64,000 nt of DNA, from the NCBI GenBank assembly GCA_030386875.1, contig CM059562.1, positions 65,408,201 through 65,472,200 on the forward strand, read 5' to 3'. Numbering within the stretch: the first letter of the stretch is position 1; every line of letters starts with the position of its first letter. Source of the DNA: Morinoia aosen. Lineage: Eukaryota; Arthropoda; Malacostraca; Amphipoda; Talitridae. The notes below the pieces were generated by a model. It saw nothing but the letters and a program-made list of their open reading frames with translations, was not told the origin of the DNA and searched no databases. The translations under genes and the position numbers were made by a program. Below are positions 1 to 64,000 of this stretch, one piece after another.

Positions 1-3000
1 CAGTCGTCATTTAAGGCCAAGATTTCTTGTTTTCTCAGCTCAAAAATTCATAGAAAGAAGGTCGGTTCTAAATTGAAGAAGGGCTTCAACAGAAATCGCG
101 AGCATGGCTTTGACCCATCATTAATACGAGTTTCACGGTGAAGACGTTGCGGAGCAGCGAGGAGGACTTCAAAGCGGATGAGCGTTTGTGTGGTTACAAG
201 TTCGTTAGTAAAAATTTTTTACCAAATGTTCGGTCATTACTTTGACAAACCCTCATAACTCTGTTCTATGTTTTAATAATTTCCAAATTCAGACACGTTA
301 TTACGAACAAGCTTGGTTCCAAAAACGTTGTAATGAAACGTTTAAAGCATTATTTCCCCACTGCATTTTTTGTCAATTTACTCCGTAAATTATTAGTTAT
401 TAGGTTGACAAACCGACATTGAGCGTAAACATTATGCGTGTGTGCCTTAACTCTCTGGAGCTGGGGACTGAAGTTGGAAGTGACTTCAAAAACAGAATAA
501 TTAAATTCTTCTGAACCTAAATTTATTTCGAAGGGGCTATACAACTTTCTCCTAAAGTTATGTGAATGTAAATTGCTTTTTATAAGAATTAATTTTTTTT
601 GGAGGAGGGGGAGAAGAAAAGATGATTTAAAAAAGGTCAAGCATTATGTGTACTGACGCTGTGCGCAAAGGTGATTACTACAACACGTCCCTATTTAGGA
701 GCAATTAAAAGATAAGACATTGAATATATCTAAATCCTAAATTCGTAAATTGATCCGTTCTTTATTTTCACAAAACAATATTTTAATACCTAAACCAATT
801 TATCTCCACAGGGTACTCATTTTTATTGGATCATGGTCTAAATATTGTTACATGGATTATTCACGTATAATTTCTTTGTTGAAATTTCACACAAATCAAA
901 ATGAAATGGCAGGAAACTCGATCAACCTCGATCAACAGTTGAACCAAAACGATTAATTGTATAGCAATATTGTTTGCTATTTAACGTTTTTCTCTAAAAT
1001 GAATCATTGTATCTACTCGTGGATAAAAAAAAACAGAACGCAAAACAATTAACCAATTTCTAGTCTTTTACGCGCTACCATCCCTGTGAGCGACTATTTG
1101 CACCCATGCATTATTATTATTATATAAGAAAGTTTCAGCCTCCCATAACCAAGACAAAGATGTTCCAAGAAAGGAAGGATGAAGGCACCAGTTGAGGGAA
1201 CGTGGAATCTATGCATAAGGTGCATAGAAACAGTAAGCTAAGAAGTTAATGAAACAAGAAAAAGTTGAAGAAGAAAGTAATAGGCGCTGAAAAACCAGAC
1301 AGAAGTGAACCGAAAAAATATAGTCTGTAACAAAACAAAAACCTATTTTATTTTAACAAAAAAAGAGCCTACCTAACCTTTAGCTCGGGCCCTCACATAG
1401 TCCCCCTTGGAGCGCTAATTCCCATAGATACAATAGTTGTATCCCCCTGAGGGAATTGCACCCATGCAGTAAAATTATCCTGAGGTCCCCAAAAAACTAG
1501 TAAATGATGTTCCTGAAATGCACAAAATGTGGGTATATATTTTTTCCCATTGTTGCTCCTACTGAAACAATAATGCTAGTTTACCTGTGCAGCAATCTGA
1601 TTTCGTTAAAAATCCCATCGCAGGAAGGTGAGCATGAACAGAAAAAGGATTCTGAATATGAGGTGAACTCCTGAATAGCTCTGTATCAACTATTTTATAA
1701 CAAAATCAACGTTTACGGAGGAATAACATTCAAATCTTGCTGCTTACCTTTAATGCATTGTAATAACTAAGAATTCATACTAAAAATAATTGATTGAGAC
1801 TACATTCAAATATCGCTCGAAAGAGGACCATGAGTTTCATGCAGATAAAAACGCGATCATTATAAAAGCCCGCAGAGTTTGGAGCCCGCCCCATCTGGCA
1901 GCGGATGAAATAAGTGCCAATTAGGAAGGGCCGACACAATAAAAATGTTATAACCCGTTATAAAAGTTCGGCAAATAGCCTGGAGAAATCATGGCAAAAA
2001 ACACAATTATTACCCAGAAAAACACTTAATGAGTTAATAGTTTAGAAGAATCATCTTTTAACTCCAATAATATAGAATGCAATGCTTCATCGAAAATAGC
2101 ACAGCAATATAGGGGCCAAATTTGTGCTGTACATATTTTTGTAGAGGAAATAACTTTATGCCTGTTAGGAATTAGAAATGGAAAGGGATTTATTCTGCTA
2201 TCATTATTGTTGACGTTCCCGAGTCGATTATAGTTGAAAAAATACGCAGAAAAAGAATTTAGTATCGGTTTGATAGAGATAGATATTATTGATCAATTTA
2301 CAAGGAATAAAAATGACGAGGATGTATCATCTACAGACAATCTTCTGTACCGCGAAAAAAAAATCCGAAAGGAAAGCAATTTAGTCCTAAATAAAAAATC
2401 AAGAAGTTTTTCTTACATAGCGTCCTAATGAACTCGTAGAAAAATTCATTATTCTCCTGCGGAGAGCGTGACACTTTTTTAACACATGACGAAAATAATG
2501 AGCGCTGATGGAATATTCTTTTGAGTGCGTACAGAAATTTGTAGATCAAATCAGTGATATTAAGCTCTTAGTCAGCTAATCATTCTTTACTGATAAATTA
2601 ATTATTCTAAATTACCCCCGTGATTCAAGAGAATTCGAATTTTGCAAAATCTTCAGCTATACTCTCAGAAATTTTGTTGTCTTTATCGGTTACTGCGGAC
2701 AATTTTTGATGTTGCGAAGAGCTTTTGTTCACGGTTCAGAAAAACATTTTAATTAAGTGCGAATTATTTTAACGAATAAATCTGTAGACCTTATCTAAAG
2801 TAAAAAATGTTTGGCCGGTTCTGGAAGAGATTACTTTAACGAGTTAATGAGGAGAGACCAGTTCAATTTTTCAAAATCCCGTTATGAGGAACGATGGCAA
2901 AAGTAATCCTAAACTAAGGGAAGAAAACAGCGGGAAACAGTAAACTTGCCGGTGGTATAGTAGTCCGAAGATTTTCCAGAGGAATGATCAAGCACAGTTA

Positions 3001-6000
3001 TAAAAATTTGCGTACATTTCCTTTCATCACGATCCAACACACACGTTAAAATTTCTGTAAAAATTTCTGCCGTAAGGACCGCCGCGTGAAACTGTTGGAG
3101 CGTTCGAGCCTGAAGCTGATTTGGCCCCTTGTATTTACCGGGGCGTAAATGTTAGGGATGCGTTAGACGAGCCGTCATGGCAACTGTGCCTAGTTTGGGC
3201 TTCAAAAATTATAATCACTCGAACATGGCTAACTGTATGCGAACTGAGGGAAATTTCACAACCAAAAGAAAATGAAAATGAAAAAAATCTGTACGTAATC
3301 TGACACGGTCAACATAACGTCACGTTAGCTGGGCGAATTATAATCAGCGATAATAGGACGTCGCTCTGGCAAGTATTTGCTATTAAAATCCGCAGAAGAG
3401 TCAAAATTCTGAACTGAATTTTAGGTGGCGTTATTAACGTTCCTCAGCATGCATCATCGTGAATGGGAAAATTTCAAATAACCACTTCGAAGAGCACAAA
3501 CGAATCTTAAAAAATATAGACCCCAAATTCTCCTCACATCTATGCTCACATACGTACATACAAAGTGAACTGCTGAATATTTAAGTATCACTTGCACACC
3601 CTTTTACTCAATGCAAAAATAAACAATACAACGAAAGCACATAATCAAGTACTCAGCAGATGTAGAAACTGATAACTTGTAGCGCGATTGAGTCTAATCA
3701 AAAGGCAACGATACCCATTACACTCTCGTTACTAAGGCTCCTCAAGAAAGAGAGATGACTGAAATATTTACCATTGATCATTGATGAGAGCCACTAAGAT
3801 GGGAGATGCTTAGCGAAATTTTATAATTGATCTCCATTTCAATACTAGGCATTGACAATAGACTTAGGGCATAGTCGCCCGGCCCTGCACTCCTACAAGT
3901 GGACAATAGGTTGATTGTCTGTGGCTTTGTGTTTGAATTTTTTTCTCAGTGACGATGACTGCAGTCTGAATTCTTGAGTGCGTTTTTAAAATATTTGTGA
4001 CTCTCTGAACAAGAATGCCAGTGTCAACATACGGTTTACGCGCACTCGCTGGCAGCGACCTAAACACGTGCTGGCACAACATTTGTGCGGCTATATGGCA
4101 CAGGAGCATCCCACTACATAACCGTGCAGCGTTTAAATGGTCCGAAATAACAAAGAAGTTAGGCTCTTGATTTACGATTTATCCGTTTATTCATATTATT
4201 TTCAATCTGCTCACAGAAATTTAAAATAATTCTGAGTTATTCATCATTCAGCACTGAAAAAAAAATGGTTTTTGCAACCGGTGAAATGCCGTACTACGTT
4301 TCTATTCTTCCTCGGTTGTAGCTAAATAGTGCTCCTCTGCTAGGAGAAATTAAATATGAATAGATTGAATGCAGAAGCGTGTTCGTTGAAATGGTCTCTG
4401 TTTTTTTCCTTAGGTCAATTTCTTTTGATATTTCCTGAAAAACGAAATTAAACACACGACTGTCGACATTGCTTTCGTGCCAAATATTAGTTCCTTTATG
4501 CTTTCGAGACACATTCCTCAGAGGTCGCCTCTTCGTCTCGCTCGCCCATTGTTTGGAAACGGAGTATTTTTGGCAGACGTACATCGACTGTTATGAGCAG
4601 CCATGCGGTGCGGGATGCTGATGCATCTTCCTCTCACCTCACTCGATTTAACCTGCCTCATACTTCGACTGCTGCTCTCTGACTTCAAGTTTTCCGCTCT
4701 CAGCTTGTTAGTAAATCCTTAATACGTTCCTGATCGATCGGTTTCAGCTCTGAACAAGGCCACGTCACTGCTAGCTACCAGTAGTTGGTTTTGAAGAATG
4801 GCTAATGACGTGACTATTTGCTAGAGCAATTCGAGACGCAATCGCCATTTTGAAAAAAATTGCGTACTATGAACAGTATCTACTCGCGAAATCCTTCTCG
4901 AGTAACATCGTCAGATTCTTATTTGTCAGTACGTTTCATGCAGAACTTCTCCAACGAAGTGAAAAAGTTTCATCAACAGCCACAGGTTGCCCAAAGTCTT
5001 CAACTTGTATTATGTTCTATAATGTTGATAAGAAACATCATTGTAAAACATCTTTTAAACTTCTCAGTAGCTACAGCGTTTTAAACGTTAGAGGTACTGC
5101 TGTGGATATTCGAGCTGTGACGAAAGGTTGCAGTTCACAAATAGCAGTGGTCATCTGAACAAGGTTGTCGTGTTCTTGGATTCTTTTATGTTCTAGGATT
5201 AAAGGAAGATGGAGTATTTAATCGTAATTCACCTCGCAAGAAAGGCAGAAATTGAACATAATGAAATTGTCATCAGTTTCGATAGAACAGAAGAAAAACT
5301 CGTAATTTTAAATTTCTGTCCAAGTTCAGGCGAGAGTTCCGCTCAGTAGGAAGCACCTGCAAAGCAAGCTTTAGAAAATAGAACCAAATAGAGATTGTAT
5401 CGTTCCAATTTATTTATTTATTTATAACTCATCGCACAGCATCTTGGAAGAGAGTTAAAGGTAGGTACAGAACTCCAACTAAACTGGCCAAACGTTGCTT
5501 AACAGCAATATTTTAAGCTTGTAAAAAGTACCACGGTTATATCCCAGAAGTATTTCGTGGAGAAATTGTACAATAAATATTCATTATTGCTTCATCTAAT
5601 GGTGATCTGTCATAAAGAATGTTCTTAGATGCTCATGAAATATAGCAGCTCACTATTGTGCAATACCTTTATAAAAGAGGTCATTTTCGGGGGTGGCTGT
5701 TGTCGCTGTAGTAAGTAATCCAAATAAAGTTTCTCTTTAACCGAAGACATGTATTTCATAAATTTCTCTTTGACGCATTAGTATTTCCTCGATTCTCAAT
5801 TCATGAGACTATTTACACATTCCATCTGGTCTTCTTTCTTTTTCAGACAAGAATTCATTGTTACGTAGGGCTTCTTTTTCGAGCAAATTTTTTGATATTC
5901 AGTGGTACAGCAATATATAGATTGAAATTTTACTCGAAAGAAAATAAATAAAACAACCTTCTCGTTAGCAGTGCACTCAAATGCATGAACGTTTTTAATT

Positions 6001-6196
6001 ACAGTGATCAGTATTCGATCATGACAATATATCCGGTTTCAGAAAAAATAAGCAAATAAATAAAATAGACTTTCAACTGAGTTCATGAAGAATAACTCTA
6101 CAAAATTTTTTGAGGCATAAGCCAGTCATACAATTTTCTCTGAATTTATTATATTTTTCTGGAAAACCTGTAATATTCATGGCTATATAAGCTCAC
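1..6196. other. AT-rich non-coding stretch, probably intron or intergenic
   Basis: No reading frame here has recognisable motifs. Frames of up to about 100 codons exist (for example 4850-5158 plus and 4294-4584 minus), but they have no known domain, no convincing splice signals and biased composition. If the exon at 6197-6381 is real, this stretch lies downstream of it on the minus strand and would begin with its intron. No further exon of that gene could be picked out. Confidence 0.5.
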
Positions 6197-6381
6197 CTTC
6201 ACGGCCTCGGCGCTGGAAATGTCCATCCAAGTATCCCTCCTGTACGGGTACTCGAACTGTAACAGACTGACAGTTCTTGGATCAAACGTGCAGTTTCTTG
6301 TACCACTTCTAATGATTGTGTCATTTGAGAAACTGGTGTCATTCTGCGAGTAGAAGTAGTCGTCCGTATTGTTCATACAGT
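6197..6381 (-). CDS. Probable internal exon encoding a glycosylated extracellular segment
   Basis: On the minus strand a long pyrimidine tract ending in CAG stands just before 6381, and a GTGAGC donor begins at 6196, giving a 185-bp exon. It starts with the last two bases of a split codon and then reads 61 codons without a stop, ending on a codon boundary (phase 0). The peptide is polar and acidic and carries four N-x-T sequons (NNT, NDT, NDT, NCT). It ends with aromatic and acidic residues (FEYPYRRDTWMD, then SSAEAVK). This fits the N-terminal ectodomain of a cell-surface receptor. The run ending in EAVK just before a splice site would suit a rhodopsin-family neuropeptide receptor, such as the sulfakinin/CCK-like group, just before its first membrane helix. 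That identity is a guess, because no membrane-spanning exon was found nearby. Its GC content is higher than its flanks. The splice signals are seen directly; the family is inferred. Confidence 0.5.
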
Positions 6382-8399
6382 CTGTGGAAGAGAAAAGAAA
6401 GTTGTTGACTGAAAATCAGGGATGCGCCCAGTACCCATGTACGGTGGTATTGTGCGTGATATTTAAATAAACTTTTGAACTATCATCTTGTCCAGGATGT
6501 TTTCGAAAATATCGCAAATTTATCAATGTATTAGTTTTTAAAGTAAATTTAGATTATAGTAATAACACATTCCAAGGAATCACTGTTTCAATACTATAAT
6601 CGCTTCATGACTACATCGCTTCAAGGAATTTCCACACGAATAAAACTAAAATCTCATTCATCTATGATCTTGGCAAAGTAAAAGGCATTCGATATGATAA
6701 GAGAATACAAGGTGTGGTTACCTTAATGTTTACAATATTTTCTACACGTAATTCCTTATAGCTCAACGAAAAATTTAACTTAATACCTGGAAATTTTGAC
6801 AGTTTCTTTTTGCAAACAGGGAGTACAAAAGTTTTTGTGATGTGACCGCCTTCAGTCACGGTGACGACTTCTACAGGGTGCGGATATCTTCTGCCGTTTC
6901 TTACAACTCTACAGCCTTTTGCTGTTGTTTTTAAGGGCTGTGACGCTGTTGTTGGGCTTTACACAAGCTTGAATTCAACTTACGACCTAAAATAGTCATC
7001 CAATGAGTTCTTGTCAGGGGAGTTGGAAGGCCAAAGGTATTTCTCTCCCAATCAAACACCGGCCGGACTTCTCGCCCAAGTTAATTATCTGAAAGGCTCC
7101 GTCGGAATGACGGCGAAATTATTTTTCCATAATTCATATATGTAAAAATTCCAGAGTAATTGCTCAAATGAGTAAAGTACCATGATAGTGAAGTGTAATT
7201 AGTCCGAAGGAGTTGTTCACTAAATAAAAAGTGATTCATCGTATGCATCTTATGGTATTTCAGAATACTTTGAGATAAAAAGGGAATGCGAATGACAGTG
7301 AAAATCTGTTTCAGTGAATCATAAATCTATTAAAGAGACACTGCTAACAAAACAAAATACATCGATTTGAAATGTGATCACCTGGAAAAACTGTTCCCTG
7401 AAAAATAAGTGGCTCATTGATAAATTCAGTGATACATAGGTGTCGTTTGGAAGAATGCAATTTAAGGATATCCATTAGTACATTGAACAGGGTGACAAAT
7501 GGTCTCACTGCTATATAAGTTTTTACCGAGCTGTACCTGTTAAAATTTCCCCAGTCAATGGCATCGTAAAGATAACTGCACACGCGAAATGAATCCAATG
7601 TAGTTTCTGTTAACTTGAATGACCGAACATACCCTAAAATATCTTAGTAATATTCCCAAACTAACTTATCCACCGTAGAATATCATAACCTATCATAGCC
7701 TGTCCCACCCTATCGTAGCCTATCCTCGACTCTCCTGAGCTGTCATACGAGTATCTGCAACCAATGCCTCCTTCATCTCCAGGCCTGCCTTAAAAATCGT
7801 ACGTTACATCCATCTTTGAAGACTTCGCGCCATTTACTATAAATTGAAGGGACGATTTTAAGCTCGCTATAATCTATCGTCGGTTTTCATAGGAAAAGGG
7901 TTAAGTATTGCAGATCTTCATACAAATGCTTTATCAAATGAGGATACGTACTAATTAGTTCTGTCGTTCTTAATTATTCCCGATACGACGGATAATAAAA
8001 GAAATGTAGCCGAGCATGTTTGTCCATGTTTAGGAAAACATAATTCAAATTAAGGAACTGTTGTATTCACGCAATTTTTCCTATATCAGTAAGTGAGCCC
8101 CCTCATTTTATCACTGGAATATTTGATGTACACAAGGTAAGGCTTCGTCGCGCCATTTTCATTATGAGGGTAAGCCTATATCACACGAGCTAGTAATCGA
8201 AAATTGACTCTCAGATAATTTGGTGCAGATTCAATGCTGTTGGTTATTCTAATCCATCTAAAAGCTGGCATCACTGAAATGCAACAGTTACGTTTAGTTA
8301 TTTACACACAGTTACACACAGAATTCGTAGTGTAAACATTAGGCGGTGGCGTTAAGGCATGAGGTCTACCACACTATCATCAGATTTACCTCTAGTTAG
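6382..8399. other. Non-coding stretch containing one copy of a dispersed repeat
   Basis: No gene is recognised. Around 7673-7740 there is a run of degenerate ten-base words of the type CCTATCATAG. It is followed at about 7760-7795 by a segment (CCAATGCCTCC, then ATCTCCAG) that recurs in the same order at 10811-10845, so the two are copies of one dispersed repeat. A minus-strand frame at 7344-7598 has no motif. Confidence 0.4.
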
Positions 8400-8545
8400 T
8401 ACTATAGCGTGAGGTTAGGTCAGTCTAAGTTACTAATGGATGTTACTTATTTCTATTCATTTAATTTAGCGATAAACACCAAATTTTTACATCTCAAATT
8501 ACACCCGGGTAGGCTATATATGGCGGTATACCTCACGCTATAGTA
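8400..8545. repeat. Small element with 16-bp perfect terminal inverted repeats
   Basis: TACTATAGCGTGAGGT at 8400-8415 is repeated as its exact reverse complement at 8530-8545, with 114 bp between them. The size and the TA at both outer ends fit a MITE of the Tc1/mariner type. There is no coding capacity. Its mobility is inferred from this one copy only. Confidence 0.45.
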
Positions 8546-10100
8546 GCACCCATTCCGAAAAGGAGAAGTTTGGGGTGCACTCTCAGCGAGATTTATTATT
8601 TTTTTGCCTAATAAAAAAAACCTCTCATATTTTAGTGAATGGCAACACTTCTCCCCTAGGCGTAAGCTAAATCGATTTTCAACGTCTGAGTTGAATTCAT
8701 GAAAGCAGCGTGTGCACTAGGTACTATAAGTTAATTTTTTATTGTATAGTCTCGTTTCAACATCTGAATTTGTTTCAAACGTATAATTGGAAAGATTTCA
8801 CAATTTATTTCATTGCATTTCTTTTTCATTTCAGACTAGGTAAATTACCAATAAAATTCCAATTAATATCTAGTTTCGTCTGTATAGTTCCAACCCGTCA
8901 GAACCCCTGTTTTAGGGTGAGTTTGATTGTTCATAATTTCACGTTATTATAGCTCTCTGAATTTTTATGTCCGGTATCACCTTCTTGTGTTATTTTACGC
9001 TTGTGTAACATGATTTATTTGGTTTATATTGAATTGTAACCGCTTGGAATATATGAAGTAAAAGATCGAACTTGATCTTTCCAGGTTTCCGTTTGCGGAC
9101 GAAACACCTATTTAAATCATTATCCTGCCTGGCTAGTCATAATCGGACTTAACCCTCACAAGTTTAAACGTTCTGCTGTTTATGAACTGCGTCGTTTAGG
9201 CCAAAGCGTAGTCTTCATTACAAAATACCCAGACAGTCTGTTTACGATGGTAATAAGCGATACAACAAAGGTTTGCAGATTCCGAGAAAATATGGAAAAT
9301 CGCTGAAAATTGTAAGCCGTCATTGTATAATCGGCGTGGGCGACAGCCCCGAACTTTCAAGCGATTCTCTCCTTTAACTCGCTCTCAGCATTTCCGCGGT
9401 TGCTAACGGTTGGCTTGTTTAGGTTGTCAATAGCACAATTGGGAAATCGAATTTACCGCTCGAATGGTGTTTTATCCTTCCTGAGAAATGTGACAAATAC
9501 AATTGCAGGATAAAATTTCACTTCGTACAATAGATATTTTTTTTAATGGTCGCACTACAGATTAAATGTCATTCATTTATGCCGGAACATGTTTGAGCAA
9601 TTAATCTATTGGTGGACATTAGTTCCAATACCCGGAGAACGTGTTAGTACGCGCGTAAATCAGAAAGTACACAATAAAAAGAACCAAGCAGTACACATCA
9701 GGATTCTATTCACTGTTACACACCGCATTCACAATTTTTCAATACTCACAATATCATTAAAGTGCGGTCAGGAATTATATAGAAAAATGCACTTATTTCC
9801 ATTCGATTTCTCTGAAAATGGCACTGCACTTAGGACCAGTAGTGTAACATCATTGCCGTGCGCCAAGTCTAGGATGAAGTCTGGAGATATGGGAAGCATC
9901 GCACCCTTTCTTGGTGAATCATTTTTTCTAATGTATCCTAACATGAAAATGAATTTTCTATGAACGTGACCGTGGATCGTGATCATGATACTGATTCTTC
10001 AAGAAAGAAACTATAAAGTCAGCGCCTCCTTGACATAGCAACATAACGAAGACGTTACACTAATGATTGGAAGATAATGTAGTTTCTATAGAACTCAGAG
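8546..10100. other. AT-rich stretch without a recognised gene
   Basis: Open frames overlap on both strands at 9589-9963 (plus) and 9768-9986 (minus). Neither has a recognisable domain or paired splice sites. Nothing else stands out. Confidence 0.4.
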
Positions 10101-10172
10101 AAGGTAAATACATTGCTATTTCCATTTGCACTTTGGCGATATTGCGTATTGGCTATCAAACATTGTATTTAT

Positions 10173-10220
<48 letters not shown>

Positions 10221-10341
10221 CAGACAAAAATTGTACTTATGGTATGTGTAATATATATACACACACCATAAATACAATTTTTGATCGCCAATACGCAATA
10301 TCGCCGATGTGCAAATGGATATAGAGCAATGTATTTACCTC
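10101..10341. repeat. Hairpin (fold-back) element around a (GT)n(TA)n microsatellite
   Basis: About 85 bp beginning AGGTAAATACATTGCT at 10102 is repeated in inverse orientation and ends near 10341. The two arms differ at only a few positions. The centre is (GT)n followed by (TA)n at about 10167-10220, plus a second partial inversion. Open frames on the two strands give near-identical peptides only because the sequence is palindromic. This is a microsatellite-bearing MITE or a cruciform-prone fold-back, not a gene. Confidence 0.7.
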
Positions 10342-10378
10342 CTTTGAATTCTTTAAAAACTATATTATCTGTTTATAC

Positions 10379-10381
<3 letters not shown>

Positions 10382-10418
<37 letters not shown>
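10382..10418. repeat. (AT)n microsatellite
   Basis: A pure AT dinucleotide run of about 37 bases lies 40 bp beyond the hairpin element. It may belong to the same insertion. Confidence 0.9.
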
Positions 10419-10420
<2 letters not shown>

Positions 10421-10421
<1 letters not shown>

Positions 10422-11710
10422 AATTCCTAAAAATACATTTTCCTGGCTCATTTATAGCGAATATTCTGATTTATTTTGCAATAGTACTGTAAAGCTAGCA
10501 ATGGAAACCTACAGCTAGCACGACTTTTTAACAATTCCTAATTGATTATTTAAAATTGAATTACCCATGTCTATCATATCCCATCCTAAACCATTTCATT
10601 TTACCTTTACCTAACCTAACTCTCATCTCAACCAAAAACTTCTTTTCTATCTTAATCTATCATAGCCTACTCAGACCCTTTCTAATCTAGCTTATCATGA
10701 ACCCAGCGTAGGATAACCTAATTGATCCAAAAGTATCGTAACCTAACAATGATTTTTCCATTTACCTAAGGACAGTAACCGCAACTATGACACCAGGCTA
10801 AGAAGCGTTACGCCAATGCCTCCTATATCTCCAGACCAGCTTTTATGTTGACTTGGCTACTCAGCAAGGACGTATCACTTGTCTTCGGGTGATGGTGGCA
10901 GTTTTGAATAGACTCCAAAGTGGTCATGAATGTTATGCTCTGTATACTTTCCATCAGAACTTGTGTGATATTATTTGCGAATAATAAAAAAATTAAAAGT
11001 AAACTGTATGAAGTTGCTTAGATTCTAAATATAATCTTGTTGGGCCATGTTTTCTTAACTATCCGATTTATTTTATAATTAAGGGAAGCAATTACGATCG
11101 TGCTGCAGTGCGGCGTTAGAAAGAACGCAATTATCATAATGTCAAGAAGTCTAGTTTCGAGCATTTTTCTATACGATCGTGAAACTGCAACATTTGTAGT
11201 AAATCCGGTTTTTAACGAGCAGGCGTTACAGAAGACAAATCAGGAAAGCCTACTTGTGTAAAGTAAGTCTTACTTTAGTCAACTCACGAGCTCCAGGAAG
11301 AACATGAAAATCCCAACCTTGCTGATACCTCAAGAATATACTTTACTTCAACATTTTCAATTCAAAAAGTCTAATCTGATAGAGCGAGCAAACGAATTGC
11401 CCAATAAATCGTGACTATATATGCCTCTATTTTTTGTGCTATCAGAAATAATTATGGAAACATTTTTTAAGCACTCGCATGACAGAAAATTTAGCTATTC
11501 AAATCTTCTAAGAATTTATAGATCCTCCGTTCAAAGGAAAATCGACGATTTTTCGGGGCTAGTTTAATGTCGCACCTTCGATTGATTCATCATACATGGC
11601 GAGAAATCCCTACCACTCCTTCGAAGTCACGTTTTTTTTTAAGCATGGGGTAGAGCTGTAGAGGGAATTCGTAGCGGACGGTCTGACTGTTAGACGGACG
11701 AAACTGCAGC
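10421..11710. other. Non-coding stretch with insect-telomere-like words and a dispersed repeat
   Basis: CCTAACCTAAC near 10611-10622 matches two units of the insect telomeric repeat (TTAGG)n, but the run is too short to be more than interstitial. The second copy of the repeat seen at 7760-7795 lies at 10811-10845. No gene is recognised. Confidence 0.4.
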
Positions 11711-12545
11711 AAAGTAGGGTCAATGTTCAGCGTGATACAATCAAAGGAAATGGGAATTTTATTCCAAAGAATCACTAAAGGAACCCATTTAAGAATGTTT
11801 TACATGAATGACATTCTGCTCTCTGATTCGTTATTTTTGAATTATTCGACTTTGAAATTGGCTTCCGCGCGCCAAAGGAAGCGAGCGCGCCCACCAGAAT
11901 TTCATTAATAACGGAAGTTATTCCCCTATTACAAACGTAAAGAGGTTGGGTCGTGAGGGGTAGCCACAGTTTTTCTAGTGAGAATTAAAAATAAAGGTTG
12001 AAAGCAACCCATTAAGGTCATGTTAACAATTGTGTTTACATCTGCTCCATGATTGCGGTGGCCGTACCGGGTGGCGCCATCTATGAGCTGACAGTAAAGG
12101 TGACGGTACCGGGTGGCGCCATCTATGAGCTGACTGTAAAGGTGACGACGTAATAATGACGACTAAAGAAAATCGTCAAAAGCACCAAATACGAGAAATA
12201 GTACGTTAACTTTTTTGTGTTATTAACTGATAACAATATTTCTTATTATTTTATTAACGATTTCGATCATTCTATTATTTCTACGAAGTTGTGGCGAAAA
12301 CTTTAACACCTCATGGTCCGAACTTTGCCTTTCTCGACCCAACCTGGTCGTTTCTCTGTGTTCCACATTTTGCGCGCGGAAGCGATTTTACGTATAACTT
12401 CAAAGCTGAATAATTAAGAAATAACGCATCAGAGAGCAGAATGTCATTTGTGTAAAACGTTCTTAAAGGGGTTCCTTTAGTGATTCTTGGGAATAAAATT
12501 CCCATTTCCTTTGATTGCATCACGCTGAACATTGACCCAAAGTAG
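11711..12545. repeat. Large inverted repeat, arms of about 175 bp
   Basis: The left arm at about 11711-11884 and the right arm at about 12368-12545 are reverse complements with scattered mismatches. For example, GGGTCAATGTTCAGCGTGAT in the left arm matches the right arm with one change. The arms end in a GC-rich word (TTCCGCGCGC). The 480-bp loop has no coding sequence but contains the 42-bp tandem duplication. This fits a fold-back transposon or a diverged pair of MITEs in opposite orientation. Confidence 0.65.
12064..12147. repeat. 42-bp tandem duplication, two copies
   Basis: GTACCGGGTGGCGCCATCTA begins each copy, at 12064 and 12106; the copies differ only in single bases. A diverged copy in the opposite orientation lies at 13031-13058 (CAGCTGAAGTAGCGCCACCC), so the word may be the terminal repeat of a transposon of about 1 kb. 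Confidence 0.7.
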
Positions 12546-13225
12546 AAATGAAGCTGTGACGCACTTTGATCAATAGTTGGATTCAACTTTTGATCATTTT
12601 TATCAAGCGATTCGTTTCTTTGAGCAACTCTTAGAACAACTTTGGAATTTCACATACTCCAACGACTTCGGAGCCGGCCACCTTACATTTACTTCTTCAA
12701 CTGAACAATTTCATCAACTTTTTGCTATCTAAGTGTTTTTACCGACTAACTTTTACGATATGGTGATGAGCTTCTTGAAAATGTAACTGTACGCTGTTAT
12801 TTTTAAGCCTGCTGCCGTGGAACGTTGTCGTCACTGGCACCGTAAAACCTTTCAAATTTGTTTTTACTATTCCCAAAAAAATGTCGCTAGCCCCATTGTC
12901 TGGAGTTGGAATGGAAATCTGACCTCAACAACGGCATGAAACGTGAAAAATAAAGAGATACGTGATTTCAAATATACGACAATACTAGAATCCGTCTCCG
13001 TCTATATAATGACCTTGTTGTTGAGACTGTCAGCTGAAGTAGCGCCACCCAGGCGTACAATAAAAAAATCATTTACCAGACTGTTTTTGGTACGTTATTG
13101 AAAGCACTATCGAATTCATGATACTACACTGACGAATAGCGACCCTTTTTGTACTAGGGCTTGTAAATGATGAGTGAAAATTGCGTGTGACTATTTTCTT
13201 TCCTCATTTCTTTTCATTCTCCTCT
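12546..13225. other. Non-coding stretch
   Basis: No gene is seen. The only notable sequence is the inverse-oriented relative of the 42-bp repeat at 13031-13058. Confidence 0.4.
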
Positions 13226-13380
13226 TCAGAGGGGCCGCATTATGCAGTGCAAAAGAGCTGTAATTTCTCCTACAGAGGTGCTGCAATTTCCTTTGCAGAG
13301 GAGCTGTAATCTCTGCAGAAGGGCAGCAATCTCCAATGTATAGGGGCTGTAGGCTCCTCCACAGAGATCACCAGGTGCTG
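13226..13380. repeat. Degenerate tandem repeat of about 30 bp
   Basis: Roughly five variants of a unit containing GAGCTGTAAT, then CTCC, then GCAGAGG follow one another. A minus-strand open frame (13226-13432) crosses it and owes its length to the repeat, so it is not called as a gene. Confidence 0.5.
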
Positions 13381-16300
13381 TTGGTAGTAATACTAGCGGT
13401 TCTTTGACTCTTTCACCACCATCTGCTCTCACTTCTTTATTCCTCGTGTTGCCTGTGCGTGATTGGCGCCTGGCTGCATAAAACTACGGACCATTGCATT
13501 AACGGACATTCCGATTCCTCGTTAGAGGATGGTACAGTATAGCATTCTGTTATTTTTAACGCAAATGTTTGCCTCGTTATATTCCGAGACTGATTATACA
13601 AAGAGTCCCTCATTGATTACATCGTCAATTTTATTTTGATAATGCAAGTTGTTCCCCTCACTTTGCCTAGGAATAAAAATAATTTATTAATGTCTTCCTC
13701 AATTTATACTGCCGTATGAGTCTTAGAAGAAAATGAGACCATGGACTTCTCATGGCATACGTTTAAAAAGATAAAATCTATATTCTACTTAGCATGAGGA
13801 CTAGAATTACATTTGAGAACTTAGGATTACAGATAGCATTTTTTTGTTGTTTTGCTCAAAACTTTGAACCTGCGCTAAAAAATAAAACTCTTACGAAAAC
13901 ATCAGCACGTGGTGCAGCTCCGCAAATATTTTGCAGGAACTTCAAAAATATTTTCCCCAACTCAGCCAAGTCCACTTGTGTCTCTAGATAAAAATGCAGT
14001 AGAAGAAAAAAGACTCCCGTGTGGCTGTTGCAGCGTACGTACTTCTAACTCTCATGAAGAAACAAACTGCCTCTAACAAAGAATCTTACCACTTTTCTTA
14101 CCAGTATTGTTGTCCTTATGGAAGAATATTTTTGAACTATTTTACTTCTGACGTTCCCGGAATTATTTTGGGAAGCTTTAGTTCGCTTCAAGTCTCACAG
14201 AAAGCGTGGAAAGTTCTCACAGATTTAAATATGAATATTTTTAACCTCAAAGTTTTATCTTCAAAAGAACAGTTCACCTGTTTTTCAATAAGTGTTTGCT
14301 AGAACTGCGGGTTGGACAAACTGCTTGCTTTTTGAGCAGGATAGAATTATGTTGTTTGTAACATCCGGGAGAACGAAGCATCTAATTTAATAAGACGAAC
14401 ATTCTCAAGTCAGTGAATGTAGAAAAATGAATTTTGATTGCAACTGTTACCCCAGGACATGAGTTAAAACAAGGTCTGCAGATGCCTGCTAACGACGCTG
14501 TGTCAAAGCATTTGCTCTCGGGTTCCATACTGTATCGGTGGAACGATTCCTCGACGTAAATTAACATTATCGGCATTATTGAGAACTTCTTCGGTTAACG
14601 TTTTGCTCAAAAATTCCCCTTAAAACAAAGGTAAGCTAAACGCTTCACGAAAATACCACGTTCGTAAAATGAGCATTTCAGATTTATGGAACCAACATTT
14701 GTACAGCAATCAAGAAAAGAGGGTTGTCCATAGCTTTGCGAGTTGTTGTACATTTTCCGCTTCATTGCACCAGCCCGGTAAGAGTTGCCATGATCGGCTC
14801 ATTTGCATGCGCATGCGCCTTCAATTTAGTGAAATATCGTTACGAAAGAGAGGCATCAAATCCCATTGAAAACGGGAGACAAATAACCTGCACTGAAGTT
14901 CAGAATTTTAACGTCTGGTTCTGAGGTAACTAGAACATCAACGATAGGGAAAACTATGCCAAGTCGTTAGTTGAAGAATTTCTGGCCCTAAATGCTAGTA
15001 GAAAAAGCGGCTGTCTCAGACCAATCAAATTAATTCCTATCATCTTGAACAATGGTTTTCCATAAGCTTTATAACCAGAACAAAGTAACAATGCTGGTTT
15101 CCCCGGTGTAGCTGGCGCTTATTTGCAACCCTCAGGTAGATAAAGAGGCACCGCTTTCTTCACTTTATTCACTGATAATGTACTTCATAGTGTCAAACTA
15201 TAAGCCCCTGACAAAAGGTGAGCGTTCTCAACCACTCGCCCACGGTAACAACGAAAGTACATAAAAAACGAGTACCGCTTCACGACCGTCATGAACGCCT
15301 AGCGCTTCACAGACCTCTTTCATGCGTCACATTGACTCCTTTGACACGCTTAGCAGGGTTACAACCCTGTTAAAATTTCGCCGTAGTGATGGGGGCAGGA
15401 GGCCGTCAATCAGCGCAGCACGTACGTAGTGGCAGCACCCACGTTGCTCAGCGGCTACTCGAAAAGTCAGTTGTTCACGGCAGTAGACAGTTTTTAGCGC
15501 AAATGTTCTACGTGAAGCAGAGTAGTTTTTAGGCAGCCACTGTAGCATCGCCTGCCGTCGATCATTCGATGCTGTGGTAATCTCTTCCACTCAAGGAGGT
15601 TGGTTCCACTCGAATGTTACTGTCCTGATTTACCCTGGGCAGGCTTTACTACCTATATCTTAGCAGATTCCTGCGGTAATATTATACTATGCCCGTTGTC
15701 CCTCACACGACATGAAATAGAAATTGATGCCGGTCACGTGGGAGTGTTATATGTATGGGGTTGAAATGATAGGATGTAAACTTTGTGTAAGCTCCTACAG
15801 AGAAAATCGTTGCAGGCTCTGAAAATCGATTATATATTGGCAATTTTATCACACGGGAACAGTTGCTGATCCAAACTCGCTTTTTTATAGGTTACAAAGC
15901 GCGCGGTCGCGGGTAATATAAACAGTTATACATTAGCAGGAAAGGTAAACCATTTAAAATTTACTTAGCTTCATGAAAGCTTTTTAAGATACAGGTCTTC
16001 CTCAATTTTAAAAATAGTCAAAATAATTATGACTAAAACTCAAACGTTTCACTTCTCATCGAGTCGAAAAGACCTTTTTTTATTCAAGGGAACAAAGAGA
16101 ACCATCGGTGCTACATATTATGGACTCGACATTCTGAGACGAGGGTTGCGACGAGGGATTTGTGACGAATCCCATTGCTGAAATGCCACTAGACGTTCAG
16201 TGAAAAAGTAACGTATATTAGTATTATATTAGTATATTAGTATATTAGTATAGGTATTTGAAGAATATGAAGTAAAATGCTCAGAAAATTACTTCTCGTG

Positions 16301-19300
16301 TAAATTAACAGATTTAGTGTATTAAAATCAAACTAAGTAACATTGCTTTGACGCAATAGTACGATTGTTATCGGAATTGTACGTCTATTATGTCTTACAA
16401 TGTTTCAATGAAATAAAAGTTGTGACGCAAATTAAACGCTTCAGGATGAAAAACAGAAATTAGAAAAATGTCCTTGGAATTCAAAATTCATATGACGTCA
16501 ACAGAGTTGGTTGCAACCTTGAAAAATACCTAAATCTCAGTTTAAAAGGTAAAGACAAGATGTGAGATGAAATAGAAAAGTGACAAGAGAAGCACGAGTT
16601 TGGGGCTTCTCTTAACTGTTCCAACAGTAGTTACACTGTTGTCTCTAATTAGGCGAAATTTTCACGTAAGAAAATTTATGATCCATCCAATCAGCGGTGC
16701 CCGCTTAAGGAATGATCTCAGGCTCTCTGGCTTCTGATTTTAATGGAGGAATGGAATTCCTAGTCCATCAGCGTAAGCCAAAAACAATTGAAGATTCAAA
16801 GCAAGTTATAAGTGAAACTGCACAGGAAATAAGCAAGGAATGAGTTCGTCGTGTCGTATCGCTTTATGCGTCAGTCGAGCGCAACAAATTTGTGCGTATG
16901 AAAATGAAACACATTTTAACACGTTAGCTACGTTTGTAAGGTTGTTACGGTTTGTTGGCAGTAGCAGAAAATCTGTCTTTGCTGCTCGACTACATTTTCG
17001 TTCTTTTTAAGAAGCGTGAAAGTGTATTTGCACAATAATATTTTAACTTGTACCCTTTTGTCTAATTATAATGAAGGTGGTAAAATAATTGGAATGCTTT
17101 TCATTGAAACCTGAACGTAACTAAGCACTAAACCTGGTTGTAAACAAATGTACCAATATTTCGTCAACTTCTTAAACCTTGATCTCCTGTTTTGGCATTT
17201 ACTATAATGAAGATTTACCTTTTTTCACACACTTTTTCGATTTACATCTCGAAATGCACGGTGTTTGTTAACATGCCGATCGTTCTAATTGGTATCTTTT
17301 TTATTATTGCCTTGCATTTGATGCCGATCATGTAGCACACAGTTAATCCTTTAGTCCAGACTGATACTTTTGGGTCATTCTCATTTCGTCACCTACAATC
17401 AATATATCGTGATGTACGGACACTCTGCATGTCCAGAAAGTGACAACTCATTGCAGAGTAGCTTTAATTTAAAGGTTTGTCTTGTATAAGTGCGACCATG
17501 TGGAACTCTCGTAAACATCAACGGTGTCCACATTCAAGCACCAACGTCTAATTTCATAAGTTCTCATATCCGTGCTTATCGTTAAGTATATTTTGAAAGA
17601 TTTACAGAAAGAATGCTGATAATTTTTCTGAATGGCTTTTGTTTGGCCTTTCTCTCTCAGGTTAGCTATAGCTACCTTAGCAGTGAAGAGGTATCGTTAT
17701 AAGCAGAATACCTACTATTTTCGAGATGTAAATGAATTATAGAAGTATAAAGAAAAGTCAATCGCAAGTAGAGAACCAATTTTTAAGATTCTCACTTTCT
17801 TGAAGAGGATCTCGAATATTGATTTAAAACAAATTCGTTGAAACTCAAATCAAAATTTCAAGATTTTCGTGTTTTACATTAAGCACTGAAACAGGGTAAC
17901 AGATATGAAATACTCCTAATACCAAGAAACCAGGGGATGATACCAGAATATCCTGCTGCATTGAGGTTTCATTAAAATGCACCGTTGAAAAAAAATAGTT
18001 TAATATTGAAAAAATTAGTTGAATTAGTTAGAAAATTAGTTTAATTTTGCGATAGCACATGTGGGTTCCTCAGTTAATATGGCTCACAAAGCTGGAGGTG
18101 TACTAGTATAAGTTTTGGTCAGTTGGTCGCCTCTCCCAATGAAGAATGTGCTATTTCGTTCCAATACTTGATCATTTAAATGAATTTCGGGGTACTTGAT
18201 TACAAAAGACACTTTGAAACATGATTTCAGTATTGGCCTTTAGTAATCTCGGAGAGCATTAATAAAAAATGTCGAATGTGGTTAAAATGTTGAAAGTTCG
18301 GCTCCCTAAATAATGATGCCATGCAAGTGCATCGTTCTGAAAATACGAGTACTTGGAATGACGACTGGGATTTTCATCTGAGTATAAAAATTCAATACAA
18401 TTGCAAACTCATTTCCCCATTCTTATGGGTGGCGCGCTCAAAAAAGAAAAATGGCATCAGGGTAGAATGTATATATCTTAGTTGTAATGTTTTGAGATGC
18501 AATCATTATGGTGATTTCTATTCTAATTGACTATAGCCTAGAAAATAATTAGCGATTTAAAGTTTTATTTAATGAAAATTGAATGAACAAATGTTTAAGC
18601 CTTCTGAGAAGCGTTGCTCACTATCTCTGAAAATGAAAATTAAAAAAAATTTCTCAAATCTTTACCTGTATCCAACTCTACGTTCGCCTTTTCATGATTT
18701 GCATTGACACCGTTTACTCCATGACTTTTTTGGTGTCAATAGAGATAAAATTCCACTTAAAATATAAACAAAGAAGGAAGACACAAAAGGTTCTAAACTT
18801 ACTATTTTTTCAAGCGAAGGTTTTTATTTCCCGTTGATTATGTAGAGAGACGCTCAAATTAATATTGTTCCTTTTAATTATTTTGATGACAATTATTATT
18901 GTCACGTACAAAAGGCCACGGTTTCCAGGACACTCACTCACCAAAGTATTCAATACTTAGCGATTAGTCAACCGAACGTGAAATTAAATGGAGAGGAATC
19001 AGTGTGTTAAGTGAGTTGCGCTGCAGCGATCCCTGCAAAATCCGGGAGATCACGTTACTTGTATTCTTTGTTAACAAATGAAACAGAATAAAACTGGAAA
19101 TGAAAAATGTACTGTAGGAACCGTAAACGCCGTTGTTCATTGATGAGTCAAGGGGATGTGTGTGCTTGGAGTACCGAAGAGAAGCACGTATCACATTGTT
19201 TCACAGCAAATAACATTATTAAACACCATGAACTGGTGAATAAAAGCAATAAAACGTCACTAATTTGAGCAGTATTTGGAGCCAATTCTCCCAAAATTTT

Positions 19301-22300
19301 CAATTACTAGTTATTCAAAATGAGTCACGTTATCCTTATATATGACACTGCTCATTCACAAACACATTGAACAGCAAAAGATCTCTCAAAAGCCTCGTTT
19401 AGGAAGTATAGCTTCAGCTTCCAGGAGTTTTGCATTTTTCCAGTAATATATTGCTAGTTTTGAAGACCACAAATCTTTTGAAAAATTTTTTGATATAAGT
19501 TAAAAACTGAGATTTATGGGAGATTTATTCATATTTTCCTCCAGAACCGATAACGTCGCGCGTCCTAACTGCATTCAAAAGAGTCGCGGCGGAAGACGTG
19601 AAATCTTTAAAAACCTAACAGCTAGGGAACCTAAGCAGTCAGTGTGAGGATAGATTTTTATCCCTAGTTATTTTTTCATGCAGCAACTTAGAGAAATTAA
19701 TCTTTAGATCCTCTCATACAACAATGAAGAGAGTGTTTTCTTAGTTATAGAAGTTGGTACCCAAAATTTCTCTTAGATGTTGGAAATCTTTCCCAAAACT
19801 CTAGAGAATCTGAAGTGCCTTTTTCATCCTTTTTAATCGTCATCGAACACGACAAACCAAGTAACTATCACGTTACTTTGTACCGAGTTGAACGCTATAA
19901 TTTCGAATATGGAAACTGAGTTTCATGAGAAATCAAGGTTCAAGAAAATTATCGCCACAGATCCTTATGATCAGTATTCATCATTAAACTAATGCATCTC
20001 AAGCACAGATTATAGCAAGGCTTGCATCGAAACTCATTTCGTGCTATCGTTTTTCCGACCCAAAATGCTCAGTTAAAATTTTAGTAGCATACATGAAGAA
20101 GATTATATACTGATTTCAAATTCAGCTTGAAAATGGAGTGTTTCCGTTATGAAACTGAATTAAGCATAATCAACATATGTGACACAATTCTAATCCTTGA
20201 ATTGCAATCAAGATAAGCACATCAAATTAAAATTAGGAAACACGTAAAACGAAAAGAACTGTCATTATTCTATATTCACTAATGCCATCAATACCATCCA
20301 AACGTTTGAAGTTCACAAAAATAACGTAATAAACCATTAAATATAAAACCTTGAACACATCGTAGTAAAAACTCAAAGTTACCCATTATAACGTAATAAA
20401 CCCTCAACTCAAGTCCAGCATATTTTCACAGGGTTCAAGCACTAATCGAATGTCTCATATTTAGACACACACGTGCGCAAAATGGACACTTCGTGAACTT
20501 CGTCTACGCCGGCATCAGGGAATGAAGCGTTGGGAAAAATGACCATCAAGTGAGCAATACCTATGAGAACCCTCTCAGCCAGAGCTTGCGGGAATTTTTT
20601 TTCCATCGAACACAAATTCACTCTGGCGAAAATGTATAACAAGAAAAATGACCAAAAATGCAATGGAATAATTTTTTTGAGTGCTGTTATGACAGATGTT
20701 CTGTACGAATCTCTTCTTTGTTCGCAATATTTGTGCAGTTGTGGCTCTGTAATCTTATAAAGTCGGGCTTTGATGATTTCTCTCATGTCTGTGCTACGCA
20801 AGAGTTGCTCCTATTAAGTTGCTGTAGAATTTTCGTGTGAAAAAATACCTCATCAACTTAAATTATTTTAAACCAATTTTCTTCACGTATTTGACTGGTA
20901 AAGCAACGTTTGTGCTGATGTAAGCAGTGATTTTTTTTTCAAAATAAGCTTGAGCGTTACTGTCAATCAAATTTAAAAGCGATTTTTTTGTCACAAACTT
21001 CAAACAATAACATTATGGATACAGACGCTGATTGATTTTTGAGTATTATTCATTGACTGTCAAACATTTTTTCAATAGCCTCCGAACCGTGAAACAAAGA
21101 AGGAACATTACAAGATACGTTTACGCCGTTCGTATTAATTGCGATAAACGTGAAATTTGAATGAGGTAAAAATCAGTATCTATACTCAATACTGCAGAGC
21201 AGTGAAATTTAATTATGCTAACACTAGTTTGTAACTCAAATTCGCTTGTATCAAACTCATCAAACCATAAATTTTCTTAGAGAAGTGGATTCAACGACTA
21301 ATTTTAGCAGTCGTTCTTCGTTCTGATGAAAATTGCCTCTCATAGTACACCAACGTATAATGTAAGCTAGATCGCTAATTATGCAGTTCATTTGTCATAA
21401 TTTAAAAGAGTACACTGCTTCCATTTGCACTTGATGTAAGTAATTGAGGCCAAAGTGCTGGGACGTGAAACAAAGAAAGTCTGTGGATCCAACCGTTGTA
21501 CAAAAGGCCTGATCACGCGATAATTTATGTATGATCTCGAAGTATGCTTCAATTGAAAAAGGGAATTGAGAACACCCGTAGTGCTAGTGATGACGAAAAA
21601 TCATGCTCAAATTAATGGTGTGCTGTTCTCCTCCAAATTTCATTTAATGAGATCAGTCGTATGGAACATAGGGATCTTTTCCAGATAAGCCCGGCCACTA
21701 ACGCAACTCATAAGTTCACCCACTTGTAGCTTTGAAAATAATGCACCTATCGACTTGAAATTACTCTCAAACGAAAGATTGAAACATTCTTTCTTTCCGT
21801 ATTGTAAACGGTACGGAAGCGGTTTTCTGTAAACTACGTAAATTTCTGGATATACCTATAGCTATGGATAATATCGGCGTTGTGAGGAGAGCTCAAAAGA
21901 TAACGCCCGTTTCCACATCGTGCTGCACTACCTTCATTGGGAGGAAAAACGTAAGCTTGATTAATATCGAAGTGTCTAAAATATCTGCTGTGCTTGTTAA
22001 AAAGAGTTTGAGTAAGTTTATAAAAGTTTCTAAGGAAGTTACTCCTCGTGAATAGTTTTCGTCAGGTGGAAGAACCCGCAGTTGGCTAAGTTCAGCAAAA
22101 AACTTCTTGGTTCGTGATCTGCACGATTACATTTTTGCATTATTATTCTAATAACGAAAACAGTGAACGGAGAAAAGGACGCAGGCATGATTGTAAATCT
22201 TTACAAAAGTCGCTGTAATATTCGTGTCAAAAGTGGCGATGATACCTGACATTGCAACTCTCATTGCGAGGAGGATCATCGATGAGCGTTATTGGAAAAA

Positions 22301-23228
22301 CTTCTTATATACGATTGCTACCCAAGCTTTCCTTTGCGAGTCGTACCAAGAGGGTCATCGCTTCAACTTACTCTGCGTGGATTTTAATGACAGTATTTTA
22401 CGGTTCAGTACTCGATTTTTATCGAACTGTCATTGCTACTTGACTTGAGAATTTTGAGTGAGTAACTTGACCTGAGAATTTTTTGCCCGCAAAAACTGGA
22501 TTTGACATGTCTCTCTGGAGCTTGAGTTTTCAATAATCAATATATCATTGCCATTTAATATTCTCAACGGCTTGGCTGCCTCAATTTTTAGTGGAAATAT
22601 TGGTGTTATTTCCAGATGTAAAATAAAGCTTATCCCCTGAGTGTGTACTGCTCATGCTTTCTAATATACCAGGGACCTTACGCATAAAAAGATAGCAGGA
22701 TGTTCATTTACAGTCATGGTTATTATTCATCATAATTTAAAAATTCAAGCTATGATAGGATTATTCAATATACTAAACCAGAATATTAAAAAGGGAGATT
22801 GATTAATTGGAATAATGTTTTTGCGCGATACTGTCTTGTGGAAGGGCGAATACCATCAATATTTTTGTATTGCAAACACCGCTAAGCTTTTCTAGACTCA
22901 GACTAAGACTCAGTCCTAAATTGAACTCTCCTGGGTCAACAGGTCAACCTCTCGAGTTCCGTATCGACCTGAGGGTCTGGAGCCAGCCTGGGCAAAAATA
23001 CAGATGAAATCAGTCCTTATGTTGGCCTATATTGAGCTCATACGGATTAGCCTAAGTGAGCTGTGAGTAAATTTACTCGAAAGGAAAAGTAGCTAAGCTC
23101 CATGATAGATCGCAGACTAATGAAGAACCTTTTTGTTGATTGAAAGGATTCAACGTTTATCTTCCCATTTTTACACTTGTGTCGCAAGAAACACTGATTG
23201 TTAGAAACACGTAGTTGCCTATAAATCA
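13381..23228. other. Nearly 10 kb without a recognisable gene
   Basis: The sequence is AT-rich, with short open frames only. The longest minus-strand frame (20442-20801, 119 codons) has a hydrophobic patch but no known motif. The frame at 15327-15590 (minus) lies in a slightly more GC-rich patch and is also unrecognised. The stretch could be intron, intergenic DNA or very old transposon sequence. Confidence 0.4.
16213..16251. repeat. Short tandem repeat (TATTAGTA)n
   Basis: About four to five irregular copies of an eight-base unit with small spacing errors. Confidence 0.75.
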
Positions 23229-24010
23229 TTGTTTATCGAACGTGGTCAGGTGATTGGGTGTCACTTTTGTCAGAAGTCTGGACACGAGATTTCCACACTC
23301 CTAAACATCCCTTGGTCCACTGTTTCTGATGTGATAGTGAAGCGGTGTGGAGTGACGAATCACGGCACACAAGGTGGCAATCCGATGGCAGGGTGTCGGT
23401 ATGGGGAATTGCCGGTGAACGTCATCTCTGAGTGTGTGTAGTGCCAACAGTAAAATTCGGAGGCAGTGGTGTTATTGTGTGGTCAGGTTTTCCATGGAGT
23501 GGGCTTGCACCCCTTGTTATTTTGCAAGGCCCTATCACAATACAGGCCTATATTGATGTTTTAAGCACCTTCTTGCTTGCCACTGTTGAAGAGCAATTCC
23601 TTGATGGCAATTGGCTCTATTAACACGATCGAGCACCTGTTCATACTGCACGGCCTGTGGCGGAGTGGTTACGCGACAAAAACAATCCTGTAAAGGACTG
23701 GCCTGTGCTGAGTCCTGATTTCAATCCCATCGAACACCTTTGGGATGTTTTGGAACGCCGACTTCGTGCCAGGCCTCACCGACCTACATCGATACCTCTC
23801 CTCAGTGCAGCACTCCGTGAAGAATGGGCTGCCATTCCCCGAAAAACCTTCCCGCACCGGATTGAAAGTATGCCTGCGAGAGTGGAAGCTGTCATCAAGG
23901 TAAGGGGTGGGCCAACACCCGATTGAATTCCAGCATTACCGATGGAATGCGTTACGAACTGCTAAGTCATTTTCAGCTAGGTGTCCGGATACTGTTGATA
24001 ATATAGAACA
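23229..24010 (+). pseudogene. Tc1-type transposase, internally deleted and stop-containing
   Basis: The N-terminal part (from 23229) has a paired helix-turn-helix-like segment (ERGQVIG, then EISTLLNIP and STVSDVI). The catalytic core resumes at about 23385 in other frames with VPTVKFGGSGVIVWSG. The second catalytic aspartate is in HDRAPVH and the glutamate in SPDFNPIEHLWD, exactly 34 residues apart (DD34E, Tc1). The reading frame carries a TAA at 23621-23623 just before the HDRAPVH block. The middle, including the first catalytic aspartate, is missing. After the C-terminus the sequence AGGTGTCCGGATACTGTTGA (near 23980-24000) resembles a Tc1 terminal repeat, but no partner was found upstream, so the 5' end is lost. 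The copy is immobile. Confidence 0.85.
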
Positions 24011-24193
24011 CATATCTCGTTGGACTTCAGCTTGTGTCTCCTGCAAGATATATGTCTATTATAGTTGTTAAGTATATGTATAGTTGTTGTGCATCAGAAT
24101 TTGTTTGAATAATTTATGAATTTGTGCCTACTGCAAGTTTTCTGTTAATTCTTGTTGTATACAGTGTGTTTCAGAACTAGAGGTAAAAAATGG

Positions 24194-24197
<4 letters not shown>

Positions 24198-24228
<31 letters not shown>

Positions 24229-24236
24229 CTTAAATC

Positions 24237-24270
<34 letters not shown>
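24198..24270. repeat. Two (TA)n microsatellite runs inside the left terminal repeat
   Basis: Dinucleotide runs at about 24198-24226 and 24239-24270 are split by AAATACTTAAATCATAA, part of which resembles the neighbouring terminal repeat. The right terminal repeat lacks them, so the expansion happened after insertion or in this lineage only. Confidence 0.85.
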
Positions 24271-24271
<1 letters not shown>

Positions 24272-24557
24272 AAATCTTACTAATGCTGGTGTTCTTACTT
24301 AGTAGCATAAATCTTAAAACTCCACTGTTTGCTGGTAATTCCAAGTTGAAAAGTTCTTAAATCATAAATATTAAGCGCTCACTCATGGCTGCCAACGAAG
24401 TTAAGTCTTAGGTGATCTAGTTAAGAAGTAAAATTACTGTATCCAGGAGAGTTTATGTCACTGATTACCCAATCATACTAATTTAGACCGTTTAAGGAAC
24501 AATTTTTTATTTTTAAAGGAAAAAATAACCCATCACAAATGATAAATTTAATTGTTA

Positions 24558-25620
24558 CTATAAGAAGTGTTCAAAGTGCCTACCGTGAACTTCAATACAC
24601 TTTTCATACCCGTCATGAACTGACTCACGGACAGATGTGAAAACAATAGGTTTCTCAGCTATTTGTGCTGCAACATCAACTATGCGGGTTACCAGATCTT
24701 GCTCTGAATCCACAAGGGTGACATACACCAGGTCCTTCATCGCCCACCACAGGAAGAAATCAAGTGGTGTCATGTCTGGTGAGCGAGGAGGCCATGTCAC
24801 TGGGCCGCCTCTGCCAATCCCCCTATGGGGAACTGCTCACCTAAAACCTCACGTGATCCAAGGAAATAATATGCTGGTGCTCCATCATGTTGAAACCACA
24901 TTCTTCTACGTATATTCAGAGAGACATCTTCTAATAATGCAGGCAAAACTTCTTGTAAAAATATCCTGTATGCAGCCGGTGAGAGGAGAAGGCATCAAAT
25001 ATGCCGATTAAACTGTCGTTTACAATTCCTCCCCTAACGTTGAGGCTGAAGCGATGTTGATGACCACGAATTATGAAGGGATTATTGACAGCCCAATAGT
25101 GAGAATTGTGCGCATTCAATACACCATAACGAATTGAAGATGCTTCATCAGTGAACAGGAATCTTTTCGGAAAACCGACATCATTTGTTTCTTTTTAAAA
25201 CCACTGAGTATATTGTATGCGAGGCTCATGGTCTGTAGGAAGGAAACTTTGCGCTGTTTGAAAATGATATGGGTGTAAGTTTTGACCGTGGAGTTCTCGC
25301 TATACAGTAACATGGCATGAAATGCCTAAATGTTGAGCAGCATAGCGCGTAGTATCACGAGGATTTTGTCCAAAATGTTGAATGATTCGTCCCAGATGAT
25401 CGTTGCTTTGCTGTCTGTTTATCCTGAAGCTTCCATTTTCATGCAAACTTCTGTGTAAGTTGGTGAAGAACCTGTGTCCAGGAACATCACGATTAGGATA
25501 CCATTCTCTGCACAACTGTGAAGCAAGTAAAGCATTTCCTGCTGTCCGTACATTAAATGAATGTCGCAAGTTCTGCATTCGTGAGCGATCCATGCTTACT
25601 GTTCGACGTGCAGTTAACAA
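24558..25620 (-). pseudogene. Mariner-related transposase, frameshifted, DD41D-like spacing
   Basis: The open pieces in order are: an N-terminal DNA-binding part (25620-25300, with ASQLCREWYPNRDVPGH and SLHENGSFR); a middle with LFTDEASSIRYGVLNAHNSH-like sequence holding the first aspartate (about 25170-25110); then WAVNNPF and FSLNVRGGIVNDSLIG; then FQHDGAPAYYF (about 24895); and finally WPPRSPDMTPLDFFLW (from 24800). At least three frame changes separate them. Counting from the D of QHD to the D of PLDFF across one apparent single-base indel gives 41 residues, the spacing of the DD41D (rosa-type) group. The family assignment depends on that count. The protein is not functional. Confidence 0.8.
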
Positions 25621-25944
25621 GTGACCAATAAAATAGGGCTCTTCCCCACTTAACTTAGTACTATGAAGTTAATTTTCAGATTCGATGCAAACATGCAACT
25701 GTTCCATAAACATTTCCCTGTCTATGATTCTCCGTGCAGGTACATTAATCACCTAAAACCTTACTTCGTTGGCCGCCAGTGAGTGAGCGCTTCATATTTA
25801 GGATTTAAGAACTTTTCATCTTGGAACTACTCGAAAACGGTGAAGTTTTAAGTTTTTTTGTTGCTCATGAAAATAGTTTAATTTTGCCATATTCTATAAT
25901 TTAAATAGTTTTATTTTTTGCCTCTTGTTCTGAAACACCCTGTA

Positions 25945-27465
25945 AATATGAATGGAGTACAGATGTATGCGGAATATATCGAACATTCTGAGGGATGTGT
26001 AAAATTTAAAAAAAGTAAGCGTCATTTAAATCGCATGTTTAATTCACCTTCCCATTTCATCAGTTTTTTATATTTGTTATTTGATATTTTTCATTAATTC
26101 GACAACACTGGTCAATGCTGGTACGATGCTTACTTTCAAGTTTGAAGTTCATTGCAGTTATAACACATCGAATCGAACCTCTTATATTCATATCCTGCAA
26201 AAAAAATCATACAACTGTTAAACGAAAATAGTGATTAATTATTTTTAACTTACCACTGAACCGTAGTTTTTACTTAGTCTTATTCACTTTGCACCCCATT
26301 TTTTTCCAGTATTCTGAGCTCACATTGTGATTTGAAGCAGAACAAAAGGCTCTAAATATACGAAGTAGTATGTGTTATTGTTTTATGCACTTCGTCATTC
26401 GCTTACTTACAGTTCAAAACGATCAAAATAACGAGAATTCATTGGCAATTCATGTACGAGAACGATTCATAAAGCATGATTCTGATTTATTTCATCCAAG
26501 TTGGGAAAAAGAACGTTGCTGTTTTATGCTGAGTCACATCCGCAGCGAGCGTGTGTGACTCAAACTCATAAACGAGTCTTAGTTTGAAAAATATTCACAT
26601 GATCTACTAAGTTGAAAGTTAGGACTTACTACCTGTATTCAGGGCGTAGGAATAATATTTACACTGATGTCATAAACATTTACGAGCTTGTTCTCTTGCG
26701 TAGCTTGTACTAAATACGCACCAACGAAAAAGTGAATTTCCCATTGTTAGTGCCCATTTATCTGAATTAAGAGGAATTTCGACGAGTCTCACGACGAGTA
26801 TTTCTGATCGAACCGCGTTTTACTTCTCGTGGATCTTACATTGTAACACGATTGCAGTCGTCTAACTGTTTTGACTCTACGTATATGTACGCACAATACG
26901 TATTAGTGAAGTGCCAAGCGTACCAGCCAATCCTAACCCATGAACGTGACTTTGAAGTTAAATGTCTCGTTTTGCCACGCTTTGACATCAGATGCTAGTA
27001 TTTTTTGCAGGAGTACAGCGGTTTTTCCCTTTGCTTCGTTGAGCAGGGGCTTCTTCGCTGCACGCTAGCTGGTATTTTTTCAAATTCTTCTGCTCTAAAA
27101 AGTTGTCGAATCTTTCTCACTCCGAAAGTTTTAAGGAGCTCCAGTTATTCCCTAGAGGTTGAGGAGTGATAAGGCTGTGTGTAATATTTCATTTTAAAAT
27201 CTAGATGGATAATGTGTTTTGAGGAGCTCAGAGCCAATTATAGATGGTACTGAATGGGAACAAGCTGGGAACATTCGCATCTAATATTGCAAATGGTCAT
27301 TCTTGTTGGAATGGTCACCCATTGTCTGCGTGGCCGCGACATCCTTTGCATTTACTGTGAGCCATAGATTTTTTCTTGCTCTGAAACTTTGACTCTACCA
27401 ATTCAGATTACTAGAAACTGGAGGCAAAGAACGTAAATGTTGTTGAGAAAGCTTCACACAGAGGC
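25945..27465. other. Non-coding stretch between the mariner-like element and the minisatellite
   Basis: Only short frames occur (longest about 62 codons, 26370-26558). None is recognisable. Confidence 0.4.
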
Positions 27466-27943
27466 GGATTAATTTGAACTTGACTTTGATTAATTTGAAC
27501 TTGACTTGGATTAATTTGAACTTGACAAGGATTAAATTGAACTTGATTTGGATTAATTTGAACTTGACTTGGATTAAATTGAACTTGATTGGGATTAATT
27601 TGAACTTGACTTGGATTAATTTGAACTTGACTTGGATTAATTTGAACTTGACTTGGATTAATTTGAACTTGACATGGATTAAATTGAACTTGATTTGGAT
27701 TAATTTGAAATTGACTTGGATTAATTTGAACTTGACTTGGATTAATTTGAAATTAACTTGGATTAATTTGAAATTAACTTGGATTAATTTGAACTTGACT
27801 TGGATTAAATTGAACTTGATTTGGGTTAATTTGAACTTGACTTAGATTAAATTGAACTTGATTTGGATTAATTTAAACTTGACTTGGATTAATTTGAACT
27901 TGACTCGGATTAATTTGAACTAAACTTGGATTAATTTGAACTT
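27466..27943. repeat. 21-bp minisatellite array (left part)
   Basis: About 23 copies of GGATTAATTTGAACTTGACTT, with two common variants (TTAAAT for TTAATT, and GATTT for GACTT). Because 21 is a multiple of three, an open frame of 123 codons (27474-27845) reads a seven-residue repeat of the NLTWINL type. It is a by-product, not a gene. The array continues at 44643 on the far side of the LTR element, so that element landed inside it. Confidence 0.95.
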
Positions 27944-28116
27944 ATGCGGCATCTCCGCACATGTTTATCTGTAGTAGCACTTTCTGTATCTGGAGGACAC
28001 CTATAAAGGGCCGCACTTATCGAGGCCGGGTGCTCAATCCATCAACATCTCGTCTTCTGTCAACACCTAGCTAAATAAACTCCGTCAAGCTTCACAAGTG
28101 TTTCCCTGCCCGTACA
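27944..28116 (+). repeat. 5' LTR of the large gypsy element
   Basis: 173 bp. It opens with a small hairpin (TGCGG, CATCT, CCGCA), has a TATA box (TATAAA at 28002-28007) and a polyadenylation signal (AATAAA at 28074-28079), and ends GTACA. The short U3 leaves little room for enhancers. Confidence 0.95.
28002..28007 (+). promoter_or_regulatory. TATA box of the 5' LTR
   Basis: TATAAA lies within ACCTATAAAGGGCC, about 70 bp before the AATAAA signal, as expected for the U3-R boundary of a compact LTR. Transcription would begin about 30 bp downstream, near 28035. Confidence 0.7.
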
Positions 28117-28119
28117 TTT

Positions 28120-28137
28120 TGGTGGCCGACGTATGTG
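28120..28137 (+). other. Predicted primer-binding site
   Basis: TGGTGGCCGACGTATGTG begins three bases after the LTR. The leading TGG pairs with a tRNA CCA end. The tRNA was not identified. Confidence 0.6.
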
Positions 28138-28220
28138 GCGAACAGAACTCACATTCGCATAAGTGTGCAGTGGATAGCAATTGTCCAATTACTGGCAAGT
28201 TTGAACAGTATTAAATCCTG

Positions 28221-28445
28221 ATGTGTACCGGGAATAACAATCAACTCTGGCAACCGCAAGAAACTACAATTGTTTTCGGAATAGGTGTACCGAAAAGAGT
28301 GTTACAAGAAGCATACGCCCAAATCAGCATTTTTCTACATCACGATTTACCGCTGCGTACACGTGTTTTGGTATATGAAGCCGGCGACGATATCGAGCTG
28401 GTGTTTGAGCTGAAAATCGCTGCTTTCCCAGCGAATACCCAGTGA
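28221..28445 (+). CDS. Possible leader ORF of the gypsy element (74 aa)
   Basis: An open frame of 74 codons lies in the leader 100 bp after the LTR and well before gag. The peptide has balanced composition. Its second half alternates hydrophobic and polar residues (TRVLVYEAGDDIELVFELKI), as in beta strands, unlike the low-complexity frames elsewhere. No known domain was recognised. It ends upstream of a strong splice-donor candidate (28971), so a spliced leader exon would carry it. It may be a real accessory protein or a chance frame in the leader. Confidence 0.3.
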   Translation: MCTGNNNQLWQPQETTIVFGIGVPKRVLQEAYAQISIFLHHDLPLRTRVLVYEAGDDIELVFELKIAAFPANTQ

Positions 28446-28968
28446 AGAGACAATCGTGATACATCAGTGGAGTGCTACGAACAATTTTTATTGTGTGGAG
28501 ATAAATTACTACGATTGCATCACTAACAGTACCAGGATAAATTGTGTCAAAAACAGTACGAGTGTATATGGTATCAAAAACTGTAACCAGTGATAAGTGA
28601 TACGTACTACGATTTAAAAGTATCAATAACATCGTGCAACATCAGTCACCAATATTCCCAGCTCTTCAAAGCAGCAACAACATCGCAGTAGCAAGGCGAC
28701 GTGAGCTGCAGCTGTCTTCCGTGTTCACAGTTAAGTCTTTTTTAGAAATTTTTTTTTCTTTTTAGTGCTGGCTCGCTCTGTCTCCGGGCAGCTGGTTTTT
28801 TTGTTGCACTTCCTGCCGCGGATATTTTTTTTTGCCGTGCCCATTTCCTGTATAGCTCTGCAATCTGCATGCAGAGGTAGCGATCAGTCTCATTCTGTGC
28901 ATTGTGAGAGACAGCCGTGTCCGACGTATCTGGAAGTAGCTGGTTAACAACTATTTACCTTCTTATCG

Positions 28969-28976
28969 TCGTAAGT
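28969..28976 (+). promoter_or_regulatory. Candidate 5' splice site in the leader
   Basis: GTAAGT at 28971-28976 follows CGTC. It is a consensus-quality donor in the element's leader and could pair with the acceptor at 42378-42379 to make a subgenomic RNA for the downstream small membrane protein. Confidence 0.4.
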
Positions 28977-29437
28977 TTCAGATTTTTTTATATAATAGAA
29001 TAGGAGTGTTAGTGGAAGTGTCTGAAACACTTTGATGTTAATTTTTGAAGCCTTAAATTGATAGAAATTCACGTTTTTTGCTGTGGAGCAGCAATATTTT
29101 TTTCTAACGCCTTGTCAAGAGCTTTGTCGTGAGCTGAAGCAGTCACGTGTGCACTGTGCGATATTGTTGACCAGTAACAAGTTTTGTTGTGGCGCTAAAA
29201 ATTTAAATTTTCAGGATTGGTGACGCTACTCTTGTTTTTCAATAAGAGTATTGATGATAAAGTATTGATATTATTGATGTCATTATTTTTTGTGTGCAAT
29301 TAGTTAATTTTTGTGTGTATTACTTGCATTTCTGTGTTTATTATCATTCTCGGAGTACGATATTAATTTTTGAATGAATTTTAAGTGAATTCTGGTATTG
29401 AATTGTTGATTTTTAGTGGAATAGGGAATTTTTAAAT

Positions 29438-30819
29438 TGTCATGATTCTGCTGTGACTATACTCTACGCTGTGTTTAAATAAGCGTTAAGAAGAAAAAGT
29501 CTGCCTAGCTAGCGACTGAAATACCTTCGAAAAGACTGGCTTCCATAGAAATATCTTCTCGTCAATGAAGGCTGCATATTCTTGTCTCCACGAACTTCGC
29601 CCAGATATCGTCAACCGTCACCTTCAGCTCTACCAACATTGACATCATCAACCTCGTTGTTTGAAGGCGCACCTACGCACCCTCTACGAGTGCCACGTCA
29701 CAGCCAACGATGGCTTACCGGACTGCCAAACGCCTCCATTTGCTCAACGTATATTCTTTCCCTTTATTAGAGACTTAGGATCGTATTTACTCTGCGTAAA
29801 TTAACTGTCATCCAATCGTAAGTCTATTCTCTTCTAATTATATGACGACACTTGCCAATTCCGATTAAATTAACTAATGTAAAGCATTGGATCTATAAAG
29901 ACATGTTTGTTCTCAAGGCGGACAGCGTCTCAGGCTCCTGCGCTTGGTAGACGACGATCGGGGAGAAGCGTCCCAGCAATCGCAAAGCACAGTCACGTCT
30001 GTTTGTGTTCTCCCACCTCGCTGCTCTGGCCAGTCGGCCAGGCAGTGAAGGTTACCCACTTGTTATTCAATGAGTCGTGTATTGACTCTTAAGCTCCATC
30101 AACGACCGAGCTAAGTATCCTAATGTTTTCGTATTCCATACATTCTCGCCACTTTATTTCGCGTGGTAGGTTTAGATTCTGTACCCAAAATGTATCGCGT
30201 CAGGTTTATTGATGAATTAAATGTTTAGTATTTCGCAAGATAACTGATTCCGCGGAGACTTCACTTCATATAAAATGTGCTTATCGTAATTATCAATGTA
30301 TTAATGTTCAAGTAATGAAGGCTTCACCTGTTTATTTTGAGATCATGATGCGATCTCCTGTAACTGTATTTTCTGATAGATTAGAATAGTTTTGAGATTT
30401 GATGGTGTCACGATCATCTAGATTCATTGATATGACATGTTGTGCATCGTAAGTCAATCACTATCCTAACATGTAATCTATTGCTATTAGAAGGACGTCA
30501 TCATTTTAACAGAAATTTACGTTATAACAGCGTTGTCACTATCCTTAACGAGGCCCTATTCGATTTGCTATAATATTATATTTAATTGTAACTAATGACA
30601 TTGAAAAGTCACTGCATGTTTCGATCTTTAATGAAATTACAAAAATATAATAAATGAGGCCTTCTGTCTCGATCACCTACCTTGAGATTCCTGAAAGCGA
30701 TAAGTAAATGAGGATAATTAATACAAGAAAGAATTGCCTCCAAAAAATCGCACGACGAATAAATGCGACATTAATGGAAATTACGATTGCGGCTTCAATG
30801 AGAAACCAAGTTCGCGACA
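29438..30819 (+). repeat. 5' LTR of the nested non-coding element
   Basis: 1,382 bp with TATAAA at 29894-29899 and AATAAA at 30649-30654. Open frames of 61-62 codons (29582 and 29907) recur in the other LTR and are considered chance frames. Confidence 0.93.
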
Positions 30820-33796
30820 TATGGTGACAGCGGAGTGAGATTTTAAGTTTGTTTAATGATAATTTTGCTTAACCTTGCCGTGCTCACGCTCCGAAAGAGA
30901 CCGCTCAAATTTGTCACGCTTACCAATTACCGCTTAAAATTGTCACGCTTGCCAATTCCCAATCAAATTTGTCACGCTTACCAGCTATCAAAAAAAAAAA
31001 AAAATAGCATTACGATCTGCCGAACCAAATTAATAGTGTGATTAAGAAATTTATAGAATTCTAAAATTGTACTAATGCGTTTAATAATCCATACATTATA
31101 ACAGTTTGCATTTAAATCATTCCTATTTTATTATCATGTTGTACCCATTCGAACTATTTTGCTATTATTGTGTCTATTGTAGAACCATCTATATTCTCTA
31201 TTGTGTTTATTTACTGTGTAATTGTTCATATGTCTAATTGTGCATTGAATTCCCGTTGTGCCTTATTGATTTCTTTGAATAACCATGTTTCAGGTTAGCT
31301 GTTTGTAATTCTCTGATTGTGTTTTGCCCATTGTACTAATTATTCCCATTATGAAACCTCATATTTCATTATTATATTGTGTGTATTAATTGCCGACGTA
31401 TTTGGAATTACCAAATATGCAAAAGAATTAATTACAGTCGATCTACAGAAATAAATCCAAGCCTCATTCAATTAATTATCGCACATGTTACTGTATTCGA
31501 GCAATGAGTTGGAATAGGGCTCTGTGAAAATTACGCCTACGAGCCAAGCCATTAAACTACATGCGCCATTTTGTAATCGGCGAGGGCGACATGAGAACAA
31601 CACTGTTCATAACGCCGACTTTGAGATTCAAATCTTCAGACTGAGTTGAACGTTTAAAGCTATATCATCTTAGCTCGCCAAAGTTTAAACTATGTTTGTG
31701 AAGTTATCAACTCTAAAGTATGATTCGTAAACCTCCATAAAAAATCTCCTATGGATAATTGAATTTATACCTTATTAAAAATTAAATTTCATCCTCACCT
31801 GCTAAAGGAGACTCATATAAAAGAAAAATTCCATTCAAAACAACATTTTCCGCACATCAAAAATTTTACATACACTATGTATACTTATAGATTTGATATT
31901 TACTAAATTTACTGGTGCGAATTTATGTAATCTACTGGTAATTTCATTCCACGTCCATTTCAAATTTATCGCAATGTGTAACCATATGATTTCATGTTGA
32001 GAGGATGTTATATGAATGAATATTTACGTCTGGAATGTGGGTATTGAGATGCTATAGAGAGTGTGACATGGACAAGGCAGTGTATGCTGTGGTGTCGGAC
32101 GGTCTACCGAGCCTTTGTTTACATTCTGAGTCGCCCTCTGAGTCTGAACATCTGGCACTGCCTGACGCTCGATTCTTCCGACCCTCTTCCCTCTGCCCCC
32201 TATGCCGGAGTGACTGCTCTCTACATTCCTTTTTTCTCAAGGCCTAACGCTCGCTACCACGACCACTCGTGCTGCTCATAGTGAACTCTACCTTCATAGC
32301 ACATATCGAAGTGATGGTCTTATCTCAAACTCAACTGAAATGTTTAATGCTTAAATTTTAACGTAATGTTAAACGTGCACTACTTAAACATGATGATGTA
32401 GCCTTTTGATTCTATCATTTGTCATTCTTGATTGCTTGCCATATCTTATAGTCAGCGAATAAACTAATTACCACCGCAAATTGAATACTTGAATGTAATT
32501 CATGCGCATATCTGGATCATTGATTTTATTATAAAAAAAAAAAAAAAATTTTATTCTCTCAATGTTTATATGAATTATTGCATCGCAACAAAATGTAAAT
32601 GTTATTAAAATCAAGCGAATCTGATTCTAATTCAAAGATCATACCGCTCTGTCATTATCTAATTTCCAACGCGAGTATGTTATTAGAAATTTATGTAGTC
32701 TCTCTTTCTGCGATTCATAATTGTCACGTAATATCACGTCTAAGTTAAGATTGGAATTAAAATTAGGTTTATGTCCTCTTTGTGAACGCGAAGTAAAGTG
32801 GAGTGAATGAGGTGAACATGATATGGATGCGAATGCGTATGACTGCAACAAGGGAGTGGAAATCTCGGACTGATAAGGTCATTGAATAACCAAAACTGAA
32901 CTTTCAGTCATGGCGCCATGGACCAGTCGTGCACCGGCCGACAACCGGCATCACAAGGACGCGCTCGCCTTGTGTGGTGCACAACCACGTCGCACAGAGC
33001 ACGGGCTCAACCACAACCACCCCGCGCAACCCAGAGGGTAGACGGCAACGCCTGCGCACGCCGTGGACGTGAGCGAGTGGATGGACATACGCACGCACAG
33101 CGCGGCACCTGAGGCAGCGGCATGACGTCACAGCTCGGACGTCGGAGCTTGAGGCATACGCACCTACTCCAACACACCCCTACACGCACGCACGCACGCT
33201 TCGCGTACGAGCCTCAGCTGGTCAACACGCGACATGACGCAATCACACAGCTCCCACAGCAGGTAACATCGACGACGGAAGACGTGGCGGCGAATGAAGG
33301 GAGCGACGTTATGCTGCATTTACCAGCGAGCAGAGAAATGGGACAGCAGCGCTTCAAAAGATGACGACATCCCGCATAAGAGGAATACGTCCACCTTACA
33401 TCTCAGGCCCCGCGGAGTTATTTAACTCGAAAATTTCTGCAAGAGGAATCAAGTAATGGAAGCCCCTTCGACCCTAGACGGCCAAGGTATTTAAGGGACT
33501 TTGATCCCTGAAGTTCTTTAGCTTCACGACTGTTGTATACGGCGGTCATGACGACAAGAGGGGACGTCAACATCCGTTGTTAGGGGAATAGGTCCTGCCC
33601 AAGGACTACTAAACGGTTGTTCTCGCGTGACTTCCCCGTATCAGAGCACTTATTTGGAGCAAATCTTGTCGTCAAGCTTCACATCTGTTTCCTCGGAACT
33701 AAGCGTTATTTTAACGCATAGTCGCACGCGTTGAGGTCGAGTGAAGGAGAAGAAAAGCAGGAGCTTTTAAACAAAAAAACGCGACGGAGGGATATT
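30820..33796 (+). other. Interior of the nested element, non-coding
   Basis: A primer-binding site TGGTGACAGCGGAGTGAG starts at 30822, two bases after the LTR. Three units of about 29 bp containing TGTCACGCTTACCA lie at about 30905-30985. An A-run precedes AATAG at about 30991-31004 and another A-run lies at about 32533-32548. A strikingly GC-rich block (about 32900-33290) contains a CRE-type TGACGTCA near 33123-33130 and ACGC repeats. Purine-rich stretches (33741-33762 and GACGGAGGGA at 33784) are the likely polypurine tract. No protein frame exceeds about 80 codons. Confidence 0.75.
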
Positions 33797-35178
33797 TGTC
33801 ATGATTCTGCTGTGACTATACTCTACGCTGTGTTTAAATAAGCGTTAAGAAGAAAAAGTCTGCCTAGCTAGCGACTGAAATACCTTCGAAAAGACTGGCT
33901 TCCATAGAAATATCTTCTCGTCAATGAAGGCTGCATATTCTTGTCTCCACGAACTTCCCCCAGATATCGTCAACCGTCACCTTCAGCTCTACCAACATTG
34001 ACATCATCAACCTCGTTGTTTGAAGGCGCACCTACGCACCCTCTACGAGTGCCACGTCACAGCCAACGATGGCTTACCGGACTGCCAAACGCCTCCATTT
34101 GCTCAACGTATATTCTTTCCCTTTATTAGAGACTTAGGATCGTATTTACTCTGCGTAAATTAACTGTCATCCAATCGTAAGTCTATTCTCTTCTAATTAT
34201 ATGACGACACTTGCCAATTCCGATTAAATTAACTAATGTAAAGCATTGGATCTATAAAGACATGTTTGTTCTCAAGGCGGACAGCGTCTCAGGCTCCTGC
34301 GCTTGGTAGACGACGATCGGGGAGAAGCGTCCCAGCAATCGCAAAGCACAGTCACGTCTGTTTGTGTTCTCCCACCTCGCTGCTCTGGCCAGTCGGCCAG
34401 GCAGTGAAGGTTACCCACTTGTTATTCAATGAGTCGTGTATTGACTCTTAAGCTCCATCAACGACCGAGCTAAGTATCCTAATGTTTTCGTATTCCATAC
34501 ATTCTCGCCACTTTATTTCGCGTGGTAGGTTTAGATTCTGTACCCAAAATGTATCGCGTCAGGTTTATTGATGAATTAAATGTTTAGTATTTCGCAAGAT
34601 AACTGATTCCGCGGAGACTTCACTTCATATAAAATGTGCTTATCGTAATTATCAATGTATTAATGTTCAAGTAATGAAGGCTTCACCTGTTTATTTTGAG
34701 ATCATGATGCGATCTCCTGTAACTGTATTTTCTGATAGATTAGAATAGTTTTGAGATTTGATGGTGTCACGATCATCTAGATTCATTGATATGACATGTT
34801 GTGCATCGTAAGTCAATCACTATCCTAACATGTAATCTATTGCTATTAGAAGGACGTCATCATTTTAACAGAAATTTACGTTATAACAGCGTTGTCACTA
34901 TCCTTAACGAGGCCCTATTCGATTTGCTATAATATTATATTTAATTGTAACTAATGACATTGAAAAGTCACTGCATGTTTCGATCTTTAATGAAATTACA
35001 AAAATATAATAAATGAGGCCTTCTGTCTCGATCACCTACCTTGAGATTCCTGAAAGCGATAAGTAAATGAGGATAATTAATACAAGAAAGAATTGCCTCC
35101 AAAAAATCGCACGACGAATAAATGCGACATTAATGGAAATTACGATTGCGGCTTCAATGAGAAACCAAGTTCGCGACA
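33797..35178 (+). repeat. 3' LTR of the nested non-coding element
   Basis: A direct copy of 29438-30819 at a constant offset of 4,359 bp with no visible indel. One substitution was found, at 33958. Confidence 0.93.
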
Positions 35179-35180
35179 AA

Positions 35181-35189
35181 ATGACTTAA
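35181..35189 (+). promoter_or_regulatory. Minimal upstream ORF before gag
   Basis: ATGACTTAA is a two-codon upstream frame ending 13 bases before the gag start codon. It is part of the host element, next to the site where the nested element inserted. It could lower or tune gag translation; this is inference only. Confidence 0.3.
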
Positions 35190-35202
35190 GGAAATACGAC
35201 AC

Positions 35203-36633
35203 ATGTCGGATTATTCTGATTCTTTGGACAGTGAGGACGAAGTAGTTCGAACAGAGGCTACGGTAACTAAATTCGGTCGTATTTCTAAACCTAGAGTAAC
35301 TAGTGTGACTCAAGTACCGACCATGGCGACCCCAACAACAGCAGGGCCTAGTTCTAGTGTTCCTAGTAATGTTAACACGACACAGTTTGCACGTGATATT
35401 GCTGCAAATATAGTTGTACCTCCTGTCGGAACGATAATGACGAACGCAGAGCTCCCCATCTTCAGGGGAAGAAGACGAGTCCATGATGGAGAGTTCCTAG
35501 AAAATAAGAGTTTTCATACTCATATACAGAATCTCAAGGCATACATGTCCTTGTTGCCTGATGCCACTAGTGACGAGCGTCGTAAGGAATTTTTGGTACG
35601 CTCGGCTAACAAGAACGTAGGAGATTTCAATAGCGTCGTTACGAAATTAGTTAATGCGGACCTCAATTATTCTTTTGATCAGGTAGTTCAGATTCTTGAG
35701 GACATTTACGTTTCGCGTGGAGAGAAGAGTATTCATGCATTGGCTTGCGACCTAAACGAGTTGCAATTAGTTAAAAATAATGCACTAGCTGCTCAGATCG
35801 TCAATGCTTTTTCGAAAATAAGGAAGCTAACCGAGAGTATTCTTAATTCAAACTCGCTAGGGTGGCAGCGCCACGCGTATTTTCAGAACTGCACGAATCA
35901 GGCTGAGTTAAAAAAATTCGTGGGCGACAGCATGTCGTACAGTCTGGCTTTATCAACGTTAGGTCCGCTTTTTGATGAGTCGTTCGCTAGAAAAATTTTT
36001 GAAACACAATTTTCCACGGCGGAGGAATTGCTCGCTAGGTTAATTTCAGCTGTGCGCAACCAATCCGAGACAAAAAAGATACTTGCGCAGAAAGTTCCGG
36101 TCAGACACGAAAGTGAAGTTTACGTAGGTGAGGTAAACAGTGAATTGGAAGAAGTTTTTGAAGAGCCAGATCACAATGAAGTGTTCTACGGTAGTGTAGG
36201 AGGTTACCGGAGGAGTTATCGACCAGGAATGAGGAGGATTGTTCCTAGACCTTGGCTAAGGAATCCCCGAATTAGAGGTAGAGAGTTAAACAGTTATGTA
36301 GGAGATCGAAGTAGCGGCTCCTTAGAGTGCAACATGGTTAAATCAGATAGCGGTAGTTCTGGTCAATTCGGAGGAAATTCAGGAACGAAAAAAGCGGGAT
36401 TTCCGTACTGTAACTCATGTTCCATGGTAGGGCACTTTGAATGTAGAGGTCAAAGAGGTCAGTTTCCGAGAGGATGCTTTGCCTGCGGTGGAACTCATGT
36501 AGTAAAGAATTGTAGAGCGAGCGGTACGGAAGTCCGTAACTATAAGGCGTATTTACGCGGTAGAGGTAGCACAAACCGTGGTCAAAGTGAAGTTCATTGG
36601 GCGGAGAGCACGTCAAGCGATTTTTTAAACTAG
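35203..36633 (+). CDS. gag: Gag polyprotein of the large gypsy element
   Basis: 476 residues. The first in-frame ATG after a TGA at 35182 was chosen. The first 80 residues are Ser/Thr-rich and acidic; about 85-310 would be the capsid region (helical, no motif visible by eye). A basic Arg/Gly-rich stretch (about 325-370) precedes two cysteine-histidine clusters. These are CNSCSMVGHFEC at 403-414 and CFACGGTHVVKNC at 425-437 (C-x2-C-x3-H-x4-C, one residue short of the usual CCHC knuckle). Gag packages the RNA and forms the particle. The ORF ends with a slippery TTTAAAC directly before TAG, where ribosomes would shift -1 into the protease frame. No internal stop is present. The 5.7-kb nested element lies just upstream and would disturb expression. 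Confidence 0.9.
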   Translation: MSDYSDSLDSEDEVVRTEATVTKFGRISKPRVTSVTQVPTMATPTTAGPSSSVPSNVNTTQFARDIAANIVVPPVGTIMTNAELPIFRGRRRVHDGEFLENKSFHTHIQNLKAYMSLLPDATSDERRKEFLVRSANKNVGDFNSVVTKLVNADLNYSFDQVVQILEDIYVSRGEKSIHALACDLNELQLVKNNALAAQIVNAFSKIRKLTESILNSNSLGWQRHAYFQNCTNQAELKKFVGDSMSYSLALSTLGPLFDESFARKIFETQFSTAEELLARLISAVRNQSETKKILAQKVPVRHESEVYVGEVNSELEEVFEEPDHNEVFYGSVGGYRRSYRPGMRRIVPRPWLRNPRIRGRELNSYVGDRSSGSLECNMVKSDSGSSGQFGGNSGTKKAGFPYCNSCSMVGHFECRGQRGQFPRGCFACGGTHVVKNCRASGTEVRNYKAYLRGRGSTNRGQSEVHWAESTSSDFLN

Positions 36634-37268
36634 GTGAAGGTAGTAAGGGGGATTTGAAACAGGTTGAGCCCGAGGTAATTAGCGGTACCAACCTCGTTAA
36701 ACTAGAGACCGTGGCAAAAATTCCAGATACCACCGAGATAACCAAATCGTATGTTGACCCCTTGTTTCAGTGTAAAAATAGATATAATTTGTTGCAAGAC
36801 GAAGAGCTTGAAAATGCTCATTGTCAAAGCACGACTGTAGAGTCATATTTTGCTGTAAGCGTTGTAAAAAATGTTGATAAAAATGATGGATTAGTATCAT
36901 TCAAGGATTGCAACAAACCGACCATTATTCTCAAAAATAATGACCAGTATTTAAGCGCTTTGCTTGACAGCGGCTCAGAGAAATGTCTTATCAGTTACAG
37001 ACAGGTTAAAAATTTGAGCGAAGAAGTCAAACCAAGTCACTTGAGAGTAAAAGGGATCAACGGGAAGAGTGACGTCACAGGTGAAGTAGAGTTATCTATT
37101 AAAATTCCCGGCACTAATAAAGTAATTAAAACAAGTGCACTTGTTGTAAAAGAAGCTCGATTTAATTATGACCTGATACTGGGTCGAGATGTATTAAAGG
37201 ATGCCGTTATTAACTTTAAAAAAAAGAACTTCTTTGGAATAATATTCCAATTCCTTTTCAAGATTTAA
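36597..37268 (+). CDS. pro: Retroviral-type aspartic protease frame
   Basis: The frame is open across the gag end and enters protein-like sequence after the frameshift at 36630. The protease core has LLDSGSEKCLIS (residues 122-133, DSG in place of the common DTG) and LILGRDVL (193-200), as in Ty3/gypsy proteases that cleave Gag and Pol. About 90 residues before the core are unassigned. The frame closes at TAA 37266-37268, but protein-like sequence continues in the -1 frame from A AAA AAG at 37220-37226. Having the protease in its own frame between gag and pol is like the gag-pro-pol plan of some retroviruses. Alternatively one A was lost from an eight-A run. Confidence 0.85.
   Translation: MGGEHVKRFFKLGEGSKGDLKQVEPEVISGTNLVKLETVAKIPDTTEITKSYVDPLFQCKNRYNLLQDEELENAHCQSTTVESYFAVSVVKNVDKNDGLVSFKDCNKPTIILKNNDQYLSALLDSGSEKCLISYRQVKNLSEEVKPSHLRVKGINGKSDVTGEVELSIKIPGTNKVIKTSALVVKEARFNYDLILGRDVLKDAVINFKKKNFFGIIFQFLFKI
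36624..36630 (+). promoter_or_regulatory. Gag-protease -1 frameshift site, T TTA AAC
   Basis: The heptamer lies in the correct phase (zero-frame codons TTA AAC) directly before the gag TAG at 36631. A -1 slip makes the next codon CTA at 36630, in the protease frame, which is open from there. TTTAAAC is one of the most efficient eukaryotic slippery sequences. A downstream RNA structure was not assessed. Confidence 0.75.
37220..37226 (+). promoter_or_regulatory. Protease-pol -1 frameshift site, A AAA AAG
   Basis: Zero-frame codons AAA AAG sit at the end of an eight-A run. Slipping -1 makes the next codon GAA at 37226, in the pol frame, which is open to the mariner insertion and resumes in the same frame beyond it. 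The alternative is a simple one-base deletion in the A run of this copy. Confidence 0.55.
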
Positions 37269-37588
37269 ATATGGAACCTTTGTTAAGCCGAGAAATAGTA
37301 ATGCGAAAAATAGTGAATAGTGACTGTCTCTTGTCAGAGATTGCTGTTGCGAGAAAGAGCATGAGGCAATTAAAAAGTGTTGACGGCAGGAAAAAGAGTC
37401 CAGCGACGGCTGAGGCACGGTCAACGAGTACGAAGCAATTAATCGTTCATTGCAATCAGGCTGAAGTGCCTGGGAATTCACTTAATGTCATTTATGGCTT
37501 CCTTAAGAAACCAATTGCAGGAGAATACATGATTCTGAAAAGATGTCTTGATAATGGTGCTCTTATAGCAGACTCAATTGTTGAAATA
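37226..37588 (+). CDS. pol: Pol N-terminal linker (before the mariner insertion)
   Basis: The -1 frame after the second slippery site reads about 120 codons, basic in the middle, up to the codon ATA at 37586-37588. There the TA target of the mariner begins. Past the insertion the frame resumes at 38339 with NDDGVVPVMILNPS. The VPVMILNPSDETVYL stretch is typical of the segment between protease and reverse transcriptase in gypsy elements. This piece is therefore the cut-off front of pol. As it stands, translation would run into mariner sequence and stop at 37661. Confidence 0.7.
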
Positions 37589-38336
37589 CGAGGCCTGTCG
37601 AAAAAGTATCCGACCTTTGGCCAGAAAAAATACTTCAACAACCTGACGGGGTTGGGACCCTAATCCCCTTCAAAGTAGGCTCCTTGTGCTTCCACACACT
37701 TAGCCCACCGATCCTTCCACTGCCGGAAACACCTCTGGAAGTCTTCTTTTGGAATGGTGTTCAGCTCTGTCGTCGCGTTCCGCATTATCTCTTCTCTACT
37801 CTCAAAACGGGATCCTTTCAGTGGTGTCTTCAATTTTGGAAACAACCAGAAGTCGCAAGGAGCCAGGTCTGGAGAGTAGGGAGGTTGGCGAACGGTCGTA
37901 ATTCCATGTTTGGCCAAGAAATTGCGGATCAAATGGGATGAATGTGCGGGCGCGTTGTCGTGATGCAAGTGCCAGTTGTTCGCAGTCCACATGTCTGGTC
38001 TTTTGCGCCGAACTGCATCACGAAGTCGCCGGAGAACATCCTGATAGTACTCCTTTGTCACTGTTTGTCCTTCCGGTGCGTATTCGTGATGCACAATTCC
38101 ACGGACATCAAAGAAAACAGTCAGCATCGAAGGAGTCAAACAGGCAATGCGACGATGGAGCTGAACACCATTCTAAAAAAAAACTACCAGAGGTGTTTCC
38201 AGCAGTGGAAGGATCGGTGGGCTAAGTGTGTGCAAGCACAAGGGGCATACTTTGAAGGGGATTAGGGTCCCAACTCCGACAGGTATTCGAAATATTTTTT
38301 CTGGCCAAAGGTCGGATACTTTTTAGACAGGCCTCG
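37589..38336 (-). mobile_element. Palindromic mariner derivative inserted in pol
   Basis: 748 bp between TA duplications (37587-37588 and 38337-38338). Both ends read CGAGGCCTGTC inward, then AAAAAGTATCCGACCTTTGG. The inverted identity continues for about 193 bp (37589-37783 and 38144-38336), far beyond a normal mariner terminal repeat. Both arms encode the transposase C-terminus (DRWAKCV and QGAYFEGD) and its 3' end. The element is thus a fold-back chimera: the 5' half of a mariner has been replaced by an inverted second copy of its 3' end. It lacks a full transposase and is non-autonomous. Confidence 0.92.
37660..38139 (-). pseudogene. Mariner transposase C-terminal half (DD34D)
   Basis: 159 codons are open on the minus strand. 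Visible are MLTVFFDVRGIVH, the second catalytic aspartate in HHDNAPAHSS and the third in SPDLAPCDFWLF, 34 residues apart (mariner DD34D). The end is WAKCVEAQGAYFEGD. The N-terminal DNA-binding domain and the first catalytic aspartate are absent, because the inverted 3' end starts just upstream. It cannot be active alone. Confidence 0.9.
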
Positions 38337-38338
38337 TA

Positions 38339-41300
38339 AATGACGACGGTGTGGTACCGGTTATGATCCTAAATCCAAGTGATGAGACTGTGTATCTCGC
38401 TGAGAATTCGATGATATGTAATGTGGAATTCATAAAGGCTAATGATATTGAGAGTGAAGTATATGTAACAAATGTGGAAACAGCGCTCAGAGATGCAAGT
38501 GAGGTTGAAGTAAATTCTGTCGCTGGGTCAGATACGACGAAAGTTAAATCGACATGTGGTGGAAGGAATGCCATTGTCAATAGAAAACTTGCGTTGGATG
38601 CTGATACTCGTGGCAGAGGTGAAATTCTTGTTGATGACAAGGAGTTAGATTTCAATGCAGAAGTAAATGCAGGGTTAATAAGTGGAGAAATCAATGCAGA
38701 AGTAAATGCAGGTTTAATAAGTGGAGAGAATGGAGATCAGGAGTTACGACGTGACTTGACGGTAAATGATATTTCATGTAAGGAAGATGACGTGCAACTA
38801 CCCTTAGTTAAATTGTTAAATAAGTACCGTGATGTAGTAACTTTAGAAGGCGAAAAAATAGGTGTAACGAATATCTTGAAGCATCATATTCAGTTGAAAA
38901 CTGATGCGCCTGTATTAAATTTAGCTCCCTACCGCATACCTCATAAGTACCAAGAAGAGGTAATGAGAATAACTAACGATATGCTCGATCAGGGAATAAT
39001 AGAGGAGTCATCTTCTGATTTCAATTTCCCTGTCATTGTAGTTAAAAAGAAATCAGGAGATCTGCGTCCCGTGATAGATTTCCGTTCCTTGAATAAGGTT
39101 TTGATTAAACATTCTTACCCAATTCCCCGCATTGACGACATTTTATCGACGTTAGGTGGTAACACGTGGTTTTCTAACCTTGATCTTCGCTCGGCATTTC
39201 ATCAAATAGAGTTAGAACAAGAGAGTAGAAAATACACGGCATTTACCGTAAATTACCGTAAATATCATTTCTGCCGTGTACCATTCGGCCTTTCAACTTC
39301 TCCGGGAGTATTTCAAAGAGTTATGATTTCTGCTCTTGCACCCATTCTGGGTAAACTAGCTTTCGTCTTCCTAGACGATATACTGGTGTTTTCAAAAAAT
39401 AAAGATCAGCACTTGATTGATATAGAAATTGTGCTTAAGATGCTGCGATCCGGTAAATTATCCTTAAAACTTGAGAAATGCCATTTCTTTAAAAAAGAGC
39501 TCGAATATTTGGGCCATATTATTGCCGCCGACGGTATTAAGTGTAAATACTCACAGAAATTACAAGACTGCCGAGCGCCGAACAATGTGAAGGAACTACA
39601 ACAGTTTTTAGGTTTAGCAAATTATTTTCGAAATTTTTTACCCAACTTTGCAGAAGTAGCTTACCCCTTGTACAACCTTTTGAGAAAGAATGTTGTTTAT
39701 ACTTGGACAGACGAGTGTCAAAGAAGTTTTGATTTTATGAAGTCGTTACTAACTTCTGACACAGTTCTAAGACATCCTGACTATACTAAAGACTTTCATG
39801 TTTTTACTGACGCTTCCAATACAGGAATTGGTGCTGTACTAATGCAAGCGGATGATTCAGGCGACAAAATTCTAAGACCTATAGCTTATTTTAGTAAAAA
39901 TTTAAATTCGAGCCAGCGAAGATATTCTACTACCAAAAAAGAGTTCTTCGCAATTCATTCAGCTCTAAAACACTTTAAGTATTTAATAACTGGTTACCCC
40001 GTCCGGGTATACTCAGACCACAAACCTTTAGCGCCACTTTTTAATAAAAAACTTCCGGACGACACCAACATGGCGCGCTGGTGCCTAAATGTACATTCCT
40101 TTGATCCGGTTGTAAAATATCTACCTGGTAAAGAAAACGTTGTCGCAGATTATTTAAGCAGATTACCTGTTAATAACGAGAAGTTAAACCTTAAAGAACT
40201 AAATTCTTGTGATGATTTGGAAGTCGCATTTGAATCAGAAGTTTGTGTGGTGGAGACTCGAGCACAACACAAACACATGACAGGAAGCGAGGTAGTTGAC
40301 CTGCCTCCGACTCGAGACGATGCTGACAGTGCAGCAGACACAGACGCACGACCGGCGCTGATAAATTATGTACCGACAGAGTCTGAGATATCTTGGACGA
40401 TTAAGGAGTTTATCGACGAACAAAACAACGACGCATTTTGCATAGAAATTAAGAATGCTTTATTACATGACAATATTTCGACTATACCAGACTTGCAAAA
40501 ATTTTTAATTTTGAATGATATTCTTTATCGACGTAGAGAGATTGATAATCGACCGAGTACAATACTCACAGCAGTTGTACCAAATTCCTTAATGAGTAAG
40601 GCTATTCTGGCCATACACAGTCTATACCACACGGACTACAAGCACACTTTGTTTAAATTTAAGTTAAAATATTTTAATCAGTTAGAAAAAACTTTTGTGC
40701 GCAAATTTGTTCAAAATTGCGAGGTATGTAAAATTATTAAAGCAAGACCTTCAGTTCCAATTAAAATTTTGACAGCTCCGATTGCTAAAGAGCCTTTCGA
40801 GGTCGTTTCAATGGATCTTTTAGGGCCACTTAAAGTAACTGATAATGGGAATAAGTATATATTGGTAGTAATTGATTTGTTCTCAAGATTTTGTCGTTTA
40901 TATGCAATTTCAAATCGAAATACGGAAACAGTGATTTCTTGTTTAAGCAATTGTTTCTCACTTTTAGGTTATCCTAGGACGCTGATATCAGATAATGCTC
41001 TTGAGTTTAAATCAGTGGCACTCAAGCAGTTTGCAAAATTACATGCCATAGCAAAAAAGGAAGTTTTGGCTTACAGCCCTCATTCTAATGCAATTGTGGA
41101 GCGCAACAATAAAAAAATTACTAATCTTTTGAAATTATATGTCAATACACTTGTCCATGCAGAGTGGGACCAATTATTAGAAGTTGTAGAAAATGCCTTG
41201 AATAATTCTTTAAATTCTACTATTGGCGAAACACCAAGCTATGTAATGTTTAATCGCGATACGTGTGCTTACTACCAGTCCGAGAATTTTGATTCAGTCA

Positions 41301-41632
41301 TTTACAGCTTTGATGAAGAATTAGATTTAGTGAATATCAGAGCTAGAGAAGCCGTTCGAACCGTGGAAAATATTAGAAATTTAATTATTAACAACACAAC
41401 AGAGCGAAATCTCTATAGAACTCTTAAGCGTCGCAACAAGGATATTAGCGTGGGAGATCGAGTTCTTTTGAAAAATCATGGGAAAAAATTTAAATTAGAT
41501 CTAACATGGATAGGGCCTGCGGTAGTCCAAAAAGTGAAACGAAATTACGCTGACATTAAAATTGGATCTAAAATTATTAGAAGTAATCTTAATCATCTTT
41601 TACCACTCAAAAAGGTACAATCTGTGAGTTAA
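38339..41632 (+). CDS. pol: Pol polyprotein: reverse transcriptase, RNase H, integrase
   Basis: Numbered from the first Met at 38351 (1,093 residues). Reverse transcriptase lies at about 180-430, with the first aspartate in SNLDLRSAFHQIE (D278) and the active site VFLDDILVF (340-347). RNase H lies at about 480-605 (HVFTDASNTG at D487, E531, SDHKPL at D556, VVADYLSR at D600). The integrase zinc finger is H756, H760, C790, C793. The integrase catalytic core is D822 (SMDLLGP), D881 (ISDNALEF) and E917 (AIVERNN), with a basic C-terminal part after. The order RT-RNase H-integrase defines Ty3/gypsy. No stop or frameshift is present, so the copy was intact until the mariner split it from its front. 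A 13-residue tandem duplication lies at 101-126. Confidence 0.95.
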   Translation, partial: NDDGVVPVMILNPSDETVYLAENSMICNVEFIKANDIESEVYVTNVETALRDASEVEVNSVAGSDTTKVKSTCGGRNAIVNRKLALDADTRGRGEILVDDKELDFNAEVNAGLISGEINAEVNAGLISGENGDQELRRDLTVNDISCKEDDVQLPLVKLLNKYRDVVTLEGEKIGVTNILKHHIQLKTDAPVLNLAPYRIPHKYQEEVMRITNDMLDQGIIEESSSDFNFPVIVVKKKSGDLRPVIDFRSLNKVLIKHSYPIPRIDDILSTLGGNTWFSNLDLRSAFHQIELEQESRKYTAFTVNYRKYHFCRVPFGLSTSPGVFQRVMISALAPILGKLAFVFLDDILVFSKNKDQHLIDIEIVLKMLRSGKLSLKLEKCHFFKKELEYLGHIIAADGIKCKYSQKLQDCRAPNNVKELQQFLGLANYFRNFLPNFAEVAYPLYNLLRKNVVYTWTDECQRSFDFMKSLLTSDTVLRHPDYTKDFHVFTDASNTGIGAVLMQADDSGDKILRPIAYFSKNLNSSQRRYSTTKKEFFAIHSALKHFKYLITGYPVRVYSDHKPLAPLFNKKLPDDTNMARWCLNVHSFDPVVKYLPGKENVVADYLSRLPVNNEKLNLKELNSCDDLEVAFESEVCVVETRAQHKHMTGSEVVDLPPTRDDADSAADTDARPALINYVPTESEISWTIKEFIDEQNNDAFCIEIKNALLHDNISTIPDLQKFLILNDILYRRREIDNRPSTILTAVVPNSLMSKAILAIHSLYHTDYKHTLFKFKLKYFNQLEKTFVRKFVQNCEVCKIIKARPSVPIKILTAPIAKEPFEVVSMDLLGPLKVTDNGNKYILVVIDLFSRFCRLYAISNRNTETVISCLSNCFSLLGYPRTLISDNALEFKSVALKQFAKLHAIAKKEVLAYSPHSNAIVERNNKKITNLLKLYVNTLVHAEWDQLLEVVENALNNSLNSTIGETPSYVMFNRDTCAYYQSENFDSVIYSFDEELDLVNIRAREAVRTVENIRNLIINNTTERNLYRTLKRRNKDISVGDRVLLKNHGKKFKLDLTWIGPAVVQKVKRNYADIKIGSKIIRSNLNHLLPLKKVQSVS
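38650..38729 (+). repeat. 39-bp in-frame tandem duplication within pol
   Basis: NAEVNAGLISGE is read twice in a row in the acidic linker before reverse transcriptase. The two DNA copies differ at one or two bases, so the duplication is recent. It keeps the frame. Confidence 0.85.
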
Positions 41633-42364
41633 AAAGACGAATTCATTGGACTATATGACGTCCTAACTAATCGACGAGTAACGAATTACCCTTTTTATCG
41701 TTATTTACTCCGTTTTACCGTTTTTTTACCTTTTTACCGTTGTTTATCTTTTATCAATAATGTTAAGGAATATAATCATAATTTTAGAGGCATTTTTCGC
41801 TATATGCAAGATGTTTGCGTTCATATTAATCTCAGTAATCTATGCGTTGTACTTTTGTATGTTAGTCTTACTGTTGCTATGCTCAAGTAATGTGAGGTAA
41901 TGTTTAGGTATTTACCCCAGAGGAATTTGTACTGTCTCGTTTAGCTGTCGCTAAGACGTTTCATTAAATTTTTTTTTCAAATTCACACAGACATTCGTAT
42001 TGCTAAATTGACATTTTAATTCGTGAACGTTTGAGCAAGCGGCGAATTGAGTTCGCTGAGCTTGTAGATTTTGCTGCGAGATGCGCTGCTGCGATCTTGC
42101 TGAGCTATTTTTATCTGATCCGGAATGTCGCTGATCTAGAATGTCGATGATCCAGAATGTTCGACGATCAGCAAAATTTAAATTAAATTCATCAGGCAGG
42201 TGTCTTGTGACTAGAATCATTTTTTTGATACGGTCAGCGTTTATTTCTTTTATGCGAGACTATCGTGGTTGATTAAATGACTCTTGTCAGATAACGAAGA
42301 TTTGATACTAAATTATATGTTGTATTTATTTTATTTCATTTACCGGTCATGCTAATCTTTTTTG
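41633..42364 (+). other. Spacer between pol and the downstream small ORF
   Basis: About 730 bp, AT-rich, with no open frame of note on the plus strand. It ends in the pyrimidine-rich run of a splice acceptor. Short ACGTT- and GATCCAGAATGT-type words repeat around 42110-42170. Confidence 0.6.
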
Positions 42365-42379
42365 TATCCTTCCTTTCAG
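42365..42379 (+). promoter_or_regulatory. Predicted 3' splice acceptor for the downstream ORF
   Basis: A pyrimidine-rich tract ends TCCTTCCTTTCAG at 42379, 13 bases before the ATG at 42393. This matches the way env-like ORFs of gypsy elements are expressed from spliced RNA. The likely donor is GTAAGT at 28971. Confidence 0.6.
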
Positions 42380-42392
42380 GAGCGAGAGTTCG

Positions 42393-42683
42393 ATGGGAAA
42401 CGCCCAGTCCAACATAGACGTTGACACCCTGGTGGCGGCGTTATCAACGCACTCAACCACTATCAACGAACAGTGGATAAACGAAAATTCCACCATGGAG
42501 CTGTTACCCGATCGGGTCACCAATATCCTGATTATGGGCCTAGTCCTGATAACCATGGGCATGGGGACAATACTTTACCATGTAAAACAAGAGGTAAAGG
42601 TGCTTGCGCGGATGCAGCGGGAGGATTTTTCGAGAAGTCTCTCCAGAGGGAGGCCGCCACGCATCCTCCAACAGGAGCAGTAA
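42393..42683 (+). CDS. Small N-myristoylation-type single-pass membrane protein in env position
   Basis: 96 residues. It starts MGNAQS, a classic N-myristoylation signal (Gly2, Ser6). Residues 3-40 are polar and carry one N-glycosylation sequon (NST, 32-34). Residues 42-62 form one hydrophobic span with several glycines (NILIMGLVLITMGMGTILYH). The tail (63-96) is basic, with K65, K69, R73, R76, R81, R85, R87 and R90, and a proline turn (RGRPPR). There is no signal peptide and no resemblance to baculovirus-type env. The layout (acylated short N-terminus, single span, basic tail, about 100 aa) is that of fusion-associated small transmembrane proteins of reoviruses, though no sequence match is claimed. 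It could instead be a membrane anchor or viroporin-like accessory. A splice acceptor just upstream supports real expression. Confidence 0.7.
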   Translation: MGNAQSNIDVDTLVAALSTHSTTINEQWINENSTMELLPDRVTNILIMGLVLITMGMGTILYHVKQEVKVLARMQREDFSRSLSRGRPPRILQQEQ

Positions 42684-44449
42684 GGATTAACATTGCGCGC
42701 GATGTGGTAGTATTTAATTTACCTCACGTAAAGCGGGCAGGACGTCCCCGGGATGCAGGACGACAGAACCGTCCCTGCAACTCTGCGGGTGTGCGACGAG
42801 TTTAGATTGGAAAATTTACTGGAAATTTATTAATTGGAAAATTGATTCGAGAATTGGTTTGAAAATTTTGAAATATTGGCGCGCAGTGATTGCAGGATAT
42901 GCATGTCGCATGAAACACGCGATAAAATATGCGCGCAGTGTTCTATTTAATCTATTATTTAATCTATTTAACCCATGTTTTAACTTAAGTTTTTTTTACT
43001 ATTGACGCGTTAATCCCCAAGATTCTAATTAGTAATTTAATTTCGTTATTTATTTTGAGTTTCGAAGGTTGACATTTATAGTTTAAAATGGTTTGTTTCG
43101 TTTGCTCTATTAATTTTTTTTGAAGGTGCTATTTCCGATGTTTTGCGAGAAATTTAAAATGTATTGAATATGTGTTAAATTGCAACGATCGAATGCTAAT
43201 TGCGGTAATCCCTATATTTAATGATATAATTGGTGAATTGGTTTGAGTTGAATTAACATATGTTGACGGATAGGATGGCGTTTTATGGCGTTTTACTATT
43301 ATTAATATGAATGGCGTTTCAATATTTGATCCCTGCATCGTGCTACATGGCTGACGACGTGCAGAGAATTTATTGCACGGTAAGTCGATTGCTTTGCCTT
43401 CGCGTGTTCTCGTTGCTTTCGCTATTTTTTGCTTTTAGTTATTAAGTTTTTATGATGACATGCCTTAAATTTTGTGTCGAAGTCGTACTAAACGTTGTTT
43501 GAATCCTTCTCTTAGGGGTTGATTGAGGTAATATGTTAAGAGTTTGAACGGGTCTTGAAAAAAAAGGGGTTTTAACATTTTTAGTTGCGGTGTATTTTAA
43601 TTTTTGCGGTGTATTAAGTTTATTTTTAGTTTTCTAAAAAATTTTTGGCTTATTCCTTAAGCGGGTTTTTGGCGTTCTATTTATTTTGCCATGTGAATAA
43701 CCTAACTGATTCGGCAGGGGGTGAATTGGTAAAAAGCATTTTCTTATTTAGCATGCGTTTTACTGTGTTCTAGTTTTGGAGTTTTAGTTAGAGCCTTGGT
43801 TCTAGCTTTAGTTTTTGCGTTTTATTAATCAACGTGTTGTTGCGTTACCCTATAATCATTCTTGGTAATGCAACAGTTTTAGTTTCCGTAGTGTAGTAAC
43901 CGTAAATGTTTCCTTAACATTTCCTACGGTTTATTTTGTTCTTCGTTGGAGTTACTGACATTTTTTTTTCTTTCTCCTCCGCGTTCTAATTTTTAATGCG
44001 TTAAATGCGTTACCTATAGTCTAACTGCTTGCGTTATTCTATAATCTTTTTTGGTGATGTAATCGGTTCTTGTGTTTTTTAACTATGAGTTTAGTGATGT
44101 ATCGAAGTTTTTTTACGATAGGGTACGTATATATAATGTTCGCTCGAGTTACCCTCGTGATTGCTTGTTTTGCTTGAAACTATAATAAGGCTTGGCGTGA
44201 TAACAGTTGTTACTTTCTTTTGCTTTTGATAATATAAATTGCGATACGGTTAACGTAATTTAATGTACAACGGCTACGAGCGATTTCATAATAGTTCTTT
44301 TTCGTTTGGAATTGTCGTTTAATTTTTTTTTTCTCAAATAATTTATTGTCAATTCATGAATTGTACTTTCATTGATTGATTTATTTCTGCGAATTGTTGA
44401 ATTTCGTTTAAAAGTTTTATTATTTTTGTGTGGTGCTCTCTCAACATTC
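42684..44449 (+). other. T-rich 3' region of the gypsy element
   Basis: An alternative frame of 110 codons (42473-42805) overlaps the small membrane-protein ORF and runs 122 bases past its stop with an Arg-rich end. Nothing else supports it. Beyond it the region is T-rich and non-coding. A diverged direct repeat lies at about 43847-43885 and 44029-44067 (TTGCGTTA, CTATAATC, TTGGTRATG). The long 3' region may carry packaging or regulatory sequence. Confidence 0.6.
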
Positions 44450-44460
44450 GGGAGGGGGAG
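44450..44460 (+). other. Polypurine tract
   Basis: GGGAGGGGGAG ends four bases before the 3' LTR. It is the expected primer for plus-strand DNA synthesis. Confidence 0.8.
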
Positions 44461-44464
44461 CTAT

Positions 44465-44637
44465 ATGCGGCATCTCCGCACATGTTTATCTGTAGTAGCA
44501 CTTTCTGTATCTGGAGGACACCTATAAAGGGCCGCACTTATCGAGGCCGGGTGCTCAATCCATCAACATCTCGTCTTCTGTCAACACCTAGCTAAATAAG
44601 CTCCGTCAAGCTTCACAAGTGTTTCCCTGCCCGTACA
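44465..44637 (+). repeat. 3' LTR of the large gypsy element
   Basis: It matches the 5' LTR except for G at 44600, which turns the polyadenylation signal AATAAA into AATAAG. If the signal counts in the 3' LTR, transcript ends from this copy would be impaired. Confidence 0.95.
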
Positions 44638-44642
44638 AACTT

Positions 44643-44703
44643 GACTCTGATTAATTTGAACTTGACTTGGATTAAATTGAACTTGACTTAGATGAATTTG
44701 ATG
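44643..44703. repeat. 21-bp minisatellite array (right part)
   Basis: About three more units of the array seen at 27466-27943, with more changes at the far edge, as is usual at array ends. Confidence 0.9.
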
Positions 44704-46450
44704 TGAAAAAGGTATTGTTCCCTAACTTTTCAGTAGCTGGAAAGTTAAGGAAATCAATGTGTGTAATCGCTTGTCGAGTTTTTAATATCCAATTGTTCCC
44801 TGTAGACTTAGATTGCGGTTACTAGGGTATCTCCACGTTCATTCTCTACAAAATTGCATTCCTATATACGTAAAGCAGAAAATAATTTTTCGCTCTGATG
44901 TTGCGAGATGGGTAAATATCTTCAACTTAGTCGTGTGAGTTTACGCTATGAAGGAAAACGCTTGAAAATATTGTATTATTTACTAACTTGACTAAATAAT
45001 GAATAAGGAATGCCAACTAACGCCTTCTAATTATTGCAGAAGAATTTTGTTGTTAGTTATAAATTTGTGCTTGGTTCGTGAGAGAACTGGTACCAACTTA
45101 TAGTCATGGTTGACTGCTTATAATGTGCAGCTTAGTGAAAATATGATGTTTATTAATACTTTTTAAAAGTAAGTTTAAGTAATCTTATTCTAATTGCATC
45201 CTCAAAAATTCAATTTCTATATTTTTAAATACATTATCTGCAATGACCACTCGTCTTGTACTTATTCACCGATGGCAGCAAGTGGAATCAAAGTTCATTC
45301 CTAAGCATAACCCATCAACGGAAAGTGACGCATGCAAATGTATTCGAATTTCAGAAATGGCAGTTGCTGAATTTGCTGCCCAAATTGGAAGCTCATTACA
45401 GTCTACAGATGAGCACTGAGGAGTGTAATATTAGCTCCGAGGCCATGTATTTGTCACAGCTCCACAGGCCACCGTAAAGTGGCCCTAAAACGAGACCTGC
45501 GGTAAACATCAGGTCATTGACTCGGACGTTTCTCAGGTAGCTTACGTGAGACTTAAATGGTTAGCATTTAACCTATTCTCGAAGTTAATATGGAGTGAAG
45601 ATCAAAAGACTTCCTGGCTCTCTGAAAACAAAATTGAACAGGAATATTTGAACGATATATGAATAAATAGAACCTAAAAAGTGAATTTTAGTTGTATTAA
45701 AGTGTTAGCCCGATGTCAGAGTACAAGTATTTCAGTTAATTAACTAAAATTTAGAAATAGGAGAATTGACATAACTGTTTGCAGAAAAAAGTTTCGCATA
45801 AGACACAAACGAATTATGTAGTTTAAACATTGTCGAGACAAATATTTAAATCGGATCCATTCTCTTTACTTTCTGAAAACCATCTATGTTGGGGAGAATT
45901 TCTCGCACTTCATGATTTCACTTGCTTGCTTCTGAACAGCTTCGACTCCCTAATTTAGCATCACGTGAGAAAAAATTCATTCACTTAAGAGATCGATCCC
46001 ATTAAATGTTTCAGCACAAAATCCCTAGACGAAGTAGGACCTGAAATCCTAAATTTTTCATCAGTTTGCACACTATTATGGCTCCGATAGCTTAGCTGTG
46101 TAGCCTCTTTACACGTAGTTTGCTACAATGACTTGAGGCATCTCAATTGCAAAACGACATCATCGATATGTTCCTTTGGTAACCGCGGTTACATCACACA
46201 GCCAATTTATTTCTAAATCGATCCGAGTATGCCGGAAACCAATTCCCCACCCCATTTACTGCTCTTATGCACGCTTGGCCATTCAATTGAATACTGCGGC
46301 CTATATTACGACACTCCTACCTCCTCAAGGCCGCCCACAAGCTTGGCATTCAGTTTTGCACTTCTATCTACTGCGCGGTATGATCTGCCGAACCCTAAAA
46401 TAGCTTGTGCCGAGTTACAGAGGTTTTAGAAAATGGATGACCACCTAAAA
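44704..46450. other. Mostly non-coding flank
   Basis: A 58-codon frame at 45243-45419 lies in a less AT-rich patch, and an overlapping frame (45256-45477) begins TDGSKWNQS in its second half. Neither is recognised. Between 46176 and 46429 a GC-richer patch (CCCACCCC, GGCCGCC) gives overlapping short frames in two phases, which argues against coding. Confidence 0.35.
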
Positions 46451-46458
46451 ACATGAAT

Positions 46459-47560
46459 CTATGCCCAAAACGGTTTTGGAAGACCGATGACATTCAATAA
46501 AGCTTGCAGTCTCTTCGGAATGCATACATACAGGCCTTCTAGGGCTTCCAAAACAATCTCATGCCATTCTACTTGCAAAATAGAGGCAAGTTCAGGTAAC
46601 GAAGACAGATATGAAAACAATTCTACACCCTTCTCTCCAACGCAGACCGTCATCGCTCAATAATACTGAGATCTGGTGACTGCAGGGGACCAGGGGTGAT
46701 GCGACCAACCACTCTTATGCTCTCAAAACCACTCCTCGGCAGTCCTAGATGGGTGAACTGGAGTATGGTCTTCATAGAACAGAGCATCATTACTAGAGAA
46801 CACACATAGTACAGAAGGATGAACGTGATCGGCAAAAATAGTCACACAATTTTTGCCAGTAGTTCGACTTACAAAAAATCATGAGGCCATTGGAATACCA
46901 GGATATGGGTACCGGAAACATGATCGAACCCGCACTGTGTTTTTTAAGCTGAAAGTAGTGGGGTTTGGTATAGTTCGGTGTACGCTGGGAGTTTGGTGGG
47001 GAAGGGAAGGGTTCGGTATATACTGAAACGATTCCAAAAAACGATAAAACTGTCTACTAATTATACTAAGCGATAAAAACTGTCTACTAATTCATAGTCC
47101 AGGTTTTATGGCCTCGGTACCACGTTTTCTTTTTACCTGAATGTGCATCATTTATGAGTGTTTTTGGCGTGGTAGTTCATTCGGTGAATCCTTGCTTATC
47201 AAGCTCCCTTCTAATTGCTTTGGAGTAACAAGCTTTGTCAGCGTGATATTCTGTCCAGCTGGGACTTTTGTAGCTCTCGCCTTTTAATTTTTTGTCACAA
47301 TCCTCTTTAATAACCGTCAGACATGATCATTCAACACACACTTTCGTCCGCATACTTTGTCTTTAAACGGGAAACATTCAGCCGCTCTTCTGAGTTTGGC
47401 GTAAATCTTTGATGCAGTGCTCTTGTGGAGTATCAAACACTTCGGCTACCTTTGTAACGGATGCAGTCACAATGCAGGCACTAGAATTTTGTCCACTTTC
47501 GAAATTCACTTAGCTCAGGAAGGGCATTCCCAACTGTTTAGAGCACTGTTAAACGTACAT
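46459..47560 (-). pseudogene. Tc1-like transposase remnant, DD36E-like spacing
   Basis: Read on the minus strand from about 47500 downward, a decayed helix-turn-helix region (KVAEVFDTP, then RIVTKN and KLVTPKQLEGSL) has several stops and frame changes. It is followed by catalytic parts. From about 46835 come DHVHPSVLCVFSSNDALFYE and DHTPVHPSRTAEEWF, then, after a stop and an apparent one-base insertion, LQSPDLSIIER. The C-terminus (46653-46459) reads LPELASILQVEWHEI and IPKRLQALLNVIG. From the second D of the YED block to the E of IIE is 36 residues, the DD36E-type spacing. Terminal repeats were not found. Confidence 0.75.
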
Positions 47561-50500
47561 GCCACGTATTAACGACCTAGGAAAGGTGCCGTTAGTCGGC
47601 TATGTCACGAGATTTTGTCCCTTCACCTCCTTGTTAACATTTCATTAACAGGAAGATCCGGCTCTCGGAATTGAGGAATGGCACACCTCCAAAGGATACA
47701 TATGCGACACAAAAATAAATGAATAACAATCGGCAATTACAGTACATATACTAAAAAGAAAAGGTACTCACCGATGAGTTGATACACGACTTACTCAGCG
47801 CGTTTCAGTGCGCTATTTTGCCTCGGTGAGATGTGGTGCGGGCGTAATGGGGTTTTTAAACACCATCAAATGCTAAGGAATCTTTATAATGGAGCACCCT
47901 GGTACAAAACATTAATCGTAATTTACTGGCACTGTAAGTAACGCATATTGACAAACACTACTCTGCCTAATTGACCGGTCAATTCCCTCAAGTAAATTAC
48001 ACACGGTACACATACAATGAAATAATGCCTAACTGATGGGTCGGCGCACTCCAACGTCCCAATGGATTGTCATTTAGCCTCGGATCACAAGTTCTGTCAC
48101 CCCAGAGCTGCTTCAGTTCATTCCCTGTTTCTCACACAGTGCATAAATTGTCTTTGGACGTTCTTATGAAGAAGTCGTACTTGCAATCAATAGGAGAAAG
48201 GAAAGCCGCCCTCCTGTGGAGCAACAAAATTTTTAACAATTACTTTGATTCTACAATTTTCTCATACATATATATATATATGCACATATTCCACATTTAA
48301 TTCAAATGCTCCAACTCTCTTTTACGTTACATGAACCTATCGTTTCCAGCGATATCTATCGTAACAAAAAGAACGAGCCTTACCCGCCCTTACGAAGTTA
48401 TTAACATTTTTCTTTGAACAACCTCCACGTTACGGAATCTTCTTTCCTCTGCAAAAAGTAAAAAAAATGTGAACTTTTAATGTGTTGTTTCAAGAAAATA
48501 TATCTCAACAGGTTTCGCTTCTCACTTATTTTCCAAAGTATGATATTTAATTTAACACCTATTTACGACGCAGAGTATGATGCCTAGCTACGACGGACCT
48601 TATCGAGATGCTCGCGAACTCTTACTGACTCTCGTCTTTTCATGCTAGTCAAAGTGCTCTTTTTGGGGCTACCCTCTTTCTAATCATGACCAATGGCACC
48701 ACTCTTGCACTTCCAAACCTTCGCCGGCTTTGTCCTATTGGCTCCTCCCGAGGTTGCACGCTCCCTATTCGCTGTGAGCCGAACCCGCCTTTTTTTTTGC
48801 CCCTATTTTGTGTGTTAATTCTTGAAGTCTAAGTCCGTTGGCGAAAAAGCTTTCTCACGCCTCTACCCTCTGCTCCCCTAACCTTATCCAGCCTATGGTC
48901 AACAAATCTTTGCCTTTTGTGGTAACCCTACACCGCACTCCTTGATCGCCTCTCGAGGTTTACTTACCAAGCACAACACTACCCAGCTCGAGTGCCTGCC
49001 ACATAAATCTATGTTGAATGTAAACATTCAGGCCTACACTCATGTTAGAGCAAGCCACTCGTATTATTGGAATGCGCCGACCACGGTTTTATAAACTCAC
49101 AATTTTAGTTCAAGCAAACAAAAGTTGTTACACATTAAAAAACTCGAATTTATTACACATGATTAAAATTTCCCTAAATTCTCATGTTTTGATTCGCAAA
49201 ATTGATTATTCTTAACAGATTCTTGACAGACCGCCGACCACCCGTTAAAAAAATTGGCCTGACAATTTTTTTTTGAATTAGCTTTCAGCTATTTATTGAA
49301 TATTGATCACTGCAGTCTGAAGCCGACATAAGACACACATGATAACTTGTACTTAAGCCTATTACATTCTAAAATTAATTCCGCAGAAACAGGGTTCGTT
49401 ACAATTAATAATCCTATTCATTACAATTAGCACGGCCTGATGTATTGTGTTGTATTCCACCGAATTGAAGTACGTCATAAATCTTTTGAGTGTTCACCCT
49501 TAATCGCATTCACAAAGTATTACGGTTACATCCCCTTCATTCTCAAACATCCTACAGTATTGATGACTTTATGTCTCGTAGTTTTCAATTTACGCTTGCG
49601 TGTTCTGTTGTCCAAATCCTTGACGCTGTTGTTGACGATTCGATGTTGACTCCTTTGGTATAGCTGACGAATTTGCTTTTCTTCCATGCCTCTCTTCTGG
49701 CATTTCAATGGCTTCACACGCGCGTTGAAGATGAGTACTTAATTCCAGGAGGAAGTATTGCGAGCCCAATATGCAGACTCGTATAAAATTTCTATACACC
49801 ACATTACTACACGATTGCGTTCTGTAAGATGGATCATTATTACGATTCAAATTACCACCAAATCATGTTAAGTGCAATGTTTCACATATATTTTATGACG
49901 TTTATTCAACTCAACTCTTAATCGCCAGATTACTCATGAACGTCGATTCGTTGATCAGGCAAATCGTCACGTCAGTAAGTTATATTGATCTGGCGGAAAA
50001 TATGAGTCGAATCGTCAATAAATTTCCTTCCCTACAGTTTCCACTCGCAATAAGGTCCTGAATTCCACGATGTCGCCCTGAAGAATTCCGAGGCACAATC
50101 CTGCGTAGTGCACGCTGGTATCCTGTTGAATTGCTCTCAGTACTCCCTGATATCGACGTAGCATCTCAGTATTCCTTGTTATTGACGTAGAAATTCTGGT
50201 AGACACGAGATGTTTATTCTCTCCGAGTAAAAACTCTTAATTATGCGAGAATTCCATGGGTTAATATGCTTTGAAGATCGTACGCTTCACTCAAAGCCTA
50301 TCCGACGAAATCTCTTTTAATTTTTATTTCACGTGTAAATAGAGAGGCCTAAAATGCGGCTTCAATATTCCAATGTGATAATTTGCCTAGTAAAATTCAC
50401 AGGACACTTGCATTCGAATTTCAGGAATGCCTCACCAGGCATAAATGTCACGACGCAAATTCCAAAATACTTAAGTAAATATCAACACTCAAGCATATAA

Positions 50501-50590
50501 AAGCATTGTCATTGTTTCATTGGAGTGCCCACTGTATTAAAGCATTTTTGAACGCTATTACATTGAGGTACCCTAGACTATTATCTTCAT
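47561..50590. other. Unassigned stretch with a promoter-like patch
   Basis: At about 48600-48790 there is a GC-richer patch with two CCAAT boxes in opposite orientation (48690-48694, and ATTGG at 48737-48741) followed by GCTCCTCCC. It could be an LTR or host promoter, but no transcript was defined. Short minus-strand frames at 49526-49850 and 50015-50206 lie downstream of the minus-strand gypsy pol and might be env or LTR remains; none has a decisive motif. Confidence 0.3.
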
Positions 50591-51817
50591 TATTTTTCGC
50601 TTTTCCTTCCTTCCTCATCCTGGTACTCCGTCGCTCTGTGGTGCTTTCCGCTTCGAAGTCTTAACTGCCAATTACTTGAGCAGCCCTTCCCGATGCAAGC
50701 TTGTTGGCGAACGATATGTCTGGACGGTGTCTTCAGCCACAGTTCAACCGCCAACGGTCCTGAGCTAATTACTTCTGCCTTCGGCATTCTTCAGAACATG
50801 GTGCAAAATATTCAGCCGTACATACATCTTTCGTCGTCTCCCAATGCAACGTTTGAGTTTGGTTCTACAATTAAATACTTCCAATCCAAGTGCGCTGTAT
50901 CCCCTATGTTGTACAGTTATCTGTTCGTTGTTCTTGTAAATAATTACTTATATTCCACGTGATTTTTCCTTAATTTGCTGCTTATACGAGACGCATTCGT
51001 GTTATGCAATTGTTCTGGCCTGTTTTGTGCTGAAGTACATACTACGCTAATCTACCAAGAAATTAATTCCTTAAGTCTGAAAAGAAATGTACTGCCCTCT
51101 ACAGAGTAAGATTAGAATAATTCCTTCCAGAACACCGTGTTTTACGATGTTCTTTCAGGGCAAGAGAAAGGCACAGAGTCAGGAAATTCATCGCTACAGC
51201 ACGAAAGAATACGCAAATTTTAAACTGACGCTAAACATATTTTCCCGTAATGAAAATGAACGGTCTAAAGGTATTGATAAAATTAGCAAGCCTGAGATAG
51301 CCTCAGCCTAAGAACTTCAGGTGAAACTAGTTAATACACTAGAGTTATTTCGTATTAAGCGCGTGCGCTTTATGAAATGCTGGCGAGGGAATCTAAGCAT
51401 ACTAAAAATGCAACAAAGTACTCCTCTTGAGAAACACACGAAGTTGCCCTACTGAACGCTTAATTTCCTTTACTTAGCAAGAAATAAAAATGAGAATTAA
51501 GCATAGGATAAGATTAGGTCACTCGAACAAGATTTTCGTTCTGTACGAAATTTCTTGTGAGCAAAGAAAGTGGGAGTTGCGTAACCTAGAGCATATTTCT
51601 ACTGAAGGAAGCATCACAATCTAGTGAGTGAGATTAGATTCAATTCACAGCTAGAATAACACAATTCTACTAAAGAACACATTTAGATTAAAGCAATACA
51701 ACGCTAAAAACTCACTCCTACGCAAGAGTTTCTAAAATTAAACACACAAGAACACATCCCGCAAATTCAAGGTGAGGCATGATTTCGGTCCTCTGCAGTT
51801 CGTTTCTAGTTGTCGGT
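50591..51817 (-). other. Region 3' of the minus-strand gypsy pol
   Basis: On the minus strand, GGATGAGGAAGGAAGGAAAA (about 50600-50622) is a good polypurine tract and would put the 3' LTR below 50600. A frame of 65 codons (50590-50787) runs into it. No LTR partner was found upstream of gag, so the ends of this element remain undefined. Confidence 0.35.
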
Positions 51818-54805
51818 TCACCTACACCTAGAACGTAGATTGTAGCTCCGCCGCTCTTTGAACGCAGCTTTCTCGTTTGCGTAGTTTTCTGTCCTCAGGT
51901 CTTCATCTACACTATCGACTGTCTCGTATCCGTTTCCATTCCCTGGTTCAGCTGCGACGTCCGACGTGCCGGGAAAGGCCTCGCCCCGTAGGTAAGCAAC
52001 TTTCAATCTATCCAAGTGAACCCTTTCTTGTCGGTTACTATATAGTGCTTTAATGGTCGCATTTGTGGCATTCCTTTTAAGGACACGAAAAGGGCCTATC
52101 CAGTCGGTAGGCCACGCGTTTGCAGCTTCGGCCTTTCCTGTCGGATTGTGTAATAAAACAATATTTCCGCTCTCCACCTGGTTGTTTTTCACACCTCTTT
52201 CCTTCATTTGCACCGACTTGTCGTGTGACGCCTTGGACTTGGCTTTTACGATTTTGAACGCATTGTGGAGCCGGGCGCTAACCTCTGCACTGTAATTCTT
52301 TCCCAAAGAATAATCCATGCGAGGTGTTTTCAGCCAGTCCACAACAGGAATTTCAGCGTCCCTACCAAAGAATAAGTAGAATGGAATTTCTTCAATGACG
52401 CTCTGGTAGCTGGTGTTCAGTGCCAGGCACGTCCAGGGAAGTGCATCAGGCCACGAAGATTGATCGTTGGCGGCAAGGTGTGATAAAACAGTCTTGATAT
52501 TCTGATTTTGCCGTTCGGTCATTCCGTTTGATTGGGGATGATATGCTGAAGTGTTGTAGTATTTTATTTTCAATTTTTCACACACATTTCTGAACAAAGC
52601 TGACGTGAACTCGGTGCCCCTGTCTGAGATGAGAGTCTTGGCTGTGCCGTACGTAGTCACGAATTGAGTTAACGCTTTCGTTACTTCCTCAGTCGTCTTG
52701 CTTCTGAGCGGAAACGCTGCAACATATCTACTAAAGTGATCGACCACGGTTAGGATGTACTTGTGTCCCTCGTTCGAGACAGGCATTTCAATTAAATCAA
52801 CTCCTATTCTGTCCAGAGGCTTGTCAATTTCAGGGAATGAACCCATGCTAACACAAATGCGATTGTTGATCTTACGTTTCTGACATTGCATGCACGAATC
52901 GACGTACTTGTTAACGTCACGCGCCATGTTAATCCAGTACCCGAACTCCATGAGTTTCTTCCACGTTTTAGCACGACCTTGGTGTGCACCGATTGTGCTA
53001 TCATGCGCTAACGTTATTGCTGCTTCTCTCAGGCCGTCTGGCACAACGATCAAGTGCCTTGTTCTATTAGGCTTTCGTTGCGTCTTTCTGAAATACAATA
53101 TGCCTCCGTCGGTGAAGATTTCGGATTTCAGAGCGAGACTTGGAGCGTCCCCTAATTTGTCACCTTCAAGATACCGCAGCACAGACCCCCAAACAGGATC
53201 CTTCAATTGCTCTGCTCTCACGTTTTCTTTCTGCAAACTACTTTCCGCCTCTTGTACATTGGGCGCTTCATTTATCATCGTCGTGACGAACACTGTTTTA
53301 GGTGCTTCGACGTCTAGATTTTCTTCTTCGTTTTCGTTCGCAATATTTCTCGACAATGCGTCGGGCACCACGTTCTGAGATCCTGGCCGATAATTCACCT
53401 CAAAATCATATTGAGAGAGTGTTAGGGCCCATCTCATAATTCTGTTGTTCTTGGTATTTTTACCTTTGAACAAATATTTGAGAGCCGTGTGATCAGTAAT
53501 TACAACAAATTTATTACCGTACAGGTAAGGTGAAAAGTGATTTACAGCGGCGACCACTGCTAATCCTTCCCGCTCCGTAATTGAATAAAGTTTTTCAGCA
53601 TCATTGAATCTTTTGCTGAAGTATCCAATCGGTTGTTCCTTACCATTACATTTTTGCGCAAGGACCGCGCCAGAGCCCTCATTTGAGGCATCACAGCTCA
53701 AGTAATACGTCTCATTTAGAGAAGGCTTCTTCAGAACTGGAGCTTCTATCATGAGCTGCTTAAGTTTACAGAAGGCTTGTTCGTGTTCTTCCTTCCACTG
53801 GAATCTTTGCCCCTTCTTAGTCAGAGCATTAAGTGGTGCAGCGGTTGTCGCGAAATGCGGAATGAACCGCCGATAGAAGTTCAGCGCTGCCACGAAGGAG
53901 CGGACCTTGCGTGCGGTCGTCGGCCTAGGGTAATTCTGCATCGCATCCACGTTCTTGGGATCTGGAATGAGTCCCTCACGACTGATGTAACATCCTAGGT
54001 ACTTCACTTGTTTTTGCGCAAATTTGCACTTGTTTAAGCCTATTTTTACTCCAGCACATTGAAACTCGTGCAACACTTCCCTTAGATTTTCTAGGTGACT
54101 CTCAAAAGTCATAGAGCTGACGCACACATCGTCCAAGTAAATGGCGGCGAATTTTCCCAGTTGCCTTTTCAGAACATGACAAATTACTCTCTGGTACACT
54201 GATGTTGAGCACTTAAGTCCCATAGGTAGCCTAGAGAATTCGAAGTTGCCTTGTCGAGTCTGAAATGCCGTGTACTGCTTACTTTCTTCATCTAGCTCAA
54301 TTTGATGAAAGGCTGATTTTGCATCGACAATGGTAGAGTATTCTTTGCCAGCCACCTCTTCCAATGTCCCTACAATGTGGGGAATCGGATAATGTTCGTT
54401 TATTACCCGCATGTTTACAGCTCGCAAATCAAGGCAAACTCTGTGGCCTCCTCCAGGTTTCTTCACGAGCACGAGGGGGTTCTTCCAAGCACTTGTACTC
54501 TCTTGCACAACTCCACTTTCGATCATCTCCGAGACCTTTTTATCAATAATTTCTTGGCTGGAGTACGGAATACGCCATCCTTTCGTTTGAATTGGCCTGT
54601 AATCACTCAGCAAAATTTTGTACTTCACTCCTTTCACGTGGCCAATATCCATCTCGTCTGCACTAATCGTCTTGTGATATTCCTTCAGCAGGTTTCTGAC
54701 TTGTCCTTGTTTTTCAGCATCCAAGTGACTTAGGTCAAGCTCATCAATTTGCTGAAAGCGCTTCTCTCTGCGGCAATTTTCTGCTTCGCTATTTTCCGCA
54801 TTGTT
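51818..54805 (-). pseudogene. pol: Pol of the second gypsy element: RT, RNase H, integrase
   Basis: Open from 54724 for 968 residues and continuous in frame with the protease part above it, except for a TAA at 54806-54808. Reverse transcriptase: D134 in TIVDAKSAFHQIE and the active site AIYLDDVCV (D198, D199). RNase H: LSCDASNEGSGA (D345) and VITDHTALKYLF (D411). Integrase: zinc finger H574, H581, C611, C614; catalytic D643 (GVDLIEMP), D701 (ISDRGTEF) and E737 (NGMTERQN); then a C-terminal domain with WIGPFRVLKR. The last 968 residues show no defect, so only the upstream stops mark it as a pseudogene. It lies opposite to the large element and has no obvious link with it. Confidence 0.92.
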
Positions 54806-55549
54806 TTATTCTGCAGTTGTATCTTCATTCGAGATTTCGTGGCATGTTGCAATTATTGCTCCTTCAGTCAGAGCGATTTCTTCGGCAAAAGGGTTAAGTA
54901 CAGGCATCAAAACATACCCGTTTTGTACCTTTGCAGCGGTGGCTCCGACGTAAGGCGCCCACTTAATTCTAGGCTCTAAAATTACTTCCTTCCCATCAAA
55001 TTTGCCATCTGCTCGGCACTTCACCATGGTTTGCGCGCGAGGCTTCACTGTGATATCCTCAGCCAGAGTGACTGATGTTTCTTCTCGCGTTACACACAGA
55101 ATTTTCGGAGAAGCGTGTCCTGGTGCTGAAAACATGTTCACGTGAGTGCCAAAGAATGATGCCCTACATTTTCCGAAGTCTAGCTTTGCGTTGACTTTGT
55201 TCATTACTTCCACTCCTATTAGCAGGTCTCCTGGGAATGCATTTTCCCGCACAACAAAACATCTCTGAACAATTTTCTGACCGTTAACTTTGATTGGCAC
55301 ATTAATCTTTCCCAGCACCGGTACGGGTTCCTCTCCAATTGTTTTTAATGCAGTCGATGTTCATTTCACACTAGCATTTTTAATCCCCGCAACCACACGC
55401 TCTTTTACCAAGCATATATTTGCTCCGGTATCAAGAAGTGCGGTAACAGGTGTACCATTCACTTGGAGTACAACGCTGGGATTTATTAGTGGAGCTAACG
55501 GTCTCCTATTCCGTTTTTTGGCTGTCCTGCAAACTGTTGCACTCTGCAA
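54806..55549 (-). pseudogene. pol: Protease part of the second gypsy pol, one stop
   Basis: The pol frame after the frameshift reads ALLDTGANICLVKERVV (DTG, the aspartic protease active site, about residues 37-53 from 55549). A TGA at 55361-55363 then interrupts, and the frame resumes and reads GDLLIGVEVMNK, the second protease motif (ILG-type). Both sides are in one frame, so a single substitution probably made the stop. Beyond the protease lies the linker to reverse transcriptase, ending at a TAA (54806-54808). Confidence 0.85.
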
Positions 55550-56532
55550 TTAGCTCTTAGGTGCCCAAATTTTCCACAGTTGACGCACGGCGGTGGCACC
55601 GCTTTATACTGTGCCAAGTCCATTGCAGGTGCAGGTGGTACTTCCGGTTGCGGCTGTGGTTCTCTTGCGTGGTAAATTTGGTGCTGATGACTCCTAAGTC
55701 TGCCTTTTTCGCTCCAGTGGGGTGCTTCATAATTTCCTCTTCGATGATAAGGAGAGTGTCGTATCTGTCTGTTCCTTTCTCTCCAGGGTGGCACTTCATG
55801 GCGGTAGCCTCTTGGCCGTTGTGGTGAATACCGCATCGTGTGGCCGACACGTGCAGTCTCATGCTGTGGCCTCCTCTCGCTTCGCTGCGCTCTTTCTCTC
55901 TCCGGTTCCCTCTTCTCTGTCGTTTCCCTTGGTACTGGTACTATCCGTCGATTTTCCACTTCGATTGCCATGTCCCTCAATTCTTGTACTGTCGTAGGTC
56001 GCGCATCACTTCGAAAGGGTCTTGTGATGTTCTCCCTTAATCCGAGCCACATCAAATCTACAAGGACTCGTTCCGGATGTTCTAGATAATTCTCGTTGTA
56101 CAGCCTTTCCAGGCGCGTCAGGTACTCTGAAACTCATTCTCGGCTTGTTTGCTTCTTGGTCACTATTTCAAACAGCGCTTGAGTCGGATGTTCTACTTGG
56201 TCTGCGTAGGAGCGCAGCCATCTTTTTGCTTCTCGTAGGTTCGTTAGTGTACCAATTATTTTATTGCATTCCTTTGCCTCTTGTGGACCTAGGCATAGGA
56301 AGAAGGCATTCACCTGCTCGCTGTTATTCAGATTGCCAGTCAAAAACTTCAACCTTGCCATATGTTCCCCTACATCGTCGCCCCTCCTGAATTTGGCCCC
56401 TATGGCTCCCACGCAGCTGGTTACCACGGGCATGTTAACTACTTCCTCTTCGGGCTGTGGTGGCGTTGCTGGCGCATTTCTGCGGTCGTTGTTCCTTCTC
56501 CCGCGCGCAGGCATAGTGTCGATCTTCTTCAA
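55495..56532 (-). pseudogene. gag: Gag of the second gypsy element, one in-frame stop
   Basis: 346 codons in one frame, with a single TGA at 56134-56136 (after QTSRE). It could derive from CGA by a CpG-type change. The first part has a poly-acidic patch and a capsid-like segment (LKFLTGNLNNSEQVNAFFLC, LREAKRWLRSY). The second part is very Arg/Pro-rich and ends with a perfect zinc knuckle, CVNCGKFGHLRANC (C-x2-C-x4-H-x4-C). The start at 56532 is the first Met; MPARGRRNN seven codons later is an alternative. Gag would form the particle and bind RNA. Confidence 0.85.
55513..55519 (-). promoter_or_regulatory. Gag-pol -1 frameshift site, A AAA AAC
   Basis: Minus strand, zero-frame codons AAA AAC near the gag end. 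A -1 slip enters the protease frame (KRNRRPLAPLINP), which is open. The gag stop (TAG) follows 18 bases later at 55495-55497. Confidence 0.75.
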
Positions 56533-57604
56533 TTCACTTTCTCCAAAAACTCAAAATTTTGCGATCACTCAAATGTTTTCCACACCTACTCACTGTAAAA
56601 CTTTTACTGAAACTTTGAAATTAATCGAGTGAACACACCAGAATTTTCTCACTAAAACTTATCACTTTTATAAACACTTTCGCTTTCTTTATCTATATGG
56701 CAGTGTGCTTGCTGGCTTATAAATATGCTTCATTATCTACAATTATGATGAAAGAGCTGATCTCCTACGTGGAAGTCCAACGCGCTTTGACGCAGTAATC
56801 TACAGGATTTGTCCGCGAATTGACGCAACGAGGATCTACGGAATTTTCCACGAGTTCACGTGACGCCAAGGATGAATTTTTATGGAAAAGCTTCAGTAAC
56901 TTCGATTCTCAGCAGGGGGCCCTCCCCAGGATCAGTAGCAAGCCGAAGAGGAGCAGCAAGTCACAGGAACAACGACCACAAGCTGTAACTAGGCGCACAG
57001 GAGGAGCAACAGCAAGTTTTGTTGCAAGAAATACGTCTACTCTGAATCACAGGATGAAATGATAATTATGAGGAAGAAAACTTGAGGTTGGAAAATTACC
57101 TCCATTTTGAGATTTTGTTTTTAGGTGGATTGCAATCGAGAAAGCTGAAAGGATGTCTCTGCTTGTACAAAAGTCGCCTATTTTCGATCTCTAATTTGTA
57201 TGATTATCTATGTTGATGAATTTGCCGAGAGCAAGTTGAGAATAATAAGATGTCGTGTGTGTTTTATTTTATGCGTTGAAGTGTCCGATTTATGCGTTAT
57301 CTTTGATGTGTTCTTTTCTCCTTGCGTTCTATAATAATGTGTATAAGAAATGTGCGTTTCAAGCATTAGGTGTGTGTCAGGTATTAATGAACTTTTTATA
57401 AATGCGTCAACATCGGCGTAAATCATGAGGTGATATGTAGGGATATTTTGATGTCGGGAAGAGCGAGGGGATTGAATAAGGGGGGGGGGGGCGAATATTT
57501 TCTAAATTTTTAACGTAAGGGGTAAGTCACGGTTATAATTGAAATTAACGGATGAAAATTTGCACCAACTTTGCAAGTTGGCACAAATTTTTCTGGGGCG
57601 AAGC
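56533..57604. other. Leader side of the second gypsy element and flank
   Basis: A possible minus-strand primer site TGGCGTCACGTGAAC lies at about 56854-56868, but no LTR could be matched to the other side. Beyond about 57070 the sequence is T- and G-rich with TGTGCGT-type words. A run of 12 G lies at 57480-57491. No gene is recognised. Confidence 0.35.
57480..57491. repeat. Poly-G run
   Basis: Twelve consecutive G; a likely site of length error in sequencing. Confidence 0.95.
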
Positions 57605-59689
57605 GGGTATTGTGAGGAAATACTACTCTCATAAGATTTTTGGGAAATTTTGGGAAATACTCTCGTAAAACATTTTTTGGGGGAATTTTTGAGATGTGGT
57701 GAAATAGAATAAATAAGGCATATATATTTGGCAAAATCATATCACATTTTATTTTGGGCTAAATTCCGTGAAGCTATAACATTTTAAAAGAAGGGTAAAC
57801 ATTCTGCGGGGCCACAAACATTGTAATGTGTTGTGTGTCGTGTCGGCGAGGGTCGGTTCTTTGTGCAAGCTCTCAAGTGCTTGAAACAGGATGTCATATA
57901 TCAAGGTGTCACAAGGCGGTTGGCGCTTCGTCCAAACTTCTACGGTCCAGGCGTCCATACAACACAAACACACATCGAAGCACACATACACAGGCACAAC
58001 ACAAGCCGAGGCTTTGGAGAGCAAGGAGGCGGGCGCGACGTAGTAACAGAGGCCCGCACGACCTGAGCCAATCACCGCTTGCCAAAGGAATGACGCAAGA
58101 AGGTGTGTCTGAGTATACACCAATGGGAGTCCCAAACGTCAGAACAAACAATAATGCCGCCAATCAGGATACAGATGATGCCTCTGTAGAATAGAAGCTT
58201 CGAGACTGATTTCGAAACAAGGAAGCGAAACGTATATAAGGAGGGTAGATGAAGCCTAGGGAGGTTTTTCTTGAGTTATACAAGAAAGAGGCAAGTGATT
58301 TGAAACATCTGAGGGCACACCCAACGAAGCATTTCGGCTGCTGCCGGAATGCACCCAACGTGAGCGGCAAAATTTTAAATATTTGAGCAAAGTGAGCATC
58401 GAGGCTTCAAGGAAATAATTATCAACACCTGCAACCGTCAAAATACTGATGTGTAAGAGCGATCTGCTTGAAGCATATCAATGGAGCGGCAAAGTGCGCC
58501 AAGAACAGCCCCGTAACCACACCTCTGGAAGCAGTCCAAATGTTTGAACTTCAACACCAAGCTCGCAAGTGATTCTACAAGCAAATAATAACTGCACCGC
58601 CTTCAGAGTCTGTAATAATGCCGCCACTATGAGTCCTGCAATGTCAGGCAGACTCATAATTCAGAGCCTGAAATGGAGACCGAGCACAGCGCTTCCGCAC
58701 TACGGTCGAGCAGCGAGCAAGAAGCAACTTCGGGACCGAGGAGCGGGAACGACTGCGAGACCGTGGGACGGTCTGCTGTGCACTACGTGAATTCTCAAGC
58801 AGCATCGGGAGTTCGGGAATTCATCGGCTAATCTGCACTATGTAAATTCTTCAAGCAGCATTGGAAGCGTATTAAATCATCGCGAACTACAATTGCAAGA
58901 AAGTGTTAATATCAAGTTAATGTTTGAAAGCTCAGGAAGGTGATTTTTAGGTGTGAGAGTTCTAGCACAGCCAGCACCTGTAATAGTGCGCTCCGAGCGG
59001 AGAGGAATCCAATGTGATTTGTGTCATGCGGAAAATTGGCTCATGTTCGAGTTCTGTGTTGTGCAAGATGCGAGATATATTGTATTTGAACACCTTGTGG
59101 TAAGCAAAGCTCTTTGATTTTTATATTGCATTATTTCCAAATGTTCGTATTCATGCTAGCCCATTCATCGACTATGTTCCTGATTTTTGCACAGTGCGGA
59201 AAGTATCTTTGTCGTAACCCTGAAATTGTTGTGATAGCGTTCATTGTAACAAGGAGAGTAGATTTCTCGTTCTTTGTGTGGCTCATTACGTTGCTCATGT
59301 TAACGCGTTCATCTTGTGCTCATGTTGGCCCAGTCATGCCGCCACGGAGCGTGCGCAAAGCACGATTTATGGCAGTCATCGGCCTAGACAGCCAAGGTGT
59401 GGTTTTCTCATTGTGTCGTGTGGGATTGCCATGTCGTTAAATCCATGCGCATGTTGCTATAACATTTCCCTGAGCTTAATCATTGCATTGAAATACTATG
59501 TGTGTCATATTCAAATTCACGTGTTTCCAAATAAATTCATGTAAATCTTCAATCCTTTTATTCTCCATGTCTGGTATGCAGGTGTACGCAAGCATGAAGG
59601 ACAATATTATGAAATGTGTACGGGGGTTGGAATTCCCTCAGCGTATGGAAAGGGGGTCCTAAACCCACCCCTTTCTCTGTATCGCAACA
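57605..59689 (+). repeat. LTR-like repeat unit A (about 2.1 kb)
   Basis: It shares with unit B, in the same order: AAATACTCTCGTAAAA (57656); CGCCAATCAGGATRCAGAT (about 58160); TATATAAGGAGGGTAGATGA (TATA at 58233-58239); AATAAATTCATGTAAATCTT (signal at 59530-59535); and CAGCGTATGGAAAGGGGGTC near the end. The body between TATA and AATAAA is more diverged. It opens near TGTGAGG and closes GCAACA, so a TG...CA LTR is possible. Frames inside have no motifs. The plus orientation is inferred from the TATA and polyadenylation signals. Confidence 0.6.
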
Positions 59690-59906
59690 GAGAAATACTC
59701 TCGTAAAATATTTTTTTGGGGAAACAGGCTTGCAAAATGTTCTTTGGGAAAATACTTCACTTTATGGTTCAAAGATGCTGCGCTTTATTTAGTGAGAAAT
59801 GTACAGCAAGGATTGGAATTTGACGGTTAGGCCGCCAAGCGGGGCTGCTTCGAAACAAACAAGAATCCCGCCAATCAGGATGCAGATACGGCCTCTGTAG
59901 ATGGGA

Positions 59907-59930
59907 TGCTTCGAGATTAATCTCGAAGCA
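59907..59930. promoter_or_regulatory. Perfect 24-bp palindrome upstream of the TATA-like box of unit B
   Basis: TGCTTCGAGATT is followed directly by its exact reverse complement; TTATAA comes 15 bases later. Unit A has a decayed version at the same place (about 58197-58220). Its position suggests a binding site for a dimeric transcription factor. Confidence 0.5.
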
Positions 59931-60153
59931 AGGATGCGAAACGCTTATAAGGAGGGTAGATGAAGCCTAGGGAGGAATTTCCCGCTCGGTGACGCTACGA
60001 GAGAGACGCATAAGCAAGGAGGGGTTTTGCAGCCGGAATACCGGCAGACGCCGGTATTACCCGGCATTATACCAAGTCCGATGTTGACTGCAAGTGAAAG
60101 AGCGCCGCCGGCACATTTTCGACATGAGCAGCCAAAATCCAACATCTAAGGTG

Positions 60154-60760
60154 AAAGTTAACCATCGAAGTTTCGAGAGGAGGCGTCCAGTGTATCAGCA
60201 AGCTTCAAATACTGACGTGCGTCAGGAGGCATTCGTAGCACAGCAGCGAGGCAGCGGTTATCGGCAAGTGTAAATGTTGTCAACGACGAAGCATTCAAAC
60301 ATCTCTGCATCGGGGACGAACTCACAGGCAACTTCAGCGTCAAGGTTTGGAGACACGCAATTGTTAACGTTGCGAGTATCAACAGCAAAAAAGTTAACCA
60401 TCGAAGTTTCGAGAGGAGGCGTCCAGTGTATCAGCAAGCTTCAAATACTGACGTGCGTCAGGAGGCATTCGTAGCACAGCAGCGAGGCAGCGGTTATCGG
60501 CAAGTGTAAATGTTGTCAACGACGAAGCATTCAAACATCTCTGCATCGGGGACGAACTCACAGGCAACTTCAGCGTCAAGATTTGGAGCCACGCAATTGT
60601 TAACGTTGCGAGTATCAACAGCAAACTGCAAAGTACTGACGTGCGTCAGGAGTCATTCGTAGCATTCAGACATCTCTGCATCGGGGACGAACTCACAGGC
60701 AACTTCAGCGTCAAGATTTGGAGCCACGCAAGCGCCAACATTGCGAGTATCAACAGTCAA
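60154..60760. repeat. 236-bp tandem repeat, about 2.6 copies
   Basis: Copies start AAGTTAACCATCGAAGTTTC at about 60154 and 60390, nearly identical (for example GTTTGGAGACACGC versus ATTTGGAGCCACGC), followed by a partial copy at about 60626-60760. Minus-strand frames of 76 codons repeat with it and are by-products. Confidence 0.9.
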
Positions 60761-61671
60761 GTTCGTTCCCCAAAATGCGAAGATCAACGCACAAAACTAC
60801 AGTGAATTGGCGCACAAACGAAACTCTTAAGAAGTTCCCGGCACCGGGGCAGCTGCGAGTACGAGTTGTAATGCCGGCGGGCGGCGGCACGAAGAGGGAG
60901 CGGCAGCAGGTACCGCTGCAGCACGTTGGCGAGACATCAGCACAGGAGAGCAACTATACTCAGCAACGACGAGGAAAATCAGCAGTGAGCGACAGCACAT
61001 CGGCAGTGAATATCTATCAGTGAACCACTTATTATCAAAGGGGCGAGTGTTTTATGGATGTGAGAGCTCTGTTAGGTGGTGATAAAAGTTCAATTTCAGA
61101 TGTAGATCAGCACCCCAGAAAAGTGCTTTTCAAAGTGTCGCGCAAAATCGTATAATTTGTAGGCAATCGGTTTCCTGTGTTTATTTAGTCGAGGATCGAA
61201 TTCACGTTGTGAATTGTGCGGCGCTTCATATAATTCGACACCGTGTTACAGCTCCAGGTTGAATCGTGATATGTTATTCTCGCTAATATTGTGTTTTATG
61301 TTGCTGCGGAACCTGCGGTTTGTGGATGCGTAATTTGTTGTCTACGATGGAGTATTGGTAACTTGAATTCTCGGTAAGCATCACATTTATATCGTGTCAC
61401 GTTTAGAGTCTTATAACGGTAGAATGTGTGTGCGTTTCATTAATGCAGTTGTGCCCTTTCAAATTATTTCGTTTCAATGCCTTGTGTGATTTATCCACGT
61501 GTTTTTCCCAAAATAAATTCATGTAAATCTTCAATCCTTTTATTCTCCATGTCTGGTATGCAGGTGTACGCAAGCATTATGGACAATATTTTAAATTTTG
61601 CGGGGGTTGAGAGTCCCTCAGCGTATGGAAAGGGGGTCCTAAGCCCACCCCTTTCTCCGTATCGCAACAGC

Positions 61672-64000
61672 TAATACAACCGCGTCACCAATAGATTTGG
61701 CTAGAATCACCATTTTTTAACATTCAAGCGTTCGTTACACGAGGTGTTCCCTCATTGTTATCGAACACATGGAAATAGTCGCAATTTATAAAATAATACT
61801 TAAGCTCCATTACCTTAATGGGATTTTTTCCTATTTTCTATGTATTTGCCACATTGATAACACCACTGGCAAAGGAATTTCGAAAATATTACTTCTCATT
61901 CTGAAATAGTAGTATTTAATTGAAGTCGGCAACCTTTTTTTTTGATTTCGATTCTTTCAAAAGTGATATTTGTAAATAGCATTTGTAGTTCAATTTTTAT
62001 CATTGCCGATTGGTATATATTATAGTTTTTTATTGACGAAGTTTCGATTCTTGTCAAAAAGTTACTAAAATTATTTAGCGATTATGGCTTTAATTTCCGA
62101 ACAGTTAAACAGTTCTTCGTAAGAAATAGAATTATCAAACTCCAACAGTTAATGTCTTCCGGCTGTCGAATTTGCTGAAAATAATTAAACTTTGCGCGTT
62201 CTAATTTTCATGAGCTGTTACTAACGACGATATGATACTTCGTGTTACGCGTGGATTGTGCTCAAACTTCAATTGAAATTTCAAACTCCATTTCACAAAA
62301 TTTTTAGGGTACATTCTACTAAAGCAATACTATATACTACGGCCACGGCAATTTATAAAATTCCCGTTTCTCTACGGGCCGAGATGAAATGTTTGCTCAC
62401 TTCTTCCGCGATGTTTGCATGACACACACTTGAAAGGCAACTTCTTGGCAGAAAAGAAGCAATCAACTGTGGCTATCCAATTCTAGCAGGAGAGGCAAGT
62501 TTCCTAAGTCCATTTTGAAATAAATTTGTCTACAAACACATTTGTATATTTCCTCATAAAAGTTTAATGGAGCCCATTATTAAGTTCAAGACATTCTTAT
62601 TTAATTTTCGGAATTTATACTGCCAACGTAAGACGGTATTTCCTTAGAATCTGTAAACCACGTTTTGCATCAGCCACAGCTTCATCAGTCTGAACAAGAT
62701 ACAAATTCACTCATCATCCATGGCCCATTCATTTTCTACTCGATAGGCTTGCAATTTTCCACTGATGGCAAATGTTGTTTTTTCATAAGATAACGTCTCG
62801 GAGTTAAGTGTTTACATCTATAATCTCGAGTAAACAGTTGAGTGCTTGACAAAACGTGAATAACAACTGTTGTGATGCCTTACATGATGTATTCGCTTTA
62901 ATTTTAACGGTGGGTTGAGAGTAATCACACAAATCTGCAGGCTTTTTTCACCTGTATTATTCTACAGTAGTCAGTACCATTTCCTTATAATTTAGATTAC
63001 AAAGAAAGAAAGAAAATAAAAGTTATTCATGTCCAAAGAAGTTAATTCTAGAATTATAAACCTACTTCGGAAACTTATTTTCATTACATCATTTTAACTC
63101 CATCTATTCCTTCAATGTCTTTAGTTAAACAATTCTTCTCCGTCATTTTCATTCATATTATTTTCTCTCCTTCAATACTTCAAACCAGTTCAAGAAGCAC
63201 CGTTACGAACGTAAACAAGTACGTAAGTTGCGTTATTGGAAAGTGGTGCCTAAATTTATAGAAACGCTTATGGCTTTCCGTTAGCTGATTGTTTACAGTG
63301 CACTTTCGAAGCACTTGACCTTCACACCGCAGAATTCGAGAAGTGACCGCTCTCTTCCTTGCTTTGGGCTCGAGGCTGTAGCGTAAATTGAAATTTTAGC
63401 CTTGAGAAGATGTCTATTTCTACTCAAGAATTTTTTTTTCTCATATATTTCCAGCAGCGATTGTGTTATAACCCCTGGCTTTTGCTTTCATTGTAAGAAT
63501 GAAAATTGTAGTCATTATAAAAATGGGAAACACTTGCGGTAATTTCAGACCACTAAGAAGAAGAATTGAAAACTTCATAAGCAATTAAGATGAGTTTTTA
63601 TTTATCATAGTCTAGTTACTAAGCTCAAGCTTGTTTTCACTATCGAAAATTATGTTTGCTACCAATTCAAAACTTCAAGCTTGGACAAATGAGTTAAGGA
63701 GTAGTAAATGTGAATTTAAATTCATATTTTAAGAGCATTATTTGGAAAATTCCTGAAAGCCCTCAGTTATTGCGAAATGTTAGACACGCCCGGGTGAAAC
63801 GAGCTTCAACTACTCGCTGTGTCCAAAATTTTTCATCGCAGCACGCACACCGCGCTGTACCAGCAGGCATTTTGCTCGAGGTAATCGTCGCAAATGCACA
63901 AAGCTGAAACTGCCTCATAAGATCCAGCTAAGTACCACAGTGGATTCACGGTTTTCGTACAATCCTGTTGGATGAAAAGTGAATATTTTCAAAAATAAGA
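61672..64000. other. AT-rich stretch without a recognised gene
   Basis: Short frames only; the last (63710-63907) has no motif. No repeats or splice-bounded exon candidates stood out. Confidence 0.4.

Follow-up and report, generated by a model that had tools for sequence, protein, structure and literature searches.

A FAST-like membrane protein gene behind pol in an amphipod Ty3/gypsy retrotransposon, with conserved splice signals and a conserved -1-frame extension

Introduction

Proteins of the fusion-associated small transmembrane (FAST) type have recently been described in retrotransposons. The accessible part of a 2025 preprint by Voichek et al. presents a FAST-like 'sORF2' as an envelope substitute in insect LTR retrotransposons (PMC11952523), with a survey of 105 high-confidence hits in 29 organisms in which 7 of the 22 lepidopteran ones lie 3' of pol. 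According to the same text, sORF2 stains the plasma membrane together with Gag, sits at protrusions into the oocyte and is tied to passage from soma to oocyte (PMC11952523). Fusion by sORF2 was not reproducible in cell culture by the preprint's authors, its genetic removal was not possible in these multi-copy elements, and FAST proteins are described there as diverging past the reach of sequence searches (PMC11952523). The cell-to-cell passage of retrotransposons without an envelope is thus far a very recent claim without a minimal assay.

As far as the accessible sections go, insect-specific flaviviruses tolerate GGA at the XXX of the slippery heptamer X_XXY_YYZ (PMC3542737, PMC4411683), and the frameshifting described in another report joins ORF1 to ORF2 and does not concern the FAST-like ORF (PMC8229945).

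Here, we analyse a small open reading frame, hereafter ORFX, that lies behind pol in a Ty3/gypsy element of Morinoia aosen. Like the sORF2 genes described in the preprint, it belongs to an env-less Metaviridae element and is oriented forward. A first-pass annotation of the same DNA had taken a FAST-like protein in a retrotransposon to be new, a claim that falls because such proteins are already in Voichek et al. 2025 (PMC11952523).

Results

Organisation of the element

The window, i.e., the whole stretch of 64,000 nucleotides that was analysed, contains a Ty3/gypsy element with short LTRs at 27943-44637. Its main features, apart from those that concern splicing and the second frame, are the following:

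27943..28116, + strand: 5' LTR of 173-174 bp, with a 174-bp match to 44464-44637 at 99.4% identity
28221..28445, + strand: leader ORF of 74 aa (MCTGNNNQLWQPQ...), sORF1-like, 5' of the leader splice donor
35203..36633, + strand: gag ORF of 476 aa, with the start MSDYS, which is not of the myristoylation type
36621..36627, + strand: U_UUU_UUA, slippery heptamer for the gag-pro -1 shift, found both in the window and in 14 of 15 loci
38363..41632, + strand: pol ORF (RT, RNase H, integrase; Pfam RVT_1, RT_RNaseH and rve)
42393..42683, + strand: ORFX (sORF2/FAST-like), starting MGNAQS, with a zero-frame product of 96 aa
44464..44637, + strand: 3' LTR, the 174-bp match to the 5' LTR, preceded by the purine tract gggagggggagcta

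The insertion site is a 21-bp minisatellite, with a target duplication of 4-5 bp (aact/aactt). The gag ORF has no match in a Pfam search, and gag-related pieces are found 5' of pol in most of the twenty divergent loci examined (L021-L040). ORFX starts 760 nt past the pol stop at 41632 and, in the + strand sequence that separates pol from the 3' LTR, there is no other ATG-started ORF of at least 80 aa. A hydrophobic 46-aa ORF at 41760-41900 was considered as a second membrane protein and rejected, its frame not being maintained across the 23 copies listed. The interval between pol and ORFX (41633-42380) is non-coding, with a conservation of about 0.8-0.9 in most 60-base blocks of a 17-copy alignment, which perhaps reflects a control of splicing or export.

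Other elements have accumulated in and around this one. A nested LTR element (29437-35178) interrupts the leader just 5' of gag; its 1383-bp repeats are 99.93% identical and it is flanked by aaat. At 37587-38338, within pro-pol, a second transposon is present as inverted pieces; it includes a fragment of a transposase-like ORF on the - strand and looks to be of the mariner type. Positions 51818-56550 on the - strand belong to another element of the gypsy type, which has gag and protease frames and a long pol ORF. The host genome is also rich in TTAGG arrays (6646 + 8599 overlapping hits), as is common among arthropods.

The leader ORF is open in 5 of 6 leaders (pS 0.692, pN 0.164), and 147 of its 150 scored genome matches are free of stops. 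Its AlphaFold2 model (pLDDT 70.7, from 4 sequences) has a weak resemblance to dynein light chains of the Tctex type.

ORFX is conserved among copies and under purifying selection

ORFX has many relatives in its own genome. We scored 150 of the 2902 candidates returned by the search, so that the copy count is a lower bound. Every one of the 150 is a match, with identities of 71-100%, and 148 are stop-free. A degenerate pattern for residues 1-10 is found at 236 genome sites (126 + 110), and the reversed control pattern at none. ORFX lies about 720-780 nt behind pol-matching sequence in all twenty divergent loci. Among 60 fetched copies it is broken in two (L041 and L057), and in the other 58 its length varies between 95 and 98 aa.

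The substitutions separating these copies are mostly synonymous: for 16 representatives (120 pairs), the pooled values are 0.670 for pS and 0.133 for pN, and the median dN/dS is 0.071 over the 79 computable pairs, the other 41 of the 120 being saturated. The pattern is most extreme in codons 1-28 of the same representatives (pS 0.729, pN 0.053), and the near-invariance of MGNAQSNIDVDTLVxALSTHSTTxNE is therefore a constraint on the protein and not on the DNA. Judged by its copies, ORFX is thus a genuine gene of a Ty3/gypsy family, strongly conserved and under strong purifying selection. Short ORFs do arise by chance, but the idea that ORFX is a functionless chance ORF in repeated DNA has practically no probability left and we count it as refuted, given 148 of 150 scored matches open at identities down to 71% and a median dN/dS of 0.07.

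Conserved splice signals frame ORFX

Three sets of signals on the + strand suggest how the gene may be expressed:

28971..28976, + strand: leader splice donor GTAAGT, the same in all 6 leaders compared
42352..42380, + strand: branch-point-like TGCTAAT, pyrimidine tract and acceptor CAG, with TGCTAAY in 57 of 60 copies
43380..43385, + strand: second conserved donor GCACG|GTAAGT, in 57 of 60 copies, about 1 kb behind ORFX

The leader donor (..CGTC|GTAAGT) would end an exon at 28970, and is identical among leaders that otherwise diverge widely. The acceptor AG (42379-42380) stands behind ...TGTATCCTTCCTTTCAG, with the ATG of ORFX 13 bases further on, and a [CT]AG occurs at most 25 nt from this ATG in 59 of 59 copies (L041, whose ORF start is lost, is omitted). 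By eye, we recognised no acceptor partner for the donor at 43380 in the 17-copy alignment. Because a conserved leader donor, a branch point with its acceptor and a downstream donor frame ORFX, it looks like an exon, and we think that it is probably expressed from a spliced, env-like message.

Architecture of the protein and homology searches

The protein has a single Kyte-Doolittle peak, at residues 42-60 (mean 1.93). Charged residues are unevenly distributed around it, with 1 K/R and 6 D/E in residues 1-43 and 8 K/R and 4 D/E in residues 63-96; by this charge bias alone, the N-terminus is predicted to be outside, with an outer segment of about 41 residues. The start MGNAQS, found in 57 of the 60 fetched copies, fits the N-myristoylation motif MGxxxS/T. 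A tyrosine (Y62) directly follows the span, within an LYH that is present in 58 of 58 copies. The AlphaFold2 model has helices at residues 10-33 and 40-84, with a middling confidence (mean pLDDT 70.5). The inner amphipathic region is clear (moment 0.66 at residues 64-74); for the outer helix, no window before residue 36 has a moment above 0.45. With its polar N-terminus, one internal span and 96 aa, ORFX differs from class I/III Env, which has a signal peptide and a large ectodomain.

Homology searches returned no relatives. The single sequence gave no candidate in the protein database, where alignment A1 gave 645 candidates and none at E <= 1; against IMG/VR the same alignment had 14 pattern hits, none of them a relative. 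ORFX has no match among phage records, Pfam or PDB sequences, and the 11 Foldseek matches of its model to viral models include none at E <= 0.001. From the protein, IMG/VR, phage, Pfam, PDB and Foldseek searches, no close relative of ORFX is known beyond its own genome.

These results agree with most of what the first-pass annotation had proposed: a 96-residue frame starting MGNAQS behind pol, a membrane span followed by a basic tail, an ATG 13 bases behind an acceptor, and a donor near 28970 are all in place. Its view of ORFX as a functional small membrane protein of the myristoylation type is borne out by conservation and selection, two of the outcomes that it named as refuting, a frame missing or full of stops in related copies and neutral substitution, are contradicted by the counts above, and the FAST-type architecture is there in the span, tyrosine, basic tail and MGxxxS. 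Env-like spliced expression, which it had called probable, keeps that status, with donor, branch point and acceptor conserved in diverged copies. It had passed over the second frame described below (42629-42805), the second donor at 43380 and the leader ORF at 28221-28445.

A second frame extends ORFX

The 3' part of ORFX overlaps a second reading frame:

42623..42629, + strand: -1 slippery heptamer G_GAT_TTT, with R_RAT_TTT in 58 of 58 readable copies
42629..42805, + strand: -1-frame extension of 58 codons and a stop, intact in 56 of 58 readable copies

A -1 shift at the heptamer would give a predicted transframe protein of 137 aa, made of residues 1-79 of ORFX and 58 residues with 12 K/R and 4 D/E. 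The stretch ...RDVVVFNLPHVK... would be a diagnostic peptide of this form, and the part of the extension past the ORFX stop is 42684-42805. Among the 58 copies, the heptamer is G_GAT_TTT in 50, G_AAT_TTT in 6, and A_AAT_TTT and A_GAT_TTT in one each. G_GAU_UUU and A_AAU_UUU fit X_XXY_YYZ or a documented exception to it; G_AAT_TTT and A_GAT_TTT are unlisted forms. The same tail is also found in L066, from a family outside the first list, where the heptamer is A_AAT_TTT. In 52 of 52 distinct copies, the third base of both slip codons is T; these copies share kinship and are thus not independent draws. The other two-fold codons of ORFX end in T in 304 of 683 cases.

Several observations argue that the -1 frame is coding. 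In the 17-copy alignment, the wobble position switches at the ORFX stop: beyond it, change falls mainly on the third positions of the -1 frame, and length differences are mostly multiples of three. The frame is open for 53-59 codons up to a common end (..RRV or ..RREI, with near variants) in 56 of 58 copies, the exceptions being L032, which has a stop, and L036, in which the frame is lost. A -1-frame stop is found immediately 5' of the slip site in 33 of the 58, and the frame is therefore entered at or after this site. In the non-overlapping part of the extension, 13 chosen representatives, all of them intact (the broken L032 and L036 were left out), have a pS of 0.425, a pN of 0.166 and a median dN/dS of 0.30; the other two frames of the same stretch contain stops in 13 of 13 and 12 of 13 of them. 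In the overlap, synonymous change among 14 representatives is 0.559; each of the 61 upstream windows of the same length exceeds this value (minimum 0.605). On this comparative evidence, the -1 frame behind the R_RAU_UUU slip site is a conserved coding extension, and the 96-aa ORFX is probably one of two products, the extension giving the second.

We found no stimulatory RNA structure downstream of the slip site, where one would be expected 5-9 nt away. Of 300 column shuffles, 20 attained the alifold energy of the 34 G_GAT copies, and 202 of 300 that of 7 R_AAT copies; the folding of single sequences gave a median z of about -0.1. The identical z-test was likewise blank at the U_UUU_UUA of the gag-pro junction in this element (median z 0.21, 15 sequences), so that it lacks power here and is uninformative.

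The -1 frame could be coding and be reached by alternative splicing or internal initiation instead of frameshifting, which we regard as improbable. An AG shortly behind the TTTTTC tract in some copies would suit splicing, but this AG is absent from the R_AAT group; internal initiation is at odds with extensions that, in the window copy and most others, contain no Met. What stays invariant is the slip heptamer, which speaks against both.

Discussion

Proposed function of ORFX

We lean, with some reserve, towards ORFX being an sORF2/FAST-like substitute for Env, spliced and frameshifted, that serves the direct passage of capsids from cell to cell. With a similar measure of confidence, we propose that this FAST-like protein has two forms, both translated from a spliced message, and that a programmed -1 frameshift gives the longer one a basic cytoplasmic tail of 58 residues; this long form would couple capsids to the site of cell-to-cell transfer. 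The element would then frameshift twice (gag-pro and sORF2), with a switch resembling that of 6K/TF. Splicing, frameshifting and fusion are in each case what we infer for ORFX. Under this model, a spliced mRNA would join approximately 28970 to 42381. The majority of ribosomes would produce the 96-aa form, myristoylated at Gly2, with its N-terminus outside and its basic tail inside, and some would slip -1 at G_GAU_UUU to produce the 137-aa form, in which the cytoplasmic tail is swapped for the 58 residues. Both forms would thus have the same nearly invariant outer segment and membrane span with a different intracellular part. The short form might remodel or fuse membranes at cell contacts, and the long one might tether capsids, RNA or the actin machinery to these sites, so that capsids could reach a neighbouring cell, e.g., the oocyte, directly and without an envelope. 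That the two tails divide membrane action from cargo recruitment is a conjecture. In our judgement, a surface fusogen would not usually have so nearly invariant an outer segment, which counts against the fusion reading.

The alternative that survives best, though we hold it to be unlikely, is an assembly anchor, in which ORFX would act as a membrane 'matrix in trans': its myristoylated N-terminus or its tail would bind Gag and deliver particles to a membrane, where they would bud or be stored, and cells would not fuse. Gag itself starts with MSDYS and so has no myristoylation-type start, residues 1-28 are nearly frozen at a pS of 0.73, as expected for contact with a fixed partner, and the alternative basic tail is a possible binding site for RNA or capsid. 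However, if the usual rule holds, the charge bias (1 K/R outside, 8 inside) places the frozen part outside the cytoplasm and so away from Gag, and the architectural relatives are, in the available text of the preprint, tied to cell-to-cell passage (PMC11952523).

Clearly less probable again is a viroporin or host-factor antagonist (Vpu- or 6K/TF-like) that would be oligomeric and alter ion balance, trafficking or antiviral defence. The size of 95-98 aa and one short span with small residues would fit such a protein, and alphavirus 6K, of which a -1 transframe form ending in a hydrophilic tail also exists, is a close formal parallel in the sections consulted (PMC3542737). Antagonists of host factors usually evolve fast, as is generally known, whereas the outer half of ORFX is nearly invariant. 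The frozen N-terminus is as compatible with the matrix-in-trans and the viroporin readings as with the favoured one.

For the favoured reading, a FAST-like protein in two forms, the family offers a constraint map that separates an almost frozen outer segment, the span and two alternative inner tails. The predicted second isoform would escape earlier single-frame ORF scans and, if the transframe form is true, experiments with the short ORF alone may have omitted half of the system.

Comparison with known systems

The FAST proteins of reoviruses and rotaviruses resemble ORFX in architecture, with a short outer part, one span and a basic inner tail, and some of them are N-acylated, as the myristoylation-type start of ORFX would suggest for this protein. 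They belong to a different genetic system, and searches of protein, Pfam, PDB and viral contig libraries with ORFX returned no match to them. The likeness is architectural, and fusion is predicted at most. Gypsy env is expressed by splicing from a leader donor; the env of errantiviruses (gypsy-type) thus resembles ORFX in its place behind pol and in this mode of expression, which for ORFX is probable. In contrast to errantivirus env, ORFX has 96 aa, no signal peptide was seen, and there is no room for an Env ectodomain.

The closest parallels for the second frame are viral. Alphavirus 6K/TF, as far as described in the sections available (PMC3542737), is a small membrane protein with a -1 form in which the membrane part is retained and the C-terminus replaced by a hydrophilic sequence; 6K/TF lies within a polyprotein whereas ORFX is a separate, probably spliced gene, and the tests run gave no homology. 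The fifo site of insect-specific flaviviruses has GGA before UUU, as in the G_GAU_UUU of ORFX (PMC3542737, PMC4411683). In these sources, within the parts consulted, sites of the fifo type come with a predicted downstream stem-loop or pseudoknot, whereas none was detected at the ORFX slip site.

The nearest relatives in architecture are the sORF2 proteins. In the available text of the preprint, they share with ORFX an MGxxxS/T start, a single span, a basic juxtamembrane region and a tyrosine behind the span, and the 95-98 aa of ORFX fit within their range of 63-107 aa. MDG1 elements also have a small ORF in the leader (sORF1), like the one at 28221-28445. The ectodomain of sORF2 has about 30 residues, against about 41 for ORFX; amphipathic motifs are described for this class both outside and inside, whereas those of ORFX are clear inside, with none outside above 0.45 before residue 36. 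In MDG1, sORF2 lies 5' of gag and the transcripts are unspliced; ORFX, in contrast, follows pol and has conserved splice sites on either side. The main text of the preprint as available does not contain the word 'frameshift' (PMC11952523), whereas ORFX has a conserved -1 extension. FAST-like retrotransposon proteins are thus already known; within the portion of the literature on FAST proteins and on frameshifting and Metaviridae covered here, the predicted spliced and frameshifted form is new.
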